Shown here: one piece after another, positions 1 to 64,000 of the stretch
Position numbering within the stretch: the first letter of the stretch is position 1
Layout of the letters: every line of letters begins with the position of its first letter
DNA from: an uncultured Bdellovibrionales bacterium
GTDB taxonomy: Bacteria; Bdellovibrionota; Bdellovibrionia; Bdellovibrionales; Bdellovibrionaceae
Direction: 5' to 3'
DNA length: 64,000 nt
Assembly (NCBI GenBank): GCA_903926205.1
Contig: CAIYID010000003.1
Span: forward strand, 1 to 64,000
Translations under genes and position numbers: made by a program
Notes under the pieces: generated by a model
Seen by the model: the letters and a program-made list of their open reading frames with translations, nothing else
Told to the model about the DNA's origin: nothing
Databases searched by the model: none

Positions 1-163
1 ATTCGGTCGAACTTGTTGAGTTTTTCTCGTGGAACTTATTAATAAGCCGAAGCCCAAATCCAAACAACTCGTATGAAACTGTAGCCTCACGGGGGCGGTT
101 CAGTAGGCTCTAAATCATCACCACGATAGGGGGCCAGTTTTTGCGACTTTCCTCAATTCTAAA

Positions 164-2017
164 CTAAATATCGTCTTTGTGTTCCTGAACCAAATTTAAT
201 ATTTTTTGATAGAGATTTTGCCTTGGCACGATTCGAAGGCCTTTTTGATAGGAGGAGCTGAGACTAACTTCCGGCATTCCAATTTGAGTGTAAATGAGCT
301 GATCAATAATTTTTTGAACATCCGTGGACGGCATGCCTTTTTGTACTTGTTCCATGATTTCATTCACAATCTGAATCAAGGCGTTGCCGGTGATGCGATC
401 TTCGCGATTAAGCTGGACCGCTCTTTCAGAAATTCCGGTTAATATTTTTTCTGGTTTTTGTTTGCCGGCGGAGGCTAAAATTAACAATTTATATAAAAAT
501 TGAAGATTTTTTATGTGCGCTTGATGCTTTGGTCGAATTTTCATATCCTTAGATTTTGCAAAACTAGAAAGAATTGATTTGAAAAATATCTTTTCTGGAA
601 TGGGCTCGCTGTCGAAACCAGAATCTAAAAGATGACCGGGGAAGGTCTTTAAAAAAATTCGCAAATTAAACAAGGCGGGATGGTTGACTCCATCCGCAAC
701 TTTTTGAACAGTGCCGCTGACTTTTGCTTTTTCAAAATAGGAGAACTCTCGATCAAAACGATCGAAGAGGCCTTTTTCTTTAATGATGTTGTTGCGCTGA
801 ACTTCATTGAAGCCCATTCGATAAAGTAAGCGATGAGCTCGGTGAAAAGCGAAATGCTCATTGAATTTTTGCACAGCAGGATGTTTAGCGAAATCTTTAA
901 GTTGTTTGCGTTTTCCCGTTTTTAAATAGTCTGACATCTGGGCAAAAACCTGAACCATTAGTTTAGCCTTCAGTCTTTGCTCATTTAAATTTGTCGAAAA
1001 TCTTTCCACATCATCGTAGCGATATTGGTCATGACGTGCTCCAAACTGTCGAACGCTTCCATAATCAATAATTCCTGCATCCATTAACACATTGTCACCA
1101 TCCCAGTCTAACCAGGCAAAGATATAATCAATGTCAAGCTGTGCGGTGAAGCGAGCAAAAGAGTCTGACATTCTCTCAACTAGGGTTTCATATTGATTAG
1201 TTTGAGAAAACTTTGCATTCCATTTTCCATTTTGAATTTGTCTTTGAATAAAATATTCCACAGATTTTTTTAATTCAGATAAACGATTCTGCTTCAGGTA
1301 CATAAACAAATGTGCGGGACGGAGAAGATTTTGCGCCGCGCGGACTCCGATTCCATAATTATTTCCAAGATCGATGATGCAAAGAACGCGTTCGGTCTGA
1401 ATTCCTTGCAGATGCATTATTTCAGCCATGATTGAAGCACCATAGAGCTCGTCAATTTCTGCAAGACCACAACCATAGCCAAATTTCCCATCACCAGTTT
1501 TCAAGGGTCGATTGGCTTCGACAGCGCCAGGAGCTAAACAGGTGACTCCTGTTCCTCGCGAACTTACATCCCAAGTTTTTCCGTGGTGTTTTACTATTCC
1601 GTTCCAAATTCCACGACCATCTCCAGAAGTTTTTCCTTGTTTATTGAAGTGTTGTAGCTGGAGATATCTTGAAGCCATGAACTTTTTGGGTTTGATGCTG
1701 TTAGGATTGATTTTTTTTTGATTAAGCTCATCGTATTCATTGATGATTTGAATGGAAAAAGTTTTGATCACTTTTTCTTTTAATTCTCTGGTCATTAAAT
1801 GAGGCTGAGTTTCCGGAATAAGTCCCATTTCTTTGGCTAAAGCAAAATTGAAATAAGAAATATTTCCAATACCGAGCTCTCGGACTCGATAGGCCACATA
1901 TCCTTCAGGCATCTGAGTCATCCAAGGATGATCTCCATCTAAATTGTCGAACTTTTGAAATGGACCAGACGATATTTCGCTGACCGTCTGGTTTTTCTTA
2001 TGTTGTCGTAAACCCAT
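164..2017 (-). CDS. SelO-like (YdiU/UPF0061 family) protein, divergent
   Basis: The protein aligns by eye with the SelO pseudokinase family, which transfers AMP from ATP to protein hydroxyl groups. A GDGRG stretch near residue 140 corresponds to the family's GDGRA loop. GIGVRAAQNLLRPAHLF corresponds to the VR-APSHLRFG segment. WDGDNVL followed by IIDYG near residues 310-325 corresponds to the DNMS and DYG metal-binding motifs. The conserved substrate-side stretch after DYG is quite different from canonical SelO, so this is a divergent branch and its activity is inferred. About 617 residues is slightly longer than usual. I chose ATG at 2017 because an AGGTGGAGG ribosome site lies upstream; an in-frame GTG at 2035 is possible. 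No signal peptide is visible, so it is probably cytoplasmic. It is divergent from the exported protein at 2171. Confidence 0.7.
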   Translation of the reverse strand: MGLRQHKKNQTVSEISSGPFQKFDNLDGDHPWMTQMPEGYVAYRVRELGIGNISYFNFALAKEMGLIPETQPHLMTRELKEKVIKTFSIQIINEYDELNQKKINPNSIKPKKFMASRYLQLQHFNKQGKTSGDGRGIWNGIVKHHGKTWDVSSRGTGVTCLAPGAVEANRPLKTGDGKFGYGCGLAEIDELYGASIMAEIMHLQGIQTERVLCIIDLGNNYGIGVRAAQNLLRPAHLFMYLKQNRLSELKKSVEYFIQRQIQNGKWNAKFSQTNQYETLVERMSDSFARFTAQLDIDYIFAWLDWDGDNVLMDAGIIDYGSVRQFGARHDQYRYDDVERFSTNLNEQRLKAKLMVQVFAQMSDYLKTGKRKQLKDFAKHPAVQKFNEHFAFHRAHRLLYRMGFNEVQRNNIIKEKGLFDRFDREFSYFEKAKVSGTVQKVADGVNHPALFNLRIFLKTFPGHLLDSGFDSEPIPEKIFFKSILSSFAKSKDMKIRPKHQAHIKNLQFLYKLLILASAGKQKPEKILTGISERAVQLNREDRITGNALIQIVNEIMEQVQKGMPSTDVQKIIDQLIYTQIGMPEVSLSSSYQKGLRIVPRQNLYQKILNLVQEHKDDI

Positions 2018-2170
2018 CTCTGCAGAAGCCTCCACCTATTTGACAAATATCTTTTCGGCTTTTACGCGGTGTCCTTGAATGGAACAATAAAAACTGGACT
2101 TAGATCGCGTCTAGAAATCTGGACCATTGTCCGATAGAACTGATAGAGTCTTTACACAAAAGAGGCGCAC

Positions 2171-2752
2171 ATGAAACCACTTAAAAATATCTTAACAATT
2201 GTTTTTTTTCTAGCGGTAGCGATCATTGCGCGTGCTGAAGAAAAGCCAAAAGAAAGTTTACCAAACTGCGCCGCCTCAAAAATTTCAGAATTGAAAGAGT
2301 CTGGAATTTTAGTCTCAATTTCAGACTTACCATCGGGAGCCCTGCTAGCCCGAGACGCAAAAGTATTTATTGAGAGTAAGGATCTTCACTTACAAGCAAG
2401 TCAGGATTTTATTAAGCCTAAATCTCAAATTCTCTGTTTTTCGGGCCCCGCACAATCAAAATTTTCTGTCAGTTTAGATGTTCCAACTTTAATTGATCTC
2501 ACTATAGAAAAATTAATCGGCAACAGCATTTGGGAGTTCAATTTAATGGTGGATGGAAAACAAGTTGGCATTTGGGATCAAGTGAGCCACTTGCAATCAA
2601 ACTCATTTAAATTGAGTGAGCTCACAACCACTGCTGATCAAGAGGTCCTCTTTTCACAGGTTAATCATGATCAATACGAATTAATCATTAAACAACAAAC
2701 AAAAAATTTACTTAAAGCGGTCGTTATTACTTTTGATTCTGTTCAGCCTTGA
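2171..2752 (+). CDS. exported hypothetical protein
   Basis: This is a 193-residue protein of unknown function. The N-terminus (MKPLKNILTIVFFLAVAIIARAEE) is a clear signal peptide with cleavage expected after ARA, so the mature protein is periplasmic or secreted. The rest is hydrophilic with alternating beta-type segments, and two cysteines (in LPNCAA and ILCFSG) could pair. An AGAGG ribosome site lies 7 bases before the ATG. The last ten bases overlap, tail to tail, the end of the ATP-grasp gene on the other strand, and there is no room for a terminator between them. No family was recognised. Confidence 0.7.
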   Translation: MKPLKNILTIVFFLAVAIIARAEEKPKESLPNCAASKISELKESGILVSISDLPSGALLARDAKVFIESKDLHLQASQDFIKPKSQILCFSGPAQSKFSVSLDVPTLIDLTIEKLIGNSIWEFNLMVDGKQVGIWDQVSHLQSNSFKLSELTTTADQEVLFSQVNHDQYELIIKQQTKNLLKAVVITFDSVQP

Positions 2753-3891
2753 GGTAAAAACTTCACACAGGCAAAACCTCCGTGGGGTGTTTTTAAATTG
2801 GTTACTTGTCCTTGGTAAATTCTTGCAACCACCGATTGAACCCGGCCTTGATAGGCAAAAAAACGTAAATCATATTTGAATGATTGATCCCCGGACTCAG
2901 TTTGGAAAACTTTTTCCGGCGCGGCAACAAATTCCTGCGCGATAAATTCTTGGGTAGAAATCTCATCAAAAAGCCGACGAGAGATTTTGGCGCCTTTGTA
3001 GGTTTGTTTAGAGCCAAAAGATTGACGAGGCTTGAAAAACAAAGTTTTTCGTTGGGCCCAAATTTCTTCGGCGTTACCAGGAGTTAAAATTTGCGATTTT
3101 GGTAAGTGAGTTGAGATAGGTGCTGGATAGTTCTTTTGACTCCACTCAATCATTCTGGTTTTATCCGCCAGTAATAAATATTCCACAGGATTTGGAGAAA
3201 GGGTTACTTTGCGAGAATTAAATAGTTCGCGCAAAGGTAAAGATGAAGAGTCACTAAGAAAAAAATCGGTGTAGCGGTTATAAATAAAGTCAGTTTTTTC
3301 GGGCAATTTTCGATAATCACAAATTTGGGTATCCCAATCCCAAGATTTAAACAATTCTGCAAAAATAAGAAATTCAGCAAATAGGCGCTGCTTTTCGGGA
3401 TCATCATCGATGATCGCTATCCGTGGTTTAGTGATTTCTCCATAACCATTGAGCGCAAGCTCTTGTAAAATGTTGCTGCGAATTTCTTCAAGCGAAAAGT
3501 CTTTCACGGGCTGAGGAAGATTTTGTGCTTCGTACATCAAGGACCCCAGCGCCAAAAAAGAGGCGTTGGTGTTGATTTCAATTAGTTTTAGATTTTCAGA
3601 TTCATCGATGTGAAAATCATAGCTCATTAAAATTGAATTATTTCCTGGAATTTTAAGTGTGCGTCGTTCGAGTTCAGCAGAAAAAGAAGAAAGATAAGCA
3701 GAAGTTTGTCTTTCGTTAAAAATCGCGTCCACAAAACCTTGAGCTTGCTCCAGAATTTTTTTTGGCAATTCGATCACGAAGGCTGAAAGCAATTGGTCTG
3801 AAATTAAAGGCGCTATCTTTTCTAAAGATAGCGCCGGAAACTTCGACTCAATTTGTTTAATAAATTTTGATCTGAGCTCAATAGGGTTCAA
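2743..3891 (-). CDS. ATP-grasp family protein
   Basis: This 382-residue protein has the layout of an ATP-grasp ligase. An LIEINTNASF segment near residues 103-112 resembles the metal-binding E-N element seen early in permuted ATP-grasp enzymes such as glutathionylspermidine synthase. A lysine-bearing FFKPRQSFGSKQTYKG stretch near residue 285 would be the nucleotide-binding loop. A C-terminal YDLRFFAYQG...ARIYQGQVTN stretch carries the conserved R and N residues. The substrate cannot be deduced. It starts one base after the peroxiredoxin stop codon, so the two genes are almost certainly co-transcribed. That may suggest a thiol or redox substrate, but this is only context. No signal peptide is seen, so it should act in the cytoplasm. 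Confidence 0.65.
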   Translation of the reverse strand: MNPIELRSKFIKQIESKFPALSLEKIAPLISDQLLSAFVIELPKKILEQAQGFVDAIFNERQTSAYLSSFSAELERRTLKIPGNNSILMSYDFHIDESENLKLIEINTNASFLALGSLMYEAQNLPQPVKDFSLEEIRSNILQELALNGYGEITKPRIAIIDDDPEKQRLFAEFLIFAELFKSWDWDTQICDYRKLPEKTDFIYNRYTDFFLSDSSSLPLRELFNSRKVTLSPNPVEYLLLADKTRMIEWSQKNYPAPISTHLPKSQILTPGNAEEIWAQRKTLFFKPRQSFGSKQTYKGAKISRRLFDEISTQEFIAQEFVAAPEKVFQTESGDQSFKYDLRFFAYQGRVQSVVARIYQGQVTNLKTPHGGFACVKFLPQG

Positions 3892-3892
3892 A

Positions 3893-4420
3893 TTAAGCCT
3901 TTGGTTTTAAGCCAGGATCGCCTTTTTTCCAACCAGCGGCGCAAAGTTCACCAGATTGAAGGCCTTGCAAAACACGAAGAATCTCCCGCGCATCGCGACC
4001 AACATCAGTGTTATGAAGTGCCATGTATTGAATTTTTTGTTCTGGGTCGATGATGAAAGTACCACGAGTCGCAATTCCTCTTTCTTCTAACAACACGCCA
4101 TAATCACGTGAAATACGATGAGTGAGGTCGGACATCAGAGGATAACCAAGATCACCTAAGTCGCGCTTCAACCAAGCTTTATGTGAGTGAACAGAGTCAA
4201 CGGAGCAACCCAATACTTGGGCACCGGCGGCTGTAAATTCTTTGTTTAGATCACGAAATTGCGTGATCTCTGTTGGACACACAAAAGTGAAGTCTAAAGG
4301 GTAGAAAAATAAAACAACGTATTTTCCTTTATAGTCAGACAAAGAAACTTTTTTAACTTCTCCTCCGTTGATAACGGAGTCTGTTGTAAATTGTGGAGCG
4401 GGTTGATAAATCATTGGCAT
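3893..4420 (-). CDS. 2-Cys peroxiredoxin (AhpC/Prx1 type)
   Basis: This is a typical 2-Cys peroxiredoxin that reduces hydrogen peroxide and organic peroxides in the cytoplasm. The peroxidatic cysteine lies in FTFVCPTEI at about C48. The resolving cysteine lies near the C-terminus in GELCAAGW at about C160. The GCSVDSVHSHKAW segment is the usual Prx1 middle motif. At 175 residues the length is normal, though the tail after the resolving cysteine is short, which often goes with resistance to over-oxidation. GAGAGG-type spacing supports the ATG at 4420. It is the first gene of an apparent two-gene operon with the ATP-grasp protein. It is divergent from exonuclease III across 69 bases, so oxidative-stress control of both sides is plausible but not shown. 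Confidence 0.93.
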   Translation of the reverse strand: MPMIYQPAPQFTTDSVINGGEVKKVSLSDYKGKYVVLFFYPLDFTFVCPTEITQFRDLNKEFTAAGAQVLGCSVDSVHSHKAWLKRDLGDLGYPLMSDLTHRISRDYGVLLEERGIATRGTFIIDPEQKIQYMALHNTDVGRDAREILRVLQGLQSGELCAAGWKKGDPGLKPKA

Positions 4421-4489
4421 ATAAAATCCTCTCTTTCAGAATGAATATTGTTGCCACAGGATTGGAAATAAGCCAAGAAAGACCTCGAT

Positions 4490-5257
4490 ATGAAAATTGT
4501 GTCCTGGAACGTCAATGGAATTAGAGCCTGTTATAAAAAAAATCTGACTCAGTTTATTCAGGAACAAAGGCCTGACATACTCTGTTTACAAGAAACCAAA
4601 GCCCACATTGATCAAGTAGAAGAACCTGCACGAAAACTTAATTTTTCTCAGAGCCTTTGGTCCTCAGCCATAAGAAAAGGTTATTCTGGCGTAGCGACCT
4701 TTTTCAACGATACTGTCAAAGGACATTCTTTGGGTACAGGTCATGAGCATTATGACAAAGAAGGCCGATTTGTTATTACGGAACATAAAAATTTTGATCT
4801 TTATAATATTTATTTTCCAAACGGGGGATCAGGCGATGAGCGGCATAATTTCAAACAAAAATTTCTTAAAGATTTGCTCGTTCATTTAAAGGCAGAATTA
4901 GCCAAAGGTAAAAAGATCGTCGTGGTGGGCGATTACAATATTGCTCATGAAGAAATTGATGTTTACGCCCCGGTGAGACTTTCCAAGGTCAGCGGCTTTT
5001 TGCCAGAGGAGCGGGAGTGGCTCAGTCAATTCTATCAACTCGGTTTTATTGATAGTTTTAGGAAATTTCATTCAGGCGAAAAAGAACGTTATTCTTGGTG
5101 GTCATATCGTGAATTAGCAAGAATCAGTAACCATGGATGGAGAATTGATTATATCTGTGTTTCAAAAAATTTAGAGAAAAATTTAGTGTCAGCTGATATT
5201 CTAGATACAGTTGAAGGCTCTGACCACTGTCCGGTTATTGCAGAATTGGAATTTTAA
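4490..5257 (+). CDS. xth: exodeoxyribonuclease III
   Basis: This is a member of the ExoIII/AP endonuclease family that cuts DNA 5' of abasic sites and degrades 3' ends during base-excision repair. Visible motifs in order are KIVSWNVNGIR at the N-terminus, LQETK with the metal-binding glutamate near residue 35, GDYNIAHEEID carrying the catalytic D and N, WRIDYI near residue 218, and the final GSDHCPV with the catalytic aspartate and histidine. The 255 residues match the family length. The gene is divergent from the peroxiredoxin, and the next gene (FxsA family) begins one base after its stop codon, indicating co-transcription. Confidence 0.94.
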   Translation: MKIVSWNVNGIRACYKKNLTQFIQEQRPDILCLQETKAHIDQVEEPARKLNFSQSLWSSAIRKGYSGVATFFNDTVKGHSLGTGHEHYDKEGRFVITEHKNFDLYNIYFPNGGSGDERHNFKQKFLKDLLVHLKAELAKGKKIVVVGDYNIAHEEIDVYAPVRLSKVSGFLPEEREWLSQFYQLGFIDSFRKFHSGEKERYSWWSYRELARISNHGWRIDYICVSKNLEKNLVSADILDTVEGSDHCPVIAELEF

Positions 5258-5258
5258 A

Positions 5259-5819
5259 ATGGGACTACTCTTTTTTCTTTATCCTTTTGGTGAAATCTAC
5301 GCTTGGTATTTATTCATTAGTAAATATAGTTTTGGTGATGCGATCTTTTTGGTTATAACGACCGGGGCGCTAGGTTATTTTATTATGACCCTTCAAGGAA
5401 AGGCCACGTTGCTTTCGATGCAAGCCTCCCTGACTCAAGGAAAAATGCCGGCAGGAGGTATTTTAAATCGTGGTGCTATCATGGTAGGCGGAGTTTTTTT
5501 AATGATTCCGGGCTTGATCAGTAAAGTGATGGGCGTGCTTTTTGTGCTCCCTGGGTCGCGGCATATTCTTATTTGGGGACTCAAAATTTATATTGCGGAG
5601 AAAATTGCGAAGGGTGCTTTTCAAGTTTTCACTAACGTTAGCGGCAAGGCTAATGACGGAAACTTTCACGGAGGTTTTGGCAGAGGCTTTGGTGGCGGTT
5701 TTTATCGAGCCGGCGGCACGTCAACGACGACTGAAGTTTCTCGTGAAATGCGCGACGTGGTTGATATCCAGCCGACCCGAGTTGAGCATCAACCAAAGAC
5801 TCAAACTGAGGACGAGTAA
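5259..5819 (+). CDS. FxsA family membrane protein
   Basis: The protein belongs to the FxsA family of small inner-membrane proteins; E. coli FxsA is known for suppressing exclusion of phage T7 by the F plasmid. Family features are the EIYAWYLFISKYSFGDA start, a QG-A-L---QA-L-QGK-PA segment, and the hydrophobic stretch GGVFLMIPGLISKVMGVLFVLPG. After about residue 120 a glycine-rich tail (GGFGRGFGGGFYRAGG) and a charged C-terminus follow, longer than in E. coli. I chose the ATG at 5259, directly after the exonuclease III stop; an upstream in-frame start would overlap that gene by about 47 bases. It converges with the transpeptidase, whose stop lies two bases away. The cellular role is unknown. 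Confidence 0.85.
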   Translation: MGLLFFLYPFGEIYAWYLFISKYSFGDAIFLVITTGALGYFIMTLQGKATLLSMQASLTQGKMPAGGILNRGAIMVGGVFLMIPGLISKVMGVLFVLPGSRHILIWGLKIYIAEKIAKGAFQVFTNVSGKANDGNFHGGFGRGFGGGFYRAGGTSTTTEVSREMRDVVDIQPTRVEHQPKTQTEDE

Positions 5820-5821
5820 CT

Positions 5822-7126
5822 TCACTGTTGTCCGTGATCCAAACTAGCATTGAAGAATTTTTGATTTTGCAGAGAGAATTGGTCTTTAAAATGCTTTTTA
5901 AATAAAGATTGAGCCAGGTACGACGACTTCACGGTCCAATAATCTCTATTTACGGTGATTGCGCCGATGGCGAGTTTGTCGTTCTCTCCACCAATGGCGT
6001 AGCCCACAAACCAATCCACTTTTCCCTTAGGATTATCGCCATGAAGTGAGCCCGTTTTTCCACCCAATTCTAGTTCGCGAAACTTTTTATCGCGCACCAG
6101 AGCACGGAAAGATTTTCTTGAAGTTCCTTGAGTGATGGTGGCCTCCATCAATTCTTTTAAGCGCTCAGCGCCTTGACCGGTCATGGTGACGGCCGCTGTG
6201 ACGGGTTCTGGCTTCCATATGATTTTTCCAGCAGAATTTTTGAGAGACTCTACTATGTACGGCACGCGCATCACTCCAGTTGCAGCAACGGAGCCGGCAA
6301 TCATCGCGCCTTGGACAGGGCTCATTTTTGTGATTTTATTGTAGCCAGAGACCATCTCTGCCAAGTGAAAACTTTTCTCCTGCGGAATTTCAGTGAAGCC
6401 TGTGTCAAATGGCAAATCAGAAGCAATCGGTTTATTGAAGCCAAAACGGATCGCATATTCTTCGATGTCTTTGGGCTCCATATGTTCAAAAGTGAGTCTT
6501 CCAAAAACCGTATTGATGGAACGAGCAAAGGCCTCCTTCAAGGTGATTTCTCGGGTCCAACGATTCACCTTAGTATAGAGAACATTTTGTCTGTAAAGGG
6601 TGTGGTTTGCTCCATTGTACATCACTAAAGTATCTGGAGAGAGCTTGTAGCGATCCAAAGCGGCGGTGGCTGTGACAATCTTAAAAATTGAGGCCGCGGG
6701 ATAAGTGCCTCGCAGAGCTAAATTATCCGCTGAGGGCTTGCCTTTTTCAAAGCTGGCCATGGCTCTTACGGCTCCTGTTGTTGCATCCATGATGACCAAA
6801 GCGCCGTAGTCAGGTTTGTAAGATTTAAGCAATTGTTCGGCTTCGTCCTGTAAATCCTCATCAATCGTGTAAGTGACCTGATAGGGTTGGGAGCCTCGAT
6901 CGAGGACAAGGTTGATTTCTGGAATCAATTGATTGTGTAACAAATACGGAGCCAAAGCCTGAGAAATCTTTTGTCTAATTTCCTGAATGCCTTCAATTCG
7001 ATTTTGCTCTTCAAGCTGAGCACGATGCCGAGCCCGTTCCTCGGAACCCATTGACCAAAAAAAGCCAAAGGCCAAGAGAAGAGGCAAAAGCAGGGCTATA
7101 TGAATTTTTTGTTTTCTGTTAAGCAT
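5822..7126 (-). CDS. penicillin-binding transpeptidase
   Basis: This is a monofunctional serine DD-transpeptidase that cross-links peptidoglycan in the periplasm. Counting from the longest frame (TTG at 7165), the active-site motifs are SIFK at 159-162, SIN at 216-218 and KTGS at 370-373. One transmembrane segment (IHIALLLPLLLAFGFF) anchors the N-terminus. No transglycosylase domain and no clear PBP dimerisation domain is present, so it is shorter (about 434-447 residues) than PBP2 or PBP3 and is closer to stand-alone transpeptidases. I favour the ATG at 7126, but neither start has a good ribosome site. It is divergent from a TetR regulator across about 95 bases. An extra wall enzyme fits a predator that remodels its own and prey peptidoglycan, but this is inference. 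Confidence 0.85.
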   Translation of the reverse strand: MLNRKQKIHIALLLPLLLAFGFFWSMGSEERARHRAQLEEQNRIEGIQEIRQKISQALAPYLLHNQLIPEINLVLDRGSQPYQVTYTIDEDLQDEAEQLLKSYKPDYGALVIMDATTGAVRAMASFEKGKPSADNLALRGTYPAASIFKIVTATAALDRYKLSPDTLVMYNGANHTLYRQNVLYTKVNRWTREITLKEAFARSINTVFGRLTFEHMEPKDIEEYAIRFGFNKPIASDLPFDTGFTEIPQEKSFHLAEMVSGYNKITKMSPVQGAMIAGSVAATGVMRVPYIVESLKNSAGKIIWKPEPVTAAVTMTGQGAERLKELMEATITQGTSRKSFRALVRDKKFRELELGGKTGSLHGDNPKGKVDWFVGYAIGGENDKLAIGAITVNRDYWTVKSSYLAQSLFKKHFKDQFSLQNQKFFNASLDHGQQ

Positions 7127-7221
7127 ACCAGCTTTCAGTTTCCGGACTTTCTCTTGAGAGCGCAAGAAAAAAGGGCCGAAAAGCTTGTCATTTCATTATA
7201 TCAGAAGTAAGAATTCGCTGC

Positions 7222-7860
7222 ATGAAGACTAAAGACAAAATCGTCTATACTTCCATTGATTTATTTAACAAGAGTGGCGTCTCCGCCGTGACCACAAATC
7301 ATATCGCTAAAGAACTGAACATTAGTCCAGGAAATCTTTATTTTCATTTTCGTAATAAAGAAGAAATCATTCAGCAAATATTCCGCATGATGTGCAATGA
7401 AACCTACAAGGTTTGGCGAGTAAAAAAAGGCCAGAAAGCCATTCATCCTCTTGAGCTGATCGAAAAAAACTATGAGCTTTTTTGGAAATATCGATTTTTT
7501 CATCGGGAAATGTACTTTCTTCGTCGCCGCGACCTAATCTTAAATAAAATGTGGAAAACTCATTTGACCAAAATTCAGAAAATGATGGTGGTTGTTTACA
7601 AGCGTTGGCTGAGAGAAGGCTGGATGGTGCCGATGCAGTCTCAGAACGAAATTGAATTTATGGCAACCATACTGTTGGCGACAGCCTCTAATTTTCTGCA
7701 ATACTTTGAAAGTGCTGAACGACTTCCAGTAAAACAACATATGATCACAGGAAAAAAATACGTTTCTTGGCTTTTAATGCCTTGGACTCAGCCTGAAATG
7801 CGAAAAGATTTCGAGGCCTTTGTTTTCTCCGACACGCTCTCTCCACCGCATAATCCTTGA
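7222..7860 (+). CDS. TetR family transcriptional regulator
   Basis: The N-terminal 50 residues form a TetR helix-turn-helix: TKDKIVYTSIDLFNKSGVSA, then TTNHIAKELNISPGNLYFHF and KNEEEI-like residues. The C-terminal two thirds is an all-helical ligand domain with no recognisable substrate. The length, 212 residues, is normal. The first residues of the ligand domain (ELIEKNYELFWKYRFFHREMYFL) resemble TetR relatives annotated near lipid-metabolism genes, but this is weak. It is divergent from the penicillin-binding transpeptidase and could control it or itself. No inverted repeat operator stands out in the 56 bases between 7165 and 7222. Confidence 0.88.
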   Translation: MKTKDKIVYTSIDLFNKSGVSAVTTNHIAKELNISPGNLYFHFRNKEEIIQQIFRMMCNETYKVWRVKKGQKAIHPLELIEKNYELFWKYRFFHREMYFLRRRDLILNKMWKTHLTKIQKMMVVVYKRWLREGWMVPMQSQNEIEFMATILLATASNFLQYFESAERLPVKQHMITGKKYVSWLLMPWTQPEMRKDFEAFVFSDTLSPPHNP

Positions 7861-8038
7861 TTGATGCACGAAAAACAGTTTCAGACAGGTCTTTTCTTTT
7901 CTTTTGTTTGGTGCAGATTTTCGCCAATCTGCTAATTTATTGAAATGACGCACAATTTAAGAACCCTGAGCCTCAGTTGACCGTGGGCTTAATCCTCGTG
8001 TTCCATCGAAGATGAGAACAACAAAGGTGGGTTATTTT

Positions 8039-8758
8039 ATGATTGGAATTTTTTCGTACACAAATCTCATTGAATTTTTACTTCGATGGCTTCATTTGTT
8101 TTTTGGAGTGCTGTGGATTGGGCATCTCTATTATTTCAATTTCACACAAGGGACTTTTTTGAATGACTCAGAAGTCGATGCCGGAGCAAAATCAGCCCTT
8201 CGACGCAAACTTCTTCCTGTGGCACTTTCTTATTTTCGCTGGGGAGCCATGTGGACTTTTGTCACAGGTTTGATTTACTACGGACTGCTGGGGCATTTGG
8301 CTGGCGGCTTTGGAGCTTTCTTAGCTTCAGGGCATGGTTGGGCCATAAGCATCGGAGTTATTTTAGGAATCACAATGTGGTTCAATGTATGGTTTGTGAT
8401 TTGGCCAAATCAAAAAATTGTTATCAAAAATGCTGAAGGTTTGTTCAAAGGGGAGCCCGCGATTCCTCAAGCTGCGGAAGCGGGAATTCGAGCGAATGTG
8501 GCTTCTCGCACGAATACCTTGTTATCAATTCCAGTTTTGTTTTTTATGACGACGGCGCGATTTTTACCGCTTCCCGTTGATCCAGAACACACAAATTACA
8601 CATTTTTCTGGATCGCTTTTATGACCCTTTGGGGAATTATCGAAGCCAATGCTCTTATCGGCAAAACATATAAAGTGATGACGACCGTAAGACAGGTGCT
8701 TCATTCAGGAGTGATGTTGACTATTGTTTTGATTGGCATGCTACTCGCGAGCGTTTAA
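8039..8758 (+). CDS. PuuD/urate-oxidase-N-like membrane protein
   Basis: This is a polytopic membrane protein of about 239 residues with six to eight hydrophobic segments. The first segment reads LLRWLHLFFGVLWIGHLYYFNFTQ, with the two histidines and the WIGH motif typical of the membrane domain of PuuD-type urate oxidases. WFNVWFVIWPNQK near residue 120 and a late A-SRTNTLLSIPVLFFM stretch are also family-like. In PuuD this domain is fused to a cytochrome c; here the cytochrome is a separate gene that starts ten bases downstream. The start at 8039 is preceded by AAAGGTGG; an ATG at 8012 is in frame but has no such site. The urate substrate is not proven; quinone-linked oxidation of some other substrate is possible. 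Confidence 0.7.
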   Translation: MIGIFSYTNLIEFLLRWLHLFFGVLWIGHLYYFNFTQGTFLNDSEVDAGAKSALRRKLLPVALSYFRWGAMWTFVTGLIYYGLLGHLAGGFGAFLASGHGWAISIGVILGITMWFNVWFVIWPNQKIVIKNAEGLFKGEPAIPQAAEAGIRANVASRTNTLLSIPVLFFMTTARFLPLPVDPEHTNYTFFWIAFMTLWGIIEANALIGKTYKVMTTVRQVLHSGVMLTIVLIGMLLASV

Positions 8759-8768
8759 GTTTGAGTTC

Positions 8769-9137
8769 ATGTTTAAAGAACTTAAGAAAATATTTTTCAT
8801 TTTAATTCTTTTTCTAACGGTCTCTTGTACAAAAAAAGGGACCGAAGATTCTTCAGCAAAAATTTTTTCACCGCTCACTCCGCTACAATTAATCGAGCGC
8901 GGAAAACAAATTTTTCAGTTGAATTGCGTTTCTTGCCATGGAGCTGACCCCTTGAAAGAGGGCCCCGTTGGGCCTTCCATCGCGGGGAGTGCTCTAGAGC
9001 TGGTTGAAGCGCGAGTCATGCGCGTTCAGTATCCCGCCGAATATAAACCTAAGCGTACAACACATTTGATGGTGGCCTTACCTCATTTGAAAAAAGAGAT
9101 TCCCGCTCTTCATGCGTATTTAAATTCAGTGAAATGA
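8769..9137 (+). CDS. mono-haem cytochrome c lipoprotein
   Basis: This 122-residue exported electron carrier has one haem-binding site, CVSCH, near residue 50, and a methionine in THLMVALPHL that may be the distal ligand. The N-terminus (MFKELKKIFFILILFLTVSC) ends in a lipobox LTVSC, so the protein should be a lipoprotein anchored on the periplasmic side. ATG 8769 gives a clean signal peptide; a longer frame from 8733 would overlap the upstream gene. It lies ten bases after the PuuD-like membrane protein, and the pair matches the two halves of fused PuuD enzymes. A role as electron acceptor for that protein is inferred. Confidence 0.85.
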   Translation: MFKELKKIFFILILFLTVSCTKKGTEDSSAKIFSPLTPLQLIERGKQIFQLNCVSCHGADPLKEGPVGPSIAGSALELVEARVMRVQYPAEYKPKRTTHLMVALPHLKKEIPALHAYLNSVK

Positions 9138-9175
9138 ATTTTTTTCAGAAAGAGCTTTTCTAAAGAGACAAAAAG

Positions 9176-9191
9176 TGGCACGCGAATCGCA
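9176..9191 (+). promoter_or_regulatory. candidate sigma-54 promoter
   Basis: The sequence TGGCACGCGAATCGCA matches the sigma-54 consensus TGGCACG-N4-TTGCA at every fixed position except one (C for the second T of TTGC), with exact spacing between the -24 GG and -12 GC elements. It lies 129 bases before the exported protein gene at 9320, in the gap after the cytochrome gene. A sigma-54 activator with a GAFTGA loop is encoded at 45950-47365, but a direct link is not shown. Confidence 0.55.
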
Positions 9192-9203
9192 ATACATATT
9201 TTT

Positions 9204-9232
9204 GGAAGCGTCTAAGGAAATTTAGACTTTCC
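9204..9232 (+). other. 5' leader stem-loop
   Basis: GTCTAA at 9210-9215 pairs with TTAGAC at 9222-9227 around a six-base loop, and GGAA at 9204-9207 can pair with TTCC at 9229-9232 across a small internal loop. If the sigma-54 site is used, transcription would start about 12 bases past its GC, near 9202, so this hairpin would form the very 5' end of the mRNA. It could affect RNA stability or translation. No T-run follows, so it is not a terminator. Confidence 0.4.
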
Positions 9233-9319
9233 CTGGGGTGAGTTCTTTGTAGAAATAACAATTGTGTCGAAGATTTCTGCACAGAATACGAATGGGTGTA
9301 TAAAGGGTAAGGGGTGTGA

Positions 9320-9751
9320 ATGGTTTCGTTGAGGTGGGGACTTCATAGAATCGTAGTTGTGCTGAGCTTTTTACTCGGGCTTGGTAGCTCGTCAGCATGG
9401 TCGGCAACAGATTGTATGAAAATTCAATTGCAGCTCGAGGAAATGCAGAAGGCACAAGCTTCACTGCTTGAGTCCATGGTAAAGAAAAATGATTCTTTAG
9501 CAGGAACTCTTGATCAATTTGCGGACGATTTAAAATCCCATGAAGACCGGCCCACTCAGGTCGACATCATTAATTTGAGAAATTCAGCCACGGCCTTTCG
9601 TGGCCACAGTGATCGCGAGATGATTCTTATTGGAAAATTTCAAAAAAAATCACAAGAGCTTATCGGGCAAACGGTCGAATGTTTGTCTCAAAATGGAACA
9701 AAAGGAAAGCTGCACCAGCCGAGCAGTCAGGCCTCTGCGCAGCTGCATTGA
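9320..9751 (+). CDS. exported hypothetical protein, helical
   Basis: This is a 143-residue protein of unknown function. A signal peptide (IVVVLSFLLGLGSSSAWSA) should be cleaved after WSA. The mature part looks mostly helical (QLQLEEMQKAQASLLESM) with two cysteines, one just after the cleavage site (TDCMK) and one near the C-terminus (ECLSQ), which could form a disulphide. AAGGGG five bases before the ATG is a good ribosome site. It sits downstream of the candidate sigma-54 promoter and 64 bases ahead of a small lipoprotein gene and the fibre gene, so these three may form one transcript. A periplasmic accessory role for the fibre is possible but unproven. Confidence 0.7.
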   Translation: MVSLRWGLHRIVVVLSFLLGLGSSSAWSATDCMKIQLQLEEMQKAQASLLESMVKKNDSLAGTLDQFADDLKSHEDRPTQVDIINLRNSATAFRGHSDREMILIGKFQKKSQELIGQTVECLSQNGTKGKLHQPSSQASAQLH

Positions 9752-9815
9752 TTTTGGCTCTATTTTGTCCAGGTATTGATCAAGTTCTGAGTTTCCACAG
9801 CCGATAATATTATTG

Positions 9816-10070
9816 ATGGTAACAAAAATCATAAGTGGAAGCTTATTTTACTTTTTTGTATTTTTTTTGATCGCGTGTGGAAACGCCAATGTCACTATCA
9901 CAGGTCTGAAAAAAATTGTTAGCACTCCCTCAATGCCAAGTTTTAATATTGAAACCACCAGTGGAGCTCTGTCTGGTGGTTCTCTCATGTTGAAAGCTAG
10001 AGTTACTTCTGTTGGTTCTCCAACGCTGACAGGCGGAGGCGTCACCCTCTCTCAAGGGGTGGTAAAATGA
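9816..10070 (+). CDS. small lipoprotein upstream of the fibre gene
   Basis: This is an 84-residue exported lipoprotein. A hydrophobic leader (SLFYFFVFFLIAC) ends in a lipobox FLIAC. The mature part is rich in Ser, Thr and Gly (SGALSGGSLMLKARV) and resembles the low-complexity texture of the fibre that follows. Its stop codon overlaps the start of the fibre gene in ATGA (10067-10070), so translation of the two is coupled. No family is recognised. A role in anchoring or secreting the fibre is inferred from the coupling only. ATG 9816 is chosen; a TTG one codon earlier is possible, and no good ribosome site is visible for either. Confidence 0.6.
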   Translation: MVTKIISGSLFYFFVFFLIACGNANVTITGLKKIVSTPSMPSFNIETTSGALSGGSLMLKARVTSVGSPTLTGGGVTLSQGVVK

Positions 10071-12943
10071 GGATAATTTTTGGTTTATTTTTGCTGCTGA
10101 GTTTAGATTTTTTTTCTGTAAAAGTTTTTGCAGGGCCCAGTTCTTTGTCCTTCAATGGAAATTTAGCAGGAGCAAGTTCAATTTCTTCTCTTCAGCTAAC
10201 AATTTTTAGTGGAAGTTGTAATCTTTATTCTCAAACCTATCCTTCAGTGCCAATGGACTCGTCGGGTGATTTTTCGGTTACATTGGATGGTTCAGGAATC
10301 TTTTCAGGATCGGGTGTTACTAGTCTTTCACAGATTTTTGATCCGTCGAACATTGCTATTCCAGGCAGTGTGTCAGGCAGCCCCTGCTCCGTGGATGGGA
10401 CGAGTGCTTCATGGGCCGTCTCAGTTGTTGTCAATGGAACTACATTATCAGGCAGTGTGCCTATCAATGCGATGCCTTTTGCGATCAATGCGGTCGTGGC
10501 GCAAACCGCAGTTACCGCGCAAAACGCGAAAAAAATCGGTGGAACACTGGTTTCAACAGCTTCGCCATTAACAAATCAAGTCTTGCAGTTTAATTCCGGC
10601 TCTTGGGTACCGACGACACTCGCGGCAGCAGGTGCTGTTACAGGTCTAACTTCAACCGCACCAATTTCTATCTCAGGAAGCTCAACGACACCAAACATTG
10701 GAATCACACAAGCAAGTACGGTAGCCAGTGGTTTCTTAAGTTCGACAGATTGGACCACCTTCAATAGCAAGCTTGGTGCGGTCACAGGTTCAAGCTTAGC
10801 CTCGGGACAGATTTGGGTTGGGGACGCCAGTAATTTAGCTCATGCCGTATTATTGAGTACGATCAGTGCAACGCCCAGTGGAGTGGCCGGAGGAGATCTC
10901 AGCGGCACCTATCCCAATCCAACCGTAGCAAAAATTGGTGGGATTTCAATCAGTGGGACCTACAATGTAGCAGGAGGAGTTCTGATGTACGATGCATCTA
11001 GCGTCTCTTGGAAAAGTAAGGCCTTTCCCACTTGTGCCGTCTCACAAACTCTAACCTATGTGAGTGTTTCCGATAATATTCAATGCCAAACAATTTCAAT
11101 TTCTTGGAATTCTGTCACGAGTTTGCCGACGACGTTGTTGGGATATGGCATCACTGACGCTGTAAAGAAAATTGGCGATTCCATGACAGGAAATCTTGTC
11201 TTGGGAGGCGGTTCTTCTCTTGTTTTTGATAACACCGCTAATACTTTTGGGGTGTCGATGAGGGCCCCTTCTTCTTTGACGTCGAATTTAAATCTTGTTC
11301 TTCCCGTCTCTAACGGAGCTTCGGGAAATGTTCTTTCTACTGATGGATCAGGAACTTTATCTTGGATTCCACCAAATCAAGGAACGATGACCGGCCTTGT
11401 CGCTCAAACGCCTCTGGCTACTTCGGGAGGCTCCTCTCCTACGATTTCTTTGGGCGGTTTATCAAATTTAGGCAGTTCCAATCAAATTCTAGGAGTCAGC
11501 TCTTCTGCTACATCATTAGAATACAAAACAATTTCTGGTACCACGAATCAGGTAAGTGTAACAAGTACGGCCGGAAGTGTAACTTTTTCGACGCCACAAA
11601 ATATTCACACTAGCGCTTTCCCTATATTTTCAGGATTAACTCTCAGTGGAATGAACACAGCGGGAGTTGTTATGAACTCTGCCAGTGGTGTTTTAACTGG
11701 TGGTAACTCTGTGAATCTAGCCTCATCAAATGTTGTTGGTGTTTTGCCTATTGGCAACGGCGGAACAAATAATAGCGTTGGATTTAATGGGGGCGGAATA
11801 GTTTATTTTGATGGATCAAAACTTAATTCAACAGTAGGAACCTTAGGATATGTTTTAACAAGCGGAGGCGGCTCCGCGCCCACCTGGACGCCAGCCACTT
11901 CAGGGAGTTTAGCAAGTACAATTGTAATGAGGGATGCTAACTATAATATCAACGCAAGCACAGTCACTTTAAATTCGATCACTTCGGCAGGTACGGGAAT
12001 AAGTTTGGGTTCTTTCAGTGGAACTAATATGAAAATTCAGGATCCTGGCGCGACTCCAGCAAATTATTTTTCTGTCACCAGTGCTGCAGCAGGAAGTGCT
12101 GTGACAATTGGAGCTGGCGGATCAGATTCCAATATTAATTTATCTATTATGCCTAAGGGGACAGGTGGTGTTGGAATAGGGACAACAAGCCCTGCGGCTG
12201 AACTTCATGTGCTTTCTAATACATCAAACAATGGCGCGGCAATCATTCAAAATTCGAATTCGACAGGATTTAGCAGTATAAACTATCTCGATAATTCTGG
12301 AGCTGTGAAGTTTTTCAGTGGATATGGTAACCCCTCCTCCGGCATCTACGCCAATAGTGCCTATTTTGGAACTCAAGATACAACAAATGTGAGTGTTTAT
12401 ACAAACGCGCTTCAGCGAATGGTGATCCTTGGCACCGGCAGCGTCGGAATCGGGACTGCGGCTCCGACGGTGGCTTTGGATGTCAACGGCTCGATCGCGG
12501 CGGTGGGGTCTTTGCAATCACACTCGGATGAACGCTTGAAGAAAAACATTGTGAATGTCGATGAGCCTTTAGATAAGTTACAGGCAATCAATGGTGTATA
12601 TTTTGATTGGAGAAAAGATGAGTTTCCAAAAATTAACTTCGAAGGCGAGCGACAAATCGGTGTGATTGCTCAAGAAGTTGAAAAGGTTTTTCCCGAGGCC
12701 GTATCTGTCAATAAAGAGGGGATTCGTTCAGTAGCGTATTCTATGTTGATTGCACCTCTAATTGAGGCGGTTAAAGAACTCCATTTAAAATGGAAAGAAC
12801 AAGCTCGTGATATTTCCTCACTAAAGTCACAGAGTAATTCAAAAGCAGAGCAGGCGGAACTCGATCAACTTAAACAAGACAACGCGCTTCTTAAAACCGA
12901 ACTTTGCAAAAAAGATTCGACCTACTCTTTTTGTGGAAAGTAA
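10067..12943 (+). CDS. trimeric fibre-like adhesin with S74 autochaperone
   Basis: This 958-residue protein has a signal peptide (FGLFLLLSLDFFSVKVFAG) and a long Ser/Thr/Gly-rich shaft of short repeats such as GDLSGTYPNPTV, GNLVLGGGSSL and GIGTTSPAAELHV, the last typical of phage-tail-fibre-like modules. A C-terminal peptidase S74 intramolecular chaperone follows from about residue 820, beginning SDERLKKNI and containing GVIAQEVEKVFPEAV. S74 domains drive trimerisation and then cut themselves off at the SD-RLK site. A charged coiled coil ends the protein. This is the architecture of the mosaic adhesive trimer (MAT) fibres reported in B. bacteriovorus as prey-recognition fibres. The host-binding tip cannot be assigned by eye. 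No phage structural genes surround it, and the signal peptide argues for a cellular fibre. Confidence 0.85.
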   Translation: MRIIFGLFLLLSLDFFSVKVFAGPSSLSFNGNLAGASSISSLQLTIFSGSCNLYSQTYPSVPMDSSGDFSVTLDGSGIFSGSGVTSLSQIFDPSNIAIPGSVSGSPCSVDGTSASWAVSVVVNGTTLSGSVPINAMPFAINAVVAQTAVTAQNAKKIGGTLVSTASPLTNQVLQFNSGSWVPTTLAAAGAVTGLTSTAPISISGSSTTPNIGITQASTVASGFLSSTDWTTFNSKLGAVTGSSLASGQIWVGDASNLAHAVLLSTISATPSGVAGGDLSGTYPNPTVAKIGGISISGTYNVAGGVLMYDASSVSWKSKAFPTCAVSQTLTYVSVSDNIQCQTISISWNSVTSLPTTLLGYGITDAVKKIGDSMTGNLVLGGGSSLVFDNTANTFGVSMRAPSSLTSNLNLVLPVSNGASGNVLSTDGSGTLSWIPPNQGTMTGLVAQTPLATSGGSSPTISLGGLSNLGSSNQILGVSSSATSLEYKTISGTTNQVSVTSTAGSVTFSTPQNIHTSAFPIFSGLTLSGMNTAGVVMNSASGVLTGGNSVNLASSNVVGVLPIGNGGTNNSVGFNGGGIVYFDGSKLNSTVGTLGYVLTSGGGSAPTWTPATSGSLASTIVMRDANYNINASTVTLNSITSAGTGISLGSFSGTNMKIQDPGATPANYFSVTSAAAGSAVTIGAGGSDSNINLSIMPKGTGGVGIGTTSPAAELHVLSNTSNNGAAIIQNSNSTGFSSINYLDNSGAVKFFSGYGNPSSGIYANSAYFGTQDTTNVSVYTNALQRMVILGTGSVGIGTAAPTVALDVNGSIAAVGSLQSHSDERLKKNIVNVDEPLDKLQAINGVYFDWRKDEFPKINFEGERQIGVIAQEVEKVFPEAVSVNKEGIRSVAYSMLIAPLIEAVKELHLKWKEQARDISSLKSQSNSKAEQAELDQLKQDNALLKTELCKKDSTYSFCGK

Positions 12944-13017
12944 GAGCTCTTTTTTTATACAGGATGACACTTAATATTTTTCTAGTATAATTATAAATTC
13001 TTCTTCGAGGGTTTATA

Positions 13018-13668
13018 ATGAAGTTTTATTTTCGGTCATTGAGTTTTTTTATGCTTCTGCTGACAATTCAAAGAATTTTTTTTGTAATTATATTTTTTAA
13101 TGAGTGGAAAGTAAATTCATTCTCTGAATTGGCTAGGGTTCTAATCACGGGTGTTCGTTTTGATTTTATGACCGTAGGTTATTGTCTTATTCCCATTCTT
13201 GTTTTTTTTATTCCTTTTTTCCCCAGATTTTTTTTAAACAAAATATTTTCAGTGCTTATTTTTAAGTCGACAATATTTCTTCTAGCAGTTCTTCTTTGTA
13301 TCATTGGTTTTTTTGATATCGAATGGTTTCATGTTTTCGGAGATCGATTTAACTCCGTAAATTCTTGGGAGCTATTTACTCAGAAGTTGTCCATTGACGG
13401 AATTTTATTTGTGAGCCTTTTGTTTTTTAGTTTGCTCCTTTTAACTTCAGCGATTTTTATTTGGCGACGTTCCTTCCCTATGGTGCAAGCTCTTTCAATT
13501 TGGAGCTGGCTGCTTTTAGTTTTTTTTACCGCTGTCATGATCCGAGGCTCTTTTGATGAGCATCATTTGGATCTTCGACATTCTCATGTGACAAGCTCCA
13601 GTTTTTTAAATAAGGCAAGTCTTTCGAGTGCCTATGCTTTAGACCAAGCGCTCCGCCATCGTCGGTAA
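13018..13668 (+). CDS. LTA-synthase-like membrane domain without catalytic domain
   Basis: This 216-residue protein has five hydrophobic segments. The pattern GVRFDFMTVGYCLIPIL after the first helix, then RGSFDEHHLDLRHSHV near residue 180 and FLNKASLSSAYAL at the end, matches the membrane half and linker of LTA-synthase/phosphoglycerol-transferase-type sulfatase-fold proteins. Those proteins continue into a catalytic domain of about 300 residues facing the periplasm. Here the frame stops just where that domain should begin, and the 147 bases before the next gene do not encode it in any frame I could see. It is either a truncated remnant or a membrane domain kept on its own. A GAGGG ribosome site lies before the ATG, so it may still be translated. 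Confidence 0.6.
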   Translation: MKFYFRSLSFFMLLLTIQRIFFVIIFFNEWKVNSFSELARVLITGVRFDFMTVGYCLIPILVFFIPFFPRFFLNKIFSVLIFKSTIFLLAVLLCIIGFFDIEWFHVFGDRFNSVNSWELFTQKLSIDGILFVSLLFFSLLLLTSAIFIWRRSFPMVQALSIWSWLLLVFFTAVMIRGSFDEHHLDLRHSHVTSSSFLNKASLSSAYALDQALRHRR

Positions 13669-13815
13669 ATAATTTTACAAGCAAGGCTAGGGCCCGAGTC
13701 ATTCATAAGGTCACGGTGTCCGAATTTCGAACTTCAGCTGCAATCTGCTTGCAAGGAATTGTGATTCCCCTAGAACAATAACCTTGCACCAGACCTTCAG
13801 AAAACTGGAGGTAAA

Positions 13816-14700
13816 ATGAAAGATTTAAATTATCAACTTATTCAAAACAAAGGGCTGCTTATTTTATTAAGCTTAGCTGTTGGAGCACTTTCCGCTTGTG
13901 GACCTAACTCACAAAATGAAAATCAACCGAAAGATTCACGTGAATCTATCACTCAAGGTAAGACCGTCAAATCCAACAGTGATTTAGGAAAATCCGTTGT
14001 CGCGGTGGTTTCCGATTTGTCGACAGGGCAAGCCCTTTGTACGGGCTCGATTCTCTCTCATAATCTCATTCTTACCGCGGCTCACTGTGTGGATCAAAAC
14101 CCGATAAAAGTGCATATTGTTTTTGCGAACAATGTAAAGCAAGCACACGAAGAACATATTCGAACAGTCACTGGAATTTACCAAAATCCCTATTGGAAAA
14201 GACCGAACACCGTTAAACAAGGAGATCTAGCGATTCTTCAATTTGAGGGGGAGCTGCCGGCAGGATTTACTCCTGTTCAGCTTGTAAATAAAGATTATAA
14301 AGTTGAAGAAGGAGACTCGGTGCTTTTTATGGGCTACGGAGTAACAAATGGGACTTCCCACGCTGGAGCAGGGCTTCTTCGGATGACGAAAACGACTGTC
14401 CTGGGTATGCAGTCTCCGACAGAGGTGATAACGAATGGTCGTGAAACAAGCGTCTGCTTTGGTGATTCCGGTGGGCCTGCGTTTGTCTACGTGAAAAACA
14501 ATTTTATCCAATGGGGAGTAGCGAGTTCAGTGCTCAATCAAACTTGTAATGAAGCTTCGATACATACCGCTGTAATGGAGTATGATTCTTGGATTCGTAC
14601 CGCCATTCAAAAATATTCCAAAACACCGAGTTATCCAAAAAAGAAAACAGAAGTGCCGCGACCGCCTTCGGGCTCAAATGAAGGGCATCATAAAAGGTAA
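13816..14700 (+). CDS. trypsin-like serine protease lipoprotein (S1 family)
   Basis: This is an exported chymotrypsin-fold protease of 294 residues. The triad is visible: H90 in LTAAHCVD, D137 in GDLAILQF and S218 in CFGDSGGP. A hydrophobic leader ends at LSAC with Cys28, which looks like a lipobox, so the enzyme is probably lipid-anchored. A short propeptide-like region (ITQGKTVKSNSDLGKSVVAV) precedes the catalytic domain; the usual IVGG-type activation site is not obvious. Cysteines near H90 and S218 would form the usual disulphides. The tail is basic and proline-rich. A GGAGG ribosome site precedes the ATG. Predatory Bdellovibrio encode many such proteases used on prey protein, which is context rather than proof. 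Confidence 0.9.
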   Translation: MKDLNYQLIQNKGLLILLSLAVGALSACGPNSQNENQPKDSRESITQGKTVKSNSDLGKSVVAVVSDLSTGQALCTGSILSHNLILTAAHCVDQNPIKVHIVFANNVKQAHEEHIRTVTGIYQNPYWKRPNTVKQGDLAILQFEGELPAGFTPVQLVNKDYKVEEGDSVLFMGYGVTNGTSHAGAGLLRMTKTTVLGMQSPTEVITNGRETSVCFGDSGGPAFVYVKNNFIQWGVASSVLNQTCNEASIHTAVMEYDSWIRTAIQKYSKTPSYPKKKTEVPRPPSGSNEGHHKR

Positions 14701-14710
14701 AAAATAATAA

Positions 14711-15187
14711 TTAGATTCTCGGTTCTTTGAGAAAAATTAAATAGCGCTCAGGAATAAAATCAATTTCCATACTATTGCGACATTTATGGCAAAGTATTGA
14801 TTTTGGTAGCTCAATTTTCATGGGCGCTGTTGTTGTGGTGTATTCATATTCAGCTCCGCGTTTAATATCCAGCAATCGTTCAGCTCCGCAATTGTCGCAG
14901 AGATAGGGGGCTTTGAAAGACTCAATGGACGTTGCTCGTGGTAAAAAACCGAGCACTGTACTTGCTTGATCAAGTATGACGATGGGACAATTATAAAACT
15001 TTAATCGACAATTTTCAGGTCGCATTGACATCCAGGAAATCCAATTCTTTATTCCTATAGAACTAAGAATGGTCATTTTTCCTAAATCGATTAAAACAAT
15101 TTCATCGTTCGGTAAGTCAACGGTAAATAAAGGAGAGGATTCTCCGACAGACCCTTCAATGTGATAAACTTCACCAATTCTTTCCAT
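14711..15187 (-). CDS. STAS-like domain with zinc ribbon
   Basis: This is a 158-residue soluble protein. Residues 1-80 follow the STAS/anti-sigma-antagonist layout, with the strand DEIVLIDLGKMTILSSIGIKNWISWM corresponding to the conserved V-D-SG-G helix start. The second half has two CxxC knuckles, C97-C100 (CDNC) and C133-C136 (CHKC), which form a probable zinc ribbon. The usual phosphorylatable serine position is occupied by SSIG, so phospho-control is possible. It is the third gene of a minus-strand operon after the LysM lipoprotein and the barrel-like protein, eight bases after the latter. A regulatory or scaffold role is inferred, and its partner is unknown. Confidence 0.55.
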   Translation of the reverse strand: MERIGEVYHIEGSVGESSPLFTVDLPNDEIVLIDLGKMTILSSIGIKNWISWMSMRPENCRLKFYNCPIVILDQASTVLGFLPRATSIESFKAPYLCDNCGAERLLDIKRGAEYEYTTTTAPMKIELPKSILCHKCRNSMEIDFIPERYLIFLKEPRI

Positions 15188-15195
15188 TGCGGCTC

Positions 15196-16305
15196 CTACA
15201 AACTATAGCTAATGACAAAAGAGATTGTTTTTAATGATACGGTTTGCGTTGGGTCAGGTTTGTAGTGGAGAGTGTAGTACCTTAAGCCCACTTCTCCTCG
15301 ATGGAGATTCGATAAAATCCAGCTTTTTGATATTGAAAACATTGTTCCTAATTGGTTAAGATCCATTGATGAGTTAAGTGGCATGAGTCTTAACTCTGAA
15401 GCGATATCTGATTTTGTGTTTAATATATATCGACTACGTAGGCCAAGTTCTGTTGAGATGAGATCCTTAAATCCAAAAGGCGAACCATTAGTAATCATCG
15501 TAGAATATTCAATTCCGGCGAGGGCTTGAATTCGCCAAGGCGTAGAAAGAGACCAAGGAAAGAAATAGATTCCATTCAAACTGCTCTGTATAATTTGAGG
15601 GCCATAGTCGCTTTGATTGGAAGTCAGAGTAATGGCGGTTACGTTTGCGTCTGCTATATAGCCAAAAGCCGAGGCTTTTTCAGGGCTATGAATTTGGACT
15701 GAAAGCAGACCACTCCATGAATAGAAATCATTGTAGCCTGTTTGCTGGTAACCTAGATAAGAACTTCCTATTGTCAATTTAACAGCATCCCAGGGTGTCA
15801 CTACGTTAAATTCCTGAGCCTCTGGTGTGTAGATATAAACAATCTCAGATCTTTTTTTTCCTGAGGGACCGTGGGCAACAAGAAGCATTTCATTCAGTGG
15901 GCCGTTCATGTATGCAAAAATTTTAAATTTTCCGGGCTCGCCAGTGGGAGTCACTTGAATTTTATCTTGAATGAAGAGCGTCCAACCGCGAGCTTTGAAG
16001 CTCACCGGAATCTCCACCATGGGGCGAAATTTTGTCCCTGAATGAACCATAACAACTGGAAGTTGGATCTCAGGTAATCCAAGATTTTCCATTAATTCTT
16101 CTGATTTTTTTGAGCGAATGATTCGAGCTTGCCAGTTCGTTCGCTGAATTGAATTTTCTGCTGGTGGCTCTGAAGCACTGGGTGAATCTGAACTAACAGC
16201 TTTCCCTTCGGGCAAAGGAGCACTTGGGTCGAGTGCGTTTGAGGAACTAGAGCCTAGTGCTGCAAAAATTAGAATGAAAAGGAAGGCTCTCTCCAAATAA
16301 ATCAT
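15196..16305 (-). CDS. exported beta-rich protein, probable outer-membrane type
   Basis: This is a 369-residue exported protein. A signal peptide (AFLFILIFAALGSSSSNA) is followed by a Ser/Pro linker. The rest has repeated amphipathic strands ending in aromatics, such as GIYFFPWSLSTPWRIQALAG and GEVGLRYYTLHYKP, and a final TISFVISYSL, as in outer-membrane barrels. The last residue is leucine rather than phenylalanine, so the barrel call is moderate. It overlaps the upstream LysM lipoprotein gene by four bases (16302-16305), so the two are translationally coupled and probably work together in the envelope. No specific family was recognised. Confidence 0.55.
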   Translation of the reverse strand: MIYLERAFLFILIFAALGSSSSNALDPSAPLPEGKAVSSDSPSASEPPAENSIQRTNWQARIIRSKKSEELMENLGLPEIQLPVVMVHSGTKFRPMVEIPVSFKARGWTLFIQDKIQVTPTGEPGKFKIFAYMNGPLNEMLLVAHGPSGKKRSEIVYIYTPEAQEFNVVTPWDAVKLTIGSSYLGYQQTGYNDFYSWSGLLSVQIHSPEKASAFGYIADANVTAITLTSNQSDYGPQIIQSSLNGIYFFPWSLSTPWRIQALAGIEYSTMITNGSPFGFKDLISTELGLRSRYILNTKSDIASELRLMPLNSSMDLNQLGTMFSISKSWILSNLHRGEVGLRYYTLHYKPDPTQTVSLKTISFVISYSL

Positions 16306-17054
16306 TTCTTTTCTTTTGGTTGATAGTACAAGGTGAAATCAGCATAAATCTTGTCAGGGTTATGAATCAATTGACGATTATTTTCCCAGAGACTTTTCCA
16401 CTCTCGAGAATCCCCATATAGCCATTTTGAAATTTTAACCAAAGTGTCATTTTTCTTGATCAGATATGGTTTTCCATTTTTTTCTATCACTATATATTCA
16501 ACCCCTAAAATAGTTAACATTGTTCCAGGAACAAGAACATTATAATTTTTTATAGTGTCTTTATTAATGTTATAAATCTCTCTCCAGCGATAAACGTTTC
16601 CATATTTTTCAAAAGAAATTTTCATTAACGTGTCGCCGTGCTGGACTTGATAGGAAATTTTCTTCCCTTTTCCAGAGACATTATTATCATTAGGACCTTT
16701 GTCAGAGCTGCCGTCTTTTGCTAATTTTTCTTGGCTGGCGGGGTCGTCGCCATCTTTTATAGTCATTGATTTTTTATCTAGACCAGAGTCCGAAGCACCC
16801 TCAGAAGCAAGATTCCGTGGAGCCACTTCATTTTCGTCCGACATAATATTTGGCGAACGATGAGCTAAACCAGAAGCCAAAGCAACATCGGTAGCAACAT
16901 CAATAGGTACCGGTACTTGATTTTTTGAACTTGAAATGGTTGAGGAGAAAGGTTTATTTTCTGTCAGTTCTGGCGAATCAGACTTCGTTGAAAAAAAAGA
17001 ACAACCCTGAAGTAAAGCTAAGCTGAAGCCAAAGGAAAGCCAAACTTTCTCCAT
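16302..17054 (-). CDS. lipoprotein with two LysM domains
   Basis: This is a 250-residue lipoprotein. The leader MEKVWLSFGFSLALLQGC ends in a lipobox, which is why I chose ATG 17054 rather than an in-frame start at 17096. A Ser/Asp/Lys-rich linker leads to a first LysM (YQVQHGDTLMKISFEKYGN...VLVPGTMLTI) and a second (YLIKKNDTLVKISKWLYGD...). LysM modules bind the GlcNAc of peptidoglycan. Together with the coupled barrel-like protein, it could bridge the wall to the outer membrane. It is the first gene of the operon and is divergent from the long coiled-coil gene across about 230 bases. Confidence 0.85.
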   Translation of the reverse strand: MEKVWLSFGFSLALLQGCSFFSTKSDSPELTENKPFSSTISSSKNQVPVPIDVATDVALASGLAHRSPNIMSDENEVAPRNLASEGASDSGLDKKSMTIKDGDDPASQEKLAKDGSSDKGPNDNNVSGKGKKISYQVQHGDTLMKISFEKYGNVYRWREIYNINKDTIKNYNVLVPGTMLTILGVEYIVIEKNGKPYLIKKNDTLVKISKWLYGDSREWKSLWENNRQLIHNPDKIYADFTLYYQPKEKK

Positions 17055-17282
17055 CGACTTTGCCCAATTTATTTTTATTTTATACTGAGCCCACATATCA
17101 TTGCCTCCAAAAAGTGCTTGGGTTGACTTTGGTCATCCCTTTGATCTATCGGCAGGCCAGTAAATTAATGGAATCCTTTTGATAAATCTGGTCTGGGGTC
17201 TAGATTTTTCAATTTCGTCTTTGGTTGTCTCAAGTGTAGAGAAAATGTACCGAAATGATATTAGGCAAAAGGTGGCTATAAT

Positions 17283-20200
17283 ATGGACATTCATAAGCAA
17301 AATATCATCGAAACTAAAGACGTGAATGAAATTGAGACGAACTTACGTACCTATTTTGATAGGTTTAATTCGGAAATTTCAACGTTACAACAAAATTTAA
17401 AAGAGCTTCGTACTCAAAATGAGAGTTTGGCAAAGAAAAATTCAGAAATATCAGAGAAAAATAAAAGCCAAAACGAAAGTTCACTTCTTTTGGAAAATCG
17501 ATTCAGTCATGAAATTTCTTTTTTAAAAGCTGAGACAAACCAAAAAAATGTTCAGCTTGTTGAGTTATCATCAGAACTTGATTCCTTGAGAAAACAATAT
17601 CAGCACGCACTGGAAGTTCGAAAAATTAAAGATCAAAAAGAATTAGCCTTGGCACAAGAGACTGTTCGTTTAGAAGTAGAAATGCAGAAATTGAAAATCG
17701 GTGAGGATCTTCGAATTCAAAAGATCGTTGAAGATAAAAATATAGAAATTGAGGCTAGAAATCAGAACCTAGGACAACTTCAACAAGTATTAGATCAAAC
17801 GGAGAGAGACGCAAAGTCTCGTCAGGAAAAAGTTTTGGAATTAGAGAGTCAAATTGCAATTTTTGTTGCAGAGATTTCAGCGCTTAAGGAGCTCTTCGAA
17901 GAAGGTATCACGAGAGAATCAAAATTAAAAGAGCGACAACAAGACGAAATTAATTCCATTCTTCAGAAAAATGAAAAATCCTTAGCCTCTGTTCGAAAAG
18001 AAATGGAATCTCTTCTGTTAGAGCTTAAGGCAGAGAAATTAAAATCCAGTTTGCGTGATGAAGAGATCAATGAACTTAATACGAAAATATCCAACGAACA
18101 AAAAGCGCTGACACAATTAAAAGAAGATCTTGAAGCGCGTCAAACTGAAATTTTTCAAATGAAGGCAGATCACGAAAGAGAGCTGTTCGGATTAGAAGAT
18201 AGCATGAAAGAGCAAATTCGCATCTTTCAAGAGGATCTTATAAAACAAGAAGAGTGTCAGCGAAAACAGCTCACAGAAAATTTTAAAGAAGAGTTAAAGA
18301 AACAACAGCTCCTTGCAGAAGCAGCAGAACAAAGAGCGTTTGAAAAAGAAATGGAATTAGACCAGCAAAAAACCACTTATGTGACAGAGTTGACAGATTT
18401 AGCTAAAAACTTTGAGGCTGAAAAAAGCGAACTCATTCAAACTGGGCGCCGGTCTTTTGAGCAAATGAAAAACGCTCAAGAAAAAGAACTTTCGGGACTG
18501 GAAAAAAACTTAAAAGAACAAGCTCGTGCATTTCAAAAAAACCTTCAAGAACAAGAACGTCGACAAGAAAGCCTGTATAAGGAACAACTGGCGCAACAAC
18601 AATTTCTTGTCAATGCGGCAGAACAAAAAGTTTCCACAATGGAAATGAATTTAGACCAACAAAAAATGGTTCATGAAACGGCATTGGCTGGTTTAGCCAC
18701 AAAGTTTGAAAGCGAAAAGCTTGATTTGATTTACGCCAGTCGCAGTGAGCTTGAACAGATGAAGGTCACTCATGAAAAGGAACTTGCGGCTCTTGAGTAT
18801 AATTTGAAAGAACAAGCAAGTGCTTTTCAAAAGGAACTTTCTTTAATAGAAAACAGATTAAAAGAACAAGCTCATGTTTTTCAAAAAGAACTCCAGGCGC
18901 AAGAAAAACGACAAAAGGAACAACTCAAGGCTCAACGGACCGAGTTGCAGTCTGTTATTGATAGAGCAGAACAAAATATCGTTAAAAAGGAAGAAGAATT
19001 AAATCGCCAACTGGAAGAAATGACCCTGTTAAAAGCCACTCACGAATCGGTAATAACTAAGCAAAAGTCGGCTTATGAGACAGAGATTACAAAACAAAAA
19101 TTTGTTTATGACACTGAGATTACAAAGCAGAAATCTGCTTACGCTGATGGCGTCAAACAGTTATCTGTTAAGTTTGAAGCTGATAAACTTAATTTGGCTC
19201 GACACACTCAGGCGGAAATAGAGCAATTAAAAACGGATCAGGCGAATGAGCTCAAGGCTCAGCGAACCGAGTTGCAGTTTGCTATTGATAGAGCAGAACA
19301 AAATATTGTTAAAAAGGAAGCAGAATTAAATCATCAACAGGAAGAGATGACCCTGTTAAAAGCCACTCACGAATCGGAGATCTCTAAGAAAGAGTCGGCT
19401 TATGAGGCAGAGATAACAAAACAAAAATTTGTTTATGAGGCGGAGATAACTAAGCAGAAATCTTCTTACGCCGAAAAAATCAAACAACTTTCTGTAAAAT
19501 TTGAAGCTGATAAGTTTGATTTGGCTCAGAACACTCAGGCGGAAATAGAGCAATTAAAAACGGCTCATGAGAATGAGCTTAAGGATCAGCGCACTAAGTT
19601 ACAGGATGTTATTGATAGAGCAGAACAAAATATCGTTGAAAAGGAAGAAGAATTAAATCGTCAGCATGCTGAAATGACCCTGTTAGTAACGATTCATGAG
19701 GCAGAAATTAATGAGCAAAAGGAGTTTTATTGCAAAGAAATAACTCAGTTAAACTCCGCTCATTCTGCTGATAAAATAAATCAATCTATCAAATTTGAAG
19801 TTGATAAACTTGATTTAACGCAAAAGGTTCGTGCCGAAATTGAGGAATTAAAAACAAGTCATCAAAATGAGCTCAAAGCTGCAGAACAAAGTACCATTGA
19901 AAAAGGCGAGGAACTCAATCGTCAGAAAGCGGCTTATGCCATAGAAGTTACTCAATTAAAAACGACCGCGGCTACAGAGCAAATGAATCTGTCTGTTCGT
20001 TTTGAATCTGAGAAATTTGATCTGATTAAAAATGCCCATTCAGAAATCGAGCAATTGAAAGTTGTTTATGAAAATGATCAAAAAACGACTGAACAAAAAG
20101 TTTCTGAAATGAAAATGGAATTAGATCGACAAAAGGCGGCTCAATTTAAAGAGGTCAATCAATTAAAAGCAACTCATGCGGCTGAGCGAGCAAATTTGTC

Positions 20201-20861
20201 CATTAAATTTGAAGCCGAGAAATTTGATCTGATTCAAAGTATTGATGAATTGAATGCGCAAGTTGCAAATTCTCGTCGGGAACTCGCACAACGTGAAGAA
20301 ACAAATAAAGAGTTAAATACAGTCACGGATCTTCTCACTAAAAAAATCGAAGCACAGCGCCAGGATTTCGAAATAAGAAAATCAGAATTTGGAGCAGATA
20401 AAGCTCAAATGGAAGAGAAAATGAAAGCAATGAGTCAACAAGTAAAAAAAGAGACTCAAGAATTACAGGCTGAATTTGAGCGACTATCCACTCGGGAAAA
20501 ACAGTTAACTCATTATTATCAATTTGTTTCTGAAGAAAAGACGAAGTACCAAAAATCTCTTCAACAGTTAGCTCGTCAGATTGAGTTTGCCGTGACGCTG
20601 CACCCTTTGCAGGATTATATGGCTGTGATCGAGAAAGAGATTTCTAGAGTCGAATGTGAGCTTAAGAAAACTCCAAGCATTTCTCCTCATCGTGCGCAGT
20701 ATGAGAGCATGATTGACCAACTTGTTCAGCAACGAGATTTCATGCGCTCGCTCATTACAAAATCAGAAAAAGCATTATTCCAGCACAAGGAATCGCTTGA
20801 ACGCCTTTCGCGTGGAGCCTTGGGCACCGCCGCGCCACCGCCCCCTCCAATGGAGGGCTAG
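17283..20861 (+). CDS. giant coiled-coil protein, cytoplasmic
   Basis: This 1192-residue protein is almost entirely coiled coil from about residue 10 to 1150, rich in Glu, Lys, Gln and Leu, with no signal peptide and no membrane segment. It therefore probably forms a long cytoplasmic rod or filament. It contains tandem 109-residue repeats (see the repeat feature) and looser earlier repeats around LKEQA--FQKEL. The C-terminal region is less repetitive (LHPLQDYMAVIEKEI) and ends with a GTAAPPPPPMEG tail. A GTGG ribosome-like site lies just before the ATG. It resembles long coiled-coil cytoskeletal or polarity proteins in general texture only, and no specific family was recognised. It is divergent from the LysM operon and lies 200 bases upstream of the giant lipoprotein operon. 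Confidence 0.85.
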   Translation: MDIHKQNIIETKDVNEIETNLRTYFDRFNSEISTLQQNLKELRTQNESLAKKNSEISEKNKSQNESSLLLENRFSHEISFLKAETNQKNVQLVELSSELDSLRKQYQHALEVRKIKDQKELALAQETVRLEVEMQKLKIGEDLRIQKIVEDKNIEIEARNQNLGQLQQVLDQTERDAKSRQEKVLELESQIAIFVAEISALKELFEEGITRESKLKERQQDEINSILQKNEKSLASVRKEMESLLLELKAEKLKSSLRDEEINELNTKISNEQKALTQLKEDLEARQTEIFQMKADHERELFGLEDSMKEQIRIFQEDLIKQEECQRKQLTENFKEELKKQQLLAEAAEQRAFEKEMELDQQKTTYVTELTDLAKNFEAEKSELIQTGRRSFEQMKNAQEKELSGLEKNLKEQARAFQKNLQEQERRQESLYKEQLAQQQFLVNAAEQKVSTMEMNLDQQKMVHETALAGLATKFESEKLDLIYASRSELEQMKVTHEKELAALEYNLKEQASAFQKELSLIENRLKEQAHVFQKELQAQEKRQKEQLKAQRTELQSVIDRAEQNIVKKEEELNRQLEEMTLLKATHESVITKQKSAYETEITKQKFVYDTEITKQKSAYADGVKQLSVKFEADKLNLARHTQAEIEQLKTDQANELKAQRTELQFAIDRAEQNIVKKEAELNHQQEEMTLLKATHESEISKKESAYEAEITKQKFVYEAEITKQKSSYAEKIKQLSVKFEADKFDLAQNTQAEIEQLKTAHENELKDQRTKLQDVIDRAEQNIVEKEEELNRQHAEMTLLVTIHEAEINEQKEFYCKEITQLNSAHSADKINQSIKFEVDKLDLTQKVRAEIEELKTSHQNELKAAEQSTIEKGEELNRQKAAYAIEVTQLKTTAATEQMNLSVRFESEKFDLIKNAHSEIEQLKVVYENDQKTTEQKVSEMKMELDRQKAAQFKEVNQLKATHAAERANLSIKFEAEKFDLIQSIDELNAQVANSRRELAQREETNKELNTVTDLLTKKIEAQRQDFEIRKSEFGADKAQMEEKMKAMSQQVKKETQELQAEFERLSTREKQLTHYYQFVSEEKTKYQKSLQQLARQIEFAVTLHPLQDYMAVIEKEISRVECELKKTPSISPHRAQYESMIDQLVQQRDFMRSLITKSEKALFQHKESLERLSRGALGTAAPPPPPMEG
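18924..19871 (+). repeat. three tandem 109-residue repeats (327 bp) in the coiled coil
   Basis: The unit begins at LK-QRTELQ. Copy 1 starts at 18924, copy 2 at 19251 and copy 3 at 19578; the first two steps are exactly 327 bases. Copy 3 is 294 bases, shorter by 33 bases, which is one 11-residue unit. Inside each of the first two copies an 11-residue motif (ITKQKSAYETE type) is itself repeated about three times. Copies 1 and 2 are very similar at the DNA level, suggesting recent duplication. Confidence 0.85.
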
Positions 20862-20928
20862 TTCAAGATAATCGGTGAAACACTACAAATATTTTACTTA
20901 GGACTCAATAAGAGACAGTACTTGTTGA

Positions 20929-20947
20929 GACCGCCCCAATTGGGGTC
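20929..20947 (+). terminator. possible terminator hairpin after the coiled-coil gene
   Basis: CCCCAATTGGGG at 20934-20945 is a perfect 12-base palindrome and can be extended by alternative GACC/GGTC pairing. It lies 68 bases after the coiled-coil stop. Only a weak T-rich tail (CTTATTTG) follows, so it could equally be an operator before the giant lipoprotein operon, whose start is about 115 bases downstream. Confidence 0.35.
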
Positions 20948-21061
20948 GCTTATTTGTACAAATACATAGGAATCAATACAAAAATTCAAGATTTGTTAAT
21001 TTTTTGCCGATCAAATATGCGATTCAATATGCCTATTGTTGTACGTTATGGAGGGTTTAAC

Positions 21062-24000
21062 GTGAACCATTTATTTATAATGAGTAAAACATCTTTGCTG
21101 TTAGCACTCATGAGTGCGTCCATATTTTTAACGGGCTGTGTTCCGCAAAATGTGGGTCTTGATAAAAACTCCTTAAATCTTAAAACTGTTGCTGGGTCTT
21201 CTTTTCCTGGTTTAACTTCTGCACAAACTATCTCTAATTCGAAAGTGAAATTATCTTGGAATGCGGCGATGGATGCAAGTGTTGTGGCTTATAATATCTA
21301 CGATACGACTTTAATGTTTTCACCGAAATTAATTAAAACGGTTCCGATTCCCGCAACTTCGGCCACCATTCTTAGTTTAAATTCTGATGTCTATTATGCT
21401 TTCCGAGTGCGCGCGGTGGATGCCTTTGGAGGAGAAGACTCGAACGTTCATGATTTGGGGGCCATCCCTTATGGCGGCGTGGTTTCTTCAAGTGTGCAAT
21501 CTGCAACCACAACCATTTTAACTTACAACGATGGTTCAAATGCAGATCTGATCAATGTGTATTGCAAAGTGGGAACAACAGCGGTGACGGAGACTTTGCT
21601 AGCAAGCGTTCCGGCGTCTTCTCCGACGCAAACGACATTAAATAACCTTGTTCCAGGAACGACATACACTTGTCGTGTGGCTTTAGTGATTGGTGGTTTT
21701 GAAGACAATAACACGGTCACGACCACCTTTATTCCTCTGGGTCAGGCAACGCAATTGGTGTTTACAACTCAGCCAACCAGTAGCACGGCGGGAGTGGCTC
21801 TTCCAAGTCAACCGGTGATTGCGATCGAAGATGTGAACGGCAATATTCTTACCGCAGGTCCGGACTCTTCAACATTAATTACTTTAACGATATCAACTTT
21901 TTCACCCTCTTTAGGGACCGTTCGTGGAACAGCGACAGTGACGGCTGTTCATGGGGTCGCCTCTTTTAGTGGTATCAACTTTCAAGAATCTGGAACAAAA
22001 ATTTTAACAGCCACAAAAACAGATACCTCTGGGAGTCTGAATGGTTCTGGTCCATTGACTGCGGATTCAAATAGTTTTGTTATTAGCTCAGGCGCGGTGA
22101 GTGTTACGACTTCCTCTATTGCTATTAGTCCGGCAGTTCCACCCTCGAGTCCTTTGGTCGCAGACGGGAATTCAAGTTATTCCGTCGTGATTACTTTGAA
22201 AGATCAATACAGCAATCCGATTTCAGGAATAAAACCTCAGTTTATTTCAAGCATTTCTGGTGATACTTTAAGTCAGCCGACAACAAATACCGGAGCCAAT
22301 GGTCAAGTGAGTGGTTCCATCAGCACCTTGACAGCGGATGAGTCCGCACCATTTAGAACTTTATCAATTTCTTCTCCTTCCGGCTTATCAAGCTTAACAA
22401 CTTTGGCGCCGTTTCTGCCAGGAACTCCAGCTAAGTTAGGATTTTTCATTCAGCCAACAAATTCTCCTGCGGGTTTAAATGGCATCGCAAATATTCAGTT
22501 AGCCATCGAAGATGTGAATGGCAATGTGATCAACACCGGAACAGAGTCCTCCGGCAGTATCACAATTACGATTGCTTCAAATGTGAATGGAGCCACTTTA
22601 AGTGGTACAACGACAGTCTCTGCAGTTAACGGAATTGCAACCTTTAGTGGTTTAGGAATTGATAAAACAGCGACGGGTTATAAACTTCTAGCCAGTGCCG
22701 GCGGCTACAGTCCGGCTTACAGTAATGCGTTTAATGTGACGGCCGGAGTTCCACAAAAAATTGCAATCACAGGAGCCTCTTCAGTTGTTTCTGGAAGCTG
22801 TAGTTCTTCTATCACAGTTCGGTTGCAAGACAATGGAAATAATCCTTCCAATGCTTTGGCCAGTACGCCGCTCACGATCAGTGGGTTGGGATCGGCAGCA
22901 CTTTATACCAGCGGCGCTTGCACGGGCACTCCGTTGGGTGGAACTTTGACGTTCACAGCGGGAACTAATACAAAAACGATTTATCTAAAAGACTTTGCTG
23001 GTGAGTCTTTGACTTTAACATTGACGGACTCCTCCCATGTTTTAACGACGGGAACTCGAGTGATTCTTGTTAATCCAGATAAAATTAGTTTAACAGCGGC
23101 GATGCCATCACCACCTGCGGTAGCCGGAACTCCGATGTCTGTGGTTGCGGGTGTTTGTTCTCCTCCGATTTTAATTACTCCGACAAGTGAAAATAATGCA
23201 GCAGCCCCTTTGTTTAATATAACAACGGTGGCCGTGACAGGCGTAGCGGGATCAAGTGCGACACTTTATTCTGATTCTTCTTGTACGCAGGTGCTGACGC
23301 CTACGTCGGTTTCTTTGCCAGTGACAGCAGGAGGTCTTTATCCGATTAAAGTTTATTTGAAAGACTCTGTGGCGGAGAGTTTTAATCTGAATGTGAGTGA
23401 TCCTAACGGCATTATGGCAACGACTTCATCAACACAAACGATCACTATTTTACCTTCGAATATTAACTTTACCGGACCTAACAGTGTTGTGGCTGGAAAA
23501 TGTTCTACCGCTTTTAATGTGATTTTAAAGGACGTTGCGGGAAATTCAGTGGTGGCAACTTCGAATACCACTTTAACTATTAATGGTCTTTCGGGCACGC
23601 AAGGAAAATTTTATTCCACCTCTGCTTGCTCTGGCGCGCCGATGACTTCGTCATTAACTGTTCCTGCGAATAGTTCGATGATGACGGTTTATTTTTCTGA
23701 CACGAATGCGGAGGCTCTGAATATTCATATTTCCGATCCTGCGGGTTTAATGGCAAATTCACAGACGATCGCAATTGGAATTTCTCCAGCGGCCTTTTCC
23801 ATCACAGGACCAACTCCGGCAAATTCAGATACGACAGTTTGCGCCGGCCCCTTCACTGTGAGAACAATGGATGGTGCGACTCCAACTCCGAATGTCACGG
23901 CGGCCATTGGTGCTTTGACCGCGAATCTGAATGTCACGGGATATCCGACGGGCTTTTCTTCAGCAGGAACTTTTTATAGCGATAATTCTTGTACGAACAT

Positions 24001-26992
24001 TATTACAAGTTTGTCCTTTGCAACGGGAGACAGTGCTAAGAGTTTTTATTTCTCGGGTCAATATCCTGGGAATAGTCTGAGTTTAAACGCAGTGGATGGG
24101 GCGTCCGTGTTAACCACAGGTTCAATGGCCTGGATGGTGAAGGCGGCGAAGGGTTGGTTAGGAACATTAGGAAGCATCGTCGATAAAATCACCGGAGCTT
24201 TATTGTGGTTCCGCAGTGGTGTGCAGCCAGTTTCAGCGCGTATGAATGCGCCATCGAGTGTTCGGCACTTGCATTTTGATGCTGGAAAAAACTTCCTTTA
24301 TGTGACTGATTCGGCACTTCATCGGGTTTTAAAATACGATTACACAAACCAAAGATATGTGGGTTGGATTGGATTATTTTCAAATCCCAGCAATGCTTCT
24401 GCGATCATGACGGGAAGTAATCAAGCTCTTTACTCAAGCTTGCCATCATCAGCGGCCTGTGTGGCGACACTCAGCGGACAAACCACGCCGGGTTGGTGCT
24501 TGGGCGGACAGTCGGCTGCGACCACTCAAACAACTTCTGGTGCGATGTATTATCCACTAGCAACGACAGATGATGGAACCTATCTTTACGTTGTTGAACA
24601 ATCTTCGCACTCAATCAATCGCTACGATATTAATTCGGGAGCCTTCACAGGTTGGATTGGCGGGATTAGTTCGACACCTTCGACGGCGGGTCCAGGGGGA
24701 CCAGTCAGTTGCACAACGACCTCTTCGGGAATCACTCCGGGCTGGTGCAAAGGCGGAAACACGGCAGTGAACGCCAGCGGCACGACCGGTTGGGGTTATG
24801 GAAATGGAACTTCCTACAATCCAGGAGCTATCACCACAGATGGAGCTTATCTTTATGTCGGCACTTACGGAGCCGTTCTTCGTTTTAACGTGGGAGATGG
24901 CTCATTTGCAGGTTGGGTGGGGGTGGGTTATACCACAGCTCCAACGAGTGGTGCCGCTGGTTGCACCACTTTAGCTAATAATGCCATCACTCCGGGCTGG
25001 TGTAAGGGCGGGACATATCAACTTGCAGGCAATGCCACGATTGTTCAAAACGGTGGGATTTATTATCCATCGAATTTGTATATTAGTAACGGAGTGCTTT
25101 ATGTCGCTCAAGCCGTGTGGGGTGGGAATATCACAAAGTATGATGTTAACACCGGGCAGTTTTTAGGAAAGTTGCCAAATCTACCCTACAACTGGCAAAC
25201 GAATACTTATACAAACGGAGCCAGTCTTGGAATGGCTCAGGATGCTGGAACTGGATATTTTTACTTTGCAGATGCTAACAGAGTTATCGCTGTGGATAAC
25301 ACAGGACTTTTGCAGGGTTGGATGGGTAAAGTCAGCAATAATGGTTCGATGTCTTCAGCCTTAGGAAATACGAATAATTGTTCTTCTTTAGCAGTGAGTG
25401 CCAATACACCCGGCTGGTGTTTAGGAGGAACAGCGAAGGGCGGGATGGATGAGACCTCTTTTGAGGAAGCTTATTCACTTGAAAGTGATAGCAATGGAAA
25501 TCTTTTAGTCGGGCAATATGCTTCCGCGACGATTAAAATATTTAATATGACCACCGGGGCTTATGGAGGCTCTTTGGCATACTCGAGTGTGGCGCCAACG
25601 GCTTGGAGTAATGATGCAAATATCATTGCAGAAAAATATGGTTTTGGGGATGGCGATTTTTATAATCCCACCGGGATTTATAATGATGGAACTTATTTGT
25701 ATGTTGTGGACTCGGTCAATGGCCGGATTAAAAAAATCAGTTTAGCCACTGGTGAACTCATCGGTTGGATTGGTGGGGCAACCACGGTACCTACTGGCGG
25801 AGCCTCTGGCTGTTTAACAATGAATCCAATGGCGATGACTCCGGGTTGGTGTTTGGGAGCTATGCCGAATCCATGGTGGGCGATTAACTTTATTAGCAAT
25901 CCTGCAACGATGCCAGGAGTGATGAATCAGCCGATGGGTCTTACGGGTGATGGAACCTACTTGTATTTGACGGATCAAGGGCTTCATCGCATCAGCAAAT
26001 ACAATGCGGCCACTGGGGCCTATGTGGGTTGGATCGGAATGGTGTCTTCGACTCCGCCATCGGGTGGGGCAACAGGTTGCACGAGCACGGCGAATGGAGC
26101 GTTCACGCCGGGTTGGTGTGTGGGAGGGACCTCTGCTTCCGGCACGGGCGATGGAATGTTGTCTTACCCAAGCGCCATCACTCATGTGGCAGGAAAACTT
26201 TATGTTGTTGATACCAATAATCATCGAGTCTCTTCTTATGATGCGTCGACGGGGGCGTTCAACGGCTGGATCGGTCGTACAAATGCAGCGCCAAGTAGTG
26301 GTTGCACGACGGGTAGTAATGGAAGCTACACCGTTTCGACGAGCGGTTGGTGCAAAGGCGGAACAGCTCAGGCTGGAAACTCAAATGGTGAACGCGGTGG
26401 TGGCTTTTACTTTATGAATGGTTGGTTAGGGTATTACAATGACCAAAGTACCTACGCCAATGCGGGTGCCAACAATGGAATCACCTCGGATGGCACTAAT
26501 ATATATGTTTCGAATTTTTACAATTATCGAATTGATAAATACAATTTAGCGGGAGTTTGGTTGGGAGCGGCGAGAGCTCGTTTTGATTTACTCACTCAAG
26601 TTTGGAGTACTAATCCGGTCACGGTGTCGGCTTGGAATGAAGGTTGTTCTTATCCAAGAGGAATTTGGACCGACGGAACTTACCTTTATGGAACGAGTTA
26701 CAATCCTTGCGGAAGTGGTGTTGCTGGTTCGCCGGCCGTCTTTAAAATGAATCTTTCCACAGGAAGTATGGTGGGTTGGCAAGGGGCGATTTTGCCAGGA
26801 AATTCACCGACAGCTGGTGATACGGGTTGTGCTGGCGCGACGACGGCTACGCCAGGTTGGTGTACAGGTGGCGTGGCCCTCAGTAATTATAAAATGGGTC
26901 AGTTTAGTGAAGCTCGGTATATCACAGGTGATAGTTTTTATATTTACGTCACGGATGTGAATACCCAAAGGGTCACTCGAATACCTAAATAG
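21062..26992 (+). CDS. giant lipoprotein: Ig-like modules plus NHL-type propeller
   Basis: This 1976-residue lipoprotein has a lipobox FLTGC near residue 25. Order of parts: one fibronectin-type module (residues 40-135), Ig-like/invasin-like modules (to about 1000) including QLVFTTQP and AKLGFFIQP repeats, four modules each with a cysteine pair (GSCSSS...GACTG type), then a C-terminal region of about 950 residues with NHL-like repeats. Each repeat has a DGTYLYV-D and GAF-GWIG strand. Eight inserted loops carry a C...TPGWC cysteine pair. I chose GTG 21062 because GGAGGG lies six bases upstream; ATG 21080 is an alternative, and the longest frame from 20954 has no ribosome site. It should be displayed on the cell surface as a binding or adhesin-like protein. 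It is the first gene of an operon with the next two. Confidence 0.8.
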   Translation: MNHLFIMSKTSLLLALMSASIFLTGCVPQNVGLDKNSLNLKTVAGSSFPGLTSAQTISNSKVKLSWNAAMDASVVAYNIYDTTLMFSPKLIKTVPIPATSATILSLNSDVYYAFRVRAVDAFGGEDSNVHDLGAIPYGGVVSSSVQSATTTILTYNDGSNADLINVYCKVGTTAVTETLLASVPASSPTQTTLNNLVPGTTYTCRVALVIGGFEDNNTVTTTFIPLGQATQLVFTTQPTSSTAGVALPSQPVIAIEDVNGNILTAGPDSSTLITLTISTFSPSLGTVRGTATVTAVHGVASFSGINFQESGTKILTATKTDTSGSLNGSGPLTADSNSFVISSGAVSVTTSSIAISPAVPPSSPLVADGNSSYSVVITLKDQYSNPISGIKPQFISSISGDTLSQPTTNTGANGQVSGSISTLTADESAPFRTLSISSPSGLSSLTTLAPFLPGTPAKLGFFIQPTNSPAGLNGIANIQLAIEDVNGNVINTGTESSGSITITIASNVNGATLSGTTTVSAVNGIATFSGLGIDKTATGYKLLASAGGYSPAYSNAFNVTAGVPQKIAITGASSVVSGSCSSSITVRLQDNGNNPSNALASTPLTISGLGSAALYTSGACTGTPLGGTLTFTAGTNTKTIYLKDFAGESLTLTLTDSSHVLTTGTRVILVNPDKISLTAAMPSPPAVAGTPMSVVAGVCSPPILITPTSENNAAAPLFNITTVAVTGVAGSSATLYSDSSCTQVLTPTSVSLPVTAGGLYPIKVYLKDSVAESFNLNVSDPNGIMATTSSTQTITILPSNINFTGPNSVVAGKCSTAFNVILKDVAGNSVVATSNTTLTINGLSGTQGKFYSTSACSGAPMTSSLTVPANSSMMTVYFSDTNAEALNIHISDPAGLMANSQTIAIGISPAAFSITGPTPANSDTTVCAGPFTVRTMDGATPTPNVTAAIGALTANLNVTGYPTGFSSAGTFYSDNSCTNIITSLSFATGDSAKSFYFSGQYPGNSLSLNAVDGASVLTTGSMAWMVKAAKGWLGTLGSIVDKITGALLWFRSGVQPVSARMNAPSSVRHLHFDAGKNFLYVTDSALHRVLKYDYTNQRYVGWIGLFSNPSNASAIMTGSNQALYSSLPSSAACVATLSGQTTPGWCLGGQSAATTQTTSGAMYYPLATTDDGTYLYVVEQSSHSINRYDINSGAFTGWIGGISSTPSTAGPGGPVSCTTTSSGITPGWCKGGNTAVNASGTTGWGYGNGTSYNPGAITTDGAYLYVGTYGAVLRFNVGDGSFAGWVGVGYTTAPTSGAAGCTTLANNAITPGWCKGGTYQLAGNATIVQNGGIYYPSNLYISNGVLYVAQAVWGGNITKYDVNTGQFLGKLPNLPYNWQTNTYTNGASLGMAQDAGTGYFYFADANRVIAVDNTGLLQGWMGKVSNNGSMSSALGNTNNCSSLAVSANTPGWCLGGTAKGGMDETSFEEAYSLESDSNGNLLVGQYASATIKIFNMTTGAYGGSLAYSSVAPTAWSNDANIIAEKYGFGDGDFYNPTGIYNDGTYLYVVDSVNGRIKKISLATGELIGWIGGATTVPTGGASGCLTMNPMAMTPGWCLGAMPNPWWAINFISNPATMPGVMNQPMGLTGDGTYLYLTDQGLHRISKYNAATGAYVGWIGMVSSTPPSGGATGCTSTANGAFTPGWCVGGTSASGTGDGMLSYPSAITHVAGKLYVVDTNNHRVSSYDASTGAFNGWIGRTNAAPSSGCTTGSNGSYTVSTSGWCKGGTAQAGNSNGERGGGFYFMNGWLGYYNDQSTYANAGANNGITSDGTNIYVSNFYNYRIDKYNLAGVWLGAARARFDLLTQVWSTNPVTVSAWNEGCSYPRGIWTDGTYLYGTSYNPCGSGVAGSPAVFKMNLSTGSMVGWQGAILPGNSPTAGDTGCAGATTATPGWCTGGVALSNYKMGQFSEARYITGDSFYIYVTDVNTQRVTRIPK

Positions 26993-27017
26993 GATTGTGA
27001 AAGAAAAAGGGACGTGG

Positions 27018-30000
27018 ATGAGAATTGTGTTGAAAAGAATTTTTTTAAAACTGTTCAGAGGACAAGTGGTGCTTGCGTTGGCATTTTTTGGCCTTGCGAC
27101 GAGCCTCACCGCTTGTCACAGTGGTGGAGCCCTTTCTGCACCAGTGCAACTTTCGACAGGGGGTCCGACCCTCGTTCCAACAATTGCCACTCCTGCGGCA
27201 AGTCCTTTCTATTCCTCCAGCAACTCTTTGGTGATTTCAGGAACCTGCATGACCGGAGATCTCGTTACTTTGAGTGGCCCATCAGGAGCGGTACAGACTT
27301 GTGCCAATGGAAGTTTTTCTTTTACAGTCCTTGCCAGTAACGATGGAGTTTACAGCTATCTTGTGACTCAAATGGATGGCAAGGGAACGATTTCAGCCCC
27401 TGCCTCCATGGTCTGGGTTCGTAAAACGAGTATTGCTCAGCCTGTCGTGCTCACGCCAACAGCAAGTCCATTTTTATCAGCACAAACGGTTTTATCAATT
27501 TCTGGTTCATGTGAAACTGGCGCGGTCGTGACCTTGTCAGGCGATGGGGTTGGCTCGAGTGTTTGTGTGGGCTCTCATTTTAACCTGTCTTTACCAAAAT
27601 TTATTGATGGTGATTACAATATAGTTGTGACTCAAACTGATGCTGCTAATAATTCTGCAAGTGTTTCTTTAATTTGGAAAAAGCACGCTTTGTTAGCTTC
27701 TCCAGCGAATCCCTTTATTCAAGTTGTAACACCTCAAATATTTACGCTGAGCGGAGGCTCGGGCTCTTACACTGTTAATTTAGCTACAAATAATTCTGGA
27801 GGAAATTTTAATTCGGCAACGAATACTTACACCACAGGAAGCGTAGCAAATGTTGCAGATACTTTGACCGTCACAGACACACTCGGAACCTCAGTCAATG
27901 TCGTTATTACGACCGTGGCAGGGCCTGCTGATCACTTGGTCTACGGAGCGACAAGTGGAAATGGTCAAACCACGACAATTGGTGGAAACTTGAGCTTACC
28001 ACTTGCGGTGCAGGTCGTGGATCAATATGGAAATGGAATTGCACACTACCCTTTATATTTTAGAGTTCTTCAAGGCGATGCCTCAATCACTAGCGCGATA
28101 TTACAGCTTTCGGATTTGACGGGCCTGTCGCAAATTAATGTCAAAATGGGTGACTCGGCTATTTCGAATATTATCGAGGTGGCGCCATTCAATGCTGTTC
28201 TTCCGGATAACGCAGGGTCTGGGAATGGGAAAATTACTTTTTCAGAGACCGCTACTTTTTCTGGCAAAGGCAATATGGGTGCCTTTTTCACCGTTGGTCA
28301 AAATCCGACAGGTTTAGTCATGGCAGATTTAAATGGTGATGGAAATTTGGATGCAGTTGTACTTAATACCGGTGATCCCAGCATTGGAATACTTCTAGGC
28401 TTGGGAAATGGCTTATTTTCAAACATGACAAAGATTCATCCTATTTGCAGCTCTCCGAATGGAATCGCGGTCGGTGATTTGCGAGGTAATGGAAAAAAAG
28501 ACTTGGTGATCACTTGTGGAAATTCGGTTGTAAATGCCATGCAGGTTTTATTAGGAAATGGTGACGGCACCTTTCAAACGCCTATAAATATTCTTTTAGA
28601 AAATGGTGAAAATATTCCTAATGCTATTTTGCTAGCAGATTTAGATGGAGATGGAAAACTCGACGTGGTCATCACTGCCGCCGGAAGTGCCCAAGTTTCT
28701 GTTCGGCTAGGAAAAGGAGATGGAACCTTCAATGCCGCTCAGTCTTACAATGTTGGAGCTTCACCGACGGCCATCGCAGTTGCCGATATCAAGAAAAGCG
28801 GCAAATTAGATCTCATCGTTGTAAATTCTGGAGATGATACTTTTAGTGTTTTATTAAACCAGGGTGGTGGACTTTTTGGTCCGCAAGTCAGTTTTGGAAC
28901 TGGAAATTCTCCGGTCTCCGTTGCCGTTGGTGATTTTGATAGCGATGGTTTCCCAGATCTCGCAGTCATAGAGAATGGAGATAGCCAAGTCACAATTTAT
29001 ATTAATGATAAAACCGGAGGTTTTAATAGTGGAACTGTCGTGCCTGTGGGATCAAATCCGAATTCCATTTTCGCAAAAGACATAGATGGCGATGGTAAAA
29101 TTGATCTTATTATTTCTAACGGAGACGACAATACTGTGACCGTCGCCTATGGACAGGGAAATGGTCTTTTTACTGGAATAGGATATTTTCCTGTAACGAT
29201 GAATCCATCATTTGTAACAACAGGAGATGTTAATAAAGATGGACAGCAAGATATTTTAGTGGTTGGAAACGGCAATAGACAATTGCAAGTATTGCCTGGA
29301 CAGCCTGGTAGAGTTTTTGATTATTCGACTCTTGTCGACACGAATCCAACGGCAGGAGCTGTTGCTGATTTTGATGGAGATGGGAAATTAGATGTTGCAG
29401 TGATTGCAACCGGAGCAAAAACTTTAAATATTTTAAAAGGTTTTGGGAATGGTTTATTTGCTCTTACAGGGACCTTGTCCACAAGTGATAATTCCAGTGC
29501 AGTGATCGCGGCAGATTTGCGTAACAATGGAAAAAAAGACCTGATCGTGACAAATCCGAATAAATCAAGCATTCGAGTTTTCTTGGGTAATGGCGATGGG
29601 ACTTTTGCTGCGGGGGTCGATTATGCGGTTGGAAACGGTCCTGCAGCAGTGATCGCGAAAGATTTTAATCTTGATGGAAAACTAGATTTAGCGGTTGTTA
29701 ATAGTGGCAGTAATAATGTCAGCATTTTAATGGGTAATGGCGATGGAACCTTCCAAGCGCAAGTGGTTTATTTGGTAGCGGGAGCTCCTTCCGCCATTGC
29801 GGCAGCAGATTTCAATGGTGATCATGTTTTTGACTTAGCTGTTACAAATAAGGCAAGCAACACAGTCAGTATTTTGATTGGAAACTCCAATGGAACTTTT
29901 CAAACTCATATTGATTATCAAACGGGCGGAGGCCCTAGTGCCGTACTTGCTGCTGACATTAACAATGATGGAAATATGGATTTGGCCGTGGCTAATATGA

Positions 30001-30329
30001 ATGACGGCTCTGTTAATGTCTTAATTGGTAACGGCGATGGTTCATTTAGAAATCCGACGACTTTTTTTGCCGGCTTAAATCCTCAAGCAATGATTATGGG
30101 TGATTTTAATGGAGATGGAAAATTAGATTTAGCCGTAACGAACGGAATAAATAATGTTTTCACCATTTTGTTGGGCTCCGGAAATGGTCAGTTCAATACA
30201 ACCTTAAGTGTTGATACAAATGGCGCCGCCAATGGACTCGTGGGCGCAGATTTTAATGGTGATGGCGCAGTAGATATTATGATTTTTGATGGAACAAACA
30301 ATGCTGTTAAATTGTGGTTGGGACACTGA
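27018..30329 (+). CDS. giant lipoprotein: FG-GAP/VCBS repeat protein
   Basis: This 1103-residue lipoprotein has a leader ending at SLTAC. Two short Ig-like domains (ASPFYSSSNSLVISG and ASPFLSAQTVLSISG), each with a cysteine pair, precede a Big-like region. From about residue 425 to the end there are 14 repeats of the type AADFNGDGKLDLAV...ILLGNGDGTF. The DxNxDGxxD motif is the calcium-binding loop of integrin-like FG-GAP propellers. Two seven-bladed propellers would account for 14 blades. ATG 27018 has an AAAAAGG site seven bases upstream; GTG 26997 is the other choice. The start lies 25 bases after the previous stop, so the gene is in the same operon. A calcium-stabilised binding protein on the cell surface is expected. 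Confidence 0.82.
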   Translation: MRIVLKRIFLKLFRGQVVLALAFFGLATSLTACHSGGALSAPVQLSTGGPTLVPTIATPAASPFYSSSNSLVISGTCMTGDLVTLSGPSGAVQTCANGSFSFTVLASNDGVYSYLVTQMDGKGTISAPASMVWVRKTSIAQPVVLTPTASPFLSAQTVLSISGSCETGAVVTLSGDGVGSSVCVGSHFNLSLPKFIDGDYNIVVTQTDAANNSASVSLIWKKHALLASPANPFIQVVTPQIFTLSGGSGSYTVNLATNNSGGNFNSATNTYTTGSVANVADTLTVTDTLGTSVNVVITTVAGPADHLVYGATSGNGQTTTIGGNLSLPLAVQVVDQYGNGIAHYPLYFRVLQGDASITSAILQLSDLTGLSQINVKMGDSAISNIIEVAPFNAVLPDNAGSGNGKITFSETATFSGKGNMGAFFTVGQNPTGLVMADLNGDGNLDAVVLNTGDPSIGILLGLGNGLFSNMTKIHPICSSPNGIAVGDLRGNGKKDLVITCGNSVVNAMQVLLGNGDGTFQTPINILLENGENIPNAILLADLDGDGKLDVVITAAGSAQVSVRLGKGDGTFNAAQSYNVGASPTAIAVADIKKSGKLDLIVVNSGDDTFSVLLNQGGGLFGPQVSFGTGNSPVSVAVGDFDSDGFPDLAVIENGDSQVTIYINDKTGGFNSGTVVPVGSNPNSIFAKDIDGDGKIDLIISNGDDNTVTVAYGQGNGLFTGIGYFPVTMNPSFVTTGDVNKDGQQDILVVGNGNRQLQVLPGQPGRVFDYSTLVDTNPTAGAVADFDGDGKLDVAVIATGAKTLNILKGFGNGLFALTGTLSTSDNSSAVIAADLRNNGKKDLIVTNPNKSSIRVFLGNGDGTFAAGVDYAVGNGPAAVIAKDFNLDGKLDLAVVNSGSNNVSILMGNGDGTFQAQVVYLVAGAPSAIAAADFNGDHVFDLAVTNKASNTVSILIGNSNGTFQTHIDYQTGGGPSAVLAADINNDGNMDLAVANMNDGSVNVLIGNGDGSFRNPTTFFAGLNPQAMIMGDFNGDGKLDLAVTNGINNVFTILLGSGNGQFNTTLSVDTNGAANGLVGADFNGDGAVDIMIFDGTNNAVKLWLGH

Positions 30330-30366
30330 CAAAGTTGGACGTTTTTTGAAAGGATTTTTGTAAACA

Positions 30367-33300
30367 GTGGAATGTGGACTATTTAAAAGGCTATTGACAG
30401 CCATTATTCTTACTCTCACTTTTGCAGGTTGCAGCTTTAAGCAATCAGCGACAGTCCCTACGCCAACGATGGTGAAGCTGACAAGCATGACCCTTGTTTC
30501 TTATACATCAACCGTGGCCACAGTTAATCTTACGGGAACTTTACCTGCCTCAGTGATCAGCGCACAAAGTCCAGTCCAGTTTTTTACAGATTCCACCTGT
30601 GGTGGTTCAAAAGTTGGGCAAGGATTAGCAAGTGATTTTTCCGGTCAAGGCGTTCAGCTTTTATTGCCAGTCTCTGTGACAAGTCATATTTATTTTTCGA
30701 CAAATACTGTTTCTGGATGTTTTTATGTTGGTGATTTTAATTTTTCCCCGGGTCAGCCTCTGCCACCAGTTTTTAATAGCACAAGTCCATCTTCCCCTTC
30801 CGCCGTTTCTTACGAACCAGCCATTTTTGGAACAGCCTTAATTAATTCAACAGTGAATCTTTATACCGATGTGAATTGTACGCAGCTGGTGGGTTCTGGC
30901 TCTTCTTCTGATTTTTCCTCCATTGGAGTGCAGGTCACTTTATTACCAGATACCACCTCTTCGATTTATGGTGAAGTGGTAGATCCTGTGGGGACCGTGT
31001 CTACATGTTCTTTGTTGACTCAATATCAACATAGTAGTCTTGGTCCGAGTCCTCCCGTTTTCCTTTCAACGAATCCTGCCTCACCGAATAATTTATCTTT
31101 AACACCGGTGCTGACGGGAACGGTTTCTACTGGCACGGTAACAGTTTCTGTCTATGGCGACTCGGCATGCTCAAATCTTTTAGTCTCAGGCTTGGCCACC
31201 GATTTTACCTCGACAGGTTTTCAACTCACAGTCACGGCAAACTCTTTGTCCACGCTTTACGCGCAAGCTTACGATGCGGCGGGATTACCCTCTGTTTGTA
31301 GTTATTTAACAAACTATTTGTATGACAATGTCGCACCTGCGGCACCAACCTACAGCTCTGCAAACCCTGTGACACCCACTCGATTAACGATTTATCCAAA
31401 AATTTCAGGTCTTTCTTCCGCAGATACTGTTCAGATGAAGTTTTTCAATTCCATTTTGTGTTTGGTGCAAATTGGAGCTGGAAGTAAGGCTGAATTCGAA
31501 AGCACAGGGATCATTGCGGGGGTCGCTCCAAATGCGATCACACCAATTTATGCCGTGGCCGTGGACAGTGCTGGAAATAACTCAGCCTGCACTCATTTTG
31601 TGGATTACTTGAATAATACCATTCCACCAAGTTTACCTATTTTTGGATCAACAACACCGCCGTCACCAAATAATATTTCTTCGAATCCAATGATCATTGG
31701 AATCGCTTCGTTAGAAACAGTTTCTTTGAACTTTTTTTCTGACTCTAATTGTACCGCTCAGATGGGTACAGGAACTGCCGATGATTATAATGGAGCTGGA
31801 ATTTTGCTTACGACCCCTGCCATTCCGAATTCAGTGAATATAACAAATGTTTTTGTGGAAGCGATTGATGCCGAGGGAAATGTCAGCGAGTGTTCTCAGT
31901 TGACGACTTATGGATATTCAACGGCAAAGGCTCAGCCAGCCGCGTTTTTACAAAGCATTCCGAAATCGCCATCGAATACAAGTAAAAAACCTTGGATTCT
32001 CGGTACGGCTCCGGCTTCAGTTTCATTCGTGCGGTTATTCAACGATTCTTCTTGTCTCCAAAATTTGGGTTCTGCTAGTCGAAGCACTTTTTCAGCCATG
32101 GGAATTCAAATCACAGTGAATGCGAATACTTCGACAGATCTTTATTCGCTGACAACTGACGTTTACGGCAATGATTCTGATTGCACCTATTTGACTACTT
32201 ATGTGCATGATAATATTTCTCCTTTGGCACCAAGCTTTTTAGCCTCAACGCCGATTTCACCGAATAACCAATCAACAACCCCTTTGATTCAAGGTTCCGT
32301 AGTCACGAATATTATTGGAAAACCGCTCACAACATCAGTTGTAAAGTTTTACGATAATTTCTTATGTCTTGGACAGTTGGGACATGGGGCACCTGCAACG
32401 TTCACTTCCTCTGGAATAATGATCGAAGTTCCGCCCAACGTTGCAAGCACGGTCTACGCGCAAACTGGAGATGCCGCCGGAAATACAAGTTCTTGCACTT
32501 TCATGCTGAATTACACTCATGACACCAATCCGCCAGGAAGACCAATTTTAGGTTCAGCAACACCGATGACGCCGTCTTACAGTCGTAAAACAATTATCAA
32601 GGGAAGTTTGGCTTCAAATTTTGATATTGTGGCTTCTGCTAATGTTAATTTTTATCGTGATTCTTCTTGCCTTAATTTATTGGGAACTGGACTTGCGAGT
32701 GATTACATCGGAAGCGGGATTTCCCTCGTGGAAGACCAAAATCAGACGACCACGATGTATGGACAAACGATTGATATTGTCGGGAATCTATCTGTTTGTA
32801 CTCATTTACTGGATTTTGTCCATAGTGATGTTCCTCCCGCAAATTTACAGGCCACACAAAATTTGGATGGATCAGTTAGTTTGGGATGGTCTCCTGACAC
32901 TTTGGCATCGCCAAATCCTGTGTATGAAGTTAAGCGCTCAAGAGTGAGCGGTGGTCCTTATGCCGTATTAACATGGAATCAAAATGGCAATAGCTATACA
33001 GATTATTCAGTTAGCAATGGAAAAACTTATTATTATGTCGTGGCGGCCACAAATAATACTGGGGCGAGTTTGGATTCAAGTGAAGTGGCAATAACCGTGA
33101 CCGCGACGGCGGCTCAAACACCAACGGTTTTGCAAGCAACCCCTGGGTCAAATTTGATCGTATTAAACTGGAATGGCTTTCAGCCAGATATGTTTTATAA
33201 AATCTTGCGTGCGACACAAACCGGAGGTCCTTATTCTGAATTTGCAATAGATATTAATGGGACCTCCTACACAGATAAATCAGTTATCAACGGTATAACT

Positions 33301-36300
33301 TATTACTACGTTGTTGAAGGAAAAAATTCCTCCGGCGATAGCGTGCAATCAAATGAGGCGAGTGCCACGGCGATGGATGCCCCACCGGCGCCGACTCATT
33401 TAACTGCGACTTTATTCAATAGCCTTCCGGCTTGTGGCAATAATTATGGCGTTTATTTGGCGTGGAGTGGAGGCTCTTATTACACCTCCTTTGCCCTTCG
33501 ACGTGGGACCTCTAGTGGGGGAGAATCCGACCATGTAATTACTGCGGGGAATTCTTATCTTGATTGCGTTCCCCCTGGACAATCCATCACTCATTTTCTT
33601 TATTATCAGGTGCAAGGAATTTGGGGACCCATTCAGGGTCCTATGAGATCGCCATCTTCTAATGAAGTTTCTCTGAGCGATCGTTCTGGTCCTGCGGTGA
33701 CAGTTTCACCCGGAAATGGCGAAGTTTTCATTAGATGGGGCTCTGTTGTAAATGCGAATAATTATCAAGTTTGGAAAGCCACAGTTTCAGGTTGGAAAAA
33801 TCCGAGCTATGTTCAGCTAGATCCAAGTTTTAATGGAACTAATTATCAAGACACCAGTGTTGTCAACGGAACGGCTTATTACTATGTGATTATCTCTAAT
33901 TATTCTGGCGTAATATCAGGAGCGCCATCAGTTGAGGCCAGCGGCGTTCCGAATATAAATCCTGGGCCTCCTTCTAATTTAGTTATCACACAAAGTATTG
34001 GTTCTGCATCACCGCAATTGACTTGGTCAGGGCCAGCGAATTTCAATAACTTTAATATTTATTCAGCACCTGCCTTCGGAGGTCCTTATTTATATGTAGC
34101 ACCTTCTCTTGTGAATAATTTTATTGATTCTCCATCGAGCAATGGAACTCATTACTATTACGTTACTACTCAATGGGGAAGCTTTGAATCTGCGCCGTCA
34201 AATATTGTCAGTTATACTTTTGGTTTTCCGGCAGTTATTGCAATTAATACCACTGCGACAGCTTTATCCTTAACCTGGTCAACAGTAACAAATGCACTTT
34301 CTTATAATGTTTTACGAGGAACAACCTCTGGCGGACCTTATACTCTGCTGGCGAATGTCGCGACTTCTCCTTATTCAAATACGACCGCCGCACCTGTTGC
34401 AAATCCTGCGGTGGCGGGCACGGGATATTATTATGTGGTTCAACCTGTCTTTGCGGGCGCCACAGTCGGTGAATATTCCAACCAAGTTAGTGGAATGTTG
34501 AGCGGAGTCTTTACGCCAACAGGCTTGACTGTGATAGGGACAACAAATTCTTCCGTCAGTTTACGTTGGCCAACGATCAACTCTGCTGGGGGCTATACTG
34601 TTTACAAAGCAACAAATTCCGCCGGACCTTACACCACCGCCGGCAATGTTAGTCGGGGGAATATTACTAGTTATACAGTGAATGCCTTGTTACCAAATAC
34701 ACATTACTATTTTAAAGTAGCGACTTCTTCTTGCGGTACCGGCTGTCAATCAAGTTTTACTTCGGCCTATACTTATTCAGCACCATCCGCGCCATCTGTC
34801 AGTGTTGGAAATTCTTCTCTGCAAATTCAATGGACTGCCATTGGCGGAGCAACTTCTTACAACGTTCTTCGTTCTACCGACGGTATAAATTTCACAAATA
34901 TTCAATCTGGTGCTACTGGTGGAGCCTACACCGACACGACGGTGGTGAATGGAAATATTTATTTTTATGAAATTCAGGCGGTGTATCCTGGTGGTTCATT
35001 GAATTCAGCTTCAAGCAACGGAATTACGCCAGGAGTAACACCGCTCACGCCAAATGGTCTTACTGTGATAGATAATTCTACCGGAACAGACATCGGCCTT
35101 AACTGGGCGGCTGTGTCAGGCGCGACAACTTATTCAGTGTATTTATCAACCACGAGTGGTGGTCCGTGGGGAACTTCAGTTTTAGGATCTTCTTCGACAA
35201 CAGATAATTATTTAACCGGTTTAACACCAGGAACGACTTATTATGCGGTTGTTACTGCATTGAATGGAACAATGGAATCTGGATATTCATCTGAGATTGC
35301 CTTTATTCCTTCTCTTCAGTCTTCAGCTCCAACAGCCTTGTTGGCGGGTACGTCGGTAGATGTTAATTGGGGAGCTCTTGGCGGGGCGATCTCTTATGAT
35401 GTGTATCGCTCGGTGAACTCTGTTGATTTTTCTCCTCTGGCGACGGGCCTCGTGGTCACGACTTACACTGACAGTACTGTCGTTGCGGCAAAAACTTATT
35501 ACTATAAAATTTTACCACATGGAGCTGGTGGAAACTTGATGGCCTTTTCAGCGGTGAGTCTTCCTGTCACAATCGTTGATCCACCAAGCCCTACGACTTT
35601 GGTTGCGGAGGCGCCAAACACGGGCACCGTTAACCTCTCTTGGGTGGTGGCTTATTCTCCGCAAGTGAGCACTTATAATATTTATCGAGGAAATGCCTCG
35701 GGTGGACCGTATACAAAAATTGGAACACGAGGTTTTGCTGTTAATCAGTATCCAGACGGCACCGTCGTTTCAGGAAACACTTATTATTATGTCATGACTG
35801 CGGTAAATATTTTTGGTGGTGAATCTGCTTATTCAAACGAAGTCGGGGTTTCTCTAACGGCGGGGCCAGCCACATTAACGGCAATGACCGCTTCAAATAA
35901 AATTAGTCTTACCTGGGCTACCACAGCCGGAGCTACGGGTTATCTTATTCGTCGAAGCCTACAAAGCGCTGGTCCTTATGGCTCTCTGGCGACTCTGGGT
36001 GTTGCCACAAATTACCAAGATGACAAAATTCTCAACGGAGTCACTTACTACTATGTTGTAGATGCAATTTTAGCAGGAGGAGTTCTATCCGTTGATTCTC
36101 CGGAGGCTTCAGTCGCTGCTGTGCTGGTGATGAATTTGCAAGTGCCGATTGAGTTGACAGATCAGGCGATGAGCTCTGACACGGTAGCGACTACGTTTGA
36201 ACGCACGCAAACAAGTTTAGATCCCACCGCTTATGATGGAACGGTCACTTATAAAATTGAAACCGTGGCAATTAATACAGACTCCGTCGGCGCAAATTTT

Positions 36301-37332
36301 TCAGTTGTTGATTCTGGTGGCGTTGTCCGGGGAAGTCTGGTGATTCCCGCAGGCACTCATTCACCGACGCGAATGAGTGCCGTCTTTACACCGAATGTTT
36401 TAGCAGATAATTATAGAGTTCAACTTAGTTCGACAACGAATGCGGGTCAATTGCAGGTGTACTCTGCAAGAATTTTGATTACTCAAGTCGGTGCTTCAAA
36501 AACAAAAGTTTATATTCCCTTGTTATCTTCGGCGAATTCCCCTTCACTAGGAGATCTGTATTCACCGACTGAATCAAGCAGCAATAGTGGATATGCCGTT
36601 TTAAACTCATCAACAATATTTAAGCGAGATCCTTCGCGCTTTGTTCAGCTTATTGAATATAATCCTTGGCAATTTGAGGCCTTGGTTTCATCTAATGGAG
36701 GCAGGGGACTGATTGGTCTTTATAACCGAACGACCAGTGGAATAGTGGAGAGCTCTGAAATTGAATTTAATTCTAGTAACGTAACTATGGTAAAAGCAGA
36801 TTTTGGAGATGGCGTTGCCAATTTTTCTAGCCCAGCAAATGATTTGAATCAGTATCAAGTTGCGATGCAATGTTCTGGCAATTGTGATTTGGGCTCAGTG
36901 AGTGTTTATAAAGCGGGTCTTTGGGTTTCACTGACTAATTTAGAAAAAGTAGAAGTAATATTTAGAAATGGTTTGGCAAATAACAATATTAATTCTTTGC
37001 TGGATATTGACAACGAAAGAACAATGGTAGATTTGTCAAAATTTTCTAATCCAGTTGTTAACTTTCGTGCTGTCGCCAATCCACAAAATATGACAGTGGC
37101 CTCTGTTCAATTAATGACAGCGGGTTCTGGTGGAGGTTCTGACTCAGGCACGGGTTCGATATCAGGAGTGACGGACTCTTCATTGAACTTCCTGACAGGA
37201 GGTCTGCAATTGGTTGAAACGTCTAGCCCAGTGACGCTCAACTCTCTCGATCGATATTTGGTCGAGGTGAACTCCACTGGTGGAGGAATCAAGCTTCAGG
37301 ATGCGTCCATTATAATAGAGACTTCACCTTAG
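30367..37332 (+). CDS. giant lipoprotein: Ig-like plus fibronectin type III repeats
   Basis: This 2321-residue lipoprotein starts at GTG and has a leader LTAIILTLTFAGC. Residues 30-820 hold about eight modules of roughly 100 residues, each starting with a P-F-ST-P-SPN linker and each containing two cysteines. Residues 820-1920 hold about 12 fibronectin type III modules, seen as SLGW/VLNW/SLTW strands followed by Y-V-R-T-SGGPY and TYYYVV. The last 400 residues are a unique domain starting LQVPIELTDQAM. It starts 37 bases after the previous stop, so it is the third gene of the operon. It is likely a long stalk-like surface protein for adhesion. The extreme length and repetition make assembly errors possible here. 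Confidence 0.8.
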   Translation: MECGLFKRLLTAIILTLTFAGCSFKQSATVPTPTMVKLTSMTLVSYTSTVATVNLTGTLPASVISAQSPVQFFTDSTCGGSKVGQGLASDFSGQGVQLLLPVSVTSHIYFSTNTVSGCFYVGDFNFSPGQPLPPVFNSTSPSSPSAVSYEPAIFGTALINSTVNLYTDVNCTQLVGSGSSSDFSSIGVQVTLLPDTTSSIYGEVVDPVGTVSTCSLLTQYQHSSLGPSPPVFLSTNPASPNNLSLTPVLTGTVSTGTVTVSVYGDSACSNLLVSGLATDFTSTGFQLTVTANSLSTLYAQAYDAAGLPSVCSYLTNYLYDNVAPAAPTYSSANPVTPTRLTIYPKISGLSSADTVQMKFFNSILCLVQIGAGSKAEFESTGIIAGVAPNAITPIYAVAVDSAGNNSACTHFVDYLNNTIPPSLPIFGSTTPPSPNNISSNPMIIGIASLETVSLNFFSDSNCTAQMGTGTADDYNGAGILLTTPAIPNSVNITNVFVEAIDAEGNVSECSQLTTYGYSTAKAQPAAFLQSIPKSPSNTSKKPWILGTAPASVSFVRLFNDSSCLQNLGSASRSTFSAMGIQITVNANTSTDLYSLTTDVYGNDSDCTYLTTYVHDNISPLAPSFLASTPISPNNQSTTPLIQGSVVTNIIGKPLTTSVVKFYDNFLCLGQLGHGAPATFTSSGIMIEVPPNVASTVYAQTGDAAGNTSSCTFMLNYTHDTNPPGRPILGSATPMTPSYSRKTIIKGSLASNFDIVASANVNFYRDSSCLNLLGTGLASDYIGSGISLVEDQNQTTTMYGQTIDIVGNLSVCTHLLDFVHSDVPPANLQATQNLDGSVSLGWSPDTLASPNPVYEVKRSRVSGGPYAVLTWNQNGNSYTDYSVSNGKTYYYVVAATNNTGASLDSSEVAITVTATAAQTPTVLQATPGSNLIVLNWNGFQPDMFYKILRATQTGGPYSEFAIDINGTSYTDKSVINGITYYYVVEGKNSSGDSVQSNEASATAMDAPPAPTHLTATLFNSLPACGNNYGVYLAWSGGSYYTSFALRRGTSSGGESDHVITAGNSYLDCVPPGQSITHFLYYQVQGIWGPIQGPMRSPSSNEVSLSDRSGPAVTVSPGNGEVFIRWGSVVNANNYQVWKATVSGWKNPSYVQLDPSFNGTNYQDTSVVNGTAYYYVIISNYSGVISGAPSVEASGVPNINPGPPSNLVITQSIGSASPQLTWSGPANFNNFNIYSAPAFGGPYLYVAPSLVNNFIDSPSSNGTHYYYVTTQWGSFESAPSNIVSYTFGFPAVIAINTTATALSLTWSTVTNALSYNVLRGTTSGGPYTLLANVATSPYSNTTAAPVANPAVAGTGYYYVVQPVFAGATVGEYSNQVSGMLSGVFTPTGLTVIGTTNSSVSLRWPTINSAGGYTVYKATNSAGPYTTAGNVSRGNITSYTVNALLPNTHYYFKVATSSCGTGCQSSFTSAYTYSAPSAPSVSVGNSSLQIQWTAIGGATSYNVLRSTDGINFTNIQSGATGGAYTDTTVVNGNIYFYEIQAVYPGGSLNSASSNGITPGVTPLTPNGLTVIDNSTGTDIGLNWAAVSGATTYSVYLSTTSGGPWGTSVLGSSSTTDNYLTGLTPGTTYYAVVTALNGTMESGYSSEIAFIPSLQSSAPTALLAGTSVDVNWGALGGAISYDVYRSVNSVDFSPLATGLVVTTYTDSTVVAAKTYYYKILPHGAGGNLMAFSAVSLPVTIVDPPSPTTLVAEAPNTGTVNLSWVVAYSPQVSTYNIYRGNASGGPYTKIGTRGFAVNQYPDGTVVSGNTYYYVMTAVNIFGGESAYSNEVGVSLTAGPATLTAMTASNKISLTWATTAGATGYLIRRSLQSAGPYGSLATLGVATNYQDDKILNGVTYYYVVDAILAGGVLSVDSPEASVAAVLVMNLQVPIELTDQAMSSDTVATTFERTQTSLDPTAYDGTVTYKIETVAINTDSVGANFSVVDSGGVVRGSLVIPAGTHSPTRMSAVFTPNVLADNYRVQLSSTTNAGQLQVYSARILITQVGASKTKVYIPLLSSANSPSLGDLYSPTESSSNSGYAVLNSSTIFKRDPSRFVQLIEYNPWQFEALVSSNGGRGLIGLYNRTTSGIVESSEIEFNSSNVTMVKADFGDGVANFSSPANDLNQYQVAMQCSGNCDLGSVSVYKAGLWVSLTNLEKVEVIFRNGLANNNINSLLDIDNERTMVDLSKFSNPVVNFRAVANPQNMTVASVQLMTAGSGGGSDSGTGSISGVTDSSLNFLTGGLQLVETSSPVTLNSLDRYLVEVNSTGGGIKLQDASIIIETSP

Positions 37333-37451
37333 TCGTGAATTTTTTGAAAATCTTAACTTTTGTTTGAGTTTTTATTTGGACTAATTTCTAGGATTTTTCT
37401 TTTCCATCCCTGAGCCTTTGTTTTTCCCAATTTCAGATTTACACTTATTAC

Positions 37452-38108
37452 ATGGGTAAACCTATGACTCTATTGAAGGTTCTTGCGATTGTTATTGGGC
37501 TGCTAACAGCAGCTTGTTCGACCACTCAATTTGAAGTGAAGAGTGATCCCGTGACGGCGGAAGTTTCAGTTCTAAATGAAAAAAATGAAAAAAAACCTTT
37601 AGGAAAAACTCCTTTGCTTATGCCTGATTCAGAAGTGAAAAAAATTTTGGGAGATGGTGTGACTCCAGGTGAATTTTTTACGGTCGTTGTTGAAAAAGAA
37701 GGTTTTGTTCCTCAAACATTTAGTATTCCCGCGTCCCGTTTTGGAACACTTGTTACTTCGCTCACTGTGAAGCTCAAAGAAGGCGAAGCTCCCCAGGAAG
37801 CGCGCATTGCAAAAGAAATTCTTGATCATCTTTTTTTGGCGCAAAAGTTAGCATTAGCGCAGCAATTTGAAAGAGCACAGATTGAATTGGATAAAGTCAT
37901 TACACCTTTTCCAAAATTTTCAAGGGCGCTCTCAATGCGCGCTTCCATTTACTTTGCACAAAAAAATTATCCTGAAAGTATGAAGTGGTACGAAGAAGCT
38001 TTGAAAAATGATCCTCAGATGGAAGAGGCGGTAAAAATGCTGGCAAAGGTACGAACGCTTCAAGGCCTTCCGACAACAGGAATTGATGCCGGAAAGAAAG
38101 GACCATGA
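37452..38108 (+). CDS. PEGA/TPR lipoprotein of the motor-like locus
   Basis: This 218-residue lipoprotein has a leader ending in LTAAC. Residues 25-110 look like a PEGA-type beta domain (FEVKSDPVTAEVSV...PLGKTPLLM...FTVVVEKEGFVPQTF). Residues 120-205 are TPR helices (AQQFERAQIELDKVITPFPKFSRALSMRASIYFAQKNYPESMKWYEEAL). PEGA and TPR domains in envelope proteins usually make protein-protein contacts. Its stop overlaps the ATG of the FliG-like gene in ATGA, so the two are translationally coupled, suggesting a periplasmic partner for that protein. No clear ribosome site precedes the ATG at 37452. It begins 119 bases after the giant lipoprotein operon. Confidence 0.75.
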   Translation: MGKPMTLLKVLAIVIGLLTAACSTTQFEVKSDPVTAEVSVLNEKNEKKPLGKTPLLMPDSEVKKILGDGVTPGEFFTVVVEKEGFVPQTFSIPASRFGTLVTSLTVKLKEGEAPQEARIAKEILDHLFLAQKLALAQQFERAQIELDKVITPFPKFSRALSMRASIYFAQKNYPESMKWYEEALKNDPQMEEAVKMLAKVRTLQGLPTTGIDAGKKGP

Positions 38109-39925
38109 TGAAAAAGTCTGTTGGAAACTTTCTAAAATTTTCAGCTCTTTTAGGCTTTTTGACTTGCGCTTTTTACTCAACGGCCTTTGCGGCAAAAACA
38201 ACATCGGTGAGTGCGAATGCCTCAACGGATGAATTAAGCGCTAAGGCTTTTTTGGAAGATCTAATGGTGCGTAGATACAGTCAAGGTCTTGGGACTATTG
38301 TTGATCGTCAGGCCTTTTCGCTGGGTGTTCAGTTGCAACTGATGGATGCTTCTAAGGGCAAACCTAAAGTTAAAAATGATCCCAATGAAACGCCCTCGGA
38401 TCTTCTATTGGGAGCCTTGGATCCAGAGAAATTGATTCAGCAATTTGGAATGGATGAAGAAAAACCCGCCTTTATGGGTTTTTTAGCAACGAAAAAAATA
38501 AAAACAGTACAAGTGTATGTTGGACTTCGTGAAGATCTAGGTAGCGCAATAAAGACTGATGTCGAAAAGTGGCTGAACACGCGCTTAACCAATGAGTTCG
38601 GAAAAATTGGTAAAAGCGAAGTTAACTTTGTGAAAGAAATTCCTGCTAAACCAGAAAAAATAGGTCACAGAGAATGGTGGGATTGGTTGAGCCAATTCCA
38701 ACATCTTGCGGGCGAGCTTTTAATGGCGATGACGCTACTGTTGGGGATAATTTTGTGGAGATTCACGACTTCGAAATCTTCAGTTGATCGAAATAACAAC
38801 GGGGAATCACCGAATATCAAGCTTCAAGCTCAAGGGATGGGGGGCGGTTCTGGTGAGGATGGTGCAAAAAAGCCTTCTATAGAAGAGCTCGAAGCGCGCA
38901 GCCGTTCTGCGGAGGAAATTATCAGCCTTTCTGTGAAATTGAATGCTTTAGTTCCGAAAATATCTTCGGAATTTGAAAATATTGTAAGATCTTGGTGCCA
39001 AGCCGGCGAAGAGGGTAAGTTGAAACTGGTATGTTTCGCCGAGGCTGTTGGTCGAGACGTCGGTCGTCTTCCAATTCCGGTCGATGCAATGAAGGATTTG
39101 AGTCGAATTTTTGCCAAAATGAATGAAGTAAATCCAAAAGAAAAAGCGCAAATTTTAGAAAAAGTTTATTGGGATTTAGTCAGTGTCCTCAATTTGGGCC
39201 CAGATGTTCTCAGTCAGCCTTTTGGTTATTTGGCCGGACTTGATACCAGTGTGATTAGCAATGTGTTGATGGATCAAAACTCAAAAATGAAAACATTGGT
39301 CTCATTATTTATGCCAGATGACATTCGACGAAAATTTGTTAAGCCCATGACTGCGGATCAAAAATTTCAGCTCTTAGAAGCGGCATCAAAAATGAATGAA
39401 ATTGCTAGCGATGAATTGCGCACGGCCGACCACTCACTCATGAAAAAACTTAAAGCCGGTGAGTCTTCAGGCGACTCTGTTCATTTAGAAATGACGTTGG
39501 AAAAGATTATTTCTTCTTTATCGATCTTAGAAGAGATAGAAATGCTAGCAAAATTAGAGGGACCAGGAGTGCTTGAATACAAACGAAAAATTCCAAGCTT
39601 GGCTTTCTTGAAAGACTGGCCAGAAGATAAATTGTCGATCATTATGGGAAGAATTCGAGTCGACCAAGCTGTGGTATATTTGAGACTTCAACCGGAAATG
39701 AAAGATCGAATGATTGCATTAGCTCCGCCAATCACAGCTGAAATGCTTAATGATGAGCTCGCAGAGCCAGATAAATTAAATGATGAAGAAAAAATTCGTC
39801 GTCTAGAAGTTTTTGCCGAGCTGTTAAAAGAAATGGTTAAACATAAAGAAGTAGATCTTGCAGAACTCTTTCCAGAGCCATCAAAAAACAAGGAAAATAA
39901 CGTTGTTGAAATTAAGAGTGCGTGA
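38105..39925 (+). CDS. FliF-like/FliG-like hybrid rotor protein
   Basis: This 606-residue protein begins with a signal peptide (to FAA, residue 30). Residues 130-180 (KTVQVYVGLREDLGSAIKTDVEKWL) resemble a ring-building domain of the FliF/secretin type. One membrane helix lies at 202-219. The cytoplasmic part follows FliG in order: an N-like domain at 305-365 (VGRDVG...LSRIFAKMNEVNPKEKAQILEKVY), a middle-like domain at 372-450 (FGYLAGLDTSVISNVL...LLEAASKMNEI), and a C-like domain at about 475-590 (WPEDKLSIIMGRI...AEMLNDEL). The FliG EHPQ motif position carries DQNS. These matches are by eye and need profile searching. It overlaps the lipoprotein gene by four bases and is followed by an outer-membrane-type protein and MotAB, so a rotor role is proposed. 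Confidence 0.6.
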   Translation: MMKKSVGNFLKFSALLGFLTCAFYSTAFAAKTTSVSANASTDELSAKAFLEDLMVRRYSQGLGTIVDRQAFSLGVQLQLMDASKGKPKVKNDPNETPSDLLLGALDPEKLIQQFGMDEEKPAFMGFLATKKIKTVQVYVGLREDLGSAIKTDVEKWLNTRLTNEFGKIGKSEVNFVKEIPAKPEKIGHREWWDWLSQFQHLAGELLMAMTLLLGIILWRFTTSKSSVDRNNNGESPNIKLQAQGMGGGSGEDGAKKPSIEELEARSRSAEEIISLSVKLNALVPKISSEFENIVRSWCQAGEEGKLKLVCFAEAVGRDVGRLPIPVDAMKDLSRIFAKMNEVNPKEKAQILEKVYWDLVSVLNLGPDVLSQPFGYLAGLDTSVISNVLMDQNSKMKTLVSLFMPDDIRRKFVKPMTADQKFQLLEAASKMNEIASDELRTADHSLMKKLKAGESSGDSVHLEMTLEKIISSLSILEEIEMLAKLEGPGVLEYKRKIPSLAFLKDWPEDKLSIIMGRIRVDQAVVYLRLQPEMKDRMIALAPPITAEMLNDELAEPDKLNDEEKIRRLEVFAELLKEMVKHKEVDLAELFPEPSKNKENNVVEIKSA

Positions 39926-40532
39926 GCTGAGCTCATTTCTTCTTGGAGTTCTTCTGACGTTGTCTGCGCAAGAGGCTCGTGCTGAATATCGTTTGGGCGC
40001 TACCTTGGGGTACGGGGGAGCGGGTATTGACTCCGTGAACAGTATTAGTTCAACAGATGTTAATGTGCATCGAAGTGATGGACCAGGCATGCTTGGACTT
40101 TCCATAGAGTTTCTAACCAGCGACACCTCTAGTATTTCAGTGGATCATACGCGCGGTATTTTTATTTCTCCATTTTCCAGTGGAGTGGGTTTTACAGGTG
40201 TTACTTGGCGATGGTTTTATACAGGGAAAAGTCCATCTGTGGTTGCCTCTCAAAATGAAAATAGTATTTTAATTGTCACGCGTAGAATTCCGTTTTTAGG
40301 TCTTGCGGCTGGTATAGCCAGTGGTTCGATTTATCGAGAAAACGACTTAGTGCCTTCAGTGAGCGCGGGCGGTGTTTACACGGGCTTTCATGCTGGGTAT
40401 GACTATCAAACAACTCCAGGGCGATTTACAAGAATCGAAGCCTTATATGCTTCGACACCAACCTCTTCAGGTTTTGTAAAAACTGCGTTGAGCGAATTTT
40501 CTCTTCAAATTGGCATGTACTTTATCTACTAA
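39903..40532 (+). CDS. small outer-membrane beta-barrel-like protein
   Basis: This 209-residue exported protein has a signal peptide (FLLGVLLTLSAQEARA). The rest is made of alternating strands with aromatic ends (YRLGATLGYGGAGIDS, GVGFTGVTWRWFY, FTRIEALYAS) and a terminal FSLQIGMYFIY ending in tyrosine, as in small outer-membrane barrels of eight to ten strands. I chose a TTG start at 39903 because AAGGA lies eight bases upstream; an ATG at 39858 lies deeper in the preceding gene. The gene overlaps the FliG-like gene by 23 bases. It could be the outer-membrane part of the motor-like complex. Confidence 0.6.
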   Translation: MLKLRVRELSSFLLGVLLTLSAQEARAEYRLGATLGYGGAGIDSVNSISSTDVNVHRSDGPGMLGLSIEFLTSDTSSISVDHTRGIFISPFSSGVGFTGVTWRWFYTGKSPSVVASQNENSILIVTRRIPFLGLAAGIASGSIYRENDLVPSVSAGGVYTGFHAGYDYQTTPGRFTRIEALYASTPTSSGFVKTALSEFSLQIGMYFIY

Positions 40533-40637
40533 ACTGTCGACGAAAAATATTCAGCAACTCAACTCTCTACGAAACAATAAGAGAAAATTCTTTTAAGTGA
40601 CAAAGGTCATGTTTTTTCACCGCTTGAGTGAGAGCAA

Positions 40638-40666
40638 TTGTGCGTTAACTAAATAGTTTCTACTAT
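40638..40666 (+). promoter_or_regulatory. candidate promoter for motA
   Basis: TTGTGC at 40638-40643 and TACTAT at 40661-40666 are separated by 17 bases, a moderate match to sigma-70-type -35 and -10 boxes. They lie about 40 bases before the MotA start, in a 174-base gap that separates MotAB from the preceding lipoprotein/rotor/barrel genes. This suggests that MotAB can be expressed separately. Confidence 0.3.
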
Positions 40667-40706
40667 GAAATTGGAAACAGTTTGTTTTGTTTCTTCGAGG
40701 TGTTGA

Positions 40707-41498
40707 ATGAATATATCATCAGTTGTTGGAGTTATCGCGGCATTGTTTGTCATGATTTTTGGGATAGTGACGTCCTCAAAATCAGCCATGATTTTCTTAG
40801 ATCCTCATGGAATTTTGATTGTCTTCGGAGGAACGTCAGCTGCCGCATTAATGTGTTTTCCTCCGCGATTTTACATACAAGTAACCAAAGTGGTTTGGAA
40901 AAAATTCTTTGGTAACTACGGTATTCGCCGTGAAAATGTTATTCGAGAGATAGTAGATCTTGCAAAAGGAGTTCGAGAAAATCCTGATTATTTAAAAACA
41001 AAGGTAAAATCTATAAAAACACCGTTTTTAGCAGATGCTGTAGATTTGCTAATTCAGGGAGGTTTTCCAGAAGATACTCTCTTAGAAATGATGATAAAAA
41101 GATCAGCGATTTTATCCAAGCGGTACGATCAAGACGTCGGAGTTTTTCGAACCATTGCAAAATTTCCTCCTGCCTTTGGTCTTATGGGGACAACTCTTGG
41201 AATGATTTCCCTTTTACAACAATTGGGGGGAAAGGATGCACAAAAGCTTTTAGGCCCGGCGATGGCCATCGGGCTTGTGGCTACGTTTTATGGATTAACT
41301 TTGACAAATTTAATTCTGATTCCAATTGCCGAAAATTTAGCTTCGATCAATCGAGACGATGAGTCTCTTCGTTCGATTGTTATTGATGGACTCCGCATGG
41401 TTCGCCAAAAAGATCATCCTAAAGTGGTAGAAGAATATTTAAAAAGTCATTTAACTCCGACAGAGAGAATGCAATACAGTAAAAGGAAAGTGGCGTGA
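40707..41498 (+). CDS. motA: MotA/PomA-type stator protein
   Basis: This 263-residue inner-membrane stator subunit has four hydrophobic segments. The first two are SVVGVIAALFVMIFGIV and GILIVFGGTSAAALMCF. The last two are in FGLMGTTLGMISLLQQLG, which contains the conserved P-GLMGT motif, and AMAIGLVATFYGLTLTNLILIPIA. A charged cytoplasmic loop lies between about residues 70 and 150. It forms the proton or sodium channel with MotB and pushes on a FliG-type rotor. Its gene overlaps motB by four bases. A GAGGTGTTGA stretch precedes the ATG. Bdellovibrio has several MotAB pairs, so it may serve the flagellum, but the nearest rotor-like gene is the hybrid upstream. Confidence 0.93.
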   Translation: MNISSVVGVIAALFVMIFGIVTSSKSAMIFLDPHGILIVFGGTSAAALMCFPPRFYIQVTKVVWKKFFGNYGIRRENVIREIVDLAKGVRENPDYLKTKVKSIKTPFLADAVDLLIQGGFPEDTLLEMMIKRSAILSKRYDQDVGVFRTIAKFPPAFGLMGTTLGMISLLQQLGGKDAQKLLGPAMAIGLVATFYGLTLTNLILIPIAENLASINRDDESLRSIVIDGLRMVRQKDHPKVVEEYLKSHLTPTERMQYSKRKVA

Positions 41499-42199
41499 GC
41501 GCAGTAAAAAATAAGCCTCATGATCCCTCGTTGGATCCCGTCCATGAAGTTCATGAGGACGGCGATGGTAACTGGTTGGTGTCTTACGCGGACATGATGA
41601 CCTTGTTAGTGGGATTTTTCGTTATTTTGCTTAGTTTTTCCACCGTGGATCAGGAAAAATTCGAAGCCGCAAAAAAATCAGTATCCAAACAATTCGGTGG
41701 AAAATATGAAGAGCCCTATGAAGAAATTGCTAGTCGTGTGCGTGAAGCTTTAAAAAAGGCGAATGTGGGCGATCAAATTGTCGTTAAGACCAATGAAAAA
41801 GGGGTCGAAATTTCTTTTCTGGGGCCGCTCTTTTTTGTTACGGGTTCAGTAGATATGAAAACTGAGGCCCGAAACCTATTAGATACTTTAATAAAAGCGA
41901 TTAAGGGCGAAGCTCTAGATTTTAACTACGTCGTCGAGGGTCACACCGATGATGTGCCATTAAACTCTGGGGGAATTTATAAAAATAACTGGGAACTTTC
42001 TAGCATTAGGGCCTGTCGTGTATTGGATTATTTTGCTTTGAGCGGATTTGATAAATTGCATTTAACGGCTATTGGCTATGGAGACACTCGACCATTGTTG
42101 CCTAATCGTGATGACAATGGAGTTCCTATTCTGGCGAATCAAAGTCAAAATCGTCGAGTGATTATTAAGATGATTAAAAAGGACACAGACGCACTGTGA
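41495..42199 (+). CDS. motB: MotB-type stator protein
   Basis: This 234-residue stator subunit has a short cytoplasmic start and one membrane helix with the ion-carrying aspartate D33 in WLVSYADMMTLL. A plug/linker region of about 60 residues and a C-terminal OmpA-type peptidoglycan-binding domain (VVEGHTDDVPLNSGG...NWELSSIRACRVLDYF) complete it. It starts at GTG within the motA stop, with AAAGGA upstream. Its length is on the short side for MotB. With MotA it makes the anchored force generator. The next gene follows after about 100 bases with a TATAAT box at about 42272, so it may be transcribed on its own. Confidence 0.93.
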   Translation: MSAVKNKPHDPSLDPVHEVHEDGDGNWLVSYADMMTLLVGFFVILLSFSTVDQEKFEAAKKSVSKQFGGKYEEPYEEIASRVREALKKANVGDQIVVKTNEKGVEISFLGPLFFVTGSVDMKTEARNLLDTLIKAIKGEALDFNYVVEGHTDDVPLNSGGIYKNNWELSSIRACRVLDYFALSGFDKLHLTAIGYGDTRPLLPNRDDNGVPILANQSQNRRVIIKMIKKDTDAL

Positions 42200-42299
42200 T
42201 CGCAGGACTTTCTTGAAAAGACCAACGACCAGGCAATCTAAGAGTCTGGGTAGCGTTTTGTTTGTATGATTTTATAATAAATCAAAGTAAAATACTTCT

Positions 42300-43682
42300 A
42301 TGGAGAATATAGAATACCCTCATCCTCAGTCTATTTCCGAACCCACAAAAAAAGCTTGGTATCTTTTTGGAGAGGCCGGAGCCTCGGGTCCATTTTCTGA
42401 ACTGGAGGTTATTCAACAGATTAATCAAAGAAAGGTAGATGCTAGTTATAAAGCCTGGTCTCCAGCTTTAGGAAAATGGGAAAAAATATTTTCCGTTACA
42501 GAATTTAGGCCTTACGAAAACAAGGCAGCAGAACAACCACAGTTAGAAATAAATTCAGAAAAAAAAGTTGCACCACTGACTGACGAGGACTGGGATAGGA
42601 TTCTTGGTCAAAGCCGATTTACTTTCGACGACGCCGAGGGCGGGAAGGCGATATCTTTTCGTAATCGAATTTCAGATTTGATTTTACCATTAAAAAAATC
42701 ACCAATGAGCAGTCGATACACGAGAGCTTTTCTCGTTGGAATCTTTGCGTCTGTGACCGTGGCTTGGATATTTAATCATTATTCAATTTTGAACTCAATG
42801 ACCCTCGATTCTCAGGATATTTCAGCACAAGAGTTTCGTGAAATAAAAGCTGCTGTGTCGGAGCCTTTTTCTGCCGGTGATCCGAGTGTAGCGATTGGCT
42901 TAATAAAAAATGTCGACAATGGAGTTAGTTTTGCTATTGGCTCAAATCAATCCGATGGAACTCGATTTTTAGTTAAAATAGAAGGAATTTCAGAAACTCT
43001 CATTGGTGCTTTTGAGTTTTCGAGTCAATCAAGCGTGAGCTTAAAAAATGGAATTGCCAGAACTTCGAATCTTTTAGTGGATTCAAAGCAAAAAATTCCT
43101 GCCGGAGAATATCGAATTTCGGTTTTGTGTGAATCCTGTGAAAAAGCACATGTACTGACTGAAAAAATATATTTTATTAATGGTTCACGGAATCTCGAAT
43201 ATGATCTTAAGCTAAGACAATATCATAAAGATCTGCGCCAACAGGGGCGTAATGAATTACTTGAGGCGGAACAACTCACAGAAACCTTAGAGCGTGAAGT
43301 CATGAGCCTGTCCGCAGTCTTGGCTGGCGGAGCTGAGGGCAGCCCCGGACGAAAAACTTTGCCTGATACCTTTGGGCGCATGCACCAGCAACTTGGTAAT
43401 ATCATTAGTCAATGGAGTAAAAAGAATAGTCGCAAAGAGGTTTTTTACGGAAGTGTCTTTTCAAGTTTGCAGCAGGCTTTTGAGGTGACAAGTCAAACTC
43501 AAGAACTACAGAAAAAGTATTTAATGAATCTGAATTCTCATCCCGCGGTAGCAAGTGAATTGGAAGAAGAAATAGTGTTAAAAAATTCAAATGCTTTGTC
43601 GTCCCTTGTAAACTTGAAACATAAAATAAAAAATTTTGAACGTCTTCCGCTTTCTGCAAACGGAATGCCTCGAAATAAATAA
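42300..43682 (+). CDS. GYF_2-domain membrane protein
   Basis: This is a 460-residue protein. Residues 17-70 form a GYF_2-type domain (AWYLFGEAGASGPFSELEVIQQINQ...), which normally binds proline-rich peptides. A disordered linker leads to one membrane helix at about 139-158 (AFLVGIFASVTVAWIFNHYSI). The C-terminal part is outside the cytoplasm: a beta-rich region (GTRFLVKIEGISETLIGAFEF), a cysteine pair in VLCESCEKA, and a helical region with KLRQYHKDLRQQGRNELLEAEQL. Function is unknown. It lies immediately after MotAB, and its cytoplasmic GYF domain could contact a proline-rich partner. The PPPPP tail of the coiled-coil protein at 20861 is one candidate, speculatively. Confidence 0.65.
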   Translation: MENIEYPHPQSISEPTKKAWYLFGEAGASGPFSELEVIQQINQRKVDASYKAWSPALGKWEKIFSVTEFRPYENKAAEQPQLEINSEKKVAPLTDEDWDRILGQSRFTFDDAEGGKAISFRNRISDLILPLKKSPMSSRYTRAFLVGIFASVTVAWIFNHYSILNSMTLDSQDISAQEFREIKAAVSEPFSAGDPSVAIGLIKNVDNGVSFAIGSNQSDGTRFLVKIEGISETLIGAFEFSSQSSVSLKNGIARTSNLLVDSKQKIPAGEYRISVLCESCEKAHVLTEKIYFINGSRNLEYDLKLRQYHKDLRQQGRNELLEAEQLTETLEREVMSLSAVLAGGAEGSPGRKTLPDTFGRMHQQLGNIISQWSKKNSRKEVFYGSVFSSLQQAFEVTSQTQELQKKYLMNLNSHPAVASELEEEIVLKNSNALSSLVNLKHKIKNFERLPLSANGMPRNK

Positions 43683-43686
43683 GATT

Positions 43687-44580
43687 TTAGCGGATAAATT
43701 GACTAAGATATTTTTTCAAATCATCTAGAGGCACTTTACGATCTAGGTCATTAAAAATTTCATGCTTGTAGCCAGAATATACTTTTAAGAGCTTAGGTTC
43801 TTTCAAAGAATCGAAGAAAGCTTGAGAGGCAGAAGAACTCACTACTTGGTCCGTATCGGGCATTTGGAGCAAAAGGGGATGTTCGAATTTTTTTGTATTT
43901 TCTTTAACGTATTGTATCGCCTCCAAAGCACCAAACCAAACACCTGAACAAATTCGAGTATGACGAAGAGTATCTTTTTCATGCTGCTTAATAATTTCTG
44001 GATCACGAGTCAGCGCCGAATTCAAAATACCACTCGATAAAGTTAATCGAGGGAGAAAATTATTTAAAACTTTTGCGGCGACTTGTTTTACGAGGGGCAC
44101 ATCCATTGCGACACCAAGCATAGGGCTGCTGAGGACTTGTGCCGAGAAGGTCCACTCGGAATGACTTAGCACACTGCGAAGCTGAATCAAGCCTCCCATC
44201 GAGTGACCAAGAAAAACCGTTGGTAGTTTTGTATCAATGAGTTTTTTTTGAAGTAAAAAGCTGAGAAACGCTTCATAATCGTAGCAGTAGTCACTAAATT
44301 GGCGAGCAAAGCCTCTTTGGCCTTGTGAACGCCCATGGCCTCGCCAATCCCACGCGTAGATCGACCACCCCTCGCCAGCCAAGGCATCAACGACGCGTTG
44401 ATAATTTTCGCTGTGCTCACCGTGTCCATGAGTAATAACAAGTTGCCCCTTGGTTTTTTCTGGAATCCACCGTTGGTAAAAGAGCTTCAAATCTTGGTAA
44501 CCTAAAAAATAGGATTCTTTGCGTGAATACATTTTTCCATCATCTCTGACGAACGGAAAATTGACACTCAAAATTGACAA
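43687..44580 (-). CDS. alpha/beta hydrolase, monoacylglycerol-lipase-like
   Basis: This 297-residue esterase has the hydrolase-4/lysophospholipase layout: HGHGEHSENY at residues 51-60, WDWRGHGRSQGQRG at 78-91, the nucleophile S127 in GHSMGG, an acidic D in MPDTDQVV and a final histidine in GYKHEIFND. No signal peptide is seen, so it should act in the cytoplasm on monoacylglycerols or lysophospholipids. In a predator it could help recycle prey lipids. The stop lies four bases from the end of the GYF_2 gene, so the two are convergent with no visible terminator. No operon partner lies on its strand. Confidence 0.85.
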   Translation of the reverse strand: MSILSVNFPFVRDDGKMYSRKESYFLGYQDLKLFYQRWIPEKTKGQLVITHGHGEHSENYQRVVDALAGEGWSIYAWDWRGHGRSQGQRGFARQFSDYCYDYEAFLSFLLQKKLIDTKLPTVFLGHSMGGLIQLRSVLSHSEWTFSAQVLSSPMLGVAMDVPLVKQVAAKVLNNFLPRLTLSSGILNSALTRDPEIIKQHEKDTLRHTRICSGVWFGALEAIQYVKENTKKFEHPLLLQMPDTDQVVSSSASQAFFDSLKEPKLLKVYSGYKHEIFNDLDRKVPLDDLKKYLSQFIR

Positions 44581-44640
44581 GGTCTGGCTGAATCTTCTTA
44601 TTCCATTGACCCTAGTAATGAATTTTGGTTCAAGGGGATC

Positions 44641-45306
44641 ATGATATTAAAAAAATTGGCGCTGACGCCAGAGCGTGAGAGAAATATTCAATGGGAAGAT
44701 CAATTTTTGACTGCTTTGGCTGAAGGCAAGGTGGCAGTGATGTCGCCAGACCCGATCGAGGGGCCTGATGGTTGGCCCTATTTAGTAGTGACGACAGAAA
44801 TTAACGACAGCGATCATAATATTTCAGAGCCCACTCAAAAGGTGATTCAATGGTTATCAACTCGAGGAATCGGCTTGGCGGTAAATCCGCAAAAAGAAGC
44901 TCCTGATTTTATATTGAACTACGGAATGCTTTGGTTTTTTTGTTCAACTGGAAAATTTATCCAGCGTCATAAAACTACGCTCAGTGACACTTTCATCAAA
45001 GAAAAAGTTGAGTACAAGGCTTCACAATTATCCCACGCAGGAACCCCGACAGAAGAATATTTGCCTTCGCACGTTCGCACCATTTTACGTGATTTCTTTC
45101 GAGATCAAAATATTTTTGATGCGCGTTTATTATTGTTAAGCAAAGACAAAATAAAATATGACTTAGCTTTTTCCGTTGAATCTTTGGGAAATCCAAAAGA
45201 ATCCGAATGGGAGGGAATTGGTGAAGCTATTTCCTGGTTTCTTCCCTTGCATTATCCGATTGTCATCATCAGTGAAAAAGGCCTTCCCCCGTTTACTAAT
45301 CTTTGA
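44641..45306 (+). CDS. conserved-looking hypothetical protein
   Basis: This is a 221-residue cytoplasmic protein, not recognised. It has no signal peptide or membrane segment. The stretch GPDGWPYLVVTTE and later VIQWLSTRGIGLAVNP look like a globular alpha/beta fold with an internal SseB-like feel, but this is not strong enough to name. Near the C-terminus it reads YDLAFSVESLG...WFLPLHYPIVI. It starts with ATG at 44641 after AAGGGG, a good ribosome site, and overlaps, tail to tail, the PilZ-like gene by 11 bases. Divergent from the lipase-like gene across 60 bases. Confidence 0.65.
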   Translation: MILKKLALTPERERNIQWEDQFLTALAEGKVAVMSPDPIEGPDGWPYLVVTTEINDSDHNISEPTQKVIQWLSTRGIGLAVNPQKEAPDFILNYGMLWFFCSTGKFIQRHKTTLSDTFIKEKVEYKASQLSHAGTPTEEYLPSHVRTILRDFFRDQNIFDARLLLLSKDKIKYDLAFSVESLGNPKESEWEGIGEAISWFLPLHYPIVIISEKGLPPFTNL

Positions 45307-45694
45307 ATTCTCCTGGAGAAGGCAATAGGTCTAACAGACATTCACGCCAATATTCTGGTGCATCCGAACTATAATCAACACCTATTTCGAATCCTTTTTT
45401 TCCTAGTAGTTTGGTTCTTGCAATCTTGCCAGAAATTTCCAAATTCATTTGCGGCAGATAAATAAGTATTGTCGTGCCGAGAATTGAATCAATGGTCAAA
45501 TTTTCTCTTAGTACTTTTGGAATTAAATCATCCCTGTGAACGATCATCAGGAAGCCCGTGATTGAAGCTTCTATTAGTTCAGCCTTTTTGGCGAGCTTTG
45601 ATAAATTATCCAACATAGATATTGATGAAATTTCCAAGGGCTCTATTGCTCGTCGGGGGGCAGATCTAAAACTTTTTAACTTTTTGGTCTTCAT
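45296..45694 (-). CDS. PilZ-like domain protein
   Basis: This 132-residue protein shows the general PilZ pattern: a basic RSAPRRAIEP stretch near the N-terminus where the c-di-GMP-binding RxxxR lies, a central strand EASITGFLMIV in place of DxSxxG, and a closing IGVDYSSDAPEYWRECLLDLLP. The spacing is right but the RxxxR and D/NxSxxG motifs are only partly conserved, so cyclic-di-GMP binding is uncertain. I chose ATG 45694 because AGGAAGG lies seven bases upstream; GTG 45700 is too close to that site. c-di-GMP controls motility and predation in Bdellovibrio, which makes this worth noting near MotAB, but no direct link is visible. Confidence 0.55.
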   Translation of the reverse strand: MKTKKLKSFRSAPRRAIEPLEISSISMLDNLSKLAKKAELIEASITGFLMIVHRDDLIPKVLRENLTIDSILGTTILIYLPQMNLEISGKIARTKLLGKKGFEIGVDYSSDAPEYWRECLLDLLPSPGEFKD

Positions 45695-45923
45695 ACTCAC
45701 ACCTTCCTATTCCCACATCATTCTTGTCGGAAAAGCTAGACCAAAGTTAAGGAAGAAATGCCGGAACAAGAATAAAGATATTAAAAATAAAGATATTCTG
45801 AGTAGAAGTGACTCCAATTGACTCAGTCACAGAGGAGTCTCTGCCGGAAATAAGGACAAACGTTTCAATTTGGGAACTTTACAAGGAGATTTTTTAGTTC
45901 AGTTGTGCTGGTTTTATAAAGAT

Positions 45924-45944
45924 CGAGCGTCCAATGGACGCTCG
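45924..45944 (-). terminator. hairpin after the NtrC-type gene
   Basis: CGAGCGTCC pairs with GGACGCTCG around a three-base loop, a perfect nine-base-pair stem. It lies just past the stop of the sigma-54 regulator on the minus strand. The minus-strand tail is ATCTTTATAAA, moderately T-rich, so it is probably the terminator for that gene. The plus-strand tail is A-rich. Confidence 0.6.
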
Positions 45945-45949
45945 AAAAG

Positions 45950-47365
45950 CTACTGAGAAATTTCTGGATCCACTCCGCAAGGAGGACGAAGACCTTTTTT
46001 CTTAATTTTCTCTACCAGGGTCGTGCGGTTTAAGCGAAGAATAAGTGCCGCTTGATTTCTATTCCAGCCTGTTTTTTCTAGAGCACGTAAAATCAATGAG
46101 TTTTCAAATCGATCGACCGCCGAATTGAAATCCAAGCCATCATCTGGAAGCTCGAAACTAGCGCCGGCAGCTGTTGCTCCCGTTGACAAGGATCTGTATT
46201 TGACCGGAAGGTCATTCATCTCGACTAAACCGTGTCCCTTAAGAATCGCTAAACGTTCAACCAAATTTTCGAGCTCACGTATATTTCCAGGCCAGCCGTA
46301 ATTCGATAAACTTTCCATGGCTTCTGGGGACACGCCAGTCATTCGTTTACCTTTGTTCTTATTGAAAAGATCCATGAAGTAATTCATTAAAAGAGGAATG
46401 TCGCTTTTTCTTTCACGCAAAGCAGGGATAACAATTGGAATAACATTCAAGCGATAGAAAAGATCCTCACGGAAGTTTCCATCGCGTACTAAGTTTTCTA
46501 GATTTTTGTTTGTTGCGGCAATCACGCGAACATTCACTTGAATACTTTTTGTTCCGCCCACGGGTTCGAAACTTCGCTCTTGAAGGGCTCGTAATATTTT
46601 TACTTGTAGAGCGGGTTGAAGATCGCCGATTTCATCGAGGAAGATTGTTCCTCCATCAGCCATTTCAAAACGACCCACGCGATTAGAGATAGCGCCCGTA
46701 AAGGCTCCCTTCACATGCCCAAAAAGTTCGCTTTCTAGTAATTCTGAAGGAATGGCTCCGCAATTGATCGCAACAAAGGAATGATCCACGCGATTAGAAT
46801 TATAATGAATGGCACGAGCAATAAGTTCTTTTCCTGTGCCGCTTTCTCCTGTGATCAAGGCCGTTGAATCCGAATCAGAAATTCGTTCCACCAAACTAAG
46901 TACACTTTTAATTTCTTCAGAGTGACCAATGATTTGATCAAATTTATATTTTTTTGTGAGCTCAGCTTTGAGCGTTAAATTCTCTTGCTTTAATTTTTTG
47001 TGGGACAAAGCTTTGTCCACTAAACTCATGAGCTCTTCCATATTGAAAGGCTTCATCATAAAATGAAAGGCACCTTTTTGGGTGGCCCGCACCGCGGTCT
47101 CAATTGTTCCATGTCCGGTGAGAATAACAACTTGGCAATCAGGATGATTGGCTTTGATGGTTGTCATTAATTCGATACCATCACCGTCCGGAAGGTTAAG
47201 ATCGACTAAAGCTAAATCGAGAACTTGGTCGCCTTGCGTAAGCATCCTTGCTTCATCAGCTCTGCTCGCAGTCAGAACACTGTAACCTTTTCGATCAAGC
47301 ATTCTAAAGAGTGCTGTTCTTAATGAGGACTCGTCATCAACGATTAAAATTCTTGAGGGTCGCAT
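45950..47365 (-). CDS. sigma-54-dependent response regulator (NtrC family)
   Basis: This 471-residue protein has three parts. An N-terminal receiver (ILIVDDE, with the phospho-acceptor aspartate in [12 protein letters not shown] near residue 54) is followed by an AAA+ domain. That domain has a Walker A GESGTGKE near residue 172, the sigma-54-contacting GAFTGA loop near 220 and Walker B IFLDEIG. A Fis-type helix-turn-helix closes it ([27 protein letters not shown]). It activates sigma-54 promoters when phosphorylated. GGAAGGAAGG is its ribosome site. It follows the histidine kinase on the same strand, and a 26-base palindrome lies between them. The kinase and regulator very likely form one two-component pair. 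Targets are unknown; the site at 9176 is one candidate. Confidence 0.95.
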
Positions 47366-47412
47366 GAACCTTCCTTCCGTGGTGGGTTCTCTTGTCTCTT
47401 TTTATGTTACGA

Positions 47413-47438
47413 GATTTTTGACAGGCCTGTCAAAAATC
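47413..47438. other. 26-base perfect palindrome between kinase and regulator genes
   Basis: The half-site GATTTTTGACAGG is followed at once by its exact reverse complement, giving 26 bases of perfect dyad symmetry. It lies 20 bases after the kinase stop (47458) and 48 bases before the regulator start on the minus strand. As RNA it would form a hairpin with A/T flanks, so a terminator or attenuator is possible. As DNA it could be an operator for a dimeric regulator. Sequence alone does not decide. Confidence 0.5.
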
Positions 47439-47457
47439 AGAGTCAAAATTCAGACTT

Positions 47458-49329
47458 TCAGTTGGTTAAAACTGGACGGGGGAGGGTAATTTTTGCCACC
47501 CGAAAGGGTTTGGCGTCCTGTGACAGGATTAAATTGCCGTTGTGATCGTGCAAAATTTGCTTAGCGAGTGACAAGCCGAGGTTCCCGGATTTGTCTGTTT
47601 GGCTTTCTATTGGATTTGAACCTAGACTATTGTCCAGGATATTGATGACGGCCTCTTGAGTAGATTCCAACAATTGAATTTCGATCAAGCCTTTAAAGTT
47701 TTTTAAAGTCTGAGTAGTTTCAAAAATATTTTGTAGAGTAAATTGTAAAATATTCTGTACGGCTTGAGATAAATGTCCAAAATACCCCTCCACCATCAGT
47801 GGATGAGAAGGTTGACTGATTTTAATTTCAACCCCCATTGATCGAGATTGCAGCTCCACAATCTTTAGTGCGCGACTAAGCACTTCACGTAGATCAACAG
47901 GGCGCCACTCTTCCGCAGCGGGATTTCGAGTAAAACCTAAAAGATTTTGTACAATATCTCGGCAGCGACGGACCCCGTTTTCTAACTCTAAAACATCGGG
48001 ATACAGCGGGTGGTCAGAAGAGAGATCAAGCTTAATTAATTGGGCGAAACTCAGCATTCCGCCAAGTGGATTATTCAATTCGTGAGCGATACTTGATCCG
48101 ATAGTTCCAATTTCTGCAAGACGAGCGGTCTCCATGATTTTTTTTTCCATTTTAATTTGAGCGGTCACATCATGGTATTGATTAACAAATAATTTTGATT
48201 CGTCAGGAGTACTCGGTAAAGGTTGGCTAAAGACGTCATAGGTTAACTGATCAGAGTTTTTTTGTGTCACACGAAATTTTTGTCCGAGATGGCAGTTTTC
48301 ACAAGGTGTGCTTCGGTCAAACAAAGCTTCATGGCATTTGTTTTTTTGTGCTGCGAGAGAGGATTTTTGGAAAGCGGAATTAGACTGTAAGACTTCGTAA
48401 TTTTGATTCAAAATAACCACGGGTTCGATCACCGCATTAAAAGTCGCTTCCCATTGCTCTTTGAAGGAGACAGTTTGTTTTAATTTATCCAGACGATCAA
48501 TGGCGAGAGAGACAACCTCAGCAATTTTTTGCAAAAAGTCTGTTTCATCCCGCCGAAAGGGGGCTTCTTTGGGGCGCAAAAAGAAAATTGAACCTAAGGT
48601 TGAATCATCATCTCCGCGCAAAAGACTGGCCTGATAAAGTGCATAAATTTTATGAGATTTTTGCTGCTCTTTAAATAAGTTATCCTGCGGTTTAAAGTAA
48701 ATTCTTGTTAAAACAAGAGCCATGTCTTCGGCTAAAATTTTTGTTAAAGAATTTTCAATTTCACCGAGCGATTCTGCCTGCTGAATAATTTCTGTCGCTT
48801 TCAGAACCGCTTCCCACCGTGAATTTGCGATAAGAGTTTTTGAGCGCGCCTCAATCAAAAAACTTTGTCGCTTTTCCACTCGCTCTTCTAATTCTTTGTG
48901 GAAATTCTTTAGGCGTTCATTTTGCCCTCTCACCAGGGCTTCGAGTTGCTGATTTTGTTTAAGTAACTGAGCGCGATCCATTGCAGAAAGGATGGCGGGC
49001 TCAAGCTCTGTTAGTTGATTTGATTCCACGATCGCAAAAATGGGAAATTTATTAATGCACTCAAAAAGATCTTCAATCGCTGAGCCCAGCGGAGCGATCA
49101 GCAAGAGTTGTAGTGCAGAATTTTTTGCATGCAGTAGGTGAATATACTTTGAAGCTTCTGCAGAGAGCGCCATCAAAAGCGGCAAAGAAAGCACGTCTAC
49201 ATTAGATTCTGAAAGGGAACCTAAGTCTTGAAAACGGGAAAAATATTGAACAGGAATCGAAAGATTTGACGGTGGCCGTTCGCCTAATAAAATAACCTTC
49301 GAGAGTAAATTATCCACGAGAGGACTCAT
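47458..49329 (-). CDS. cytoplasmic sensor histidine kinase
   Basis: This 623-residue kinase has no membrane segment. Order: a degenerate receiver-like N-terminus (about 1-120), a coiled linker, a GAF-like domain (about 165-275), a PAS domain (about 290-390) carrying a CHEALF...PCENCHLG cysteine motif, HisKA with the phosphorylated histidine in GSSIAHELNNP, and a HATPase domain. The HATPase N-box region (NILQFTLQNIFET) lacks the usual N-A ending and the DxGxG box is DNSLG, so catalysis may be weak, though GNLGLSLAKQIL is intact. The paired cysteines in the PAS region suggest redox or metal sensing. It overlaps the M14 peptidase gene by 20 bases and precedes the NtrC regulator, its probable partner. 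Confidence 0.88.
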   Translation of the reverse strand: MSPLVDNLLSKVILLGERPPSNLSIPVQYFSRFQDLGSLSESNVDVLSLPLLMALSAEASKYIHLLHAKNSALQLLLIAPLGSAIEDLFECINKFPIFAIVESNQLTELEPAILSAMDRAQLLKQNQQLEALVRGQNERLKNFHKELEERVEKRQSFLIEARSKTLIANSRWEAVLKATEIIQQAESLGEIENSLTKILAEDMALVLTRIYFKPQDNLFKEQQKSHKIYALYQASLLRGDDDSTLGSIFFLRPKEAPFRRDETDFLQKIAEVVSLAIDRLDKLKQTVSFKEQWEATFNAVIEPVVILNQNYEVLQSNSAFQKSSLAAQKNKCHEALFDRSTPCENCHLGQKFRVTQKNSDQLTYDVFSQPLPSTPDESKLFVNQYHDVTAQIKMEKKIMETARLAEIGTIGSSIAHELNNPLGGMLSFAQLIKLDLSSDHPLYPDVLELENGVRRCRDIVQNLLGFTRNPAAEEWRPVDLREVLSRALKIVELQSRSMGVEIKISQPSHPLMVEGYFGHLSQAVQNILQFTLQNIFETTQTLKNFKGLIEIQLLESTQEAVINILDNSLGSNPIESQTDKSGNLGLSLAKQILHDHNGNLILSQDAKPFRVAKITLPRPVLTN

Positions 49330-50008
49330 TCAGCAATTTCTGAAGACCCAGTCCAAAAGTTGGCCAGACAGAGTCTAAAGAGCAACCTTCTTGTGCCTCG
49401 ACACAGATCACCGGAATTTTTTTCTCTAACCAGCCATATTGACCGAGGGAGCCAGGTGTTGGATAGCCAATATCTTCTGAAATTCGGTAGCCCGTGTCGC
49501 GACCAATAATTTCAGCCGCCGATTTTCCGGGATGACCAGTGTAGACAACGCAGGCTTCCCAAGAATGAAAATGGACAATCAAACAAGGAGATTTTTCCTC
49601 GATTAATTTTACAAGAGCTTGAACTTCGGGCTCGCTGCCAGGTTGATCGCCAGGAAAATACCTCGCTGATTTGTATTCATAATGCCAATCCTGACTTGGA
49701 AAATTACGATTTAAATCAACGCCATTGGCATTTGTTCTTTCTTTGCTCAGATAGCCATCAATGTTTAAACAAGGAATAATTATCCAAGGGTGTACGTTTT
49801 CAGGATTGGCTACGTTGTGGTTTTTTTGCAACCAATGGAGGAGGTCCTGTGTCAATCTGACGCCTTCTGGCTCGTCACCGTGAACTCCACCAATAAATAA
49901 AATTGGCGAAGCTTCCTTCGAGGATAAATGTTCTAAGCTATAAAGTTCAATTTCTCTTCCGCCAGCACTTTTTGCCCAAGAAGTTTGATGCAAAATTTTC
50001 GTCGTCAT
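49310..50008 (-). CDS. M14 zinc carboxypeptidase, MpaA-like
   Basis: This 232-residue M14-family peptidase carries the zinc-binding pair in GGVHGDEPEG, VDLNRNFP for substrate carboxylate binding, the third zinc ligand in IVHFHSWEA and a catalytic glutamate in CVEAQEG. It is short and has no signal peptide, as in MpaA, which cuts the gamma-D-Glu-diaminopimelate bond of recycled murein peptides in the cytoplasm. It overlaps the histidine kinase gene by 20 bases, so wall-fragment recycling may be linked to that two-component system. Its start lies only 14 bases from the divergent glmU start. Confidence 0.85.
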   Translation of the reverse strand: MTTKILHQTSWAKSAGGREIELYSLEHLSSKEASPILFIGGVHGDEPEGVRLTQDLLHWLQKNHNVANPENVHPWIIIPCLNIDGYLSKERTNANGVDLNRNFPSQDWHYEYKSARYFPGDQPGSEPEVQALVKLIEEKSPCLIVHFHSWEACVVYTGHPGKSAAEIIGRDTGYRISEDIGYPTPGSLGQYGWLEKKIPVICVEAQEGCSLDSVWPTFGLGLQKLLNESSRG

Positions 50009-50022
50009 GATGAGATCATCGC

Positions 50023-51441
50023 ATGACTAACGAAAAGAAAACAGAAAAATTACTACCTGCGACTGCGATCATTTTAGCTGCTGGCAAAGGGACGAGAATG
50101 AATTCTCCATTGCCTAAAGTTTTACACCCGGTTTGTGGAAAACCAATGATCGAAAATGTTATTTGGGCGTGTCAACAGGCGGGAATCACAGATATTCGAA
50201 TTGTCGTGGGTCATGGAGGAAGTTTAGTCAAAACTGTCGTTGAAAAAATGGGAGTGCAGGTTTTTCATCAGGCGCAGCAATTGGGAACCGCCGACGCCGT
50301 TCGAGCGGCGCAAATAGAAACACTTTCTGGAGACGTGATCATTTTAAATGGTGATCATCCGTTGATCCAAGGCGAGGACCTCGTTCAATTTTTTAAAAAT
50401 TTCCGGGAAGAAAAATTAGACCTTGCTGTTATTACTTGTATCAAAAAAAATCCGGGCCAATTTGGACGGATCATTCGTCATCAAGGCGTGGTTCGCGCCA
50501 TTGTTGAGGCCAAAGACGCCTCGGCGGATACTTTAAAAATTAAAGAGGTGAATACGGGCGTTTACCTCGCGAAGTCTGAAATTCTACAAGACTATTTGCC
50601 TCGAATACAGAATTTGAACTCTAAAGGTGAATTTTATTTAACAGATATTATTGCCTTAACTGTGGACGATCAGTGCAAGGTGGCTCCCATCGTCGCGGCG
50701 CCAAGGGTTTCGTTTGGCGTGAACAACCAATTAGAATTAGCTCGTGCAAATAAATTGGTTTTTAATAAAAAAGCACGCCAATTGCTGGAGTCCGGCGTTT
50801 TAATGTTGGATCCGCAAAATACCTATATTGAGCCTAGCGTTCAAGTTGCACCAGGCTCTGTGATTCATCCGAACGTGTATTTAAAGGGTCGTACCAAGAT
50901 TGGGCCGTTCACCTCGATTGAGCCAAATTGTTTTGTCGTCGATTCAGACTTAGGTGAGTCCGTTATTCTTCGAGCGAATTCCTATTTAGAAAACTGCAAA
51001 ATCCAAAACCGTGCGAGCATTGGACCTTTTGCTCGCTTGCGACCAGAAACCGACATTGGCGAAGAAGCTCATGTAGGTAACTTTGTGGAAATGAAAAAAG
51101 TCAAATTCGGAGCTAAATCTAAAGCGGGGCATTTGACTTATTTGGGAGATGCTGAGATTGGCACAGACACCAACATTGGTTGTGGAACAATCACCTGCAA
51201 TTATGCAGTTGATCGGAAAAAGTATAAAACAAAAATTGGGAATGGTGTTTTCGTTGGAAGTGACAGTCAATTTGTGGCGCCAATCAGCGTTGGTGACAAT
51301 GCAGTGATTGCCTCTGGCTCTACCATCACGAAAGATGTGCCAGAGAGAGCCCTCGCTATTGCTCGGCCACAGCAACTGATTAAAGAAAATTATGTGGCGC
51401 GCCCAAGTGAAGAAACACCTAACAACAACGAAGAGAAATAG
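50023..51441 (+). CDS. glmU: bifunctional GlcNAc-1-P uridyltransferase / GlcN-1-P acetyltransferase
   Basis: GlmU makes UDP-GlcNAc, the precursor of peptidoglycan and lipopolysaccharide, in the cytoplasm. The N-terminal pyrophosphorylase has ILAAGKGTRM near residue 15 and NGDHPL near 105. The C-terminal left-handed beta-helix has many hexapeptide repeats (IGPFARLRPETDIGEEAHVGNFVEMKK, GCGTITCNYA) with the acetyl-transfer residues. The 472 residues are the family length with a short N-terminal extension. No strong ribosome site is visible before 50023. It is followed 15 bases later by glmS, so the two hexosamine-pathway enzymes form an operon. It is divergent from the MpaA-like peptidase with 14 bases between start codons. 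Confidence 0.96.
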   Translation: MTNEKKTEKLLPATAIILAAGKGTRMNSPLPKVLHPVCGKPMIENVIWACQQAGITDIRIVVGHGGSLVKTVVEKMGVQVFHQAQQLGTADAVRAAQIETLSGDVIILNGDHPLIQGEDLVQFFKNFREEKLDLAVITCIKKNPGQFGRIIRHQGVVRAIVEAKDASADTLKIKEVNTGVYLAKSEILQDYLPRIQNLNSKGEFYLTDIIALTVDDQCKVAPIVAAPRVSFGVNNQLELARANKLVFNKKARQLLESGVLMLDPQNTYIEPSVQVAPGSVIHPNVYLKGRTKIGPFTSIEPNCFVVDSDLGESVILRANSYLENCKIQNRASIGPFARLRPETDIGEEAHVGNFVEMKKVKFGAKSKAGHLTYLGDAEIGTDTNIGCGTITCNYAVDRKKYKTKIGNGVFVGSDSQFVAPISVGDNAVIASGSTITKDVPERALAIARPQQLIKENYVARPSEETPNNNEEK

Positions 51442-51456
51442 AGAAGAGTAGTATTT

Positions 51457-53340
51457 ATGTGTGGAATTGTTGGTTATCTTGGTCCACGTGATCCTAAAGA
51501 AGTCATCATCAACGGACTAAAAAAATTAGAATATCGTGGTTATGATTCAGCAGGCGTGGCCATTTTTGATGGTCCGTCGGTAAAACGAATTCGGGCTGAG
51601 GGAAAGCTAAAAAATCTTGAATTGTGTTTGATGAATGAAAAATTTAGCGGACATTTAGGAATTGGTCATACTCGTTGGGCAACTCATGGGGTTCCTTCTG
51701 TGCGTAATGCTCATCCTCACCAAGCAGGTGGCATTAGCTTGGTGCACAACGGAATTATTGAAAATTATTTAGAAATTCGAGAAGAACTTTTAAAGCGCAA
51801 AGCCGATATCACGAGCGATACGGATTCAGAATTAGTCGCCCATTTAATTTCTGAGGAAGTTGAGAAAAGCAAAGACCTTTTTCAGTCGGTGAAAAATGTT
51901 CTAGCAAGACTCAGAGGTGCTTTTTCAATTTTGGTCATCTGGGACCAAGAGCCTGATCGGCTCCTAGCCTTTAAAGACGGCCCTCCGCTGGTGGTAGGAC
52001 TTGGTGAAAAAGAAACTTTTGTAGTCAGTGATGTTCAGGCCGCTCTTCAATACACAAAAAAATTTATTTATTTGGATGACCGGCAGATTGTTTCAGTTAA
52101 AGGAACACAACTCGATATTTTTGATGCCGAAGGAAATGCGGTTGCTCAAAAAATTCAAGAACTTAATTGGAGTTCTGAGCAAGTGGAAAAACAAGGATAT
52201 TCTCATTTCATGCTCAAAGAAATTTACGAGCAACCAATGGCGGTTTCCGCGGCCATGGCTCCTCATATTGATTCGGAGACGCATGCAATTCGTTTGGCAA
52301 AAGTTGGTTTTGGTAAAAGTTCCCATGATGTTGAAACTCTCGATGTTGCTGAAGATTGGAAAAATACTCAAAAAGTTTTGTCTGAAATAGAAAGAATTGT
52401 CATCGTCGCTTGCGGTACCAGTTACTATTCAGGCTTGGTTGGAAAATATTATTTTGAACAGTTAGCTCGAATTCCCGTTGAGGTGGACGTGGCCTCAGAG
52501 TATCGCTACCGAAAACCAGTGATCTTGCCTAAAACTTTATTGATAACTATTTCCCAAAGTGGAGAAACGGCGGACACTCTTGCTGCCATTCGCATGGCTA
52601 AAGAAATGGGCGCGACCACGTTGAGCATTTGTAATGTGAAAAACTCGACGATTGATCGTGAGGCTCACGGTCATTTGTACATGAATTCGGGTCCTGAAAT
52701 CGGCGTGGCCTCCACCAAGGCTTTTACGAGCACCTTGACTGTTTTGAATTGCTTGTCGTTGGCGCTTGGAAAAATCAAAGGAAAATTATCGGCGAAGGCG
52801 GAGCAAGAACAAACTCAAGCCCTTTTAAAACTTCCAAGCCAAATGGAAGTTGCTTTAGCTTATGATAAATATTTTAGTGATGCGGCTGAGGAATTAAAAA
52901 AATTCAAAGGGTTTCTGTATTTGGGCCGGGGCGTGAGCTACCCGATTGCCTTGGAGGGCGCTTTGAAGCTCAAAGAGCTCGCTTATTATCACGCTGAAGG
53001 ATATGCCGCAGGGGAAATGAAGCATGGTCCTCTGGCTTTGATCGATGAAAATATGGCTGTGGTCGTGGTGGCACCTTCTGATGACTTGTTGGAAAAAACT
53101 GTGAGTAATTTAGAAGAGGCAAAAGCTCGCGGCGGAAAAATTATTTCCGTTGGCAGTGGTGATAATCATCGTCTGAAGAGTGTGAGCTCACGTTATTTAC
53201 CTATGCCGGTGGCTCACTGGTCAACGAATCCTGTGATCTCTGTCGTGCCACTGCAGTTGATGGCTTTTCACTTGGCAAACAGCTTAGGCCACGATGTTGA
53301 TCAGCCTCGGAATTTAGCGAAATCAGTCACGGTGGAGTAA
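51457..53340 (+). CDS. glmS: glutamine-fructose-6-phosphate aminotransferase
   Basis: GlmS makes glucosamine-6-phosphate from fructose-6-phosphate and glutamine, the entry step to UDP-GlcNAc. It starts MCGIVGYLG with the catalytic Cys2 exposed after Met removal, then HTRWATHG and LVHNGIIENY of the glutaminase domain. Two SIS domains follow, with CGTSYYSG near residue 318 and SQSGETADTL near 365, and the C-terminal DQPRNLAKSVTVE. Its 627 residues are slightly longer than the 608-610 typical of the enzyme. I do not see a riboswitch/ribozyme leader; only 15 bases separate it from glmU, so a glmS ribozyme is excluded. The end overlaps the DUF167 gene by 18 bases. Confidence 0.97.
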   Translation: MCGIVGYLGPRDPKEVIINGLKKLEYRGYDSAGVAIFDGPSVKRIRAEGKLKNLELCLMNEKFSGHLGIGHTRWATHGVPSVRNAHPHQAGGISLVHNGIIENYLEIREELLKRKADITSDTDSELVAHLISEEVEKSKDLFQSVKNVLARLRGAFSILVIWDQEPDRLLAFKDGPPLVVGLGEKETFVVSDVQAALQYTKKFIYLDDRQIVSVKGTQLDIFDAEGNAVAQKIQELNWSSEQVEKQGYSHFMLKEIYEQPMAVSAAMAPHIDSETHAIRLAKVGFGKSSHDVETLDVAEDWKNTQKVLSEIERIVIVACGTSYYSGLVGKYYFEQLARIPVEVDVASEYRYRKPVILPKTLLITISQSGETADTLAAIRMAKEMGATTLSICNVKNSTIDREAHGHLYMNSGPEIGVASTKAFTSTLTVLNCLSLALGKIKGKLSAKAEQEQTQALLKLPSQMEVALAYDKYFSDAAEELKKFKGFLYLGRGVSYPIALEGALKLKELAYYHAEGYAAGEMKHGPLALIDENMAVVVVAPSDDLLEKTVSNLEEAKARGGKIISVGSGDNHRLKSVSSRYLPMPVAHWSTNPVISVVPLQLMAFHLANSLGHDVDQPRNLAKSVTVE

Positions 53341-53610
53341 AAGCTCACGCAATTGCGCTTCCGTCAGCCCGCGAATCAATACTTTTTTAAGTTTTGATTT
53401 TTCACCTTTAAGAATCTCAACTTTGCTTTTTGAAAGTTTTAGCGTTTTTGCAAGAAAGGTCTCTATCTCAGCATTGGCTTTTCCGTCGATGGGTGGGGCT
53501 TTGATTTTAATTTTTAGTGCTCCGTTGTACTCACCGATAATTTCACTTTTTGGAGCATTTGGTTGAATGTGGAGGGAAATGATCACTCCCTCCACTGAAG
53601 TTTGAAACAT
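53323..53610 (-). CDS. DUF167/YggU family protein
   Basis: This 95-residue protein belongs to the YggU/DUF167 family, with the hallmarks LHIQPNAPKSEIIGEYNGALKIKIKAPPIDGKANAE and VEILKGEKSKLKKVLIRGL. The biochemical role is unknown. It starts seven bases after the DivIVA stop and ends inside the glmS C-terminus on the opposite strand. It is the last gene of the DivIVA run on the minus strand. Confidence 0.9.
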   Translation of the reverse strand: MFQTSVEGVIISLHIQPNAPKSEIIGEYNGALKIKIKAPPIDGKANAEIETFLAKTLKLSKSKVEILKGEKSKLKKVLIRGLTEAQLRELLLHRD

Positions 53611-53617
53611 GATAAAA

Positions 53618-54196
53618 TTAATCTGCTGTCAGAGGAGAAATCATCGAAGAACGGCGAGCGTTTGACGCCGCAGTCTGCGTACTGAGCGTAGAAGAAGTTG
53701 TGCTATCCACATTCTCCATACTCATATTTGGAAGACCAATCGACGGCATGTATTTTTCACCTTGATCAATCAGTGTCAGATGAGCTTGAGCCATGGCTTT
53801 TAAGTTGGCTTCAAATTGCATGCGGACGCGTTTAAGATCTGTGACCTCTTGGTACATTTTACGGAGAGAATCTCGAGAGTCCCGCAAAATCATTTCTGCC
53901 TTCTGTTGAGCATCAGCAATAATCAATTTCGCTTCACGCTCTCCGTCATGGCGCATGCGATCCGCCATGTTTGAAGCCGTTGCGATTGTTGATTTTAAAA
54001 TACCATCACGATCTTTAAAATCTTGAATTTGTAATTCTTTTTCGCGAAGCGCTTCGCGATAGGAATTTCTTTCATGAATCATCTCTTCCATAGAAACTGC
54101 AATCTGTTGAAGAAAATCGTTCACTTCGGATTCATCAAGACCGAACATTTTTTTGTTGAAAGCCTTGTGGGTAATATCAATCGGGGTCAATTTCAT
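53618..54196 (-). CDS. divIVA: DivIVA domain protein
   Basis: This 192-residue polarity or cell-division protein has a DivIVA N-terminal domain that binds curved membrane (LTPIDITHKAFNKKMFGLDESEVNDFLQQI), followed by a long coiled coil and a short Ser/Thr-rich tail. An AAGGAGG ribosome site five bases before ATG is near-perfect, implying high expression. In B. bacteriovorus DivIVA has been reported to affect progeny-cell shape and to sit beside a PLP protein of the YggS family. The same order is present here: YggU, DivIVA, ProC, YggS on the minus strand. Confidence 0.93.
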   Translation of the reverse strand: MKLTPIDITHKAFNKKMFGLDESEVNDFLQQIAVSMEEMIHERNSYREALREKELQIQDFKDRDGILKSTIATASNMADRMRHDGEREAKLIIADAQQKAEMILRDSRDSLRKMYQEVTDLKRVRMQFEANLKAMAQAHLTLIDQGEKYMPSIGLPNMSMENVDSTTSSTLSTQTAASNARRSSMISPLTAD

Positions 54197-54249
54197 GGCT
54201 TCCTCCTTGAAGCTAAGATTTCCTGAAACTCACCTATCAGGTGACTCTA

Positions 54250-54258
54250 TTTATAGCA
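54250..54258 (-). promoter_or_regulatory. candidate extended -10 promoter for divIVA
   Basis: On the minus strand the sequence TGCTATAAA is an extended -10 box (TG-N-TATAAA), 54 bases before the divIVA start and inside the 76-base gap after proC. No good -35 box is evident. A small hairpin (TCACCT-ATC-AGGTGA, 54230-54244) lies just downstream. Confidence 0.3.
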
Positions 54259-54272
54259 TAAGAACCTTGGTC

Positions 54273-55085
54273 CTATTTCGCAAGTTCCTGGTTACGGAGC
54301 GCTGCTTTTTCAAAGCTATATCGCAATAGACGCTCCACTTCGAGCTCGCGCATAGACTCAAGTCCTGCTGCAGTGACTCCTTTTTTTGAAGTCACCTTAC
54401 TTTGTAAATCTTCTAAACTTGTTTCGCGTTGCTGGGAGGCCAGTAGGCTGGCTCCTGCAAAAGTTTCAACAACCATTTTGCGTGCGGTGATTGGATCAAA
54501 TCCGCGCTCTTCAACCCAATCTTGAAAGTAAGTCATAAGTTCAAAAACAAAACCAGTTCCACTCGAACAACTGATCAGTAGTCCTTCGAGTTGATCTTCA
54601 TCTTCCGTAGGTAAAACAAAGCCCAGCGGTTTGAATAAGTCCTCCACTACGATTTCTAATCCCAAGTCAATTTCGTCGACTAAATATCCGATGACACCGC
54701 GATTGATGGTCGAAGGGGTGTTAGGAATAACTCGAGCAATTCGACACTGAGGTAATTTTTTTTGCAGAGCGGCCGTGGTAATTCCAGCTGCCAAACTGAT
54801 CACAATCTGCTTTTCATAAAAAAGAGAAGCGATGGGATCAATAGCAACAGCAAAGTCTTGAGGTTTCATAGCCAGAATAACGATCTCACAGGCTTCAACC
54901 AACTCTTCATTATTAGGAAGGGATTTAATTCCCCAGAGATCAACAGCCTTGACTAATTTTCCAGGAGTTCGATTGGATGCAAAAATTTGAGAAGGTGATA
55001 GCGTTTTTGATTCGACCAAACCTTTTACGATGGTTTGCGCCATATTCCCCATTCCCATGAACCCGATTTTGTAGGGAACTGCCAT
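54273..55085 (-). CDS. proC: pyrroline-5-carboxylate reductase
   Basis: ProC makes proline by reducing pyrroline-5-carboxylate with NADPH in the cytoplasm. The start has the Rossmann motif GFMGMGNMAQTIVKGL; later segments include VILAMKPQDF, VISLAAGIT, VIPNTPSTI, SCSSGTGFVFE and the C-terminal KVTSKKGVTAAGLESM. ATG 55085 has GGAG six bases upstream; a longer frame from 55115 is less likely. The 270 residues are normal. It lies between DivIVA and YggS genes in a conserved-looking order. Confidence 0.92.
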   Translation of the reverse strand: MAVPYKIGFMGMGNMAQTIVKGLVESKTLSPSQIFASNRTPGKLVKAVDLWGIKSLPNNEELVEACEIVILAMKPQDFAVAIDPIASLFYEKQIVISLAAGITTAALQKKLPQCRIARVIPNTPSTINRGVIGYLVDEIDLGLEIVVEDLFKPLGFVLPTEDEDQLEGLLISCSSGTGFVFELMTYFQDWVEERGFDPITARKMVVETFAGASLLASQQRETSLEDLQSKVTSKKGVTAAGLESMRELEVERLLRYSFEKAALRNQELAK

Positions 55086-55167
55086 TTTAGACTCCATTCT
55101 AAAAGCAAAGAACACTCATATAAAGAGTACGTGGGTGTTTTTAATAATTCAAGGCCTTGCAAAGATT

Positions 55168-55833
55168 TTATTTAATTCTTTCGCCAAAGAGAATGGTACC
55201 TAATCTAACAAGCGTGGCACCTTCTTTTGCTGCTATAAGATAATCGGCACTGGTCCCCATAGATAATTTTTTTAGCTCCGAATAATTTATTTGTTGTTCG
55301 CAGAGTAGTCGCTTCAACTCCTTAAAAAAAGGACGAGCAAGATTTGGATCTTCAAAAAGAGGCGGCATTGTCATAAGCCCCACGATTTTTATATTTTTGA
55401 GTTTCGCTGTTTGCGCTAAGAATTCAGCTAATTGCTGACGTGAAATTCCGCCTTTGGTTTTTTCTTCTGCTAAGTTTATTTGAATCAGAATTTTTTGCAC
55501 AAGATTTTTTTTCTCTGCCACTTGATTTAACGCTTGGGCAAGCTCAAGGGAGTCCACTGAATGAATATAAGCAAAAGCACCGACCACTTGTTTAGCTTTG
55601 TTCTTTTGCAGGCGACCGATAAAATGCCATTCGATATCTAAATCTTTTAGTTCACTCTGTTTTTTTAGGCCTTCTTGGACATAATTTTCAGCAAAAAGTC
55701 GTTGTCCCTGCAGAAAAAGAAATTTAATTTTTTCTACGGACTGCAATTTTGAAACAGCTAAAACTTCACAACTCGCGGGGAGTTCCTGCCGAATCTGTTG
55801 TAAACTTTTGATTGAATTACTGGGGGTTAACAC
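55168..55833 (-). CDS. YggS family PLP-binding protein
   Basis: This 221-residue PLP-homeostasis protein (YggS/PROSC family) has AVSKLQ with the PLP lysine, FAENYVQEG, WHFIGRLQKNK, and the C-terminal SMGTSADYLIAAKEGATLVRLGTILFGER. It binds pyridoxal phosphate but has no known catalysis. It overlaps the GNAT gene by 17 bases, and in B. bacteriovorus a YggS near DivIVA has been linked to growth morphology. Confidence 0.93.
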   Translation of the reverse strand: MLTPSNSIKSLQQIRQELPASCEVLAVSKLQSVEKIKFLFLQGQRLFAENYVQEGLKKQSELKDLDIEWHFIGRLQKNKAKQVVGAFAYIHSVDSLELAQALNQVAEKKNLVQKILIQINLAEEKTKGGISRQQLAEFLAQTAKLKNIKIVGLMTMPPLFEDPNLARPFFKELKRLLCEQQINYSELKKLSMGTSADYLIAAKEGATLVRLGTILFGERIK

Positions 55834-56338
55834 TAAAAAGATCTACCTTTTTATTCTGTAAAGTGACTGATTTTAAAAAAGACATTCCAACTTTTTGTAA
55901 AACTCTTGGTCCTGCAGGAAAATTAGCTTGGCTGATGCCCACGAGTTCTTTAAGGCCTAAAGTTTTAAAGCCATAATTTAAAATAGCTGGAATTGCTTCT
56001 GAGGCAAAACCATGACCAGAGTATTGAGAACCAATTCGACAAATAACTTCAAAATGAAGATTTCCAGGTCCTAACATTAAAGGTTTGATGCCACAGACGC
56101 CAACTTGAATTTTTTCTTCATTTAAAAAAATTGGCAAAATTCCCATTTTTGTTTGGCCAAAAAGTAAAGCCCATTCGATGATTTTCTTTTCTGCGTCCTC
56201 TAAACTCGTGTGACTAATTTTTCCATGCGGATGGCCGTTCAGAGCCGGATCTTGCGAGAGCGGAAAATACATAGCGGCATCTTGAATATTCCATTCACGA
56301 ATGAGCAGCCGAGGAGTTTCTAGCCTGAATATTTTCAT
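55817..56338 (-). CDS. GNAT family acetyltransferase, RimJ/RimL-like
   Basis: This 173-residue acetyltransferase has the RimJ-type start LETPRLLIREWNIQDA and an acetyl-CoA loop in SQYSGHGFASEA, followed by NFPAGPRVLQKVGM. The acceptor, probably a protein or small amine, cannot be deduced. It begins with ATG four bases into the end of the Maf gene and overlaps yggS, so the minus-strand run from maf to yggS is one transcript. Confidence 0.88.
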   Translation of the reverse strand: MKIFRLETPRLLIREWNIQDAAMYFPLSQDPALNGHPHGKISHTSLEDAEKKIIEWALLFGQTKMGILPIFLNEEKIQVGVCGIKPLMLGPGNLHFEVICRIGSQYSGHGFASEAIPAILNYGFKTLGLKELVGISQANFPAGPRVLQKVGMSFLKSVTLQNKKVDLFSVNPQ

Positions 56339-56928
56339 TTTAATTCCCTTGATAGAATTTCTTTCAGCAGAGCCACCGGAAGTCCAACAACATTGTCATA
56401 GGCTCCTACGTATTTTTCTACAAATTTCCCGCCGAGGCCTTGAATTGCGTAAGCTCCAGCTTTGTCCATGGGCTCTCCCGTGGCGATGTATTCAAGAATT
56501 GTTTGTCTCGATATGAGACGGAAAAAAACTTCCGTGGTCTGGATTTCGCAAATTCGCTGAAACGTTGAACTTTTAAACAAACAAATCGCGGTTTTTACTT
56601 GGTGTGACCTGCCCGAAAGTCGAGTCAGCATTTGCTCTGCTTCGAGTTTGTTTTCAGGTTTACCGAGGGCCTCATTGTCCAAGGTCACCATTGTATCGGC
56701 GGTGAGGAGTAAATAGTTCTGTTTTTTCAGTGATTTAAGCTCTGCTTCGGCGGCTAAGCTTTTACGAATTGCCAGGTTTTTGATTTGCTCATCTAGATTT
56801 AGGTTTTTCTCCAGCTTTTCCGATACCTTGATAGGCAAAACGGTGAACTGAAAACCAGCTTCATCCAGAAGTTGTTTTCGGCGTGGAGACTCCGAGGCCA
56901 AAATGAGTTCGTGTGTGTATTGGTGCAT
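56335..56928 (-). CDS. Maf family nucleotide pyrophosphatase
   Basis: This 197-residue Maf protein hydrolyses non-canonical or dTTP/UTP-type nucleoside triphosphates to limit misincorporation. Motifs are LASESPRRKQLLDEAGF, LTADTMVTLD, KPENKLEAEQML, GRSHQVKT and the C-terminal YAIQGLGGKFVEKYVGAYDNVVGLPV. ATG 56928 gives a normal N-terminus; the longer frame from 57021 overlaps the divergent tadC gene. It is the first gene of the minus-strand run. Confidence 0.92.
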   Translation of the reverse strand: MHQYTHELILASESPRRKQLLDEAGFQFTVLPIKVSEKLEKNLNLDEQIKNLAIRKSLAAEAELKSLKKQNYLLLTADTMVTLDNEALGKPENKLEAEQMLTRLSGRSHQVKTAICLFKSSTFQRICEIQTTEVFFRLISRQTILEYIATGEPMDKAGAYAIQGLGGKFVEKYVGAYDNVVGLPVALLKEILSRELK

Positions 56929-56957
56929 CAGTATCAATTCACCACAAAGGGGGATAA

Positions 56958-57860
56958 ATGGGAAGCGCAGAGTATGTACTCGGTGGGGGACTCTTACTGA
57001 TTGCATTTTCAGTTTACTCATTTGTTTCTACGATTTTAGGCAGCTCAGGGGACAAGTCTGCCTTGTCTTGGGCGACCAGTGATGATCCAATCAAATCGAA
57101 GTCCGGCGTGATTAATCTTGCGCGTCCACTGGTTCACAACTTCGCATTACAGTATGCCATAAAATATCAAAATCCGAGATACCGAAAAAAGATCGAAGAT
57201 CTTTTGCAGAAGGCGGGTTTATCAAGAGAGCTGAATGTCGATGAATTTATCGGTTTTCAGATTTTCTTGGGCCTTATGTTTCCGGCGTTTTTGGGGGTGA
57301 TGAACTTTGCGCTTTCCATCGGAATATATTGGGGGATCATTGTTCTGCTTATTCCAATTGGATTTCAATACCCACACATCTATTCGAATTCAGAAAAAAG
57401 TCGAAGAGCCAATCAAAGCCGCAGAGATCTTCCATTTTTTGCGGACCTCTTGGCCCTATCCACGGAAGCGGGTTTGGATTTTATTGGATCAATTCAGCGA
57501 ATCGTAGAAAAAGCGCCCGAAGGAAATATTCTTGCGGGTGAATTGGAAATCGTACTGAAGGACATTAAACTGGGCTCATCACGAACGGATGCGTTGAAGG
57601 GCTTGTCTCGAAGAATAGATTCCGGAGAAATTGTCAGTTTTGTCGCGGTGCTTGTCGACGCAGATTCTACTGGCGCGAGTATCTCTCAAGTTTTGAAGGA
57701 TCAATCAAATCAAATTCGTTTAGAAAGATTTGTTAGAGCGGAAAAAGCAGGAGCGAAAGCGACTCAATTGATGTTGTTGCCAATGGTGATGTTCATTTTA
57801 CCAGCGGTGTTTATTGTGGTGTTTGGCCCTGTGGTTTTGCAATTCATGGGAAAGAAATAA
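56958..57860 (+). CDS. TadC-like type II secretion F domain protein
   Basis: This 300-residue inner-membrane protein is of the TadC/T2SSF type used in Flp/Tad pilus assembly. It has an N-terminal membrane helix (VLGGGLLLIAFSVYSFVST), paired helices in the middle (LGLMFPAFLGVMNFALSIGIYWGIIVLLIPIG), then the T2SSF domain DLLALSTEAGLDFIGSIQRIVEKAP...GELEIVLKDIKLGSSRTDALKGLSRR and a last helix. A TadB partner is expected but none lies within the window; the gene on the left is divergent. It starts the plus-strand operon with DUF192 and FHA genes. Confidence 0.9.
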   Translation: MGSAEYVLGGGLLLIAFSVYSFVSTILGSSGDKSALSWATSDDPIKSKSGVINLARPLVHNFALQYAIKYQNPRYRKKIEDLLQKAGLSRELNVDEFIGFQIFLGLMFPAFLGVMNFALSIGIYWGIIVLLIPIGFQYPHIYSNSEKSRRANQSRRDLPFFADLLALSTEAGLDFIGSIQRIVEKAPEGNILAGELEIVLKDIKLGSSRTDALKGLSRRIDSGEIVSFVAVLVDADSTGASISQVLKDQSNQIRLERFVRAEKAGAKATQLMLLPMVMFILPAVFIVVFGPVVLQFMGKK

Positions 57861-57863
57861 AAA

Positions 57864-58220
57864 ATGGAAGCAAAGACAAGCTTAAAAAGAAAAAATGATA
57901 ATTCGAAAGTCCTTAATGAGTTAGGGATTGCCGATAATTTTTTTTCTCGGGCCAAAGGACTTTTGGGAACAAAAAATTTAGCTCCCGGTCGTGGTCTCTG
58001 GATTCATCGCTGTAATAGCATCCATACTTTTTTTATGAAGTATGCAATTGATTGTATTTTTTTAGATTCGGAAATGAAAATCGTTTCTCTGATTCCTCAG
58101 GTAACGCCAGGAAAAATGGTGTGGCCACAGCCAAGGGCTTTATCCGTGGTCGAAATGGCGGCAGGACAGCTGGAGAAATTGAATTTAAAAGTTGGAGAAG
58201 AGCTGTATGTGGGCAATTAG
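57864..58220 (+). CDS. DUF192 family protein
   Basis: This 118-residue DUF192 protein has the family core SRAKGLLGTKNLAPGRGLWI, NSIHTFFMKYAIDCIFLD and VVEMAAGQLEKLNLKVGEE. Many relatives are exported, but no signal peptide is seen here. The function of the family is unknown. The gene lies three bases after tadC and overlaps the FHA gene by 14 bases, so it belongs to the Tad operon. DUF192 genes often occur in Tad loci. Confidence 0.88.
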   Translation: MEAKTSLKRKNDNSKVLNELGIADNFFSRAKGLLGTKNLAPGRGLWIHRCNSIHTFFMKYAIDCIFLDSEMKIVSLIPQVTPGKMVWPQPRALSVVEMAAGQLEKLNLKVGEELYVGN

Positions 58221-59910
58221 AGTTTTAAATGGTCCTCAAGCGGGTGATATTTTTCCTCTTAAAGAGGGTAAAATTCGTATAGGTCGAGCTCCCGGTGTTG
58301 ATTTACAACTGAATGCCAACGGGATATCTAAGGAACATTTGGAAATCACCGTCATAGGTGAAAAATTATTATTCACGGATTTGAATTCTTCTAATGGAAC
58401 TTTTCTTAACGGCACGAAGGTAAAAGGTGGAGCTCTTAAATTAGGTGATAAATTAGGACTTCATAACACGATTGTTGATATTGTCGTTATGAATGAGATA
58501 CCAGTGGCGCGTGGATCACAACAAAAAAAGCTGATGCAGCCTTCATCATCTAAATATTTTCCAGAAAAAGAGGGTTCTGCTGTTCCGGCTGTTATTTCTC
58601 GATCACCAGCAATTCATCAGCACGTCTCCCAAGTTCCTGTTCCACAAGAGAGCTATTTTGGAAATGGACAGTATCCAATAATGTCTGATCAAGATGGTGG
58701 TTTACCACCAGCAACTGCCGTACCAAAAAATTTCTCGGAAAAATTTAGTGATTCAATTGAAGAAAAAATTATGCCAGGTTTTTATCAATTAACAGAGCAG
58801 TTTGATTTTCGAATTGTTTTGATGGGTTTTGTTGGCGCTTATGTGATTATGATCACCTTGATGACTATGCTTCCAATGAAGCAGATCACAGCCGATAGTA
58901 TCTCGATCGAAAGTAGACGCCGAGCGGTCACGGTGGCTCGGTCTTTGGCTCGAGGTAATGAAAAGGTTATTCGTAGTGGTGACATGGCGAATTTCTCTGT
59001 TGATTATGCGATACGCGAAGATGGTGTTGATGATGTTTATGTAATTTCAAAGGAAGGCCGTATTCTGGCTCCAGGAGATCGTGCTGGAAGTGCGCCGAAG
59101 GAACTCGGATTTTTTAAAAATACAGTGTTAAAGGCCGGTGCTCATGAATCTTCTTCTGAATTTGGAGACGGAAAAGTTGGAGCGGCGGTTCCAATTTTGG
59201 GTTACGATCCTGAGCTTCAGCAAAATATCGCAAAGGCCTACGGCATCGTTATTTATAATCAGGGCAGCTTACAAATGGATGATGGGCGAGTTCTCAGTCT
59301 ATTCATTCAAATGTTAGCCCTTGCTCTTGTCTCCGGCGGCGTCTTATTTTTCTTCCTCTATAAAATGGTTGAGTATCCTTATCAGCAATTAAATAAAGAA
59401 CTGGAGTCAGCTCTTCGAGATAAGCGAGAATCCACGCAAATCAAAGTGAAAATACCCGTGTTGCAGTCCATGTTGACGAACCTTAACAGTTTATTGGCTC
59501 GTGCGGCGACTTCGACTTTCGGTCAAACAAGAGGTGACCTTGGAGCGGGATCAAAGAACGACGAGTATTTTAATCTTTTACAGCTGATTGGATTTCCAGC
59601 GCTACTCATTGATGCCAAAGGTGTTATTCTCAAAGGTAATGCCGCCTTTCCGGCAACGACAGGAATTTCCCTGATGAATATTGAAAATCAAAAACTTTCG
59701 GCAATTCCAGATCAAGCCATGCAGAAAAATTTTACGGAGCTAATGCAGATTGCGTCAGCGATGACGTCACAATTGGCGAAGGACTCTTTAGAAATCAGCG
59801 GAACTAAGTTTGCGACAAGTTGTCAGGCGGCAACGACGGCGACTGGCGAAGTGGACTGTTACTTTATAACGATTTCACCAATGGAAAGTATTGAAGGGCA
59901 AGCTGCATGA
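58207..59910 (+). CDS. FHA-domain membrane sensor
   Basis: This is a 567-residue protein. A cytoplasmic FHA domain at about 5-95 (GKIRIGRAPG...ISKEHLEI...LNSSNGTFLNG) binds phosphothreonine peptides. Two membrane helices follow, IVLMGFVGAYVIMITLMTML near 210 and FIQMLALALVSGGVLFFFLY near 380, flanking a periplasmic sensor of about 140 residues (VDDVYVISKEGRILAPG...GAAVPILGY). A HAMP-like coil and a PAS-like domain (FPALLIDAKGVILKGNAAF) finish it. No kinase or cyclase domain is present. ATG 58207 has GGAG nine bases upstream; a TTG at 58192 is less likely. It overlaps the next FHA gene in ATGA. Confidence 0.82.
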   Translation: MWAIRVLNGPQAGDIFPLKEGKIRIGRAPGVDLQLNANGISKEHLEITVIGEKLLFTDLNSSNGTFLNGTKVKGGALKLGDKLGLHNTIVDIVVMNEIPVARGSQQKKLMQPSSSKYFPEKEGSAVPAVISRSPAIHQHVSQVPVPQESYFGNGQYPIMSDQDGGLPPATAVPKNFSEKFSDSIEEKIMPGFYQLTEQFDFRIVLMGFVGAYVIMITLMTMLPMKQITADSISIESRRRAVTVARSLARGNEKVIRSGDMANFSVDYAIREDGVDDVYVISKEGRILAPGDRAGSAPKELGFFKNTVLKAGAHESSSEFGDGKVGAAVPILGYDPELQQNIAKAYGIVIYNQGSLQMDDGRVLSLFIQMLALALVSGGVLFFFLYKMVEYPYQQLNKELESALRDKRESTQIKVKIPVLQSMLTNLNSLLARAATSTFGQTRGDLGAGSKNDEYFNLLQLIGFPALLIDAKGVILKGNAAFPATTGISLMNIENQKLSAIPDQAMQKNFTELMQIASAMTSQLAKDSLEISGTKFATSCQAATTATGEVDCYFITISPMESIEGQAA

Positions 59911-60938
59911 GTGCTGCACCGGTTTTAAGTAAAGTGAGAAAAGTTTCACTCGAGGTGGCTTCTGGTCCTCTTAAAGGTGAAGTCTTTCATTTTACAAAAC
60001 CACTTATTCTTATTGGACGTGGTTTAGAGAACGATCTTGTGCTTGAAACAGACACAAAAATTAGTCGCATGCATATTGAAATTCGGCAGAATAATGGATT
60101 GATAACAATTCACAATGTGACTGAAAAAAACACGGCATTAATAAATGGACAATTGATTAAAACGGCGTCCATTGATGTCGCCATTCGTTTGCTTATCGGA
60201 GACACAGAGCTTTTTGTGCGTCCGGATGTTCCGTCGAGGCCCGCGTCGCAACAACGACAACTGGTTGGATCGAACAATGTGATGACCGCCTTGAAAGAGG
60301 CTCCGGTGATGGCCTCTCATAACAACCCTTATTCTTATCAGAGCACTTCTGTTGCAGGAAATTCTCAAGCCTATAAGAGTCCTCAGATACCTAACGAAAA
60401 AAAATCAAAATTATTATTCTATGCTATTATTGGTGTTGTTATATTGATCGGAGCTTTGCTGACTTCACAGCAGGTTTCAAAAAGCAGAAAAAATTTGCAA
60501 ATAAAAACCACTGAGCAAGTGGAAACAGAAGTAAAATTAGCAACAGAAACGGCGGAGGAGATCGAGCAAAAAATGAAAGCTCAAGGCGTTGATAGTCGAA
60601 GTTATCAAATGGCCCAGCAGCAGTATGTTCGTGGTTTCCGTGATTATAACCAAGGCCAATATTCTCGGGCGATTCACGAACTAAGTGCTGCCGTGACCTA
60701 TTATCCGCAACACGATTTGGCTCGGCGATATTATGCTATGGCCAAGAGGAAGCTCGACGAATTGGTTCGAATGGAACTTGATTTGGGCCAAAGATATCGA
60801 GGACAGCATAGCTATCGAATGTGCGTGGCCTCTTTCAAAAAAGTCATTATACTGTTAGACGATCTAGAAGATAAAACTTCAAAGGAAGCACAACAATTAA
60901 TGAATGAGTGTGAATCGCAGCAAAAAGAACATTATTAA
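59907..60938 (+). CDS. FHA-TM-TPR protein
   Basis: This 343-residue protein has an N-terminal FHA domain (LILIGRGLENDLVLETDTKISRMHIEI, about 20-100), a Pro/Gln-rich linker, one membrane helix (LLFYAIIGVVILIGALLTS, about 168-186), and a C-terminal periplasmic TPR-like region (RGFRDYNQGQYSRAIHELSAAVTYYPQHDLARRYYAMAKRKLDEL). The FHA would bind phosphorylated partners inside, and the TPR part could contact assembly proteins outside. It is translationally coupled to the previous gene. Confidence 0.82.
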   Translation: MSAAPVLSKVRKVSLEVASGPLKGEVFHFTKPLILIGRGLENDLVLETDTKISRMHIEIRQNNGLITIHNVTEKNTALINGQLIKTASIDVAIRLLIGDTELFVRPDVPSRPASQQRQLVGSNNVMTALKEAPVMASHNNPYSYQSTSVAGNSQAYKSPQIPNEKKSKLLFYAIIGVVILIGALLTSQQVSKSRKNLQIKTTEQVETEVKLATETAEEIEQKMKAQGVDSRSYQMAQQQYVRGFRDYNQGQYSRAIHELSAAVTYYPQHDLARRYYAMAKRKLDELVRMELDLGQRYRGQHSYRMCVASFKKVIILLDDLEDKTSKEAQQLMNECESQQKEHY

Positions 60939-60972
60939 GAAGGATTAAGAGTAAAGAGGGATAACCACCAAG

Positions 60973-63009
60973 ATGGCGCATTTAAAGGTCATTAAAGAAA
61001 GTGTAACGGTACAAGAGCTAGATCTTGATCCGCAGCAGACCTATTTGGCAGGAAGGGGTGAGACTTGCCAAATTCCTTTAGACCCCGAGCCAGGTATTTC
61101 TCGTCATCACTTACAAATAGCTTGCACGAAAAATGGTTGGAAACTCGAAGTGTTATCTCGCTATGGCGAGCTTTATGTTGATGGACAAAAAGCTCCTGGA
61201 ATTACAATGACGACGCAAACTAAGTTTTCCGTTCCTCCCTATGATTTCGAATTTTCAACCGACGGTTCCGAATTTGAATCTGCTGGCGACGGACAAAGTG
61301 ATCTTGAGCGCACGGTGGTTTCGATTTTGCCAAGTGCGGCTTATTTAAAATTGGTCGATGCCACAGGTAAGGTTCGTCAAGTTTTTCGTCTGGAAGGTGA
61401 AGCTTGGATCGGCGGTCGTGATGTCACTAGTAATCTGTTTATCGATAATCCTAAAATCAGCCGTAAACAATTTGAACTTTATCGTGAGGGAGAGAGTTAT
61501 TATATTCGCGATATGGGAAGTTCCAATGGAACCCTTGTTAATGGACAAGGAATTTCTCAAAACGAATGGACACAATTAGACAGCGGGGATGTCATCACTG
61601 TTGTTGATTGGACTTTGCAATTCGAATTAAAGGATGCCTCTTTTCAAGACCGAATTAGTGCTGTTGAGGCTCATTTACAAGGAGCTTCTATTATCGATCA
61701 AGAAGCCCCTTCTTTTGAAAGCGATTTTGGACAAGTAACAAATTATGGGTCGATTCCGAATGAGCAAGAGTTACCGCCGCCACCCGGAGTTCAAAATGAT
61801 TTTTCAGGCGACTCTTCACAAGGCACGGACTCCCCAGACTTGCAATTTACAACTTATGACCAACAAATGCCCCCACCACCGAATTCACCGCTCGGTTTTG
61901 CCGAAGGGAATACGGCTCTGGGAGCTGAAGGTCAGATCTCATCAAAAAATAAATTCAGTGCTAAACTAAATCCAGTCAGAATAATTATTCTTTTATTAAT
62001 TGTCGGCGCTGGAATTTATGCCTTTATGGAAAACTCTACGACTGATGAAGTAAAGCCAGCAGCGGTGAAGCAAAAAAATCCTTTCGATAATTTAAGTCCA
62101 GAAGATCAGCAAATGGTTATGCAAGCCTATAAGGCAGCAAATACACGGATGGAGCGTCGGGAATTTGCAGAGGCTTTGCAGGAAATCGCACGAATCAAAG
62201 AAAAAATTCCGGTTTATGAAGAATCAAATAATCTAGAAAAAACAGCGAAGGCCGGCCTTGCACAAATGGAAGATATTAAACGTGAAGAGCAGTTGGAAAA
62301 AGAAAAAGCTGAGATGGAAGAGAAAATTCAGAAACAAGTGGCCGAATGTCAAAAGCAGCTCGATCCAAAAACTTCGACTGTTGAGTCGGTAGAAAGTTGT
62401 TTAGCGCCAGTTATTCCGCTCAATCCTGAACATCCAGCAATTGTTAGCCTCAAGGCTCAGGTTGAAAAATTTGCTACCGACAAAAAAATTAGCGATGAAA
62501 AGAAAAAAGAGCACTCGGAAGATGTGGCTAAACTTCGCGCCCTTTATGAAAAAGCTGTCGCCATTGAAAAAAGAGAAAATTTATTTGATGCGATTAAGGC
62601 TTATGAGAATGTAGAACACTCGAAGCACACGGATCCTGGAGGTCTGAAGGCCAAAGCAACTAGAGCAAGGGTAGCTATCATTACAAAAATGGCAAAAAAC
62701 CAAAAAGAACTAGAAGAACAGGCCGATCAATTTACAAAAGAAGGAAAATTTCGTGAAGCAGTTATCGCTTTAAAAAAAGCTCTAAAGATTAACCCAGATA
62801 ATGAAGTTGTAAAAGGTCATTTGGCACAGTCGATGTTAGATCTTCATAAGCAATTACAAGTTGTATATCAAGAATCCATTTTGGATGAAAGCGTTGGTGA
62901 TGTCGAAACGGCCAAGGGAAAATGGAAAAAAATCATCGATCAAAGTTTATCTGGAGAAGATTATTTCGAAAAAGCTCGATTCAAGTTGAAGAAATACGGA
63001 GTGTTGTAA
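60973..63009 (+). CDS. tandem FHA-TM-TPR protein
   Basis: This 678-residue protein has two FHA domains, at about 15-90 (YLAGRGETCQIPL...ISRHHLQI) and 130-215 (WIGGRDVTSNLFIDNPKISRKQFELY...GSSNGTLVNG). A Pro/Gly-rich linker leads to a membrane helix (VRIIILLLIVGAGIYAFM, about 336-353) and a long helical C-terminus with coiled coil and TPR segments (KEGKFREAVIALKKALKINPDNE). The layout is that of the neighbouring protein with a second FHA added, which suggests duplication and divergence. A GAGGG site lies 12 bases upstream. Its stop overlaps the start of the PP2C-like gene. Confidence 0.82.
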   Translation: MAHLKVIKESVTVQELDLDPQQTYLAGRGETCQIPLDPEPGISRHHLQIACTKNGWKLEVLSRYGELYVDGQKAPGITMTTQTKFSVPPYDFEFSTDGSEFESAGDGQSDLERTVVSILPSAAYLKLVDATGKVRQVFRLEGEAWIGGRDVTSNLFIDNPKISRKQFELYREGESYYIRDMGSSNGTLVNGQGISQNEWTQLDSGDVITVVDWTLQFELKDASFQDRISAVEAHLQGASIIDQEAPSFESDFGQVTNYGSIPNEQELPPPPGVQNDFSGDSSQGTDSPDLQFTTYDQQMPPPPNSPLGFAEGNTALGAEGQISSKNKFSAKLNPVRIIILLLIVGAGIYAFMENSTTDEVKPAAVKQKNPFDNLSPEDQQMVMQAYKAANTRMERREFAEALQEIARIKEKIPVYEESNNLEKTAKAGLAQMEDIKREEQLEKEKAEMEEKIQKQVAECQKQLDPKTSTVESVESCLAPVIPLNPEHPAIVSLKAQVEKFATDKKISDEKKKEHSEDVAKLRALYEKAVAIEKRENLFDAIKAYENVEHSKHTDPGGLKAKATRARVAIITKMAKNQKELEEQADQFTKEGKFREAVIALKKALKINPDNEVVKGHLAQSMLDLHKQLQVVYQESILDESVGDVETAKGKWKKIIDQSLSGEDYFEKARFKLKKYGVL

Positions 63010-63692
63010 TGAAAATCGATTCTCGGATCATTTCCGGATCAGACTTGTTTCGTCCACAACCAACGGTATTTCAGTCTGAGGATGGTAATACGATCGGCGT
63101 TATCACCAATTGGGGGGGGGCGGCCGCGACTCAAATTGTAACAGAAAAAATTAAATCTGCGTTGGCTCCAAAATTTTTTGATCCTGACGAAACTCAAGTG
63201 AAAAGGACTTCAAATAAAAAAAAGGAATATCCAATAGAATGGAAATTAGCAGAAGCCTTACGCCTTGCTAACGAGGAACTTTTTCGCGTTGAAAATGAGA
63301 AATTATGGAAAACTGTTATCGAGGCTACTGTGATTCATGTCGATCGAAGTGTACTCTATTGGGCGCAAGCGGGAGTGCCTCATTTGCTCATTTCATCCAA
63401 TACAGCAACAGGAAGTGAAGCACAGTTTCTTTCCGTGAGCGTGGACCCGTCTTTTGTTTTTAATCAACCAAGTCCACTTCCCATGTCAGGATTAGGCTTA
63501 GATCTTTTTCCCAACGTAAACTCTGGTTCTGTTGTGGTGAGGCCAGGATTAAAAATTGCGTTATTGAGTGTCGCGGGAAGAGCCTTGCCTTTATTGAGTC
63601 AAACTCCATTTTCCGTTAACGATTTTGCAGATGCAATTTCATTTTCATTTCCTCAACAGCCAGCTTGGGTGGCGGTGACAGAAGTTTACTGA
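63009..63692 (+). CDS. PP2C-like protein lacking metal ligands (pseudophosphatase)
   Basis: This 227-residue protein aligns by eye with PP2C-type phosphatases but has lost the metal-binding aspartates. The motif-2 region DGMGG reads TNWGGA. The helix LAEALRLANEELF and the strand LYWAQAGVPHLLI correspond to AN--L and GDSR. The usual C-terminal SDG segment reads RPGLKIALLSVAGRALPLLS. Without these residues it cannot be an ordinary Mg/Mn phosphatase, so it may instead bind phosphoproteins or FHA partners. It starts inside the stop of the double-FHA gene (TAATG). It contains a G9 tract at 63112-63120. Confidence 0.55.
   Translation: MKIDSRIISGSDLFRPQPTVFQSEDGNTIGVITNWGGAAATQIVTEKIKSALAPKFFDPDETQVKRTSNKKKEYPIEWKLAEALRLANEELFRVENEKLWKTVIEATVIHVDRSVLYWAQAGVPHLLISSNTATGSEAQFLSVSVDPSFVFNQPSPLPMSGLGLDLFPNVNSGSVVVRPGLKIALLSVAGRALPLLSQTPFSVNDFADAISFSFPQQPAWVAVTEVY
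63112..63120 (+). repeat. G9 homopolymer inside the PP2C-like gene
   Basis: Nine consecutive G encode the W-G-G part of the altered motif in the pseudophosphatase and are followed by CGGCCGC. Such a run is unusual in this AT-rich sequence and can slip during replication, which would shift the frame and switch the gene off. Confidence 0.7.
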
Positions 63693-64000
63693 GCCAAATG
63701 AAGGCGAGCCACGCGGGGATGATGCAAAGCCAATTCGAACGTTAAGTGTTCTGCGGTTTTTCGTTCTGAAATATTCCAAATTTCATTTAAATGACTATTT
63801 GTGATAGAGAGTAAAGAAAAAAGAGTTTCATCTCTCAAAATTTGAGTTATTTTTTTTCGAAAATAATCTTTATTATGTTGGTCTGCAGCTTCCGAGGACT
63901 CAGTTTGATTGTCAACGAAGGTGCTAGCGAAATCCGAGAGTATCAAGGTGTTACGATTTGGACACAGACGACGTTCTTCTTGAGATGGTATTTTTACATC
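63686..64000 (-). CDS. partial gene, C-terminal part, cut by the window edge
   Basis: The minus-strand frame is open from the right edge of the window (64000) to a stop at 63686, giving at least 104 residues. It reads DVKIPSQEERRLCPNRN at the upstream end and ends in a helical stretch LTFELALHHPRVARLHLAQ. A TTG at 63946 is not needed as a start because the frame continues past the edge. No family was recognised. It converges with the PP2C-like gene with a seven-base overlap. Confidence 0.55.
   Translation of the reverse strand, partial: DVKIPSQEERRLCPNRNTLILSDFASTFVDNQTESSEAADQHNKDYFRKKITQILRDETLFSLLSITNSHLNEIWNISERKTAEHLTFELALHHPRVARLHLAQ

Follow-up and report, generated by a model that had tools for sequence, protein, structure and literature searches.

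To our knowledge, the known MotAB-FliG pairs all work in flagella. A natural fusion of FliF and FliG has been described in Chlamydiaceae, bacteria without flagella; its periplasmic part is of the SctJ/RBM2 type, its homology to FliG is restricted to the M domain, it is thought to be injectisome-linked, and no MotAB partner has been described (Bergeron 2016, PMC4768692). One-chain FliF-FliG rotors have otherwise been engineered in Salmonella and Vibrio, where the fusions are artificial, contain full FliF and operate within the flagellum (PMC4768692, PMC11481574). The motor behind Bdellovibrio gliding is unidentified and stated to be an open challenge (PMC13104615). Here we describe a gene cluster within the window, the 64,000-nucleotide stretch analysed, whose 606-aa hybrid protein is a natural FliF/FliG-type fusion comprising one FliF RBM3-like periplasmic domain, one transmembrane helix and FliG N-M-C. 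The cluster probably encodes a non-flagellar rotary motor in which a MotAB-driven rotor is coupled to outer-membrane or surface lipoproteins.

Extent and gene content of the cluster

The initial annotation of this DNA listed six plus-strand genes at 37452-43682, all of which were found in place. The cluster proved larger, with about 12 genes spanning 15.2-43.7 kb and three giant lipoproteins among them (Table 1). A Pfam search of the 369-aa exported protein returned no match, and the 1192-aa protein is tentatively viewed, from sequence comparison, as a putative positional equivalent of 1116-1350-aa proteins adjoining GYF/MotAB in other loci. The first three of the six genes overlap as annotated, by 4 nt (ATGA) between LP and hybrid and then by 8-68 nt between hybrid and OMP, the latter figure being set by the choice of a TTG or GTG start. 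MotA and MotB overlap by 4 nt. No promoter or terminator signals above chance were detected. The observation that no other flagellar gene lies near holds within the window, and the cluster itself has no type III export, rod/hook or switch genes.

Table 1. Genes of the cluster, with positions in the window.
Feature	Coordinates	Strand	Evidence
Exported protein, 369 aa, unknown fold, conserved partner	15196..16305	-	13 homologs in cluster neighbourhoods elsewhere, including flagellum-less G120/G122
LysM (peptidoglycan-binding) lipoprotein, 264 aa, conserved partner	16302..17096	-	PF01476 LysM above cut-off; N-terminal lipobox LQGC; cluster homologs elsewhere
1192-aa protein, heptad-like N-terminal sequence	17283..20861	+	blast matches to 15 neighbourhood proteins, coverage <50%
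fn3/Big_1/NHL lipoprotein, 2012 aa	20954..26992	+	Pfam; homologs over the full length (39-58%) in clusters elsewhere
FG-GAP repeat lipoprotein, 1110 aa	26997..30329	+	FG-GAP_3 1.1e-100; lipobox LTAC; cluster homologs
fn3 lipoprotein, 2321 aa	30367..37332	+	full-length orthologs (34-43% identity) adjoining hybrid in about 10 loci
TPR outer-membrane-type lipoprotein (LP)	37452..38108	+	TPR_2 1.1e-7; lipobox TAAC, Ser at +2; in 51/56 hybrid loci
Rotor hybrid (HYB; rotor role predicted), 606 aa	38105..39925	+	signal peptide; FliF RBM3-like ~35-179; TM ~200-218; FliG N-M-C ~302-590
OmpA-like 8-stranded outer-membrane beta-barrel (OMP)	~39906..40532	+	AF2 model; Foldseek
MotA (PomA-like) stator subunit, 263 aa	40707..41498	+	PF01618 6.6e-16; Arg90, Pro155
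MotB stator subunit, plug + OmpA peptidoglycan-binding domain, GTG start	41495..42199	+	PF13677, PF00691; Asp in SYADMMT
GYF_2-like protein, conserved partner	42300..43682	+	GYF_2 1.2e-4, sub-threshold; cluster homologs including flagellum-less G120/G122, E 3e-49 to 4e-60

Some domain labels needed revision. LP had been called a PEGA/TPR lipoprotein; TPR is above the Pfam cut-off, and PEGA appears only sub-threshold, in homologs. The GYF_2 label of the last gene, annotated as a membrane protein, likewise falls below the cut-off (22.2 versus 25.8 bits). The small outer-membrane-type protein was modelled as the annotated type would suggest, as an OmpA-like barrel (pTM 0.69; Foldseek to OmpA/NspA, E 5.5e-9 to 7.4e-8). 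Identification of MotA and MotB was sound. MotA matches the PomA model (7.2e-46), with Pro155 conserved in 70/70 sequences and Arg90 present in 44/67, and MotB, which is not of the ExbD type, matches the Pfam plug (8.6e-18) and OmpA (5.6e-12) models and retains its conserved Asp.

Domain architecture of the hybrid protein

Family profiles and the structure model place the FliG homology of the hybrid beyond doubt. Profile-profile alignment (hhalign) matched hybrid positions 302-584 to FliG 16-334 over 279 columns (prob 97.4, E 1.1e-11). The hybrid family HMM matched true FliGs of ~340 aa with E values down to 1.5e-13 and, for type-3 relatives, down to ~1e-22, and HD100-type relatives exceed the Pfam cut-offs for FliG_C, FliG_M and FliG_N. 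As a single sequence, the hybrid gave no significant Pfam hit (FliG_C, E = 0.081) and no PDB match by phmmer. Residues 496-583 of the model superimpose on a FliG_C structure with Z 11.1 at 2.2 Å over 88/89 residues. The acidic pair of the torque helix (equivalent to FliG D288-D289) lies at hybrid positions 550 and 551, is D550-E551 in the window and is acidic in 42/62 and 55/62 hybrids, respectively; charges of the rotor-stator interface are not universal in distant hybrid subfamilies. The EHPQ motif of FliG_M, which binds FliM, is absent from the window hybrid, where MDQNSK aligns with NEHPQT of the FliG encoded by the same genome.

The periplasmic assignment rests on structure because the sequence-profile match between FliF and the hybrid is weak and not significant alone (prob 3.9, E 0.011). 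The hybrid was folded with 6 loci that a close alignment retrieved from genome contigs, giving a model of moderate confidence (mean pLDDT 66.5; ~70-80 across most of the RBM3-like domain) that matched FliF RBM3 and FliG structures with Z≈10-12. Residues 35-179 matched RBM3 of the Vibrio S-ring (8z5v) with Z 10.8 and 3.1 Å over 98 residues. RBM1 and RBM2 are absent from the hybrid: its periplasmic part covers only ~35-198, which the RBM3-like domain fills, and is followed by one strong transmembrane segment at 200-218. An OsmC-like identity of the RBM region was rejected, as its Z of ~7-8 was below that of FliF and was judged to reflect a common alpha/beta arrangement. The initial annotation had inferred FliF-like periplasmic and FliG-like cytoplasmic parts and named the absence of a FliG fold as a result that would refute its motor reading; profile and structure checks recovered both the FliG N-M-C and the FliF RBM3 folds, the latter within the limits of the model.

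Linkage to MotAB and occurrence without flagella

Across Bdellovibrionota, hybrid relatives nearly always lie beside a TPR lipoprotein and a barrel, and usually beside a distinct PomA-type MotA/MotB. Among 56 hybrid loci, 51 have LP, 46 the barrel, 39 MotA and 36 MotB. This MotA and the hybrid co-occur in the window's family (21/0/1/31, P = 6.9e-14), hybrid and MotAB distances covary (r = 0.81; 0/5000 permutations), and paralogous clusters within one genome pair by type. Hybrid-linked MotAs cluster strongly in the MotA tree (2 changes versus 7.6 when shuffled), with strict monophyly relative to very long flagellar branches unresolved. Hybrid-MotAB linkage holds across the phylum; gene-neighbourhood conservation was a check suggested in the initial annotation. 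Hybrid relatives were not found in viral contigs. The close form is patchily distributed (33/141 genomes of the order), as might be expected of a functionless, decaying flagellar duplicate. That explanation is already disfavoured and scarcely credible, given frames that stay intact across the phylum at 20-50% identity, conservation of both synteny and functional residues, and the presence of several paralogous copies per genome.

The initial annotation had allowed that the stator may just be flagellar. MotAB would then supply the single flagellum with an additional stator, and hybrid, lipoprotein and barrel would act as basal-body accessories, for example as a further ring that recruits stators. 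Favouring such a role, 56/59 carriers tested have flagella, as judged by FlhA, and B. bacteriovorus HD100 motAB2 (Bd3021/Bd3020; locus G004:C1, 2.913-2.920 Mb) is a member of the window MotA family. Each HD100 motAB pair, motAB2 included, reportedly contributes to swimming (Morehouse 2011, as cited in PMC11323537). Expression of motA2/motB2 also changes upon fliL loss, yet in a two-hybrid test FliL-Bd1076 bound MotB3 and not MotA2/MotB2 (PMC11323537). Loss of the FliM-binding motif from the window hybrid and the lack of the cluster in 31/53 flagellated members of the window's family render an accessory role unlikely, as do carriers devoid of flagella. Genomes G122 (99% complete) and G120 (97%) have no FlhA, FliM or rod/hook genes, but keep a syntenic cluster with MotA, MotB, hybrid, GYF and giant lipoproteins; their rotor-stator charges are intact and their MotAs have ordinary branch lengths. 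A third genome, G278 (89% complete), carries a divergent version of the cluster, and Flg_bb_rod, FlhA and FliM are absent from all three. Only 2/9 flagellum-less genomes of the order retain the cluster. Because G120 and G122 keep it without FlhA, FliM or rod/hook genes, the genes cannot serve solely as a stator locus of the flagellum, although an additional flagellar function is not ruled out in species with flagella, HD100 among them. The separate motor first suggested is supported by phylum-wide linkage and decisively by the flagellum-less carriers; the roles first proposed for it, gliding or the rotation of surface fibres, would be conjectural.

The proposed machine and known systems

Gene content, linkage, FliG homology, conserved interface charges and retention without flagella were observed, and the RBM3 and barrel folds were modelled; rotation, ring assembly, outer-membrane coupling, cargo and biological output are inferred, and there are no experimental data on rotation, ring assembly or interaction. 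In the motor that we propose, MotA and MotB would form an ion-driven stator anchored to peptidoglycan and the hybrid would serve as rotor, its RBM3-like domains predicted to assemble into a periplasm-facing ring at the inner membrane. Torque from MotA would be received by the FliG part, which follows the membrane helix in the same chain, without a separate FliF, a FliM/FliN switch or type III export. The TPR lipoprotein, the OmpA-like barrel and the giant fn3/FG-GAP lipoproteins may then receive this torque across the periplasm and might use it to move or load material at the cell surface or outer membrane, for surface motility or for prey or surface contact.

TolQR/ExbBD, relatives of MotAB, energise the envelope, and the cluster could be a similar energiser, in which MotAB-driven movement of the hybrid pulls on or loads lipoproteins of the outer membrane or helps to keep the envelope intact, with neither true rotation of a rotor nor motility. 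The lipoproteins, the LysM protein and the beta-barrel among the partners would fit; this is made quite improbable by a PomA-type stator that has a plug and an OmpA domain, and by its partner, a complete FliG N-M-C whose torque residues are conserved and which TolQR/ExbBD systems lack. Beyond a rotary motor as such, it is possible, though we hold this with more doubt than conviction, that the cluster represents a new class of envelope-spanning rotary machine in Bdellovibrionota, one that arose from the flagellar motor but has no export apparatus, switch or filament. Its one-piece FliF/FliG rotor, driven by a dedicated MotAB, would turn or move barrels of the outer membrane together with giant surface lipoproteins, and the machine would power motility on surfaces or attachment to prey. 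A gene set spread over the phylum, its stator and rotor accompanied by outer-membrane proteins and outliving the flagellum in some lineages, would make a second machine out of the flagellar torque module and would bear on flagellum evolution. For the gliding motor of Bdellovibrio it offers a specific candidate that is amenable to deletion, and HD100 motAB2, so far treated as a flagellar stator, merits re-examination together with its adjoining FliG-like gene (about 2,913,420-2,915,153).

Zorya ZorAB is likewise a MotAB-like motor outside flagella, and the window MotB matches ZorB models. Anti-phage defence of this type was rejected, as MotA and the hybrid have no such match; PADLOC found none for MotA, the hybrid or other partners, and the 263-aa MotA is without the long ZorA-type tail. 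The Agl-Glt gliding machinery of Myxococcus and its Bdellovibrio homologs share a MotA-superfamily motor, a TPR lipoprotein and envelope-spanning outer-membrane barrels. However, AglRQS is of the TolQR/ExbD type and has no FliG rotor, and LP matches GltE only weakly (E 0.066). Shared with the flagellar motor are a PomA-type MotA, a MotB that has both a plug and an OmpA domain, FliG N-M-C, an RBM3-type domain and, at the rotor-stator interface, the conserved Arg and acidic pair; the cluster differs in that a single chain carries both the FliF and the FliG part and only one RBM, in having lost EHPQ, and in that export, rod, hook and filament genes are missing from the cluster and from three carrier genomes. 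The engineered fusions share the one-chain rotor. In contrast to the Chlamydiaceae fusion, the window hybrid is of the RBM3 type, carries full FliG N-M-C and is linked to MotAB and outer-membrane proteins.

Rotor-like hybrid protein

The initial annotation had joined a FliF-like periplasmic part to a FliG-like cytoplasmic part in one protein, a reading borne out for FliG by profile and model and for FliF RBM3 by model. Searched as a single sequence, the 606-aa hybrid gave only a FliG_C match (E 0.081). A profile including 22 relatives matched real FliG of the same phylum (Bdellovibrionota) across FliG N, M and C (E 1.1e-11, probability 97.4, 279 columns), and in a phylum search retrieved ordinary ~340-aa FliGs with E values down to 1.5e-13. 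Hybrid relatives of the type-3 subtype retrieved ordinary FliGs in nearly all of 53 genomes tested, mostly at ~1e-20, and the protein of Bdellovibrio bacteriovorus HD100 and similar relatives exceeded Pfam cut-offs for FliG_C (4.6e-10), FliG_M (1.4e-7) and FliG_N (2.1e-5). Structure prediction also recovered the FliG fold. In an AlphaFold2 model from 7 sequences (mean pLDDT 66.5), residues 370-593 superposed on FliG (Z 12), and the last domain alone on T. maritima FliG_C (2.2 A, 88/89 residues). Residues 35-179 of this model superposed on the RBM3 (S-ring) domain of FliF (98 residues at 3.1 A, Z 10.8), with FliF or MS-ring chains occupying the structure-search ranks right below FliG. Because the sequence profile matched FliF itself only weakly, the RBM3 assignment is structural. 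The hybrid has one strong transmembrane segment (200-218), lacks RBM1 and RBM2 of FliF, and has the FliM-binding EHPQ motif of FliG_M replaced. Judged from its sequence, it is a putative rotor without a docking site for the switch complex.

Locations of the hybrid, related clusters, and other FliG_C-like and nearby genes
Feature	Location	Description
Hybrid gene	window 38105-39925 (+)	RBM3-like domain, transmembrane segment, FliG N-M-C
Type-2 cluster	L067 3398-8394	With relatives, adjoins SpoIIE/HAMP/Cache phosphatase, VWA protein and FecR-domain protein
Type-3 clusters (L155, L075-L078, HD100 included)		Two divergent barrel-gene copies flank lipoprotein gene
Split hybrid gene (G065)	L072 9012-11038	In two frames; frameshift or assembly error
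Further cluster (G064:C13)	L169 9229-13667	Lipoprotein-MotA-MotB-~560 aa-small protein
Further cluster (G120:C15)	L219 9142-13557	Same arrangement
L004 and homologs	G000:C67:3652-3966	~250 aa; FliG_C domain only (3.3e-5); in most genomes of family
L002	G000:C48:35809-36126	144-aa ORF; FliG_C only, 62.5 bits; distant from flagellar genes
L003	G000:C8:5479-5754	114-aa FliG_C-like ORF, 38.5 bits; immediately beside XerC/D-like recombinase gene
FHA/GltG-like proteins and TolQ/TolR pair	window 58192-63009; L083 5553-6599	~15-24 kb downstream, same contig
Peptidase_S74 protein	window 10067-12943	958 aa; C-terminal endosialidase chaperone domain, found also in phage tail fibres

Cluster composition and linkage

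All six genes first annotated at 37452-43682 were confirmed there, closely packed on one strand, with 4-base overlaps between lipoprotein and hybrid and between MotA and MotB; hybrid and barrel overlap by 8 to 68 bases, depending on the start codon chosen. The MotA (PF01618, 6.6e-16) and MotB (plug 8.6e-18, OmpA 5.6e-12) calls exceeded Pfam cut-offs, and the small outer-membrane-type protein is predicted to be an OmpA-like barrel. Closest models for MotA were PomA-type stators (7.2e-46, under the equivalog cut-off). Two annotations held in part: the TPR region of the supposed PEGA/TPR lipoprotein passed the Pfam cut-off and PEGA did not, being sub-threshold and in relatives only, while the GYF_2 match of the membrane protein fell slightly below its cut-off.

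Upstream, the locus takes in five further proteins. One is a 2321-aa fn3 lipoprotein whose full-length orthologs (34-43%) adjoin the hybrid in other genomes; two more giant lipoproteins carry FG-GAP (1110 aa) and fn3/Big_1/NHL (2012 aa) domains, and the others are a lipoprotein with LysM and an exported protein of 369 aa. All five recur around the cluster elsewhere; a 1192-aa protein lying among them is tentatively considered a member. Wherever a lipobox was identified, the residue after its cysteine is not Asp, and an outer-membrane location is inferred from the sorting rule of E. coli.

Of the order's 141 genomes, 33 have a close form of the hybrid; in the phylum, 88 of 325 give profile matches, some of them plain FliG. 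Neighborhood conservation across Bdellovibrionota, checked at 56 hybrid loci, many interrupted by contig ends, showed partners remaining together (lipoprotein 51, barrel 46, MotA 39, MotB 36) though gene order differs between subtypes. Within the window's family, 21 genomes carry both hybrid and hybrid-linked MotA, none MotA alone, one the hybrid alone and 31 neither (P 6.9e-14, uncorrected for shared ancestry). Over 47 loci the distances of hybrid and MotA are correlated (r=0.81); common descent plays a part in this, but copies pair by type in five genomes with two or three clusters each (G019, G017, G059, G026, G008). The neighbors of type-2 clusters suggest a regulatory attachment.

Flagellum-less carriers and the HD100 member

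The decisive comparison was with flagellum-less carriers. FlhA and FliM are both missing, as are rod/hook genes, in 3 of 59 carriers: G122 (99% complete), G120 (97%) and G278 (89%). G122 and G120 share the window arrangement on a single contig: barrel-hybrid-lipoprotein, 2300-aa lipoprotein, FG-GAP, ~1946-aa protein, 358-377-aa protein, LysM (detected by blast in G122), GYF, MotA and MotB. Both retain the MotA Arg (NYRTNENYL, KYRTDDNYL), MotB SYAD and the hybrid acidic pair (SDDL, EDDL), and their MotA branches are not unusually long. In G278, a divergent hybrid adjoins divergent MotB, MotA and lipoprotein. The cluster is kept in 2 of 9 flagellum-less genomes of the order. Genomes that encode no flagellum can therefore still maintain the stator together with the FliG-type rotor.

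A further MotAB cluster, accompanied by a lipoprotein and a giant neighbor, is present in G120. The L169 and L219 clusters, with 2344- and 1591-aa neighbors and a ~560-aa protein lacking a Pfam FliG match, represent a second, divergent type of system; of the two, L219 lies in flagellum-less G120.

A flagellar contribution has to be weighed in HD100, presumably our G004, where ~4 kb separate the hybrid from a MotB/MotA pair at 2.919 Mb. In a 2011 study, cited in PMC11323537, each of the three motAB pairs reportedly had a share in swimming. The pair at 2.919 Mb fits motB2/motA2 (Bd3020/Bd3021; tags in PMC11323537). In a two-hybrid test FliL-Bd1076 bound MotB3, not MotA2 or MotB2, and motA3 loss was uncompensated by other alleles (PMC11323537). 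The pair may serve two roles, or swimming in the deletion strains may have been affected indirectly.

Proposed mechanism and known systems

For a separate motor, we propose that MotB would fix the stator to peptidoglycan and ion flow would rotate MotA, whose cytoplasmic face would contact the hybrid at its FliG_C torque helix. Homology to E. coli R90 and D288-D289 (reference residue pairs, PMC12505986) would put hybrid D550-E551 across from MotA Arg90. The hybrid ring would then rotate in the inner membrane, its periplasmic ring driving the lipoprotein/barrel/giant-lipoprotein assembly. That the hybrid forms a ring, that it rotates and that it is linked to the outer membrane is inference.

The open-access papers searched, which did not include subscription papers or bioRxiv, nowhere describe a MotAB-FliG set apart from the flagellum. 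MotA-family motors without FliG include ExbBD, TolQR, AglRQS, GldLM and ZorAB. A natural FliF-FliG fusion, with no MotAB described, is known from Chlamydiaceae, and its make-up differs from that of the hybrid (PMC4768692).
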